Positions 1-33,540 of a stretch of 33,540 nt of DNA are shown piece after piece. The DNA is from Sulfuritalea sp. (lineage in GTDB: Bacteria > Pseudomonadota > Gammaproteobacteria > Burkholderiales > Rhodocyclaceae). The position numbers and the translations under genes were made by a program. The notes under the pieces are model-generated. The model searched no databases. It was not told where the DNA came from and saw only the letters and a list, made by a program, of their open reading frames with translations. The stretch spans positions 1 to 33,540 of the forward strand of contig JADYZH010000193.1 in assembly GCA_020853215.1 (NCBI GenBank), in the 5' to 3' direction. Position 1 is the stretch's first letter. Each line of letters begins with the position of its first letter.

Positions 1-171
1 GGCGTCGTAGCCGCGGCCAAGGAAACCCACCTCAGCGTGCCGCTGGTGGTGCGCATGAAGGGCACCAACGAAGACCTCGGCAAGAAGATCCTCAAGGAAT
101 CCGGCCTGCCGATTATTTCCGCCGACTCCATGGCCGAGGCCGCGACGAAGATCGTCGCCGCCGTCAAGTAA
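1..171 (+). CDS. sucC: Succinate-CoA ligase beta subunit, C-terminal end (partial)
   Basis: Frame 1 is open from the window edge to TAA at 169-171 and encodes 56 residues, beginning [23 protein letters not shown] and ending KIVAAVK. This matches the C-terminal CoA-ligase subdomain of SucC, where the 'PLVVRLxGTN' segment is conserved. The beta subunit carries the ATP-grasp nucleotide site and pairs with SucD to make ATP or GTP from succinyl-CoA in the TCA cycle. The stop codon overlaps an AAGGA ribosome-binding site for sucD, which starts 9 bases later, so the two are co-translated. The rest of the gene lies outside the window. Confidence 0.93.
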
Positions 172-180
172 GGAACCACC

Positions 181-1077
181 ATGTCCATCTTCATCAACAG
201 AGATACCAAGGTCATCACCCAGGGCATCACCGGCAAGACCGGCCAGTTCCACACGGAAAAGTGCCAGGAATACGCCAACGGCAAGAACTGCTTCGTTGCC
301 GGCGTCAATCCGAAGAAGGCCGGCGAGAAGATTTTCGACATCCCGATCTTCGCTTCGGTCAAGGAAGCCAAGGCCCAGACCGGTGCCACGGTGTCGGTCA
401 TCTATGTGCCGCCCGCCGGCGCCGCCGACGCGATCTGGGAAGCCTGCGAGGCCGACCTCGACCTGGCGATCTGCATCACCGAAGGCATTCCCGTCCGTGA
501 CATGCTGGTCGTGCGCAACAAGATGAAGGCCAAGGAGGCCGCCGGCGGCAAGAAGACCCTGCTGCTCGGCCCCAACTGCCCCGGCCTGATCACCCCCGAC
601 GAAATCAAGATCGGCATCATGCCTGGCCACATTCACCGTAAAGGCCGCATCGGCGTGGTGTCGCGTTCCGGCACCCTGACCTACGAAGCCGTGGCCCAGT
701 TGACGGAAATCGGCCTCGGCCAGAGTTCGGCAGTCGGCATCGGCGGTGATCCGATCAACGGCCTGAAGCACATCGACGTCATGCGTGCTTTCAACGACGA
801 TCCGGATACCGATGCAGTGATCATGATCGGCGAGATCGGCGGGCCGGACGAAGCGGAAGCAGCGGTCTGGTGCAAGGCCAACATGAAGAAGCCGATCGTC
901 GGTTTCATTGCCGGCGTTACGGCGCCGGCCGGCAAGCGTATGGGCCATGCCGGCGCGCTGATTTCCGGCGGCGCCGACACGGCGGATGCCAAGCTGGCGA
1001 TCATGGAAGAGTGCGGGTTCACGGTGACGCGCAATCCGTCGGAAATGGCCAAGCTGCTCAAGGCCCTGCTGAAGTAA
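181..1077 (+). CDS. sucD: Succinate-CoA ligase alpha subunit
   Basis: This 298-residue protein is close to the usual SucD length (about 290). It catalyses the CoA-binding and phosphohistidine half of the reaction succinyl-CoA + ADP/GDP + Pi to succinate + CoA + NTP. Visible motifs are the N-terminal CoA-binding Rossmann segment 'QGITGKTGQFHTE', 'LLGPNCPGLITP', and the active-site histidine in 'GKRMGHAGALISGG' (His256 by my count). The ATG at 181 is preceded by AAGGA, which overlaps the sucC stop. It forms an operon with sucC and is followed about 70 bases later by a strong intrinsic terminator, so the TCA operon ends here. Nothing unusual is seen. Confidence 0.97.
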   Translation: MSIFINRDTKVITQGITGKTGQFHTEKCQEYANGKNCFVAGVNPKKAGEKIFDIPIFASVKEAKAQTGATVSVIYVPPAGAADAIWEACEADLDLAICITEGIPVRDMLVVRNKMKAKEAAGGKKTLLLGPNCPGLITPDEIKIGIMPGHIHRKGRIGVVSRSGTLTYEAVAQLTEIGLGQSSAVGIGGDPINGLKHIDVMRAFNDDPDTDAVIMIGEIGGPDEAEAAVWCKANMKKPIVGFIAGVTAPAGKRMGHAGALISGGADTADAKLAIMEECGFTVTRNPSEMAKLLKALLK

Positions 1078-1145
1078 AAAGTCGGCGCCGGCGATACGGC
1101 GGTTTCATTTGATGTCGCCCCGGTGGCGAGATGGAGTTCATAAAG

Positions 1146-1176
1146 GCCGCCCCGGCCAAGCCGGGGCGGCTTTTTT
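1146..1176 (+). terminator. Rho-independent terminator of sucCD
   Basis: A perfect 11-bp stem, GCCGCCCCGGC / GCCGGGGCGGC, has a 3-base CAA loop and is followed immediately by six T residues. Flanking A and T runs can extend the stem. It separates the TCA operon from the signalling operon. Confidence 0.93.
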
Positions 1177-1232
1177 GCGCATAGAATTCCGACACAGCCT
1201 TCCCGGATCAGGGTCAAATGGCATTAAATTGA

Positions 1233-1262
1233 TTGACGGAGTTGATGCGGGACTGTAAGAAT
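1233..1262 (+). promoter_or_regulatory. Candidate sigma-70 promoter of the signalling operon
   Basis: TTGACG (1233-1238) is followed, 18 bases later, by AAGAAT (1257-1262) with an upstream TG giving an extended -10 element. It lies about 50 bases upstream of the kinase start and downstream of the sucD terminator, where a promoter is needed. The -10 is a poor match, so this is only a candidate. Confidence 0.3.
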
Positions 1263-1312
1263 TGCGCTTATTGTCCTGTTTTAATGGGGGCTCTCACACA
1301 GGGTGGTGACCG

Positions 1313-3973
1313 ATGAAGAAGACAGGCTTCTGGAAAAGTGACTGGTTCTTCGGTGTCGTGGTCAGTGTCGTCGTGCTGATTCTGGGTAACGGCGAGTTGC
1401 TGCAGGGCCTCGAACGCAAGGCCTATGACATGGGCGTGGCAGCGACATCGCGGGCGCCATCGGACAAGGTTGCCGTGATTGCCATCGACAAGGCCAGCCT
1501 CGACAACATCGGACGCTGGCCGTGGTCGCGCGAAATCATGGCGGACATGGTAGACCAGCTGGCCGCGGCCAAGGCCAAGGTGATCGCCACCACGGTGTTC
1601 TACTCCGAGCCGCAGCGCGACCAGGGTCTGGCTTATATTAACAAGCTGATCGAAACCTGCGGCGTGACGCTGTCCCCGGCCGCTCCCGCCGTCGCTCCAC
1701 CCGCGCCTCCGCCGGCTGCCGGCGACCCTCCAGCAGCCACTGCTGCTGCCGAGGCTGCCCCTACACCGGCGCCGGTGGCCGCAACATCGTCGTGTCCGCA
1801 GATCGAATCGATATTGCTCGAGGCCGACCAGAAGCTGAATACCGATCGTCGCCTGGCGGACGCCTTCACCAAGGCCGGCAACGTCGCCTTGCCCATGCTG
1901 TTCGTGCTGGGCGAGCCGCGCGGCAGGCCGGACCAGGACCTGCCCGATTACGTCAAGAAGAATGTGGTCAAGCTCTCGGGCGCCGCCGATGCCCCACCTT
2001 ATCCGACGCTGGGTGTCGATGCCGGTGTCATCGAGCCGCTGGGCAAGGTGGCGACCGCCATCGGCCATCTCAACGTGACGCCGGACGTCGATGGCGCGAT
2101 CCGTACCGAACCCCTGGTCCTGTCCTACTTCGACCAGGCTTATCCGTCCCTGTCCCTGCTGGTCGCGGCAAAAAGCCACAACCTTAACGTGGCCGACATC
2201 CAGGTCACGGCGGGCGATTCGGTCAAGCTTGGCAAGCTCAAGATCGGCACCGATTTCGATACGCGGATGCTGACCTTCTATTACAAGGATCGCGACGGTG
2301 CCTCTGCCTTTCAGGCGGATTCCTTCTTCGACGTCAAGAGCGGCAAGATTCCCTATGCGAAATACCGTGACAAGATCGTCCTGATCGGACCGACTTCCTC
2401 GTCGGTCGGCAGCGTGTTCGTCACGCCGATCAGCCCCGCCATGCCGGCGGTGCTGATGCAGGCGCACGCGGTATCGAGCCTGCTCTCGGAACATTTCTTC
2501 GTCGCGCCGACTTGGGGCTTCTGGGTCGAGAAACTGGTATTTCTGCTGATCGCGGCCTACCTCATCGCCCTGTTGCCCAAAATCAAGGCAGGCATGGCGG
2601 CGGGCATCACCGTGGGGCTTCTGGCCGCCCTGATCACCATTCATTTCGTCCTCATGACGACTCAGTTGATGTGGCTGCAACTGATGGTGCCGGCGAGTTT
2701 GTTGCTGGTGGGGCATCTGTTGTTGACGGTCAAGCGCTTCGTCGTCACCGAGCGTGGCAAGGAGAAGTCCGACGCGGCCTCCGCGGAGTCCAACCGCATG
2801 CTCGGCCTGGCCTTCCAGGGGCAGGGCCAGCTCGACATGGCCTTCGACAAATTCCGCCTGTGCCCGAAGGATGACCAGGTCATGGAGAACATCTACAACC
2901 TGGCGCTGGATTTCGAGCGCAAGCGCCAGTTCAACAAGGCCGAGGCGGCGTTCCGCTACATCTTCGATTACAACCCGAAGTTCCGCGACATCGAAAGCCG
3001 GGTCAATCGTGCCAAGCAGCTGTCGGAGACGGTCATTCTCGGAGGCGGTGGCGGCGGTCGCTCGAATGCCAGCCTGCTCGATGCCAGCGGCAATGTCGAG
3101 AAGCCCATGCTGGGCCGCTACCAGATCGAGAAGGAGCTCGGCAAGGGCGCCATGGGTGTGGTCTACCTGGGCCGGGATCCGAAGATCAACCGTGTCGTCG
3201 CGATCAAGACCATGGCGCTGTCGCAGGAGTTCGAAGCCGACGAACTGGTCGAGGTCAAGGAGCGTTTCTTCCGCGAGGCGGAGACGGCGGGCCGGCTCAA
3301 TCACCCCAACATCGTGCAGATGTATGACGCCGGCGAGGAGCATGACCTGGCCTACATCGCGATGGAATTCCTCAAGGGCAAGGATTTGGTGCCCTATGCC
3401 AAGCCGGGCAACCTGATGCCCCTGCCGCGCGTGATGAGCATCGTCGCGCGCGTGGCCGACGCCTTGTCCTATGCCCATGAAAACAACGTCGTGCATCGCG
3501 ACATCAAGCCGGCCAATATCATGTATGAACCCGATTCCGACCAGGTCAAGGTCACCGACTTCGGCATCGCGCGGATTACCGACTCGTCGAAGACCAAGAC
3601 CGGCATGGTGCTCGGCACGCCGAGCTACATGTCTCCGGAGCAACTGGCCGGCAAGAAGATCGACGGCCGTTCCGACCTGTTTTCGCTGGGCGTGATGCTC
3701 TACCAGATGTCCTGCGGCAAGCTGCCCTTCGAGGGCGACTCCATGGCGCAGCTGATGTTCCGCATCGCCAACGAAGCGCATCCGGATATCCGCGGCATCA
3801 ATCCCGACCTCCCGGATTGCCTGGTGGCGATCATCGACAGGGCGATGACCAAGGATCCCGATGCGCGCTACCAGACCGGTGCCGAGTTCGCCCGGGACAT
3901 CCGTACCTGCGTGACAATGACCAGCGCCGGTGGCACAGCCGCTGGCGATTCCGGCGTCGATATCAGCATCTGA
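1313..3973 (+). CDS. CHASE2-domain membrane Ser/Thr protein kinase with TPR-like linker
   Basis: The 886-residue protein has an N-terminal membrane segment (about residues 11-29) followed by an extracytoplasmic CHASE2 sensor domain to about 400, containing the 'GRWPWSRE' motif. A Pro/Ala-rich insertion sits at about 121-160. Three or so membrane helices follow (about 405-480), then a TPR-like helical stretch (about 490-565) and a Gly-rich hinge. A complete Hanks-type kinase domain runs from about 600 to 865. The kinase has the glycine loop 'LGKGAMGVVYLG', catalytic Lys632 in 'VAIK', 'HRDIKPAN' with Asp730, 'DFGIAR' with Asp749, and the 'GTPSYMSPEQ' activation/P+1 loop, so it should be active. 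It opens an operon in which a PP2C phosphatase and an FHA protein follow directly, the usual partners of such kinases. The stimulus is unknown. Confidence 0.93.
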   Translation: MKKTGFWKSDWFFGVVVSVVVLILGNGELLQGLERKAYDMGVAATSRAPSDKVAVIAIDKASLDNIGRWPWSREIMADMVDQLAAAKAKVIATTVFYSEPQRDQGLAYINKLIETCGVTLSPAAPAVAPPAPPPAAGDPPAATAAAEAAPTPAPVAATSSCPQIESILLEADQKLNTDRRLADAFTKAGNVALPMLFVLGEPRGRPDQDLPDYVKKNVVKLSGAADAPPYPTLGVDAGVIEPLGKVATAIGHLNVTPDVDGAIRTEPLVLSYFDQAYPSLSLLVAAKSHNLNVADIQVTAGDSVKLGKLKIGTDFDTRMLTFYYKDRDGASAFQADSFFDVKSGKIPYAKYRDKIVLIGPTSSSVGSVFVTPISPAMPAVLMQAHAVSSLLSEHFFVAPTWGFWVEKLVFLLIAAYLIALLPKIKAGMAAGITVGLLAALITIHFVLMTTQLMWLQLMVPASLLLVGHLLLTVKRFVVTERGKEKSDAASAESNRMLGLAFQGQGQLDMAFDKFRLCPKDDQVMENIYNLALDFERKRQFNKAEAAFRYIFDYNPKFRDIESRVNRAKQLSETVILGGGGGGRSNASLLDASGNVEKPMLGRYQIEKELGKGAMGVVYLGRDPKINRVVAIKTMALSQEFEADELVEVKERFFREAETAGRLNHPNIVQMYDAGEEHDLAYIAMEFLKGKDLVPYAKPGNLMPLPRVMSIVARVADALSYAHENNVVHRDIKPANIMYEPDSDQVKVTDFGIARITDSSKTKTGMVLGTPSYMSPEQLAGKKIDGRSDLFSLGVMLYQMSCGKLPFEGDSMAQLMFRIANEAHPDIRGINPDLPDCLVAIIDRAMTKDPDARYQTGAEFARDIRTCVTMTSAGGTAAGDSGVDISI

Positions 3974-3983
3974 GGACCGGGCC

Positions 3984-4805
3984 ATGGACATGAATGCCGT
4001 TCTCGAGATAGTCACCCGTACCGATCCGGGTATGGTCCGCACCAACAACGAAGATGCCGTCATGGCCAATCCCCAGTGCGGTTTTGCCGTACTGGCCGAT
4101 GGCATGGGCGGCTACAACGCGGGTGAAGTGGCGAGCGGCATGGCCACGGCGATGCTCGGCAGCGAACTGGAAAAGGCTTTCCTGGAGCGCGAGCCGAGCA
4201 GCATGGATGCGTCCGGCAAGTCCTGGGCGCAGGTCGCCCTGGAAGGCCACATGATCCAGGTCAATAGTGCCATCTATCAGGCGGCGCAGAGTCAGCCCCA
4301 GTATGCCGGGATGGGCACGACGCTGGTGGTGGCTGTGTTTCACGACAATCGGGTAACGGTCGGCCACATCGGCGACTCCAGGCTTTACCGCATGCGTGGC
4401 GATGACTTCCGGCAGATCACCCGCGACCATTCCCTGCTGCAGGAACAGATCGACAGCGGCCTGATCACCCCGGAGCAGGCGCGCCATTCGCAAAACAAGA
4501 ATCTGGTGACGCGCGCCGTCGGCGTCGATCCCGAGGTGGTGCCCGAGATACATGACCATGAGGTGTTTCCAGGCGACGTCTACCTGTTTTGTTCCGACGG
4601 CCTCAACGACATGGTTGATGACGACGAAATCGGCATGACGCTGGGTGCCCTCTCGGCGAATCTGGAGCTATGCTCCATGCAGTTGATTCAAATGGCCAAC
4701 GACAACGGCGGCCGTGACAATGTTTCGGTAATCCTGGTCAAGGTGAAGGGAGATTTTCCCGCCGCACGCGGCTGGTGGTCCCGTTTGCTGGCCTGGTTCA
4801 AGTAA
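3984..4805 (+). CDS. PP2C-family Ser/Thr protein phosphatase
   Basis: The protein is 273 residues from the ATG at 3984. I chose this start over the ORF-track start at 3930 because GAGG at 3972-3975 precedes it and the longer form would run back into the kinase gene. PPM/PP2C metal-binding motifs are all present: 'RTNNEDAV' (Asp24), 'LADGMGGYNAGE' (Asp39), 'GMGTTLVV', 'VGHIGDSRLYRMR', 'FCSDGLNDMV' (Asp205) and 'GRDNVSVILVKV' (Asp245). It is a soluble Mn/Mg-dependent phosphatase of the bacterial PrpC/PstP type and most likely reverses phosphorylation by the kinase encoded 10 bases upstream. No extra domain is visible beyond the catalytic core. Confidence 0.95.
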   Translation: MDMNAVLEIVTRTDPGMVRTNNEDAVMANPQCGFAVLADGMGGYNAGEVASGMATAMLGSELEKAFLEREPSSMDASGKSWAQVALEGHMIQVNSAIYQAAQSQPQYAGMGTTLVVAVFHDNRVTVGHIGDSRLYRMRGDDFRQITRDHSLLQEQIDSGLITPEQARHSQNKNLVTRAVGVDPEVVPEIHDHEVFPGDVYLFCSDGLNDMVDDDEIGMTLGALSANLELCSMQLIQMANDNGGRDNVSVILVKVKGDFPAARGWWSRLLAWFK

Positions 4806-4859
4806 GCGTCTATTTCAGAAAAATCATGCAGCGCCCAGTGACCACGAAGGACGACAACA

Positions 4860-5642
4860 ATGGCTAAGCTCATACTCAGCATGGAAACCACGATGCTCAA
4901 GGAAATCCCCTTGATCAAGGAGCGCACCACCATCGGGCGCAAACCCCACAACGACATCCAGATCGACAACCTGGCGATTTCCGGCGAGCATGCGGTGGTG
5001 ATCACCATCCTCAATGATTCCTTTCTCGAGGACCTGGGCAGCACCAACGGTACCTTCGTCAATGGCCAGTCGGTCAAGAAGCACTTCCTGAAGAACGGCG
5101 ACACGATAGAACTGGGCAAGTACCGCCTGAAATATGTCGCCGAACTTCCGCAGCAGACATCGAATGCGGATTTCGAGAAAACCATGATCCTGCGTCCGGG
5201 AGCCAAGCCCTCCGCTCCGCCGCCCGCCGAACCGGCTCCAGCAGTTGCAGCGACGCCCGCAGCCGCTCCGGCACCGTCGCCAGCAGCCACCGCGCCGTCC
5301 GCCCAGGACCATTCCTCGACTTCGCCGGGTATGGCGCCCGCTCCTGCATCGGCTCCGCCACCTGCGGCTGCCGCCCTGCCGCTTGGTGCCATCCAGCTGC
5401 TGTCCGGCGGAAATGCCGGCAAGGAAATGGAATTGACCAAGACACTGACCACCCTGGGCAAGCCGGGCGTCCAGGTAGCGGTCATCGCCCGCCGTCCGCA
5501 CGGCTACTTCATCACCCATGTCGAAGGCGCCAGCTTTCCGGTGGTGAACGGCAAGGCGCTGGATGCCCAGGCGCGCCAACTGGCCGACCATGATGTGATC
5601 GAACTCGCCGGAATCAAGATGGAGTTTTTCCTGAAAAGCTGA
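4860..5642 (+). CDS. FHA-domain phosphothreonine-binding protein with degenerate second FHA-like domain
   Basis: The protein has 260 residues. The N-terminal FHA domain (about 5-95) has all hallmark residues: 'TIGRKPHNDI' (Arg27), 'ISGEHA' (Ser41, His44) and 'DLGSTNGTFVNG' (Asn63), so phosphothreonine binding is expected. A Pro/Ala-rich linker (about 115-175) leads to a C-terminal segment, 'GAIQLLSGGNAGKEMELTKTLTTLGKPG...VNGKALDAQARQLADHDVIELAGIKMEFF'. This has the strand pattern of an FHA domain but lacks the GR, SxxH and TNG signatures. AAGGA precedes the ATG at 4860. Its place between the phosphatase and the CHASE2 cyclase suggests it is the phosphorylation readout that couples the kinase pair to downstream partners (inferred). 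Confidence 0.9.
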   Translation: MAKLILSMETTMLKEIPLIKERTTIGRKPHNDIQIDNLAISGEHAVVITILNDSFLEDLGSTNGTFVNGQSVKKHFLKNGDTIELGKYRLKYVAELPQQTSNADFEKTMILRPGAKPSAPPPAEPAPAVAATPAAAPAPSPAATAPSAQDHSSTSPGMAPAPASAPPPAAAALPLGAIQLLSGGNAGKEMELTKTLTTLGKPGVQVAVIARRPHGYFITHVEGASFPVVNGKALDAQARQLADHDVIELAGIKMEFFLKS

Positions 5643-5663
5643 TTCCGACGACGGCTGATCCCC

Positions 5664-5667
5664 GGAG
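5664..5667 (+). promoter_or_regulatory. Shine-Dalgarno supporting the TTG start of the cyclase
   Basis: GGAG lies 5 bases upstream of TTG at 5673. The N terminus read from this TTG is a proper short basic stretch followed by a membrane helix (KQYLPRYVLGLVILLVLLG), so the rare TTG start is preferred over any internal ATG. Confidence 0.65.
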
Positions 5668-5672
5668 ACCAA

Positions 5673-7898
5673 TTGAAACAATATCTTCCTCGCTACGTCC
5701 TCGGACTGGTGATCCTTCTGGTGCTGCTCGGCCATTCGGCGCGCATCTACCAGATTCCGTTCATCAATCACATGGACTCCCTGATCTATGACGTGAAGGT
5801 CCGTCTGACCATGCCGCAGGGGATCGACGAGCGCGTGATCATTCTCGATATCGACGAGAAGTCGCTGGCTGAGCAGGGGCGATGGCCGTGGGGTCGCGAC
5901 AAGCTCGCAACCCTGATGAACAAGCTGTTTGACCAATATGGACTGAAGCTGGTCGGCTTCGACGTGGTGTTCGCCGAGCCCGACGACAGTTCCGGCCTCA
6001 ATTCGCTGGAGTCACTGGCGAAGAAGGATTTGAAGGATGTGTCATCCTTTCAATCGGTATTGCGCGAATTGCGCCCGCAGCTCGACCACGATGCGCGTTT
6101 CGCCGCGGCGATCAAGAACCGGCCGGTGATCCTTGGTTATTACTTTTCCAGCAAGGAAGGCGGCGTCAGTTCCGGCGCTGCGCCGGCACCGGTGTTTCCG
6201 GCGGGCACCTTCAGCGGCCGGCGCATAAGTTTCACCCAGTGGGTAAGTTACGGCGGTAATCTGCCCGAGTTCCAGAAGTCTGCCGCAGGCGCAGGCCACT
6301 TCAATCCGCTGGTGGATATCGACGGCACGTCACGCCGGGTGCCTCTGCTCGTCGAGTACAAGGGTGCTTACTACGAATCCCTCTCACTGGCGATGGTGCG
6401 CAATCTGCTCGGCAGTCCCCCGATCACTCCGGGTTATCCCGAAAATGCGCCTGGATCATATGCGGCGATGGAGTGGCTGGACCTTAAGGTGGCCAGTGGC
6501 GGTACCATGCGTATCCCGGTGGACGAAAACGCGGCAACCCTGATTCCCTATCGCGGATACCAGGGAAGCTTTTCGTATATCTCGATCACCGACGTGCTTA
6601 ACGACCGGGTGCCGAAGGAGAAACTCGCCGGCAAGGTTGCCGTGGTGGGCACCACGGCGCCGGGACTCATGGACTTGCGGGCGACACCGGTGGGCGCCGC
6701 CTATCCGGGGGTCGAGATTCACGCCAACCTGATCGCCGGCATGCTGGATGCGTCGATCAAGCACAAGCCGCCGTATATCCTCGGCGCCGACGTGCTGCTG
6801 GTGCTTATCACCGGCGCAGTGATGGTATTCCTCCTGCCGGTGCTGTCGCCGTTCCGTGCGACGGTCGTCGGCCTGATCGTCCTGCTGCTGGCGCTCAGCG
6901 TCAATTTCGGCTTCTGGCATGTTTCCAATGTTGTCCTGCCGCTGGCCAACGGCATGATTGCGATCGTGCTGCTCTATGCGATGAACATGTCCTGGGGCTA
7001 CTTCGTCGAGTCGCGGACCAAACGGCAACTGACCGGACTGTTCGGCCAATATGTGCCGCCGGAACTGGTCGAGGAGATGAGTCGCGATCCGGAAAACTAC
7101 AGCATGGCCGGGCGCAAGGCGGAGCTGACCGTGCTGTTTTCGGATGTGCGCGGATTCACCACCATTTCCGAGGGACTGGAACCCGATGAACTGGCCAGCC
7201 TGATGAACCAATATTTGGGCGCCATGACGATCGTGGTGCGCAAGCACCGCGGCACGCTCGACAAATACATCGGTGACGCCATCATGGCCTTCTGGGGCGC
7301 TCCGGTGGATGACCCCGAGCACGCGAAGAATGCGGTCCTGACCGGCCTCGAAATGCATGTCGCGCTGCATGAACTGAACAAGGACCTCGTCGCGCGGGGT
7401 TGGCCGGAACTCAAGATTGGTGTCGGCGTCAATACCGGGCCGATGACGGTCGGCGACATGGGATCGCCGGTGCGGCAGTCTTACACCGTGATGGGCGATG
7501 CGGTCAATCTGGGATCGCGCCTGGAAGGGATCACCAAGCAGTACGGCGTGGGCTTCATCGTCGGCGAGGGAACCCGCGAACTGCTCAAGAAGGAGTTCGT
7601 CTTCCGCGAGCTGGACCGGGTGCGCGTCAAGGGCAAGGAAGACCCCGTCGGAATCTATGAACCGGTCGGCGAGGAAGGCAAGGTTTCGCCCGAGGACATC
7701 GATGAGATCAAGCTGTGGAACAAGGCCTTGCGCGCTTATCGCGCCCAGGACTGGGATCAGGCGGAATTGTCGCTGATGAACCTGCAGCGCATAAAGCCGC
7801 GCTACCTCTACGATCTCTATGTCAAGCGTGTCGAGCACCTGCGCAAGGATCCGCCCGGCGAGAACTGGGACGGCGTCACAATTTTCGAGACGAAATAA
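5673..7898 (+). CDS. CHASE2-domain class III adenylate cyclase
   Basis: The 741-residue membrane enzyme starts at TTG. Order: membrane helix (about 8-24); extracytoplasmic CHASE2 domain with 'DIDEKSLAEQGRWPWGRDK', closely resembling the kinase three genes upstream; membrane helices at about 372-447; catalytic class III cyclase domain at about 480-660. Catalytic features are the two metal aspartates (Asp491 in 'LFSDVRGFT', Asp535 in 'YIGDAIMAFW'), the purine-specifying Lys531 and Asp609 ('LDKYIGD', 'VMGDAVNLGSR'), and the transition-state Asn612 and Arg616. The Lys/Asp pair predicts ATP rather than GTP as substrate, giving cAMP. A short helical tail follows. The gene is followed by a class II cAMP phosphodiesterase-like gene after 5 bases and then a cNMP-binding protein gene. 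Confidence 0.95.
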   Translation: MKQYLPRYVLGLVILLVLLGHSARIYQIPFINHMDSLIYDVKVRLTMPQGIDERVIILDIDEKSLAEQGRWPWGRDKLATLMNKLFDQYGLKLVGFDVVFAEPDDSSGLNSLESLAKKDLKDVSSFQSVLRELRPQLDHDARFAAAIKNRPVILGYYFSSKEGGVSSGAAPAPVFPAGTFSGRRISFTQWVSYGGNLPEFQKSAAGAGHFNPLVDIDGTSRRVPLLVEYKGAYYESLSLAMVRNLLGSPPITPGYPENAPGSYAAMEWLDLKVASGGTMRIPVDENAATLIPYRGYQGSFSYISITDVLNDRVPKEKLAGKVAVVGTTAPGLMDLRATPVGAAYPGVEIHANLIAGMLDASIKHKPPYILGADVLLVLITGAVMVFLLPVLSPFRATVVGLIVLLLALSVNFGFWHVSNVVLPLANGMIAIVLLYAMNMSWGYFVESRTKRQLTGLFGQYVPPELVEEMSRDPENYSMAGRKAELTVLFSDVRGFTTISEGLEPDELASLMNQYLGAMTIVVRKHRGTLDKYIGDAIMAFWGAPVDDPEHAKNAVLTGLEMHVALHELNKDLVARGWPELKIGVGVNTGPMTVGDMGSPVRQSYTVMGDAVNLGSRLEGITKQYGVGFIVGEGTRELLKKEFVFRELDRVRVKGKEDPVGIYEPVGEEGKVSPEDIDEIKLWNKALRAYRAQDWDQAELSLMNLQRIKPRYLYDLYVKRVEHLRKDPPGENWDGVTIFETK

Positions 7899-7903
7899 CG
7901 ATA

Positions 7904-8674
7904 ATGAAGGTACGCATCCTTGGTTGCAGCGGCGGTATCGGCGGACGGCATTTGCGCACCACGTCGTTGCTGGTCGACAACGACATCCTGATCGATGCCG
8001 GGACCGGGGTCGGGGACTTGGCGATTGCCGAACTGGCGCAGATCGATCACGTCTTCATCACGCATTCGCACCTTGACCATCTGGCCTCGCTGCCCTTCAT
8101 GGTCGATACCGTGGGCGACATGCGTAGCCGTCCGGTCATCGTGCATGCGACCGAGGCGACGCTCGAAATCATCCGGGCGCACATTTTCAACTGGGCGATC
8201 TGGCCGGATTTCAGCGTGATCCCGAGCGCCGAAAAGCCCTTCATGCGTTTCGATCCGATACGGGTGGGCGAAAGCATCGACATCGATGGCCGCAAGGTTG
8301 TTCCGCTGCCGGCGAACCACACGGTTCCGGCGGTCGGCTACCAGCTCGATTCCGGTCATGCCAGCCTGGTATTCACCGGGGACACCGGCCCCTGCCCCGA
8401 ACTCTGGAAATACGTCAATGCGATCCGCAACCTGCGCTACCTGATCATCGAATGTGCCTTCTCGGACAGGGAGAAGCGCCTCGCCGAAGCATCTTTGCAT
8501 CTTTGCCCGAGCATGCTGCTCGAGGAGCTGGCAAATCTCCAGCGGGATGCCGACATCTTCATCACGCACCTCAAGCCCGGGCAGATCGAGCTCACCATGC
8601 AGGAGATCGAAGACTGCATAGGCAACGAGTTCCGTCCCGGTATGCTGCAGAACAACCAGCTCTTCGAGTTCTGA
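7904..8674 (+). CDS. Metallo-beta-lactamase-fold class II 3',5'-cyclic nucleotide phosphodiesterase-like protein
   Basis: The protein has 256 residues from ATG 7904. The longer ORF-track version would overlap the cyclase gene by almost 190 bases. The MBL metal site appears as 'FITHSHLDHLASLPFMVD' (His54, His56, Asp58, His59). This fits the class II cAMP phosphodiesterase signature HxHLDHxxGL better than beta-lactamase or glyoxalase II. Further features are 'LPANHTVPAVGYQL', 'LVFTGDTGP' and 'LIIECAF', as in that family. No signal peptide is seen, so it should act in the cytoplasm. It begins only 5 bases after the cyclase stop, without a clear ribosome site, implying translational coupling. The likely job is hydrolysis of the cAMP made by the neighbour. 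An alternative is another MBL hydrolase. Confidence 0.82.
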   Translation: MKVRILGCSGGIGGRHLRTTSLLVDNDILIDAGTGVGDLAIAELAQIDHVFITHSHLDHLASLPFMVDTVGDMRSRPVIVHATEATLEIIRAHIFNWAIWPDFSVIPSAEKPFMRFDPIRVGESIDIDGRKVVPLPANHTVPAVGYQLDSGHASLVFTGDTGPCPELWKYVNAIRNLRYLIIECAFSDREKRLAEASLHLCPSMLLEELANLQRDADIFITHLKPGQIELTMQEIEDCIGNEFRPGMLQNNQLFEF

Positions 8675-8676
8675 CC

Positions 8677-9744
8677 ATGAATGCGACGGTGAGCGTTGAC
8701 CTGCTGGCCACTCTGCAACCGTTGATGTCACTGGGCAACAAGGGGCTCAGCGAATTGCTGCCGCTGTGCCGCACCCATGTTTTCACGCGGGCCACCGATC
8801 CGTTTTCCGCCGCCGACTGGAGCGGGCAGGTCGTCTATCTGGTGCGGGGCCAGCTTCTCGTGAAGCTGTTGGACGGCCCGTCGCGCGTGCTGGTCGGCGG
8901 CCATGATCTGGCGGCGGCCCCGGTGGCGCGTGGCGGATACGCCCCGCGTTTCAGCAAGGCGATCACCGATGTCGAATTGCTCAGCCTGGAGGAGGATCCC
9001 CTGGACATCGTGGTGACCTGGAATCAGCTGGCCAGTTCGCGACACCTGGAAAAGGGTGCGGCCGACCAGACCGATTGGCGCATGATGTCGAGCATGTTTG
9101 CGGTGGACAACCTGACGGTCGGCGCGTTTGCGTCCCTGCCACCGGCAAACATCCAGGCGCTCCTTGGAAAGTTTGTCCGGGTTCCGGCAAGGCGCGGCGA
9201 GACGATCATCAGGCAGGGAGATCCGGGCGATTACTATTACCTTATCGAGAGCGGGCGCTGCAAGATTTCCCGGATGGTCGCCGGAGCTTCGGTGCAACTG
9301 GCCGAGATCAAGGAAGGCGATGCTTTCGGCGAAGAGGCCCTGGTTGCCGATACGGTACGCAATGCGACCGTGGTGATGAATACGGACGGCATGCTGCTGC
9401 GCCTGTCCAAACAGGACTTCAACCAGCTGCTGCTCGCGCCGCTTCTGCAGAAAGTGACCGGCGACGAGGCCGAGCGGCGGATTGCCGCCGGAGCGCAATG
9501 GATAGACGTGCGCTTCCCGGCCGAATACCAGAGCGATGGCTATCCCGATGCCATCAACATTCCACTCAACGACATTCGACCGGCGGCTGCGGCGCTTGAC
9601 CCTGCAATCGAATACATTGTGTATTGCCAGACGGGACGTCGCAGTTCCGCCGCCGCATTCTTGCTTTCCCAGCGTGGCCTGCATGCTACCCTCCTCGAAG
9701 GCGGCATGCGGGGGTACGCCGGTATCCTGGAGTCACACGAATGA
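8677..9744 (+). CDS. Cyclic-nucleotide-binding protein with C-terminal rhodanese domain
   Basis: The protein has 355 residues from ATG 8677, two bases after the preceding stop. It has two cNMP-binding-like domains followed by a rhodanese domain. The first (about 15-120) is degenerate. The second (about 140-265) has a good phosphate-binding cassette, 'FGEEALVADTVRNATV', with Glu219 and Arg228 spaced as in CRP-type domains, so cAMP or cGMP binding is plausible. The rhodanese part (about 270-350) ends with the active-site loop 'YCQTGRRSS' (Cys317), suggesting a reactive persulfide or regulatory thiol. No DNA-binding helix-turn-helix is present, so it is not a CRP-type transcription factor. As the gene after the cyclase and phosphodiesterase, it is the likely cAMP effector. 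Its target is unknown. Confidence 0.88.
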   Translation: MNATVSVDLLATLQPLMSLGNKGLSELLPLCRTHVFTRATDPFSAADWSGQVVYLVRGQLLVKLLDGPSRVLVGGHDLAAAPVARGGYAPRFSKAITDVELLSLEEDPLDIVVTWNQLASSRHLEKGAADQTDWRMMSSMFAVDNLTVGAFASLPPANIQALLGKFVRVPARRGETIIRQGDPGDYYYLIESGRCKISRMVAGASVQLAEIKEGDAFGEEALVADTVRNATVVMNTDGMLLRLSKQDFNQLLLAPLLQKVTGDEAERRIAAGAQWIDVRFPAEYQSDGYPDAINIPLNDIRPAAAALDPAIEYIVYCQTGRRSSAAAFLLSQRGLHATLLEGGMRGYAGILESHE

Positions 9745-12119
9745 ATGCCGCCCCTGCCGCGCCCGCCGAAGCCCCGGCGTCCGATGTTGATAACCGCCTG
9801 GCTTTCTTCAAGAACCTTCAGGTCGTCACCAACAAGGTTCACGCCACCGCCAACATCGACGAAATCATGCTGGAGCTGTCCGGCGAAATCTGCAGCCTGT
9901 TCAACGCCGACCGCCTGACGATCTATTCGATCGGCGAGGACAAAGCCTCGATCGTCTCGAAAATCAAGACCGGCCTGACATCGTTCAAGGACCTGCGCCT
10001 GCCGATCGCCGACCAGAGCATCGCCGGCCATGTCGCGCTGGCCAAGAAGACGGTGAACATCCGCGACGTCTACGACGATGCGGAGCTCAAGGCGATCAAT
10101 CCTTCCTTGCGCTTCCTGCAGGAGGTGGACAAGCGTACCGGCTACCGGACCAAGCAGATGCTGGTGGCGCCGGTCGTCGACGCGCAGAGCAACGAGTTGC
10201 TGGGCGTCGTCCAGCTGATCAACAACAAGGCGGGAACTCCGTTTGCGGCAGTTGCCCAGGAGGGCGTCAAGGGTCTGTGCGAAACCCTCGCCATCGCCTT
10301 CGCCCAGCGCAGCAAGCCGGCTGCCGCCGTCAAGACCAAGTACGACTTCCTCGTCTCCGATGCCGTCATTTCCGCTCAGGAAATGGAGCTGGCGACCCGT
10401 ACCGCGCGACGCAAGAACCTCTCCATCGAAGAAGTTCTGGTCAACGAATTCCAGGTCAAGCACGAGGCTCTGGGTGCCGCACTGGGCAAGTTCTTCAATG
10501 TGCCGTATGAATCGTTCAAGTCAGACCGTGTCAAGCCCGCCGACCTGTTGAAGAACCTCAAGCGCGAGTTCCTCGACCAGGGCAAATGGGCGCCGGTGGA
10601 GGAAAGTTCCGAAGGCATCATGGTGGTCTGCCTGGATCCCGAGCAGGTCAAGGGTTCTCGCATCGTCAACAACATTTTCCCGCGCGGCAAGATCCAGTAC
10701 CGGGTGACCACCAACCACGAGTTCGCGCTGACCCTCGACCTGCTGTTCGGCGCCACCGGCGTTCCCGGCTATACCGATGACAGTTCCGTCGGCGATCTGC
10801 TGTCCACCCTCGATGAAGGCGAGATGGATGGTGAAGGCGCCGTCGGCGATGATGTCTCCGCCGCGGCCGACAACGAGCTGGTCAAGTTGGTCAACAAGAT
10901 CATCGTCGACGCCTACCAGATGGGCGTGTCCGATATTCACATCGAACCGGGCCTGGGCAAGGACAAGGTGCTGATCCGCTTCCGGCGGGATGGCTCGTTG
11001 CAGAAGTACATCGAAGTTCCGGCCAGCTACCGCAATGCCATGGTGGCCCGCCTCAAGATCATGTGCGACCTGGATATCGCCGAGCGCCGCAAACCGCAGG
11101 ACGGCAAGATCAAGTTCAAGAAGTTCGGTCCGCTGGACATCGAACTGCGGGTGGCGACCATTCCTTCCACCGGCGGCGTCGAAGACGTCGTGATGCGCAT
11201 CCTCGCTGGTGGCGAGCCGATCCCGCTGGACAAGCTGGGTGTGCTGCCGGCCAATCTGATCAAGCTCAAGGCGACCATTTCCAAGCCTTACGGACTGTTT
11301 TTCGTCTGCGGTCCCACCGGTTCCGGCAAGACCACGACACTGCACTCGGTACTCGGCTATCTCAATACCGTGGATACCAAGATCTGGACCGCGGAAGATC
11401 CGGTTGAAATCACCCAGAAGGGCTTGCGCCAGGTGCAGGTGAACAAGAAGGTGATGGATTTTCCGATGGTGATGAAGGCCTTCCTGCGAGCCGACCCGGA
11501 CATCATCATGGTCGGCGAAATGCGCGATGCCGAAACTACCGGCATTGGCATCGAGGCCTCGCTGACGGGCCACCTAGTGTTTGCCACCCTGCACACCAAT
11601 AGCGCCCCGGAATCGATCATCCGGCTGCTCGACATGGGCATGGACCCCTTCAACTTCTCCGATGCCCTGCTCGGTATCCTCGCCCAGCGCCTGGCCAAGC
11701 GCCTGTGCAAGTGCAAGGAGACCTATACGCCGGATGCCGACGAAGTCAGGCTGTTCATGAAGGAGTATTGCAGCGAGCTGGAGAATACCGAGACTTTCAA
11801 GAAGGACATCAAGGCCGCCTACGCCGCGACCCAGGAACGCCTGATCAAGGAGTACGGCAAGGATGGCCACCTTGTATTCACCCGGGCCAAGGGCTGCGAC
11901 ACCTGTGGCGGCAGCGGCTACAAGGGGCGCGTCGGCCTGCACGAGCTGATGATCGGCACCGAGCCGATGAAAAAGCTGATTCAGGAACATGCCCGCGTCG
12001 CCCAGTTGTTCGCACAGGCGCTTGAGGACGGCATGCTGACCCTGAAGATGGACGGCCTGGAGAAGGCCCTGCAAGGGGTGACTGATCTCAAGCAGGTGAG
12101 GGCTGTCTGCATCAAGTAA
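9741..12119 (+). CDS. GAF-domain PilB/GspE-type secretion/pilus assembly ATPase
   Basis: The protein has 792 residues. ATG 9741 overlaps the upstream TGA in an ATGA junction and GGAG lies about 9 bases upstream, so this start is favoured over the ORF-track start. Order: GAF domain (about 25-190), MshEN-like T2SSE N-domain (about 200-310), then the type II/IV secretion ATPase (about 375-770). The ATPase shows 'SDIHIEPG', Walker A 'GPTGSGKTTT' (from residue 524), Walker B region 'IIMVGEMRDAET' and the His box 'GHLVFATLHTN'. It also has a zinc tetracysteine formed by 'CKCKETY' and 'CDTCGGSGY'. This is a PilB/GspE extension ATPase with an added small-molecule sensor. The MshEN repeats lack the RLG signature that binds c-di-GMP. 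No pilC or pilD lies nearby. Confidence 0.92.
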   Translation: MNAAPAAPAEAPASDVDNRLAFFKNLQVVTNKVHATANIDEIMLELSGEICSLFNADRLTIYSIGEDKASIVSKIKTGLTSFKDLRLPIADQSIAGHVALAKKTVNIRDVYDDAELKAINPSLRFLQEVDKRTGYRTKQMLVAPVVDAQSNELLGVVQLINNKAGTPFAAVAQEGVKGLCETLAIAFAQRSKPAAAVKTKYDFLVSDAVISAQEMELATRTARRKNLSIEEVLVNEFQVKHEALGAALGKFFNVPYESFKSDRVKPADLLKNLKREFLDQGKWAPVEESSEGIMVVCLDPEQVKGSRIVNNIFPRGKIQYRVTTNHEFALTLDLLFGATGVPGYTDDSSVGDLLSTLDEGEMDGEGAVGDDVSAAADNELVKLVNKIIVDAYQMGVSDIHIEPGLGKDKVLIRFRRDGSLQKYIEVPASYRNAMVARLKIMCDLDIAERRKPQDGKIKFKKFGPLDIELRVATIPSTGGVEDVVMRILAGGEPIPLDKLGVLPANLIKLKATISKPYGLFFVCGPTGSGKTTTLHSVLGYLNTVDTKIWTAEDPVEITQKGLRQVQVNKKVMDFPMVMKAFLRADPDIIMVGEMRDAETTGIGIEASLTGHLVFATLHTNSAPESIIRLLDMGMDPFNFSDALLGILAQRLAKRLCKCKETYTPDADEVRLFMKEYCSELENTETFKKDIKAAYAATQERLIKEYGKDGHLVFTRAKGCDTCGGSGYKGRVGLHELMIGTEPMKKLIQEHARVAQLFAQALEDGMLTLKMDGLEKALQGVTDLKQVRAVCIK

Positions 12120-12128
12120 GGAAGGGCC

Positions 12129-13757
12129 ATGGATAGCTCCAGCGACCTGTTTCGCCGTCTCGAACAACTGAACGCCATTGGCGCCGCGCTCTCCAAGGAG
12201 CGCGACATCAATCGCCTGCTCGAGAGCATCCTGATTGCGGCCAAGACCATCACCCATGCCGATGGCGGAACCCTGTATCGCATGACCGAGGATGGTCGTG
12301 CGTTGCGCTTCGAGATCCTGCGTACCGATTCCCTGCACATCGCCATGGGTGGCACTACCGGCAATCCCATCAACTTCCCCAACCTGCCGCTGTACAACGA
12401 CAACGGCGAATCCAACGACTCGATGGTCGCCGCCTACGCCGCCATCCACGACAAGACGGTCAACATCACCGATGCCTACACCGAGGCCGGCTTCGATTTT
12501 TCCGGCACCCGCAGTTTCGACGAGCGCACCGGGTATCGCTCCCAGTCCTTTCTCACGGTGCCGATGAAGAACCATGAGGGCGAGATCATCGGCGTGCTGC
12601 AGCTGATCAACGCCCAGAATCCGGCAACGCGCCAGGTGATCCCGTTTTCCTCGGCCGACCAGAGCCTGGCCGAATCACTGGCCTCGCAGGCGGCGATCGC
12701 GCTCACCAACCGGCTCTTGATCAGTCAGCTGGAAGAACTCTTCGAGGCCTTCATCAATCTGATCAACCTGGCGATCGACGAGAAGTCGCCATATACCGGC
12801 GGCCATTGCCAGCGCGTGCCGACCCTGACCATGATGCTCGCGGAGGCAACCGACACGACGCGGGAGGGGCCGCTGGCATCGTTCCACATGGACGAGCGCG
12901 ATCGCTACGAACTGAAGATCGCCGGCCTGCTGCATGACTGCGGCAAAGTCACGACGCCCGTTCATGTGGTCGACAAGGCCACCAAGCTGCAGACCATCTT
13001 CGATCGCATCCACCTGATCGATACCCGCTTCGAGGTCCTCAAGCGGGATGCGGAGATCCACGCGCTGCGCAGGCAGCTGGCCTTGCGCGAAAGCATTCTC
13101 GATACCGCAGCCGAGGCGAATATCTGGCAGGAATACCAGGACCAGGCACAGTTACTCGATGCCGAGCGCACCTTCCTGCGCCAAACCAACATCGGCGGCG
13201 AGGCGATGAGGGAAGACGACCAGCAGCGCGTGCGCGATATCGGCAGCCGGCGCAAGTGGCGTAATGTCGATGGCGTCGAAACCGAGTTCCTCACCGCCGA
13301 CGAGATCGACAACCTGACCATTCGCGCCGGCACGCTGACGATGAAGGAACGCGATGTCATCAACCACCACATCGTCGCCACCATCAAGATGCTGGAGCAA
13401 CTGCCGTGGCCGCGGCACCTGACCAAGGTGCCGGAATATGCCGGCGGCCACCACGAGCGGATGGACGGCAAGGGCTATCCCAAGGGTCTGACCCGCGAGC
13501 AGATGTCCCTCCAGGCACGCATGATGGGGATCGCCGACATTTTCGAGGCGCTGACGGCGCGCGACCGCCCCTACAAGCCGGGCATGAAACTGTCGCAGGC
13601 GATGGGCATCATGGCCAACTTCAAGAAGAACGGCCACATCGACCCCGACCTGTTCGACGTCTTCGTCAGGCAGGGCGTCTACCGGCGCTACGCCGAGCAG
13701 TTCCTCGACCCGGCGCAGATCGATGCGGTGGATGAGGCGGCACTCGTACGGACTTGA
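12129..13757 (+). CDS. GAF-HD-GYP cyclic di-GMP phosphodiesterase
   Basis: The 542-residue protein has a GAF domain (about 20-200) and a C-terminal HD-GYP domain (about 215-530), with no membrane segment. The GAF domain resembles that of the preceding ATPase gene ('DERTGYRSQSFLTVPMKN' versus 'DKRTGYRTKQMLVAPVVD'). Catalytic motifs are complete: 'TGGHCQRV', 'LLHDCGKV' (His269, Asp270), 'INHHIV', 'GGHHERMDGKGYPKGL' with GYP at 449-451, and 'ADIFEALTARDRPY'. c-di-GMP hydrolysis is therefore expected. About 130 residues of helical, charged sequence separate the HD motif from the next histidine motif, longer than in typical members. GGAAGG precedes the ATG. It appears to be the last gene of the signalling operon, though no terminator is visible after it. 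Confidence 0.94.
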   Translation: MDSSSDLFRRLEQLNAIGAALSKERDINRLLESILIAAKTITHADGGTLYRMTEDGRALRFEILRTDSLHIAMGGTTGNPINFPNLPLYNDNGESNDSMVAAYAAIHDKTVNITDAYTEAGFDFSGTRSFDERTGYRSQSFLTVPMKNHEGEIIGVLQLINAQNPATRQVIPFSSADQSLAESLASQAAIALTNRLLISQLEELFEAFINLINLAIDEKSPYTGGHCQRVPTLTMMLAEATDTTREGPLASFHMDERDRYELKIAGLLHDCGKVTTPVHVVDKATKLQTIFDRIHLIDTRFEVLKRDAEIHALRRQLALRESILDTAAEANIWQEYQDQAQLLDAERTFLRQTNIGGEAMREDDQQRVRDIGSRRKWRNVDGVETEFLTADEIDNLTIRAGTLTMKERDVINHHIVATIKMLEQLPWPRHLTKVPEYAGGHHERMDGKGYPKGLTREQMSLQARMMGIADIFEALTARDRPYKPGMKLSQAMGIMANFKKNGHIDPDLFDVFVRQGVYRRYAEQFLDPAQIDAVDEAALVRT

Positions 13758-13895
13758 TCAATAGCCGAAAGTCGGCGCTGGCGGGACGGTGCTGCATTAT
13801 CATCCAGGTCTGCAATCGAGAATGAACGCGTCGCGCCGGGATTCGCGCCAGGTCCGATGCACGTTCGGCCAGAATGAATTCATGAGGAATCATCC

Positions 13896-16322
13896 ATGTG
13901 GAGTCTGTTTCGTCTGCTCGACGACGGATGTCGCGTCGAAGTGCTGGATGTCGGTGCATCCCTTGCCAGTACGGCCCCGTACCAGAAGCTGGTGGAGACG
14001 GGGCGTGCCCGCGTCACCGGCTTCGAGCCGAACGAGGCGGAATATGAACGACTGCGCTCGAGCTACGGGCTGACGCACCGTTTCTATCCGCTGTTCGTCG
14101 GTGACGGCAAGGAAGCCACTTTCCATGAGACCAACAACCCTTTTACCGGCTCGTTGTATGAGCCGAATACGCCATTGCTGGAAAAGTTCCATGCCTTGGC
14201 CTCGCTGGTAACGCCGGTTGCCGAGCACCGCGTCGCCACTACCTGTCTTGACGACATTGCCGACCTGGGCGATATCGATTTCATCAAGATCGACGTGCAG
14301 GGAGCGGAACTCGACGTGCTGCGCAATGGCCAACGGATCCTGCAGGGCGTGCTGGCGATCCAGACCGAAGTAAATTTTCTCGAGCAGTACCATGGTCAGG
14401 CGATGTTTTCCGACCTCGATGCCTTTCTGCGAGCCAATGGCTTCCAGTTTCACTGCGTGCTTGGCTACGGCTGGCGCCCCTTTCTTCCCCTGCTCAATCC
14501 CCGTGCCGGTGTCAAGGCGTTCAACCAGCAGGTGTGGGCCGACGCGGTTTATGTGCGGGACTGGATGCAACTTGACCGCCTTTCTGCGGAGAAACTGGAG
14601 AAGTATGCTGGAATCATGCACGACCTCCTGAATTCCTTTGACTTGGCCCATGTGGCACTGGTCGAAGCGGATCGGCGCACGGGCCGGTCGCTGGCGCAGG
14701 AATACCGGCGCCGCCTGGTGCGGGATGGCTTGGCCATTGTCGATCAGCCAAGCTCTGGCGACGCGGCCGGGTCGCTTGCAGGCAAGGACAGCAAGGCTGG
14801 ATCTGGGACCTCGTCGCCGATTTCTGCTACGGTAGCGGCGGAGAATCCAGACAACTCGCTGGTGCTGGAAACGGAAAGCGGCCTGTGTGTTTCGGTTCCG
14901 GCATCGCTCACGTGCATCTCCACTTATGTGCTTCTGGAGCAGGAACGCTGGTTCGAGAAGGAGGTGGATTTCGTCGTTCGCTACCTCGCCGACGGCATGA
15001 CCGCCATCGACATCGGGGCCAACGTCGGCCTGTACAGCCTGGCCATGGCGAAGGCCGTCGGGCCGACAGGAAGGGTCTGTGCGTATGAGCCGGGGACCGT
15101 CAATCGGCAGCATCTGGAACGAAGCATCGAGCTCAACAAAGTAGCAAATATCGAATTGTCGGCCGCGGCCTTGTCGGACCGGGAGAAGAGCGGCTGGTTG
15201 CGGATTGCGGGCAGCGGCGAACTCAATTCGATTGTCGAGGCGGATGAAGACGGCGCCGAGTACGTTGAAATCTCATCGCTCGACGCGCAGACACGGCGCT
15301 TCGGCTGGACGGGGATGGATTTCATCAAGATCGATGCAGAAGGCCAGGAGGCACGGATCGTGGCGGGCGGCAGGGAGTTCTTCCATTCCTTTTCGCCGGT
15401 GGTGATGTACGAAATAAAGCACGGCGCGACCAACAACAATGCCCTGCGCTGGACCTTCGAAGCGCTGGGATACGAAACCTACCGCCTCATCGGGGACGGT
15501 TCCCTGCTGGTTCGCCTCGGCGACGATGAGCAACTCGATACGTTCGAGCTCAATCTGTTCGCCATCAAGCCCGATCGTGCGCGGGAGCTGGCGCGCCGGG
15601 GTTTGCTGGTTTTCGCTCCGGCAGAGATCTCCCTGTCGCCAGCCGAGCGGGATGCGGTGCTGAAAAAAATGTTCGATCTGCCCTATGCGCAGACCTTCGG
15701 AATTTCGGCGGACGATATCGACGCATGCCCGTTTGGCGAAGGCTTGACGGCGTATGCGACATGGCTTTTTCTCGATCCTGCAATACCGGAGCGGCGCTAC
15801 GCTGCGCTGCGGCAGGCGTTCCAGCTGCTCAGGGATTACAGCAACGCGCAACTCAATCCCGCGGCCCTGTCCACGCTGGGGCGCATTGCCCAGGACATCG
15901 GCTATCGTGGCGTTGCCGTCGCTGCACTCGGAGAACTGATGGCGATGCGCGATACCGGCATCGACCAGCCTTTCTTTCCGGCTGCCAGGCGCTTCGAACA
16001 GATGCGCCCTGACGGCCATGAAGACCGCTGGTTTATTGCAGCGGCAAGCGAACAAATCGAACTTGTCGGCGCCTACTCTTCGATGCTCAAGGGCGATGAC
16101 CTGCATTCGCAGGTAACGCAGATTGCGCGCCTGAGGCTGCTTTGTGGCGAACCATGGGCATCGGTCGCGATGTTGAGGCGAGCGATCCTGATGGGGGTGG
16201 AGCAGGGTATCCCGCGCCGGGATATTGCCTCGTGGCACGTGCAGTTGCTGGCGCAGCAGACCAGAAACCTGCATGTATGGGGTGCGTATGGAAACGGGAT
16301 GGACCCGCTCTTTGAAGGCTAG
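13896..16322 (+). CDS. Tandem FkbM-family methyltransferase with helical C-terminal extension
   Basis: The 808-residue protein contains two FkbM-type SAM-dependent methyltransferase domains. The first (about 10-235) has 'VEVLDVGAS' and 'IDFIKIDVQGAELDVLR'. The second (about 340-560) has 'TAIDIGANVGLYSLAMA', 'CAYEPG' and 'MDFIKIDAEGQEARIV'. The first domain lacks the usual GANxG loop (GASLAST instead) and may be divergent or inactive. The last 240 or so residues are helical with no recognised motif. FkbM enzymes O-methylate sugars or natural products. AGGA precedes the ATG at 13896. It starts 138 bases after the HD-GYP gene and is followed by a glycosyltransferase-like gene and the pilin locus, so a role in surface glycan or glycoprotein methylation is inferred. 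Confidence 0.87.
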   Translation: MWSLFRLLDDGCRVEVLDVGASLASTAPYQKLVETGRARVTGFEPNEAEYERLRSSYGLTHRFYPLFVGDGKEATFHETNNPFTGSLYEPNTPLLEKFHALASLVTPVAEHRVATTCLDDIADLGDIDFIKIDVQGAELDVLRNGQRILQGVLAIQTEVNFLEQYHGQAMFSDLDAFLRANGFQFHCVLGYGWRPFLPLLNPRAGVKAFNQQVWADAVYVRDWMQLDRLSAEKLEKYAGIMHDLLNSFDLAHVALVEADRRTGRSLAQEYRRRLVRDGLAIVDQPSSGDAAGSLAGKDSKAGSGTSSPISATVAAENPDNSLVLETESGLCVSVPASLTCISTYVLLEQERWFEKEVDFVVRYLADGMTAIDIGANVGLYSLAMAKAVGPTGRVCAYEPGTVNRQHLERSIELNKVANIELSAAALSDREKSGWLRIAGSGELNSIVEADEDGAEYVEISSLDAQTRRFGWTGMDFIKIDAEGQEARIVAGGREFFHSFSPVVMYEIKHGATNNNALRWTFEALGYETYRLIGDGSLLVRLGDDEQLDTFELNLFAIKPDRARELARRGLLVFAPAEISLSPAERDAVLKKMFDLPYAQTFGISADDIDACPFGEGLTAYATWLFLDPAIPERRYAALRQAFQLLRDYSNAQLNPAALSTLGRIAQDIGYRGVAVAALGELMAMRDTGIDQPFFPAARRFEQMRPDGHEDRWFIAAASEQIELVGAYSSMLKGDDLHSQVTQIARLRLLCGEPWASVAMLRRAILMGVEQGIPRRDIASWHVQLLAQQTRNLHVWGAYGNGMDPLFEG

Positions 16323-16358
16323 GAGACTGGCTTGCCGGTATGAGTCCGCTTGAATCAT

Positions 16359-16362
16359 GGAG
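16359..16362 (+). promoter_or_regulatory. Shine-Dalgarno favouring the second ATG of the glycosyltransferase-like gene
   Basis: GGAG lies 9 bases upstream of ATG 16372, while the first in-frame ATG at 16357 has no purine-rich site before it. The start is therefore set at 16372. Confidence 0.5.
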
Positions 16363-16371
16363 CAAGCACGA

Positions 16372-17445
16372 ATGACCTGGACCGAGCACCGCCGGCAGGA
16401 ATTGACGCAGCGCCTGGCTGCTCTGTTCAAGGTGCCTCAGGTGCGTTTTGTTTTCCTGCCGTCGGTCGCTGCCGCACCCATCAAGTATTTTCCCGAACCA
16501 GCCTTGATCGAGCGGGATCTGCGCGAATTCGCTCCGGATCCCTTCGTGTTCTCGCCTTGGCGGGACGGTAAACCGGATGCCGCAATTGACGTCGTTATCG
16601 TGACCGGAGTGGGCGATGACTGTTCCCCGGCCTTGTGGCGCATCCGGGAGCAGGTCGGCCCGCAAGCGATTATTGCCCTGTGGTTGTGGGACAACCACTG
16701 GGCATGGCCGCAGAACCTGCGCTCGATCATGGCGGCCGATCTGATCTTCGTCAGTCATGGCAGTCCGGACCATACCGGCTATCTGCGCACGCCAGTGGCA
16801 CTGCTGGCGGGCCATATAGCGGCCTGCTCGGCGCAGTGGGCCCGCGCCCAGGCAGGCGAATTGGGCGACATCGTGCAGCGTGCCGAACGCCAGCACAAGG
16901 CGCTGATCAATTACGTCGACTACGGTTTTGCCTGGAGCGAGCGAACACGGATTCTCAAATCCTATGCGGCGGACCTGGCTGATGCCGATGTATTCCTGAT
17001 GCCGCCGGACGATCGCTCGCGCTATTTTTCCCTATCGCCCATGGAGCGGTTTGCCGAGTGGTGTCGCTACAAGGCAACGATCGTCATACCCATCCGCGAC
17101 GACTTGTCCACCCGGGTGTTCGATGCCTTGCTTGCCGGCCTGATTCCTATCGTGCCGCATTCCATCACCGATCTCGACCGCATCATTCCGGCCGGAGACC
17201 AGGAGCGTCTCGGCATCGTCAGGATCGATTCGCTTGAGTTGCCGACCGCGGCGGTTGCCGTGCGGGAAGCGCTGCGGCGCTTCGAACAGCAGGGAACGGA
17301 GGGTATCATGGCCCGCTTCCACTATGCCCTTGACCGGCACATGCTGGTCAATCGGGTGACCGAGATGCTGTTTCACGTCTGGCAACTGGGCACTGGCGCC
17401 CGCTCGATCCGGTACCGAGCAGAGCGAGGCCTGTACGCCGACTGA
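16372..17445 (+). CDS. Putative glycosyltransferase (GT-B-like)
   Basis: The protein has 357 residues from ATG 16372 (362 if ATG 16357 is used). No firm family match can be made by eye. The C-terminal half resembles GT-B/exostosin-like or CgeB-like glycosyltransferases: 'DVFLMPPDDRSRYFSLSPMERFAEWCRYKATIVIP', then 'RDDLSTRVFDALLAGLIPIVP', a typical donor-site pattern with an (R/E)-FDAL-AG-IP core. The N-terminal half has a Rossmann-like 'AIDVVIVTGVGDD' and 'IIALWLWDNHWAWPQN'. No membrane helices or signal peptide are seen. It sits between the FkbM methyltransferase and the pilin promoter, so glycan assembly is likely. The sugar and acceptor are unknown. Confidence 0.62.
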   Translation: MTWTEHRRQELTQRLAALFKVPQVRFVFLPSVAAAPIKYFPEPALIERDLREFAPDPFVFSPWRDGKPDAAIDVVIVTGVGDDCSPALWRIREQVGPQAIIALWLWDNHWAWPQNLRSIMAADLIFVSHGSPDHTGYLRTPVALLAGHIAACSAQWARAQAGELGDIVQRAERQHKALINYVDYGFAWSERTRILKSYAADLADADVFLMPPDDRSRYFSLSPMERFAEWCRYKATIVIPIRDDLSTRVFDALLAGLIPIVPHSITDLDRIIPAGDQERLGIVRIDSLELPTAAVAVREALRRFEQQGTEGIMARFHYALDRHMLVNRVTEMLFHVWQLGTGARSIRYRAERGLYAD

Positions 17446-17481
17446 CTGGAGAGCAATTCAGTGATGTTTTATTGCATGTAA

Positions 17482-17504
17482 GTGACCTTTTTGGTCACAT
17501 TTTT
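17482..17504 (+). terminator. GTGACC/GGTCAC hairpin upstream of pilA, possible terminator
   Basis: A perfect 6-bp inverted repeat GTGACC-TTTTT-GGTCAC is followed by ATTTTT. Its position 36 bases after the glycosyltransferase stop suits an intrinsic terminator, though the stem is short. It could instead be an operator for an activator of the sigma-54 promoter about 45 bases downstream. Confidence 0.5.
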
Positions 17505-17546
17505 GGGCTGACCCACAAACTCCCGCTTCCAATCGGCTAGTTTTTA

Positions 17547-17562
17547 TGGCACAGGTCTTGCT
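17547..17562 (+). promoter_or_regulatory. Sigma-54 (RpoN) promoter of the pilin genes
   Basis: TGGCACAGGTCTTGCT matches the -24/-12 consensus TGGCAC-N5-TTGCW. GG and GC are separated by exactly 10 bases. The element ends 47 bases before the pilin ATG. Type IV pilin genes are commonly transcribed by sigma-54 with a PilS/PilR two-component system. No pilSR genes are in this window. Confidence 0.88.
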
Positions 17563-17609
17563 TTTGAAGTAGTCAGCGACGATTGTCGCACTTTCGATAG
17601 GAGACTTGA

Positions 17610-17795
17610 ATGAAAAAGACAGTGCAAAAAGGTTTCACCCTGATCGAGCTGATGATCGTCGTGGCGATTATCGGCATTCTCGCAGCGATCGCGATTCCGC
17701 AATTCAGCGAGTACACCAAGAAGGGTGAGGACAAGGCCGCCCAGTCCGATGCCAAGAACCTGCTGACCCAGGCCACGGCGAACTCGACAATCTGA
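17610..17795 (+). CDS. pilA: Short type IV pilin, N-terminal helix only (PilA-N-like)
   Basis: The 61-residue prepilin has a short basic leader, MKKTVQKG, then the prepilin peptidase site [25 protein letters not shown] with Glu5, all canonical for type IVa pilins. The mature form would be 53 residues: the N-terminal helix ending near '[12 protein letters not shown]', without any globular head or disulfide loop. Normal type IVa pilins have about 140-160 residues. It aligns well with the Geobacter short pilin around 'AAxSDxxNL'. Of the aromatic positions in that pilin, only Phe1, Phe24 and Tyr27 are kept. AGGAG lies 6 bases upstream. No continuation of a pilin head is seen past the stop in other frames, so a recent frameshift is unlikely. 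Confidence 0.93.
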
Positions 17796-17820
17796 TTTCC
17801 AGAAAACTAGGAGTGATCTT

Positions 17821-18186
17821 ATGAAAAAAGTGATTCTTACTGCGGTCTTGGCGTCTGCTGCGATTTCTAGCATGAGTGCCAATGCGGCGAGTGGCACCGC
17901 GGTGATTTGCACTGGCAATTCGACCGCTGCCGCTGGCAATGCCGTGACCACGGCGACGGACACCTTCGTCAAGGTGTCGTTCACGCCCAAGTGCTCGGCC
18001 AATGTCCATATGGTGGATAACGATCAGAACACTTATTATGGGGTTGGTTCCGGTTCCACCAAGGGCAAGACCTTCTGGGTGGGATCCACAGCGGGCGGCA
18101 GCATCTCCAAGCAAGCCGATTGCGCTGCAACGGGATGCACCTCGGCCGGTGCGGCGACCGCCGCTGCGGCCGCCCCATCGAGCTGA
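17821..18186 (+). CDS. Secreted Ser/Thr-rich four-cysteine protein, candidate pilin head partner (PilA-C-like)
   Basis: The 121-residue protein has a classical Sec signal peptide, MKKVILTAVLASAAISSMSANA, with an ANA|AS cleavage site after residue 22. The mature 99 residues contain four cysteines (30, 58, 101, 106), enough for two disulfides. They include 27 Ser/Thr residues by my count, a short aromatic patch (YY at 72-73, FW at 85-86) and an Ala-rich tail. I do not recognise a database family by sequence. The gene starts 26 bases after the short pilin with its own AGGAG and shares its sigma-54 promoter. By position, size and export signal it parallels the Geobacter PilA-C partner (GSU1497) of the short pilin. 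The pilin-head role is inferred. Confidence 0.75.
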   Translation: MKKVILTAVLASAAISSMSANAASGTAVICTGNSTAAAGNAVTTATDTFVKVSFTPKCSANVHMVDNDQNTYYGVGSGSTKGKTFWVGSTAGGSISKQADCAATGCTSAGAATAAAAAPSS

Positions 18187-18207
18187 TTTGTAGCCGGGCA
18201 TCAAAAT

Positions 18208-18238
18208 GGGCGCGCCTTGCGGTGCGCCCGTTTTTTTT
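18208..18238 (+). terminator. Rho-independent terminator after the two pilin genes
   Basis: GGGCGCGCC-TTGC-GGTGCGCCC forms a 9-bp stem with one G-T pair, followed by G and eight T residues. A and T runs on either side extend it. It should let the two pilin genes be expressed far more strongly than the ABC genes, which begin 22 bases later. Confidence 0.9.
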
Positions 18239-18259
18239 GTGATTTCGATGACATAAGCA

Positions 18260-19063
18260 ATGCTGCAATTCCTGCTTTCAGGTCTCAAGGTCGGCTTGCG
18301 CGGCCGCAGCTTCCAGGCGGTCTTCCTTCTTGGTTTGCTGCTGATCGGCGCCGCCTATCTGTCGGGCCATTTCTCGCCCCGGCAACCGCGTACTGTGGCG
18401 CTTGACGTCGGTTTCTCGGGAGTTCGGATCACCCTGGTCCTGCTGGCGCTGTTCTGGATTCAGGAATTGGTCACGCGCGAAATCGATCGCCGCATCATTC
18501 TGTTTTCACTGACCTACCCGGTGTCGCGCGCCGCCTTTCTGTTCGGCCGATACGCGGCAATTCTCGTTCTGGTCTGCCTCGCCGCCGTGATACTCGGCTT
18601 GTCCTTGCTACTTGCAGTGATACTGACCGGCGGCGACTATTCTCAGGAGTTTCCGGTTCGACTGGGCCTGCCCTTTTGGGCCACTATAGGCGGTCTGGTT
18701 CTTGACGTGGCTGTGGTCGCCGCTGTCGGCCTGTGGATGGCGACCTTATCCACCGTGGCCGTCATGCCGTTGGCCATCGGCTTCTGCTTCGCCGTGGCAG
18801 GCAAGGCGCTCGGCGCGACGCTAGACTATCTGACGCGCGGTGCCGACGGGGACGCTGCGCTGATCGCCTCGATCGGACCGTTCATCGATGTCATCCGCTG
18901 GCTGGTTCCCGATCTGTCGCGGCTCGACTGGCGGCAGTGGCCGATGTATGGACTGATGCCCGCCGGCGGCGATGCCATGTGGCCGGCCATCATGGCGCTT
19001 GCCTACGCGGCCATTTTGATCCTGTTTGCCATCCGTGCATTGTCTCACCGTGAATTTTCCTGA
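18260..19063 (+). CDS. ABC-2 type transporter permease
   Basis: The 267-residue polytopic membrane protein has about six hydrophobic segments, starting with 'FQAVFLLGLLLIGAAYLSG' and ending with 'MALAYAAILILFAIRAL'. 'ELVTREIDRRIILFSLTYPVSRAAFLFGRYAAILVL' is the coupling-helix pattern of ABC-2 permeases, which have a conserved (E/D)-R-tolerant cytoplasmic segment. No strong ribosome site is seen, but an in-frame stop just upstream makes ATG 18260 the first possible ATG. Its ATPase is encoded two genes downstream, with a membrane-anchored protein between them. The gene order after pilA suggests a pilus-linked ABC system like PilGHI of Myxococcus xanthus (inferred). Confidence 0.85.
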   Translation: MLQFLLSGLKVGLRGRSFQAVFLLGLLLIGAAYLSGHFSPRQPRTVALDVGFSGVRITLVLLALFWIQELVTREIDRRIILFSLTYPVSRAAFLFGRYAAILVLVCLAAVILGLSLLLAVILTGGDYSQEFPVRLGLPFWATIGGLVLDVAVVAAVGLWMATLSTVAVMPLAIGFCFAVAGKALGATLDYLTRGADGDAALIASIGPFIDVIRWLVPDLSRLDWRQWPMYGLMPAGGDAMWPAIMALAYAAILILFAIRALSHREFS

Positions 19064-19892
19064 ACGACATATTCGCGAGCTGGTCTTCTGGGGTCTCCTA
19101 CTTGGTGCCGGCCTTGCCTATGTTGGCGCGCAGCGCAACATCCAGCCGCGAAACAATGAGACTGCCGACCCCGAATTGCTGGTCAGCCTGCCCCTGGCGG
19201 CGCAAGTCTTGATGGCGGTCGGGGATCGCAACCTTGCTGCCAATCTGGCCGGATTTCGCGTTCTAGTTGCCGACACACTGCGCATGAACGCCAGTGACTT
19301 TGCCGTGCAGGGCAGGCTGCAGCACGATATCGCATGGCTTAATCCGGTGCACGAGGACAACTACTACATTGCCGCCGCCCTGTTGCCATGGAACGGACAG
19401 CTCGAGGCAGCGCAGTTCGTTTTGCGCCATGCATCCGAAACTCGTACCTTCGACTACCAACCAGTCTTCTATTATGCGTTCAACATCTATCATTTCCGGC
19501 GCGACCCGGCCGCGGCTGCGCAATTGCTGCTAGATGCGGCCAACCGCCCGATCGAGCAGCAGGATCAATGGGCGCTGCAGAATCTAGCCGCGCGCTGGCT
19601 GGAGCAAGGCTACCAGACGGGCACCGCCGCGACCCTGGTCGATGCGATGGCGAAGAACGCACCGCCCGGCGGCTTCAAGAAATACCTCGGCCTGCGCGCC
19701 CAGCGCCTGCGCGATCTTGCGCACCTGCAGGAACTGGCGCTGCAATATCGCGCCACGGCCGGTCGCGACCTGGGCGATCTGCAGGAACTGGTGGCAGCCG
19801 GCCTGATCGACGCCATACCGAGGGATCCGATAGGCTTCGGCTACACTGTCGGCCCGAACGGGGAACCCATGCTGAAGACGACGGCAAAATAG
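19050..19892 (+). CDS. Membrane-anchored helical protein of the pilus-linked ABC cluster
   Basis: The protein has about 280 residues from GTG 19050. The ORF track starts at TTG 19026, and GTG 19035 is also possible. It overlaps the permease gene by 14 bases. One N-terminal signal-anchor helix, 'ELVFWGLLLGAGLAYVGAQ', is followed by an extracytoplasmic, largely helical domain with TPR/Sel1-like helical pairs: 'EDNYYIAAALLPWNGQLEAAQFVLRHA', 'RDPAAAAQLLLDAANRPIEQ' and 'GYQTGTAATLVDAMAK'. A proline-rich C-terminal end reads 'IPRDPIGFGYTVGPNGEPM', similar to substrate-strand ends of some exported proteins. I do not recognise a named family. Between an ABC permease and its ATPase it is likely an accessory subunit, possibly the PilG-position protein of a PilGHI-like system. 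Confidence 0.72.
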   Translation: MNFPERHIRELVFWGLLLGAGLAYVGAQRNIQPRNNETADPELLVSLPLAAQVLMAVGDRNLAANLAGFRVLVADTLRMNASDFAVQGRLQHDIAWLNPVHEDNYYIAAALLPWNGQLEAAQFVLRHASETRTFDYQPVFYYAFNIYHFRRDPAAAAQLLLDAANRPIEQQDQWALQNLAARWLEQGYQTGTAATLVDAMAKNAPPGGFKKYLGLRAQRLRDLAHLQELALQYRATAGRDLGDLQELVAAGLIDAIPRDPIGFGYTVGPNGEPMLKTTAK

Positions 19893-19894
19893 CC

Positions 19895-20806
19895 ATGGCC
19901 GAAGCCATCACCATCCGCTCGCTCGACAAGACCTACGCCAGTGGCTGGCGCCGCAATCCCGTCCATGCCGTACGCAATGTCTCACTGTCGGTCGCCGAGG
20001 GCGAGGCCTTCGGTTTCATCGGTCCCAACGGCGCAGGAAAGAGCACGACTATCAAGGTCCTGATGGGCCTGGCCGAACCGAGCGGTGGAGAGGCCTTGCT
20101 GTTCGGCGTGCCGAGTACCGAGCCGCAGGCACGCCGCCGTCTCGGCTACGTGCCCGAGAATCCCTATCTCTACGATTACCTGACGCCGTTTGAAATCCTC
20201 AAGATGGGGCTGCGCCTGCATCGCACCGTCGTCGCCGACGAGAACGCCCACTGCCGGCGCTGGCTGGAGCGGATGGAACTGGCTGCGGTCGCCGATTCGC
20301 CAATCCGCTCGTTTTCGAAAGGCATGACGCAGCGCGTGGCGATCGCCCAGGCCTTGGTGATCCAGCCGCACCTGCTCGTGCTGGATGAGCCTCTGTCGGG
20401 TCTCGATCCGATCGGGCGCCAGGATGTGGTCGAAATCTTTTCGGAATACAAACGTGGCGGCGGCACGCTTTTTTTTACATCCCACGTTCTGCATGACGTC
20501 GAGCGGTTGGCGGACCGTTTTGGCCTGATCCATCAGGGCGAGCTGCGCTCGGTCAGTTCGCCGGCGGAGCTCGCTGGGGAGGAAGAATCGGTAATGGTTC
20601 GCTCCCAGGGGGGACAGGAGGTGCATGGCATGCAGGCGGAAACCGTCGGCCGCTGGTGCGGTACGTTTCCGCGCTCCGTCTTGTGGGAGAAACTCGATCA
20701 GATCCGCGCCGCAGGGCATTCGATCGTCGAAGTGCGCCCGACGCTTTCCCTTGAGCTTGCATTCCTGAAAGCCATCGGTAAGACCGGCAGCGATGTCGGA
20801 GGCTGA
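19895..20806 (+). CDS. ABC transporter ATP-binding protein
   Basis: The protein has 303 residues from ATG 19895, two bases after the previous stop. The longer ORF-track version would run through that gene. Walker A is 'GPNGAGKST' (43-51), the signature is 'FSKGMTQR' in place of LSGGQ (the form common in ABC-2/NosF-like ATPases), Walker B is 'HLLVLDEPLSGLDP', and the H-loop is 'FFTSHVLHDVE'. A C-terminal extension of about 90 residues with 'MVRSQGGQEVHGMQAE' is typical of the same subgroup. It energises the permease two genes upstream. The end of the gene overlaps the next gene by 14 bases, tying the ABC system to the OGT glycosyltransferases. It is a positional counterpart of PilH (inferred). 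Confidence 0.92.
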   Translation: MAEAITIRSLDKTYASGWRRNPVHAVRNVSLSVAEGEAFGFIGPNGAGKSTTIKVLMGLAEPSGGEALLFGVPSTEPQARRRLGYVPENPYLYDYLTPFEILKMGLRLHRTVVADENAHCRRWLERMELAAVADSPIRSFSKGMTQRVAIAQALVIQPHLLVLDEPLSGLDPIGRQDVVEIFSEYKRGGGTLFFTSHVLHDVERLADRFGLIHQGELRSVSSPAELAGEEESVMVRSQGGQEVHGMQAETVGRWCGTFPRSVLWEKLDQIRAAGHSIVEVRPTLSLELAFLKAIGKTGSDVGG

Positions 20807-23240
20807 GTTGTCCGCCGACATCGCGCATCTCCTCGCGGAAGGTGATCGCCTGCGCGACGGGCAATGTCTTGCCGAGGCGATGGCAAGTTACGAACGCGTC
20901 ATCGATCTCGCGCCGTCCAGGCCGGAGGGCCACTACAAGCTTGGCACGGTGTACGGCCGCGCTGGGCGCAATGTCGATGCCGAGCAGTGCTATCGCCGGG
21001 CTCTGGAGCTGCAACGCGGGCACTTGGGCGCCTTGAACAACCTCGCCCTGATCTGTTTTTCCCAAGCGCGATTCGGCGAGGCCGAGGGCCTCTACCGGGA
21101 GATACTGGCCAACCGGACCGATCATGTCGAGGCGCACATCAACCTGGGCAACCTGCTTGCCGAGTCGGGTCGCGCCGATGAAGCGCTCTATCATTTCCGT
21201 CGGGCCACCGAATTGCGGCCGGATTCGGCGATTGCCCGTGAGCGGCTTGGCAGTATGCTGCGCAACTTTGGTCGTGTGGTAGAGGCCCTGGAGCAGATCG
21301 AACGCTCCCTGGAAATCGATCCGCGTTCGGCGGTGGCATGGAACAATCTCGGCGCTTGCCACTTCGTGCGCGGCGAGCACGCCGAGGCCGATCATGCGTT
21401 CGCCGAGTCGCTCGCGCTGGACGAGAACCAGGACGCGGCCTGGAACAACCGCCTCTTCCTGTCCAATCTGGTGACGCTAGAGCGCGACGAGACATTCCGC
21501 CGCCACCTGGCTTACGGCGCATGGCTGCGCCGTCGTTGCGGGCCAGCCGCGCTGGATCATTCGCGCCATGCCGCCGAGGCGACGCGCCGCCTGCGCATCG
21601 GTTTTGTTTCTGGCGATCTGCGGCATCACTCGGTGGCCTATTTTGTGCGCGGCTTTCTCGGACACCTCGATCGTTCGCAGTGCGAGACCTGGGCCTATTC
21701 GACCAGCCGCAAGACCGACGAACTGACCGCCGAACTGCGACCGCTGTTCCAGAACTGGCGGGATATTTTCGACATGGACGACGCAGCAGCCGTGCGGCTG
21801 ATGAACGACGACCGCATCGATATCCTGATCGACCTGGCTGGCCATACCAGCGACAACCGGCTGGCAATCTTCGGCCGTCGCGCGGCACCGGTCCAGGTTT
21901 CCTGGATCGGCTATCCTGCCACCACCGGTGTCGACAGCATCGATTACCGGATCACTGATGCACTGGCCGATCCAGCGGACGAGGATCAGCTTTATTACAC
22001 CGAGCGCTTGTGGCGGATGCCGGGCCCTTTCCTCTGCTTCAGCCCGCCGGTAGTTGCGCCGCAGGTAGAACCGCCGGCGGAAACAAGGGCGGGTCCGGTC
22101 ACTTTCGGTTCCTTCAATGCCCGCGTCAAGCTTGGCGCCGAGTGCCTTGACTTGTGGGTTCGCGTGCTGAACGAACTGCCGGAAGCACGCCTGCTGATCA
22201 AGTCGATCAACGGGGTCGAGGAGGTCGAGGCGAAGGAACAACTGGTCGCCGATTTCGTACGTCGTGGAGTTGCCGCCGAACGTGTCGAGGTTCTTTCGTC
22301 GATCCCCTCCACTGCAGAGCATCTGAAGCAGTATCAGCGCGTCGATATTGCCCTGGATGCTTTCCCCTATCACGGCACCACCACGACCTGCGAGGCGCTC
22401 TGGATGGGGGTGCCTGTAGTCACGCTGGGCGGCGACCGGCACGCGTCGCGTGTCGGCTGCAGTCTGCTGACCCATGCCGGCCTGCCCGAACTTATTGCGC
22501 ACTCGACGGACGAGTTTGTCGCAATTGCGTGCGCTCTGGCGCGTTCGCCGCAGCGCCTGGCGACGTATCGATCGGTGCTGCGGCAGCAAATGAGCGGCAG
22601 CGTCCTGCTCGATGCTGAATCGATGGCCCGCCGCTTCGAGTCGGTCATGCGCGGGATGTGGTTGCGCTATTGCGAGAGCGATGCGGCGCGGGCGGCGGGC
22701 ATAGCCGCTGCGAATGGATGGCCGACAAAAATGAAACTGCACATCGGCGGCAAACAGTTTCGCGAGGGATGGAAAATCCTCGATGTACAACCCGGCCCGA
22801 ACGTGGATTTTGTCGGTGATATACGCTCCCTGGAGGGATTTAGCGACGAGTCCTGCTCAGAGATCTACTGCTCGCATGTACTGCAGCACCTGCCGGTGAA
22901 TGACATCGTGCCTGCTCTCAAAAGTTTGCATCGCATCCTGGCACCGGGGGGACGCCTAATGATATCGGTGCCGGATTTCGACGTATTGGTTGCGCTTTTT
23001 CAGCGCAGTGACCTTGACCTCGCGCAACGCTTCCGCATCATGCGCATGGTCTTTGGCGGGCAAATGGATCCCTTCGACTTCCATTGCGTCGGCCTGACTT
23101 TCGATTTTCTGGTCGGCTATCTTGCACAGGCCGGGTTTTCTAGCGTCGAGCAGGTCGAATCCTTCGACTTGTTTTCTGATGGCAGCAAGACTGATTTCGA
23201 TGGGACGCCGATTTCCCTCAACGTCATGGTCGGCAAGTAG
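20793..23240 (+). CDS. TPR-OGT (SPINDLY-type) glycosyltransferase fused to a SAM-dependent methyltransferase
   Basis: The protein has 815 residues. N-terminal TPR repeats (about 5-235) include 'PEGHYKLGTVYGRAGRNVDAEQCYRRAL' and 'AHINLGNLLAESGRADEALYHFRRA'. The GT41/O-GlcNAc-transferase catalytic region (about 265-620) has 'LRIGFVSGDLRHHSVAYF', 'DILIDLAGHTSDNRLAIFGRRAAPVQVSWIGYPATTG' and 'LDAFPYHGTTTTCEALWMGVPVVTLGG'. A C-terminal methyltransferase-like domain (about 645-815) has 'WKILDVQPGPNVDFVGDIRSL', 'SEIYCSHVLQHLP' and 'ILAPGGRLMISVPDFD', as in type-11 SAM methyltransferases. OGT enzymes add a sugar to Ser/Thr of proteins in the cytoplasm, so this one may glycosylate and methylate. It overlaps the ABC ATPase gene by 14 bases. 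Confidence 0.9.
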   Translation: MSEAELSADIAHLLAEGDRLRDGQCLAEAMASYERVIDLAPSRPEGHYKLGTVYGRAGRNVDAEQCYRRALELQRGHLGALNNLALICFSQARFGEAEGLYREILANRTDHVEAHINLGNLLAESGRADEALYHFRRATELRPDSAIARERLGSMLRNFGRVVEALEQIERSLEIDPRSAVAWNNLGACHFVRGEHAEADHAFAESLALDENQDAAWNNRLFLSNLVTLERDETFRRHLAYGAWLRRRCGPAALDHSRHAAEATRRLRIGFVSGDLRHHSVAYFVRGFLGHLDRSQCETWAYSTSRKTDELTAELRPLFQNWRDIFDMDDAAAVRLMNDDRIDILIDLAGHTSDNRLAIFGRRAAPVQVSWIGYPATTGVDSIDYRITDALADPADEDQLYYTERLWRMPGPFLCFSPPVVAPQVEPPAETRAGPVTFGSFNARVKLGAECLDLWVRVLNELPEARLLIKSINGVEEVEAKEQLVADFVRRGVAAERVEVLSSIPSTAEHLKQYQRVDIALDAFPYHGTTTTCEALWMGVPVVTLGGDRHASRVGCSLLTHAGLPELIAHSTDEFVAIACALARSPQRLATYRSVLRQQMSGSVLLDAESMARRFESVMRGMWLRYCESDAARAAGIAAANGWPTKMKLHIGGKQFREGWKILDVQPGPNVDFVGDIRSLEGFSDESCSEIYCSHVLQHLPVNDIVPALKSLHRILAPGGRLMISVPDFDVLVALFQRSDLDLAQRFRIMRMVFGGQMDPFDFHCVGLTFDFLVGYLAQAGFSSVEQVESFDLFSDGSKTDFDGTPISLNVMVGK

Positions 23241-23246
23241 GCGCGA

Positions 23247-25184
23247 ATGGGAAGACGGAGCCGATCTGCGAAGGGCCAGGGGCATCTCTCCGCAGAGATG
23301 CTCGGCCTAATGCGCTTGGTCGAAACCCGTCGTTACGACGAGATCGAGCAGGCGGCGCGGCGGGTGTTAGCGCGCAATCGGGGGCAGGCCCAGGCGCTCA
23401 AGATTCTGTCTTTCGCCCTTGTCGGCAAGGGACAGTACAAGGATGCCCTACCCATGCTGGAGGATCTTGCCCGGAAATATCCGCGCGATCCCGAGATCCA
23501 GAATAACCTGGGCATAGCCTTGTCCGCCCATTTGCGTTGGCGCGAGTCGGTGGAGTGTTTTGAGCGTGCGTTGGCCATCAGTCCCGGCGACCCGGAACTG
23601 CTGAAGAATCTCGGTGCCGCCTATGCGGACGATAAGCGCTGGAACGAGGCAGTGCCTTGGTTGCTCAAGGCCATCGAACAGCATCCGGGCGACTACGTCG
23701 AGGCAATAAGTCTGCTAGGCGCTTGCCTGATGAATGCGAACCGCATCGAAGAGGCGAGGGCCTGCTACAGAGAACTGTGGAGTGCCGACCCGGATGATGT
23801 CGCGGCCTTGTACCAGTTGGCTTTCGCTGACCTCCGGCTTTGTGATTGGGGGCATCTTGATGAGCAGGTCAGATTGCTGCGAGAGCGAAATCCCGGGTTC
23901 AAGCGTGCGCTTGATGCACCCTTTCCCGCCTTCAGCATGGCCGGCTTCAACGGCATGGACCAGCGCCTGATTGCCGAAGCGCATGCCCGCAATGTCATTT
24001 CGCCCTATGTCTATCAGGCGGGCGCCGAATGGCAGGCACCGGAAGCCCCTTCCAGCCCGCGCCGGCTGAAGGTTGGCTACCTGTCGGCGGACCTTCGTTA
24101 CCATCCGGTCGGCTTCATTGTTCCCGAAGTCATTGAAAGACACGATCGCACCAGGGTTGAAGTTATAGCTTATTCGACGGGACCAGATGACGCCAGCGAC
24201 ATACGCCGCCGCCTGATGCGAGCGTTCGATCGCTTCGTTGATCTCAAGGCGGAGTCCATTCCGAAGATTGTCGACCGTATCCGGCAGGATGAGATTGATG
24301 TGTTGGTTGACCTGCAGGGATGGACAACGGACTGCAAGCCCGAAGTGTTGGCCCTGCGTTGTGCCCGCATCCAGGTGAACTGGCTGGGTTTTGCCGGCAC
24401 CATGGGCCATCCCGGACTGGCTGACTACATCATCGGGGACCCGGTGGTAACCCCGCTGGAACATTCCGGTTTTTATTCCGAGACGATTGCGCAGCTGCCT
24501 CACTGTTATCTTCCTGCCGATACGAGGCGTCAGTCAGGGCAGGTTCCGTCGCGCGCAGCGCAGGGCTTGCCGCAGGATGCGTTTGTCTTTTGTTCCCTCA
24601 ACAACAACTACAAATTCAATCCCGCGGGTTTCGATATCTGGTGCCGGCTGTTGCACGAAGTTCCGCATAGCGTGTTGTGGTTGACCCGTCCGAACGATAT
24701 GGCGGTAGCGAACCTTCGGCAAGAGTTCGCGCGCCACGGCCTCGCCCCTGAGCGCCTGATCTTCGCGGCTCGGGTGGAGAACCCCGCCGACCATCTGGCG
24801 CGTATCCAGCTCGCCGATCTTGCTCTCGACACTTTTCCCTACAACTCGCATTCCAGTGGAGTGGATGTCTTGTGGGCCGGGGTGCCGATGGTCGCCATTC
24901 TGGGCGATACCTTCTCCTCCAGGGTGGGCGCGAGCCTTCTCAAGGCAGCGGGGCTGGAAGATCTGGTGGCAACGAGCACGGCTGAATACTTCTCCACAGC
25001 ATTGGCTTGCGCGCGCGACCCGCAGGTCCTCTCTTCGTTGCGCGGGCGCCTTGCGGCGGGCCGCAAGCTTTCAAACCTTTTCGATATCGGCGCATTCACT
25101 CGTTCCCTGGAGGATCTTTTTTATCGCATGCATGACCAAACTGCGCGCGGAGCGAAGAGTCCATTGCCGGCGGTGACAGATTGA
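23247..25184 (+). CDS. TPR-OGT (SPINDLY-type) protein glycosyltransferase
   Basis: The protein has 645 residues and starts 6 bases after the preceding OGT gene, which it resembles in layout but without the methyltransferase. TPR repeats (about 20-215) include 'PEIQNNLGIALSAHLRWRESVECFERALAISPGDPELLKNLGAAYADDKRWNEAVPWLLKAI'. The GT41 region (about 274-630) has 'LKVGYLSADLRYHPVGF', 'DVLVDLQGWTTDCKPEVLALRCARIQVNWLGFAGTMG', 'FVFCSLNNNYKFNPAGFDIWCRLL' and 'LDTFPYNSHSSGVDVLWAGVPMVAILG'. These match the UDP-sugar and acceptor sites of bacterial OGTs. No signal peptide is seen, so it acts in the cytoplasm. Its target may be the nearby exported Ser/Thr-rich protein or the pilin (inferred). Confidence 0.92.
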   Translation: MGRRSRSAKGQGHLSAEMLGLMRLVETRRYDEIEQAARRVLARNRGQAQALKILSFALVGKGQYKDALPMLEDLARKYPRDPEIQNNLGIALSAHLRWRESVECFERALAISPGDPELLKNLGAAYADDKRWNEAVPWLLKAIEQHPGDYVEAISLLGACLMNANRIEEARACYRELWSADPDDVAALYQLAFADLRLCDWGHLDEQVRLLRERNPGFKRALDAPFPAFSMAGFNGMDQRLIAEAHARNVISPYVYQAGAEWQAPEAPSSPRRLKVGYLSADLRYHPVGFIVPEVIERHDRTRVEVIAYSTGPDDASDIRRRLMRAFDRFVDLKAESIPKIVDRIRQDEIDVLVDLQGWTTDCKPEVLALRCARIQVNWLGFAGTMGHPGLADYIIGDPVVTPLEHSGFYSETIAQLPHCYLPADTRRQSGQVPSRAAQGLPQDAFVFCSLNNNYKFNPAGFDIWCRLLHEVPHSVLWLTRPNDMAVANLRQEFARHGLAPERLIFAARVENPADHLARIQLADLALDTFPYNSHSSGVDVLWAGVPMVAILGDTFSSRVGASLLKAAGLEDLVATSTAEYFSTALACARDPQVLSSLRGRLAAGRKLSNLFDIGAFTRSLEDLFYRMHDQTARGAKSPLPAVTD

Positions 25185-25209
25185 GGGCGTTCTCGCGGGG
25201 CATTGTTTC

Positions 25210-27141
25210 GTGAGAATTTCGATCGAGGCCGGTGCCACCAGATTTTCCGTGATTAGCCTTGGCTTCGGCCTGTGGCTTGCTTGCCATCCGTACTTCGGCA
25301 TATGGCATGACGCCAGGATTTATACGCTCATGGCGCTGCATTGGCTCGATCCGGCTCCCTTCGGGCGCGATCCCTGGCTAATGTTTGGCTCCCAGAGCGA
25401 CTACTCCATTTTCGCCCCTATTTACGGAAGCATGATCCGTCTCCTCGGGATTGAAGCCGGTGCGATCTGGATCACGGCAATCGGTGGCCTTTCCTTCGTG
25501 GTCGCCGCATATGTCTTTTCCCAGACTTTGCCTCTGGGTCGTTTCAGAACACTGGTGTTTCTGGCGCTGGCGGCCATGCACATACCTTATTGTCCGAACA
25601 ATCCCGGGATCCTGGTACTGCAGGAGTCGTTTGTCACCGCACGACCATTGGCCGTTGCCTTTTCATTGCTGGGCATTGCGGCGTGCTTGGCTTCCCTTCG
25701 CCATCTGGCCTGGGCTGCATTCGGAGTGGCAATCATGATCCATCCGCTTATGGGTATCTGGGCGATAGTGGTGTCGCTTTTCGTCTTCCTGGAGGATTAC
25801 AAGGTACTAGCAGCCTTGGCGACCGCCGGCCTGGCTGTCATGGTCGGCGCCTTGGCAGGATGGACCCCGCTGCAGGCCATGTCGCTTGATTGGGCGATGT
25901 TGGTTCAGCAAACGTCGGTGGTGATATTCATGCCTTTTGGCGATAGCTATAGTCCTTCCCAATTCATCGTCGGATTGTCGCTGCTGCTCTTTGGCGCAGC
26001 GAATGGAGAGATCAAGCTGCGCCGCTGGTATCTCATGGCGGCGTTGGTCGGCTCATTGGGTTGGTTTGTCTCGGTCGCGGCCAGCATGATCTATCCCGCC
26101 ACTCTCATCATGCAGCTCCAGTTGTGGCGCGCCATGTGGCTGGCGATGCTGCTTGCTGTTGTGGCGACCTGTGATTTGATACTGCGATCGAGGCAGGAGT
26201 CTGAAATCTACCGCCTCGCATTGCTTGCGGGAGCCATCGCGTGGCTAAACCAGGACACATGGGGGGGGTACGGCCTGCTCGCAGGCTATCTCGTGACAAA
26301 TCGCCGGACTGACCGACTGGCGGCTTGGCTATGCTTGCACGCCGTCATGGTGCGACGGGTATTGCTGTTCCTGCTCGGCGTTTCGCTGTTCGCGTTCCTC
26401 GCGCATCTCTCTCTGGACATGCAGATCGCCGCAATCGGCCTTTGGGAGCAATCTCTGCCAGCTTCTCATTTCCTCGCCAAGGGTTTCCTGCTTACGGCCG
26501 GAAATGGACTGTTGCCGCTTGTCGCATGGATTGTCCTGGAAAGCTTGCCATTGCTGGCGAGAGTCGGGGTGGCGATGCTCGTCCTGTTTTTTGCTGGAAT
26601 GGGCTGGGATCATCGGCCTGATCTGATGCGCCTTTTCGAGTCGCGCTATTCCCTTGATCGTTCGCGGGGCATGTTCAGCCAGCAAATCAGGGCTGGCGAA
26701 ACGGTCTACTGGCCCCATGCACCGGAGCGGGTCTGGTATGAGCTTGGAACCGCAAGTTATACCAGCAGCACGCAGGCAATCGGCATCATATTTTCCGAAC
26801 GACATGCCATGGAGCTGGAGCGGCGACTGGCCCGCGTGGCAAAGTCCGGATTGGACGAGGAATTAATCGATGGAACCCTGTCGCATCAAACGCTGCTGCA
26901 CTATTCACTGGCCAGGCAGGGCAACTTCCTTTGGCAGAAGAACTTGCATCGCTACGAAGGTCGCAGCCTCAGTCGTCGCGGTATCGGATATCTGTGCGAA
27001 GACGCCGAACTGGACTGGATCATACACAACGAGGTGCACCCCGGCCTGGTTACAGCGACATATCTGGAACGACGCCGCCGCAGCGAAATACAGTATGGCC
27101 TCTATGATTGCCGCAAGTTGCGCAGGAGCAAACGGGACTGA
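25210..27141 (+). CDS. Large polytopic membrane protein, possible GT-C-type glycosyltransferase
   Basis: The 643-residue protein starts at GTG 25210, as no ATG lies near the N terminus without losing a helix. It has about ten or more hydrophobic segments, such as 'AIWITAIGGLSFVVAAYVF' and 'VLLFLLGVSLFAFLAHLSL', and a soluble C-terminal tail of about 160 residues. The first loop contains 'HDARIYTLMALHWLDPAPFGRDPWL', an Asp-rich early loop reminiscent of GT-C enzymes that use polyprenyl-linked sugars. The tail has 'ERVWYELGTASYTSSTQAIGIIFSERHAMELERRL', resembling the soluble domains after membrane parts of such enzymes. No definite family is recognised. The weak ribosome site and the 8-G tract at 26261 are notable. 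It ends the + strand glycan block. Confidence 0.65.
   Translation: MRISIEAGATRFSVISLGFGLWLACHPYFGIWHDARIYTLMALHWLDPAPFGRDPWLMFGSQSDYSIFAPIYGSMIRLLGIEAGAIWITAIGGLSFVVAAYVFSQTLPLGRFRTLVFLALAAMHIPYCPNNPGILVLQESFVTARPLAVAFSLLGIAACLASLRHLAWAAFGVAIMIHPLMGIWAIVVSLFVFLEDYKVLAALATAGLAVMVGALAGWTPLQAMSLDWAMLVQQTSVVIFMPFGDSYSPSQFIVGLSLLLFGAANGEIKLRRWYLMAALVGSLGWFVSVAASMIYPATLIMQLQLWRAMWLAMLLAVVATCDLILRSRQESEIYRLALLAGAIAWLNQDTWGGYGLLAGYLVTNRRTDRLAAWLCLHAVMVRRVLLFLLGVSLFAFLAHLSLDMQIAAIGLWEQSLPASHFLAKGFLLTAGNGLLPLVAWIVLESLPLLARVGVAMLVLFFAGMGWDHRPDLMRLFESRYSLDRSRGMFSQQIRAGETVYWPHAPERVWYELGTASYTSSTQAIGIIFSERHAMELERRLARVAKSGLDEELIDGTLSHQTLLHYSLARQGNFLWQKNLHRYEGRSLSRRGIGYLCEDAELDWIIHNEVHPGLVTATYLERRRRSEIQYGLYDCRKLRRSKRD
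26261..26268 (+). repeat. G8 homopolymer tract inside the polytopic membrane protein gene
   Basis: Eight consecutive G residues encode part of 'DTWGGYG'. Slippage here would shift the reading frame midway through the protein. Such tracts act as phase-variation switches in some surface-glycan genes of other bacteria. Here that is only a possibility. Confidence 0.55.
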
Positions 27142-27165
27142 ATCGGCGGCACCCTAGCTAGCGTG

Positions 27166-28068
27166 CTATTGGGGGCGCCCGCGAGTTGCAGATGGCCGCA
27201 GAAAGTCGGTATATATTCCCCTGACACCAAGTTCGTTAAGTCGCCGCATTTCGGCGGATTCGTTGATTGTGAAAGCCAGCAGAGACACACCGTAGGGCGC
27301 GATTCTGGCGGCAATATCACAGCAGATCTGGCTTGGCTTCATTGCGACCCAGCGTATTTGCGGATGTCGTCTTAAGGCGAGAATCAAATTCTCGACGGTT
27401 ACCGGCTCACGATACTGGGTCCAGATCACTTGCTCGGAAAACCCTAGCGGGCCAATCCACTCCAGATCATCAAGCGAATAGACTTGTGGAATTATTCGCC
27501 CTGCCAGTTTCGGCGAATGTTGGCTGACAAGGCTGGACAAAGCGGTGTAGACGCGCCTCGGCCCGTTCAAATCCGGCAATTCGTCATCGGTTTGACGTCG
27601 AAGGCTGCTGTTTTTGGCATCGACGATCAGATACGCATCGTCATGTCGCTGAAGAAGCTGCAGAACGCCGGACGCAGAGAGCGGGGTGTAGCGTTGATAA
27701 TACCGCTGTCGAAGAAACTCCCCCAGGGTAAAGCTGCTTATGTGGGCGATGGAGCCGAACTCGTGCGTATCGACAAGATTGTGGAATGCAACCAGGTTGC
27801 CGTCCTTAAGTTCCATCAGATCTACTTCGAAATGCCGAAAGCCGGCTGCGTAGTTGCTATGAAAAGCCTCGGCAGAATTTGTATACACGGCCGAGTCGAT
27901 CGCGCCCAAGGCATGAGCGACATGCAGGAAAGGAGCAGCGGCGTCCTGCCTGAGCCAGCGTGATGAGGGTGTTGACTGTGATAGTAAGGTTGTGACGATG
28001 ATGAACAACGCTGCCGGGCCGAAGTGGCGGATCAATCGGGTTCCGTGATTACGGGCGCCAGGCAACAT
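27166..28068 (-). CDS. GDPD-like (glycerophosphodiester phosphodiesterase) exported or anchored protein
   Basis: The protein has 300 residues from ATG at 28068, preceded by GGGAAAGG and 10 bases after the PAP2 stop. The longer ORF-track form would overlap that gene. An N-terminal hydrophobic segment, 'HFGPAALFIIVTTLLSQS', suggests a signal anchor. The TIM-barrel GDPD pattern is present but divergent: 'VAHALGAIDSAVYTNSAEAFHSNYAAGFRHFEVDLMELKDGNLVAFHN' corresponds to HRG...PENT..AF..A...G....E.D...TKDG..V..HD. A late 'VSLLAFTINESAEMRRLNELGVRGIYTDF' matches the end of the barrel. The HRG is replaced by HAL, so activity is uncertain. It is last in the minus-strand operon and converges on the polytopic protein gene, with only 24 bases and no clear terminator between them. 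Confidence 0.82.
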   Translation of the reverse strand: MLPGARNHGTRLIRHFGPAALFIIVTTLLSQSTPSSRWLRQDAAAPFLHVAHALGAIDSAVYTNSAEAFHSNYAAGFRHFEVDLMELKDGNLVAFHNLVDTHEFGSIAHISSFTLGEFLRQRYYQRYTPLSASGVLQLLQRHDDAYLIVDAKNSSLRRQTDDELPDLNGPRRVYTALSSLVSQHSPKLAGRIIPQVYSLDDLEWIGPLGFSEQVIWTQYREPVTVENLILALRRHPQIRWVAMKPSQICCDIAARIAPYGVSLLAFTINESAEMRRLNELGVRGIYTDFLRPSATRGRPQ

Positions 28069-28078
28069 GGCCTTTCCC

Positions 28079-29041
28079 TTATGGCTCCGCGACAGCACGC
28101 CCGAAGCCGGAATGACCTTGTCCTCGGCAAAGAAGCCTGGCAAGCCTGATGGAAAGCAAGGCAATCAACAATCCGAAGGCAATGTCGATCATGTAGTGCC
28201 ACTTCGCCACGATGGCCTCGGTTATGATGAAAATATAAATTGGAAGGTACAGGATTCCCAGCCAGCGAATATGTCGCCAGGCGTACAGCCAGAGCACATA
28301 GGCGTGGGCCGTGTGCAACGATGGCATCGCCGCCACGGCCATGATGAAGTTGCTTCCCTGGTAATCCTGACCCCCGGATTCGACAAATCGCCCCTGAAAC
28401 TCGCTCATGTGAGCCTGGATTGCCGTGGCGGAAGGGTTGCTGCCATCCCCGTAGACAAATGGACCCCATGCCGGTACGAGCGCATAGGAGAACCCGCCAA
28501 TCACCAGAACCAGGGCAATGCAGGTTACCAGTTGGGTTAGAACCAGGTGTTGGTCCTTCTGCACTGAATGGAGCGCCAGAGAGCTCATAAACATCAGGAC
28601 AAAAATGTCGTGGTAGGCAAGTGGCCAGATCTCGGTCAGCACCAGCCAAGGCTCATGCAGCCAGGTGATTGCCCGTGCCAGCGGCTCAAGTGCGGCGTCA
28701 GTCCTCAGGAAAGCTTCATCCCATCGATGAGGATTGACGAGTTGCGCCCATAGCTTCAAGTTGAAATGCAGAAAAACCACAATGGTGAATGCCATTGTCG
28801 GGCGCAAGCATCCCCACCATATCGATCCTGCAGAGCGTAATGAAGCCGCGCCGCGCGTGCGCGACCATGCCGCGAGGCCGAGAGCTGCCAACAGCGGTAT
28901 GACATAGTGTTCGGTGGCGAATGCGGAGGAGTGGCCGTCAGGCCAGTAAAAATTCAGTCCCGTGCCGATCGACAGGAAACAGCAAGCAATCAACGAAGCC
29001 AGCGCCACTAGTTCCAGTGGGTGGATCTTTGCCGATTTCAC
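28079..29041 (-). CDS. PAP2-superfamily (PAP2/Aur1-like) membrane phosphatase or transferase
   Basis: The 320-residue polytopic protein starts at GTG 29041. No ATG is available upstream, and the ribosome site is masked by a poly-C stretch on this strand. About seven membrane segments are visible. PAP2 signature residues appear late: 'AMPSLHTAHAYVLWL' and 'AKWHYMIDIAFGLL' (His and Asp of the third motif), spaced as in PAP2_3/inositolphosphotransferase-like members. It would hydrolyse or exchange a phosphoester on a lipid such as polyprenyl phosphate or a phospholipid. Upstream it follows the FAD oxidoreductase after 33 bases, and downstream it precedes the GDPD gene. The combination points to membrane-lipid or glycolipid work. 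Confidence 0.83.
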   Translation of the reverse strand: MKSAKIHPLELVALASLIACCFLSIGTGLNFYWPDGHSSAFATEHYVIPLLAALGLAAWSRTRGAASLRSAGSIWWGCLRPTMAFTIVVFLHFNLKLWAQLVNPHRWDEAFLRTDAALEPLARAITWLHEPWLVLTEIWPLAYHDIFVLMFMSSLALHSVQKDQHLVLTQLVTCIALVLVIGGFSYALVPAWGPFVYGDGSNPSATAIQAHMSEFQGRFVESGGQDYQGSNFIMAVAAMPSLHTAHAYVLWLYAWRHIRWLGILYLPIYIFIITEAIVAKWHYMIDIAFGLLIALLSIRLARLLCRGQGHSGFGRAVAEP

Positions 29042-29048
29042 GCCGACA

Positions 29049-29056
29049 GGGGGGGG
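29049..29056 (+). repeat. G8 homopolymer tract between the FAD oxidoreductase and PAP2 genes
   Basis: Eight G residues (eight C on the coding minus strand) lie 8 bases upstream of the GTG start of the PAP2 gene, where the ribosome-binding site should be. Length change could alter translation of that gene. Confidence 0.5.
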
Positions 29057-29074
29057 CGACGTGTCGATTCGGAA

Positions 29075-30652
29075 TTATTTTTCTTCATGATACTCGTCGT
29101 CGATATTTACTCCCCAGATTGCAGACTTGTCGGTACTTCCGGAACAAATCGCATCTACCGCCAGCTTTGCGGTCAACATCGAATGGTCTTGGTTGTTGTA
29201 ACGGTGCATACCATTGCGCCCGATCAGAAACAGATTGGAAATGCGATCCACGAAGTCACGGATCGTGTCGAATTGCTGGTAAGCACCGAAGTAGGCGGGA
29301 TAGGTCTTCGGCACGCGCACTACGTGGCTGTCGAGGACGTCGTCAGGGTCGATGAACCCGATGCGATGGAGTTCTTCAGTTGCCAATCTGGTCATCGAAA
29401 CGTCGTCGCGTTGCCAGAGACTGTCTCCTTCCTGGCAGAAATATTCCAGACCGAGCCAAACGTTGCTTTCGTCAGCAACTAGGTGTGGGCTCCAGTTGTT
29501 GAACACTTGTATGCGACCCAGATGGACGTCGCTTTCCTGAACATATATCCAGTTGTCCGGCGGGCAGTTGTTGACTTGGGCGGACAGCGATTGTGGGTTG
29601 CGCTTGATTTTCCTGAGCAGGAGGCCGACGGTAATGAAATCGCGATAGGGCAGGTTGGAGGCAATACTGCAGACTGTGGGCGGTGGTGGCGGATCGATGG
29701 CTGCGACGAGGTCCTTGATGGGCATGGTCGAGATGACGTAGTCGGCTTCGAACCTGACAGAATTCGCAGTGCCGAGGTCTACCGCAGTGACGGCTTGTAC
29801 GCCTTCGGGAGTCAGGTTAATGCCGACGACGTTGTGATTCAGCAGTACTTGTCCCCCGCCCGCAATAATCTGGCGGGCAACCTCCTCCCACAACTGGCCG
29901 GGGCCGAATTTTGGATAAAGAAACCGTTCGATCAGGCTTGTGCTGGTTTCCTTCTGCGCTATCGATCCGTGCGGAATTGACTTGGCGAACGCATGCTTGA
30001 GCGCCTTGAGGATGGAAAGCCCCTTGATCCGCTGTGCTCCCCATTCCGCGCTTATTTGATCACATGGCACCCCCCACACCTTTTCGGTATAGTCCTTGAA
30101 GAACGTTAGGTAGAGTTCCTTGCCGAAGCGATTGATCAGGAAATCTTCGAGGGATCGTTCCGGCTTGCGCTGAAATGTCATGGCGAGCATGTAGCTGATG
30201 CCGATGCGCAGTACTCTTACCGGGCCCAGATTGGCGAGAGTATTTCCTGACAACTTGATGGGGTAATCGAAAAACTTTCGAAGATAGTAGATGCGCGAAA
30301 GCCTGTTTCGAACGAGCATGACTTTGTCGGGGTTATCGGTTTGCGCAACTGCCGTGACTTCGCGATGCTGTTGCTGGTACGACACCCTGATGACCTGGTC
30401 CGCCTTGTCTTTGACTGCCAGTACTGGCATGATCTGCTGCCACCAGTCCATTACCCAATCGGACTTGGAGAAGAAGCGGTGGCCGCCGATATCCATCCGG
30501 TAGCCCTTGTAGTTCACGGTTCTCGATATCCCTCCGATTTCGCTGCTTGACTCAAGCACGATCGGCAGGTGGCCACCGCGCCGAAGTAGTTCCAGCGCAG
30601 CGGTAAGACCGGCGGGTCCGGCACCTACTATCACAACAACCCGCTTGTTCAT
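29075..30652 (-). CDS. FAD-dependent oxidoreductase (UDP-galactopyranose mutase/protoporphyrinogen oxidase-like)
   Basis: The protein has 525 residues from ATG 30652. The ORF-track N-terminal 86 residues lie inside the upstream gene and look like out-of-frame translation, so they were dropped. The N terminus '[42 protein letters not shown]' is a classical dinucleotide-binding fold. '[19 protein letters not shown]' and '[23 protein letters not shown]' are features of the NAD(P)/FAD oxidoreductases related to UDP-galactopyranose mutase that occur in polysaccharide loci. The C terminus has '[29 protein letters not shown]', the final FAD-contact segment. It overlaps the GtrA gene by an ATGA junction, so it is translationally coupled. 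Its substrate is unknown, perhaps a nucleotide sugar or lipid. Confidence 0.88.
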
Positions 30653-31077
30653 TGCTTTATGCCATCTATGGGGACGCGATACCGTCGAAGTTCCGAAAAA
30701 AGAATGGTCCGTCGAAGCGTAAAGTTGAAAATGAGGATCAGTCCAGCCGCAATCAGCTTTGAGAGCAGGTAATGCACATCCGCAAGGTCGGTAAGCACAT
30801 ACATCAGTCCGGTATTCAGGGTAAGACCCGCGATGCCAATGGAGGCGAAAATGGCGAACTCGTGGTGGCGATTCGCAATTGTGCGGACGTCGAAAATCCA
30901 AGCAATACACAATACATAATTTACCGCCAGGCCAATCAAAAAGGCGGCTGTTGCCGACGTCAGGTAGTGCAGTTCAAACCTGTCTGTCAATAGAAATAGG
31001 ATGGAGAAATCGATAACGAATGCGACTCCACCGACAAGGACGTATTGCAGAAACTGCTTGAGGATCAATGGGGCCAT
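30649..31077 (-). CDS. GtrA-family membrane protein (putative glycolipid flippase)
   Basis: The protein has 142 residues from ATG 31077, preceded by AAGG on the minus strand. The ORF-track start at 31155 lacks a ribosome site and adds 26 non-hydrophobic residues. It has four hydrophobic helices, beginning '[25 protein letters not shown]' and including '[21 protein letters not shown]', as in GtrA-like proteins, which move undecaprenyl-phosphate-linked sugars across the membrane. It is the first gene of the minus-strand cassette and overlaps the next gene by 4 bases. GtrA proteins usually work with a GtrB-type glucosyl-polyprenyl synthase, which is absent here. Confidence 0.87.
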
Positions 31078-31450
31078 GGCCTGCCTTGTGGGCGCGCTAC
31101 CGCTTGCAACAGGTTCAGGGCGAAGAATCTGGTCGGCATTGAGGAATCCGGGCATTCGGGTTGGCGGGAAGAGGTGACTGTGGCGTCACGTTAACTGCCC
31201 TAGGTCCGGGAACCATGTGCGACAGGACTCAATGCGGCAGCAACGAGATGTCGCGGGTTCCGGCGTATTCATGGCATGAGGCATCTGTTCAAGCGAAACA
31301 CGCTCATATTACCAGACCCGTTGATCGGTCAATTTTTGAGGCCCACAAACAATCCCCTTATCTCCAAATAGAAATAATCTCATTGGCGCCGCAAAGGGAA
31401 GTTGTTAACCTTGCGCCTTCCAGAAAAACCATACTTCGAGGAGGTTTGGC
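31078..31450. other. Divergent intergenic region between the glycolipid cassette and sat
   Basis: About 370 bases without a convincing gene, and clearly more AT-rich in 31290-31400. It must hold promoters for both directions. On the plus side a strong AGGAGG (31439-31444) precedes the sat ATG by 6 bases. A weak plus-strand promoter pair, TTGAGG (31336) and TATCTC (31359), can be drawn but is not convincing. A 16-base inverted repeat GTGACTGTGGCGTCAC lies at 31174-31189. No small ORF or terminator stands out. Confidence 0.6.
31306..31332 (-). promoter_or_regulatory. Candidate sigma-70 promoter for the minus-strand cassette
   Basis: On the minus strand, TTGACC (31332 down to 31327) is followed after 15 bases by TAATAT (31311 down to 31306). 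It faces the GtrA gene from about 230 bases upstream. The spacing is shorter than the preferred 17. Confidence 0.3.
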
Positions 31451-32665
31451 ATGGCGTTGGTCAATCCGCATGGCGGCGGCAGTCTGCGTCCCCTTTTGCT
31501 CGAAGGCGAGGCGCTGATCGCGGAGTTGGCACGCGCCTCCGCGTTACCCAAGGTCAAGGTCGGCTCCCGCGAGAAGGGCGACATCGTCATGATGGGCCAG
31601 GGCGGCTTCACCCCGCTCGACGGTTTCATGTCCCACGCCGACTGGCAGGGCGTGTGCGACGGCATGAAAATGGCGTCCGGCCTGTTCTGGCCGATCCCGA
31701 TCACGCTGTCCACCGACAAGGCAACGGCCGACGGCATCAAGGTCGCCGGCGACGTGGCCCTGATCGACCCCGATGACGGCTCGATCCTCGCCACCATGAA
31801 GGTGACCGAGAAGTATTCGATCGACAAGGCCCACGAATGCGCCACGGTATTCAAGACTACCGACCTGGAGCATCCCGGCGTCAAGATGGTCATGGAGCAG
31901 GGCGAGGTCAACCTCGCCGGCCCGATCAAGGTGCTCTCGCTCGGCGGCTTCCCCGAGACTTACGGCGAACTGCTGATGAGCCCGAAGCAGACCCGCGCCC
32001 TGTTCGAATCCTACGGCTGGAGCAAGGTGGCGGCGTTCCAGACGCGCAACCCGATGCACCGCTCGCACGAGTACCTGGCCAAGGTGGCGATCGAGACCTG
32101 CGACGGCGTGCTGATCCACTCGTTGCTCGGCAACCTGAAGCCGGGCGACATTCCCGCCGACGTGCGCTCCGAGGCGATCGGCACCCTGATCGAAAACTAC
32201 TTCGTCAAGAAGACCGTGATCCAGGCCGGCTATCCGCTCGACATGCGCTATGCCGGTCCGCGCGAAGCGCTGCTGCATGCGCTGTTCCGCCAGAACTACG
32301 GCTGCTCGCACCTGATCGTCGGCCGCGACCATGCCGGCGTCGGCAGCTACTACGGTCCGTTCGATGCGCACCACATCTTCGACGAACTGCCCAGGGGCGC
32401 GCTGGAGACCCAGGCGCTGAAAATCGACTGGACCTTCTGGTGTTACAAGTGCGGCGGCATGGCCTCGGCGCGTACCTGCCCGCACGGCGAGGCGGACCGC
32501 CTGCTGCTGTCCGGCACCAAGCTGCGCAAGATGCTGTCCGAAGGCGGCGATGTGCCCGCCGAGTTTTCCCGGCCGGAGGTGCTGGAGGTGCTGCGCGCCT
32601 ACTATGCCAGCCTGGCCGAGCATGAGAAGGTCGAAGTCAAGCTGTCCGGACATTCGGCCCGCTGA
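31451..32665 (+). CDS. sat: Sulfate adenylyltransferase (ATP sulfurylase, homo-oligomeric type)
   Basis: The 404-residue enzyme interconverts sulfate + ATP and adenosine 5'-phosphosulfate (APS) + pyrophosphate. With AprBA in the same cluster it most likely runs in the oxidative direction, making ATP and sulfate from APS in a sulfur oxidiser. Motifs of the Sat (not CysDN) family: '[17 protein letters not shown]' (from residue 197, the HxxH-type nucleotide site), '[14 protein letters not shown]' (Arg292, Asp293, His294), and near the C terminus '[16 protein letters not shown]', a probable zinc site. AGGAGG precedes ATG 31451. It is followed 71 bases later by aprB. Confidence 0.97.
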
Positions 32666-32736
32666 AGAATCAGGACCCCAGCTTTTCCGCTTGCAATTTT
32701 TGATGAACCACACCGCAACCAAGGAGTAGAAAACAA

Positions 32737-33210
32737 ATGCCAACCTTTGTTCGTACCGAGAAGTGCGACGGCTGCAAGGGGCAGGACAAAACCGCCTGCA
32801 TGTACATCTGCCCGCACAACCTGATGAAGCTCGACAAGGACGGTTCCGAAACCGGCCATGCCATGAAGGCCTTTAACCAGGAGCCGGAGCAGTGCTGGGA
32901 GTGCTACTCCTGCGTCAAGATCTGCCCGCAGGGCGCCATCGAATGCCGCCACTACGCCGACATCGTGCCGCTGGGCGGTTCGGTGCAACCGATGCGCGGT
33001 TCCGACTCCATCATGTGGACCATCAAGTTCCGCAACGGCACGCTGAAGCGTTTCAAGTTCCCGATCCGCACCACGGCCGAAGGCTCGATCGACTGCTACG
33101 GTGGCAAGCCGATGCCGAAGATGTCGGAGATCACCGCCGACGGCGTGTACACCCGGGCTGTCATGGGCGGCTTCCGCGCCGGCAACCCCGCCGAACTGAT
33201 CCGCAAATAA
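32737..33210 (+). CDS. aprB: Adenylylsulfate (APS) reductase beta subunit, ferredoxin-type
   Basis: The 157-residue protein is the expected length for AprB. It has two [4Fe-4S] cysteine sets: 'CDGCKGQDKTACMYICPHNLM' (C10, C13, C21, C25) and 'CWECYSCVKICPQGAIECRH'. A C-terminal tail, 'MWTIKFRNGTLKRFKFPIRTT', wraps around the AprA partner in known structures. It carries electrons to or from the FAD of AprA during APS/sulfite interconversion in the cytoplasm. AAGGAG lies 10 bases before ATG 32737. It is followed after 22 bases by aprA, and sat lies upstream. Confidence 0.97.
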   Translation: MPTFVRTEKCDGCKGQDKTACMYICPHNLMKLDKDGSETGHAMKAFNQEPEQCWECYSCVKICPQGAIECRHYADIVPLGGSVQPMRGSDSIMWTIKFRNGTLKRFKFPIRTTAEGSIDCYGGKPMPKMSEITADGVYTRAVMGGFRAGNPAELIRK

Positions 33211-33232
33211 TCGAAAAGTAGAGGAACCAAAA

Positions 33233-33540
33233 ATGGCTGGAACATTTGAAGCACCTGAAGTCGTCTACGAAGAGCTGGACATTCTGCTCGTCGGCGGCGG
33301 CATGGCCTGCTGCGGCACGGCTTATGAAATGATGCGCTGGGCCGAAGCCCTCAAGGCCGAGACCGGCAAGGAACTCAAGATCAAGCTGGTGGACAAGGCT
33401 GCCATGGACCGCTCCGGCGCCGTGGCGCAGGGTCTGTCCGCGATCAACACCTACATCGGCGACAAGCAGGATCCGGCCGACTACGCGCGCATGGTCTCCA
33501 ACGACCTGATGGGCATCACCCGCGACGACCTGGCCTACGA
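33233..33540 (+). CDS. aprA: Adenylylsulfate reductase alpha subunit, N-terminal part (partial)
   Basis: ATG 33233 with GAGGAA seven bases upstream opens a frame that continues past the window end, covering 102 complete codons. The protein starts MAGTFEAPEVVYEELDILLVGGGMACCGTAYE, the FAD-binding dinucleotide fold of AprA, followed by 'VDKAAMDRSGAVAQGLSAINTYIG', typical of the succinate dehydrogenase/fumarate reductase-like flavoprotein group. AprA holds the FAD active site for APS and sulfite. With AprB it forms the heterodimer. The remainder is outside the window. Confidence 0.97.
   Translation, partial: MAGTFEAPEVVYEELDILLVGGGMACCGTAYEMMRWAEALKAETGKELKIKLVDKAAMDRSGAVAQGLSAINTYIGDKQDPADYARMVSNDLMGITRDDLAY

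Follow-up and report, generated by a model that had tools for sequence, protein, structure and literature searches.

We analyzed a 33,540-nt stretch of DNA from Sulfuritalea sp. (the window), in which two short forward-strand genes are flanked by a sigma-54 site on the 5′ side and a strong terminator on the 3′ side. The first gene (17610..17795) encodes a 61-aa short prepilin of PilA-N type and the second (17821..18186) encodes a 121-aa protein that we assign as a detached pilin head of PilA-C type. The intergenic gap is 25 nt, correcting the 26 bases given in a preliminary description of this DNA. The sigma-54 (RpoN) −24/−12 promoter (17547..17562, forward strand; TGGCAC-N5-TTGCT; TGGCACAGGTCTTGCT) has a perfect consensus and is located 63 nt upstream of the pilin’s ATG, as in an RpoN-dependent pilA operon. 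With one mismatch allowed, chance alone would yield one such site per window, but a comparable site with roughly equal spacing was found at 23 of 27 related loci. The unit is closed by an intrinsic terminator on the same strand (18203..18234), directly downstream of the head gene, with a 14-pair stem and a T tract. A small terminator-like hairpin (GTGACCTTTTTGGTCAC, 17482-17498) also follows the upstream gene, ahead of the sigma-54 promoter.

The short prepilin is of class III: it has an 8-residue leader (17610-17633), a G|FTLIE cleavage motif and Glu5, and its 53-residue mature part does not extend past the N-terminal helix. Judging from its sequence, the protein has no residues beyond the point at which an ordinary pilin continues into its globular head. 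The N-terminal methylation motif (PF07963 N_methyl, 40.8 bits versus a cut-off of 21.2) was its only match in Pfam and NCBIfam, with no globular-domain family detected. The aromatic residues of the mature part are limited to F1, F24 and Y27, and the larger aromatic set of conductive e-pilins is missing. The second protein carries a signal peptide (17821-17886) that would be cleaved after SANA, leaving a mature part of 99 aa, and contains four cysteines (C30, C58, C101 and C106). The preliminary description of a helix-only prepilin with three aromatic positions, followed by a Sec-signal protein with four cysteines, is thus borne out by both reading frames and their translations.

The head protein had no match in Pfam or NCBIfam, and none among plasmid records. 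It is conserved at the protein level in 75 of 399 Rhodocyclaceae genomes, and 27 aligned relatives are 35–58% identical to the window’s head; therefore, the gene is not a chance open reading frame.

We compared both proteins with PDB sequences. The prepilin’s top matches were all Geopilin domain 1 (PilA-N) chains (9egp_A, 4e-16; 7tgg_A, 7e-16; 2m7g/6vk9, 7e-14). A 28-sequence profile of heads close to the window’s own (alignment A1) found no match in the PDB sequences, and homology to PilA-C was detected when the profile was broadened to 49 sequences: the first of 177,635 PDB sequences was then 9egp_B, annotated ‘Geopilin domain 2’ (E = 4.1e-5; next unrelated sequence, 0.2). Because a signal-peptide artefact had to be excluded, we repeated the search with signal peptides removed, and 9egp_B was again ranked first (E = 0.0052), with the PilA-C chains of 6vk9 and 7tgg also listed. 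In a shuffle control, this mature-only profile scored 21.5 bits, compared to a maximum of 11.1 bits in 2000 shuffles. AlphaFold2 models of the full and mature head (pLDDT 82 and 80, respectively) were compared to known structures using Foldseek. The full model matched PilA4 of Thermus first and then 9egp_B from the Geobacter metallireducens pilus, while the mature model matched 9egp_B first; the PilA-C chains of 6vk9 and 7tgg, including that of G. sulfurreducens, were also present in the lists, though none of these structural matches is individually significant (E = 0.38 to 5). The two genes therefore independently point to two chains of the same PDB entries. By sequence comparison, the short pilin is homologous to PilA-N and the head is homologous to PilA-C.

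The codons for C30 (17908-17910) and C58 (17992-17994) delimit a putative first disulfide (17908..17994, forward strand), and both residues are invariant in alignment A1. Across 37 head1-type rows, head1 being the window’s type, the two cysteines share the same state in every case (both present in 28, both absent in 9), which matches the expectation for a disulfide. The codons for C101 and C106 (18121..18138, forward strand) delimit a putative C-terminal Cys loop that is conserved in most head1 rows. Cys30-Cys58 and Cys101-Cys106 probably form periplasmic disulfides. The head had been characterized beforehand as cysteine-containing, which holds for the four residues here but not as a defining feature; many homologous heads, including those of other families, have no first Cys pair, and we rejected the definition of the head by four cysteines.

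We found that the two genes occur as a pair with few exceptions. A protein search detected the head in 40 of 150 relatives, and a profile search of the 399 Rhodocyclaceae genomes detected 76 heads in 75 genomes, alongside 115 matches to the short pilin in 91 genomes. Seventy-three of the 76 heads are located directly behind a short pilin on the same strand, with the pilin 18–192 nt upstream as measured between alignment edges. In the three remaining cases, the pilin is broken by an assembly gap, the pilin lies inverted, as a fragment, on a short contig of Ca. Accumulibacter aalborgensis, or the head is a true orphan paralogue (G031:C72) whose genome contains a pair as well. Head homologues apart from short pilins, which would have spoken against the preliminary description’s two-piece pilin, are therefore confined to this one orphan.

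The short pilins showed the same association when followed in the opposite direction. There were 28 short-pilin matches without a nearby head1; they were pilins cut off at a contig end, accessory short pilins, three longer ones (114–123 aa) or loci with a second type of head (head2). We rejected the proposition that unpaired short pilins exist, as most candidates were cut by contig ends, were accessory pilins upstream or downstream of a main pilin, were long pilins, or were paired with head2; once the cut, accessory and long ones are set aside, those lacking head1 have the divergent head2 instead. Head2 is a more divergent exported Cys protein that begins 7–36 nt after the pilin, mostly with an ABC permease behind it, as is the case for head1. 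The head1 and head2 profiles align with 94% probability over 31 columns, and an iterative profile seeded with head1 retrieved 86 ORFs from 1539, all of them heads and none unrelated, including all but one of the head2 proteins.

The subtype of the pilin tracks that of the head (Mantel r = 0.80, in part reflecting phylogeny). All 12 pilins of the YRAK (RAK-type) class are paired with head2; two rows of the subtype table that read as TKK pilins with head2 are false text-pattern matches, and both are head1. One genome (G391) has both a head1-like unit and one with head2, and the pilin of each is of the corresponding type. In many relatives, a second, headless short prepilin of 56–65 aa is found shortly upstream of the main pilin (L022, L030-L033, L040, L142, L145, L146, L148, L149, L155, L156, L158 and L160); it is absent from the window. 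At L037, L039, L041 and L042, an extra short prepilin is instead located directly 3′ of the head gene.

We also searched 300 genomes of the order Burkholderiales. Close short pilins were found in 20 of them, mostly in further families, and nearly all are trailed by the same kind of head, which in these families may be without the first Cys pair. Tandem copies of the whole pilin-head unit are present in three genomes (G472, G553 and G677; L142/L161, L144/L160, L150 and L162). The pilin-head pair is widespread in Burkholderiales and its members are nearly always found together.

The distribution of full-length pilins is complementary to that of the pair. The PF00114 full-length pilin is present in 230 of the 399 Rhodocyclaceae genomes, but in only 9 of the 87 genomes with the pair (absent in 78), compared to 221 of the 312 genomes without it; these counts are not corrected for phylogeny, and PF00114 overlooks some full-length pilins. 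Single-contig genomes that contain the pair and no PF00114 match include G002, G047, G055, G082, G173 and G225. No PF00114 match was found in the pair itself or in the window’s own genome, which is a draft of 364 contigs (90% complete, 5% contamination), and this absence is therefore not absolute. The preliminary description had named a full-length major pilin elsewhere as evidence against it, and none was found by PF00114 either in the draft genome or among several pair-bearing relatives whose genomes are complete. Mostly, the pair takes the place of the full-length pilin across Rhodocyclaceae genera.

The own genome encodes PilQ and several longer prepilins (149–181 aa) of ComP/PilE-like and MSHA-like types. 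The 149-aa ComP/PilE-like prepilin is on contig C327 and adjoins a FimU-like gene, and two clusters look MSHA-like, with prepilins of 178–181 aa on contigs C7 and C266; the others belong to a T2SS set, apart from a few that are unplaced. The existence of these prepilins lends some credit to an arrangement where the pair forms a minor or accessory filament, for example for competence or as a pseudopilus, and one of the longer prepilins (on C327, or on C7/C266) is the major T4aP pilin. We consider this unlikely. The ComP/PilE-like gene has a FimU-like neighbor, an arrangement seen for minor pilins, while it is the pair that has the RpoN-type promoter and strong terminator and that replaces PF00114 pilins across the family. 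Moreover, the pilAB genes of Azoarcus are essential for pilus formation (PMC3262810).

The data instead supports reading the two genes as a split type IV pilin that is homologous to PilA-N/PilA-C of Geobacter and whose 1:1 helix-head complex is polymerized as the major pilin; we assign this reading a probability of about 0.87. The comparison with Geobacter had been proposed from the window alone, and is now sustained by profile homology of both pieces, the head’s best structural neighbors, the near-obligate pairing and the complementary distribution with full-length pilins. In the mechanism that we propose, RpoN, probably with PilR, would drive the pilin and head genes together. A prepilin peptidase would trim the short pilin, and Sec would export the head, whose disulfides would probably form in the periplasm. 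The head would then dock onto the membrane-embedded helix, at its C-terminal half, and so rebuild a pilin-like subunit, and the 1:1 complex would be polymerized by the ordinary T4aP machine. Co-expression by RpoN is read from the promoter sequence, and the later steps are modeled on Geobacter and Azoarcus BH72.

Alternatively, the head could be a periplasmic protein dedicated to chaperoning or assembling the short pilin, without a structural role, and the filament would consist of helices only. An obligate neighbor and an essential gene are equally expected for a chaperone, and the Geobacter head protein is also reported to be necessary for PilA stability (PMC5174107). However, Geopilin domain 2, to which the head is homologous, is a stoichiometric subunit of the Geobacter filament, where PilA-N and PilA-C are present in equal amounts (PMC12954529). 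The head’s best structural matches are the globular domains of pilins, and its sequence is secreted, prone to disulfides and quick to diverge, traits that are common in pilin heads exposed at the surface. A chaperone therefore appears quite improbable. Lastly, we rejected an electrically conductive pilus made of the short pilin only, with an unrelated head. Short pilins have been proposed as e-pili (PMC9207759), but this reading is highly implausible here, as the pilin has no aromatics beyond F1, F24 and Y27 and the head is homologous to PilA-C and co-conserved with the pilin.

Three forward-strand genes directly 3′ of the pair form a conserved ABC cassette. The first (18260..19063) encodes an ABC-2 type permease with sub-threshold Pfam ABC2 matches, possibly PilI-like, and is present at 22 of 22 named loci. 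The second (19026..19892) encodes a conserved protein without a Pfam match, possibly PilG-like, also at 22 of 22 loci. The third (19895..20806) encodes an ABC transporter ATPase (PF00005, E = 7.5e-30), possibly PilH-like, at 21 of 22 loci. In Myxococcus xanthus, the PilG/PilH/PilI ABC transporter set is required for type IV pili and needed for pilin translocation (PMC3724824). The cassette (18260-20806) may be a counterpart of PilGHI, as both are three-gene ABC sets linked to a pilin, a likeness of arrangement and gene type; it may aid insertion or export of the subunit, as proposed for the Myxococcus set.

Downstream of the cassette are two forward-strand TPR-GT41 (O-GlcNAc-transferase-like) genes (20793-23240 and 23247-25184; PF13844, E = 2.2e-49 and 2.7e-86, respectively), the first with a C-terminal methyltransferase domain. 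Homologues are also close to the pair at many Accumulibacter loci, and the two proteins are candidates for modifying the pilin or head. Just 5′ of the pilin (13896-17445), one gene product has two FkbM-like methyltransferase regions and another, of 362 aa, matches no Pfam family. Farther upstream (9741-13757), a GAF-MshEN-T2SSE ATPase gene adjoins a GAF-HD-GYP gene; the ATPase is PilB-like, below the PilB equivalog cut-off, and about 90% identical in several relatives, and the two genes could specify a c-di-GMP-linked pilus or secretion motor. At the window’s far end (31451-33210), sulfate adenylyltransferase and APS-reductase-beta-like genes, identified by eye, suggest sulfur oxidation.

The Geobacter system (GSU1496/GSU1497; geopilin domains 1 and 2; 6VK9, 7TGG and 9EGP) likewise encodes the head, which is beta-rich, as a second exported protein behind a short, helix-only prepilin. 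The pair here differs in several respects: its host belongs to another phylum, its pilin is without the extra aromatics of Geobacter PilA-N, and its head is strongly diverged from PilA-C, usually with one or two Cys pairs and with a GG turn motif that the aligned portion of Geobacter PilA-C does not show. At the loci compared here, the conserved ABC cassette also follows immediately behind the pair. In Azoarcus sp. BH72, a short prepilin gene (pilA) is co-transcribed with pilB, both are crucial for type IV pili, and a sigma-54 promoter was mapped in 1998 (PMC3262810); this is an experimental precedent among betaproteobacteria, which the preliminary description does not name. The order of short prepilin, second gene and sigma-54 promoter is the same as here, and its arrangement and family suggest that PilB is homologous to the head. 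The truncated pilins of Candidatus Accumulibacter were already listed by Shu et al. 2016, where, in the portion of the article available, head partners were sought in Geobacter only (PMC5174107); we found a head behind the short pilin at nearly every named Accumulibacter locus.

The PilA-N/PilA-C kind itself, the Azoarcus pilAB genes (1998) and the Accumulibacter short pilins (2016, with no heads in the available part of that study) are thus already known. We found no paper connecting PilA-C with Rhodocyclaceae and, as far as the literature found extends, the head family, its homology to PilA-C, the near-obligate pairing, the spread through Burkholderiales and the replacement of full-length pilins are new. 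We offer only tentatively, as a rather doubtful extension, that splitting yields a modular pilin in which a near-invariant helix is combined with interchangeable, fast-diverging heads (head1, head2 or tandem) and with upstream headless short pilins into a mixed headed and headless filament, with the ABC cassette and O-GlcNAc-transferase-like genes serving subunit delivery and decoration.

Previous discussion of split pilins has linked them to Geobacter and to conductive filaments. Taken together, the homology, pairing and distribution indicate a large, unrecognized branch of the PilA-N/PilA-C kind that is without the extra aromatics of the conductivity proposal. Candidatus Accumulibacter and Sulfuritalea are among the Rhodocyclaceae genera that have the split architecture, and further Burkholderiales families share it; this distribution uncouples ‘split’ from ‘conductive’. 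About a hundred pilin-head pairs are now on hand for co-evolution and co-folding analyses. For Azoarcus pilAB, the finding points to a likely function of the second gene, and it lends support to the idea that a short pilin operates jointly with a head.
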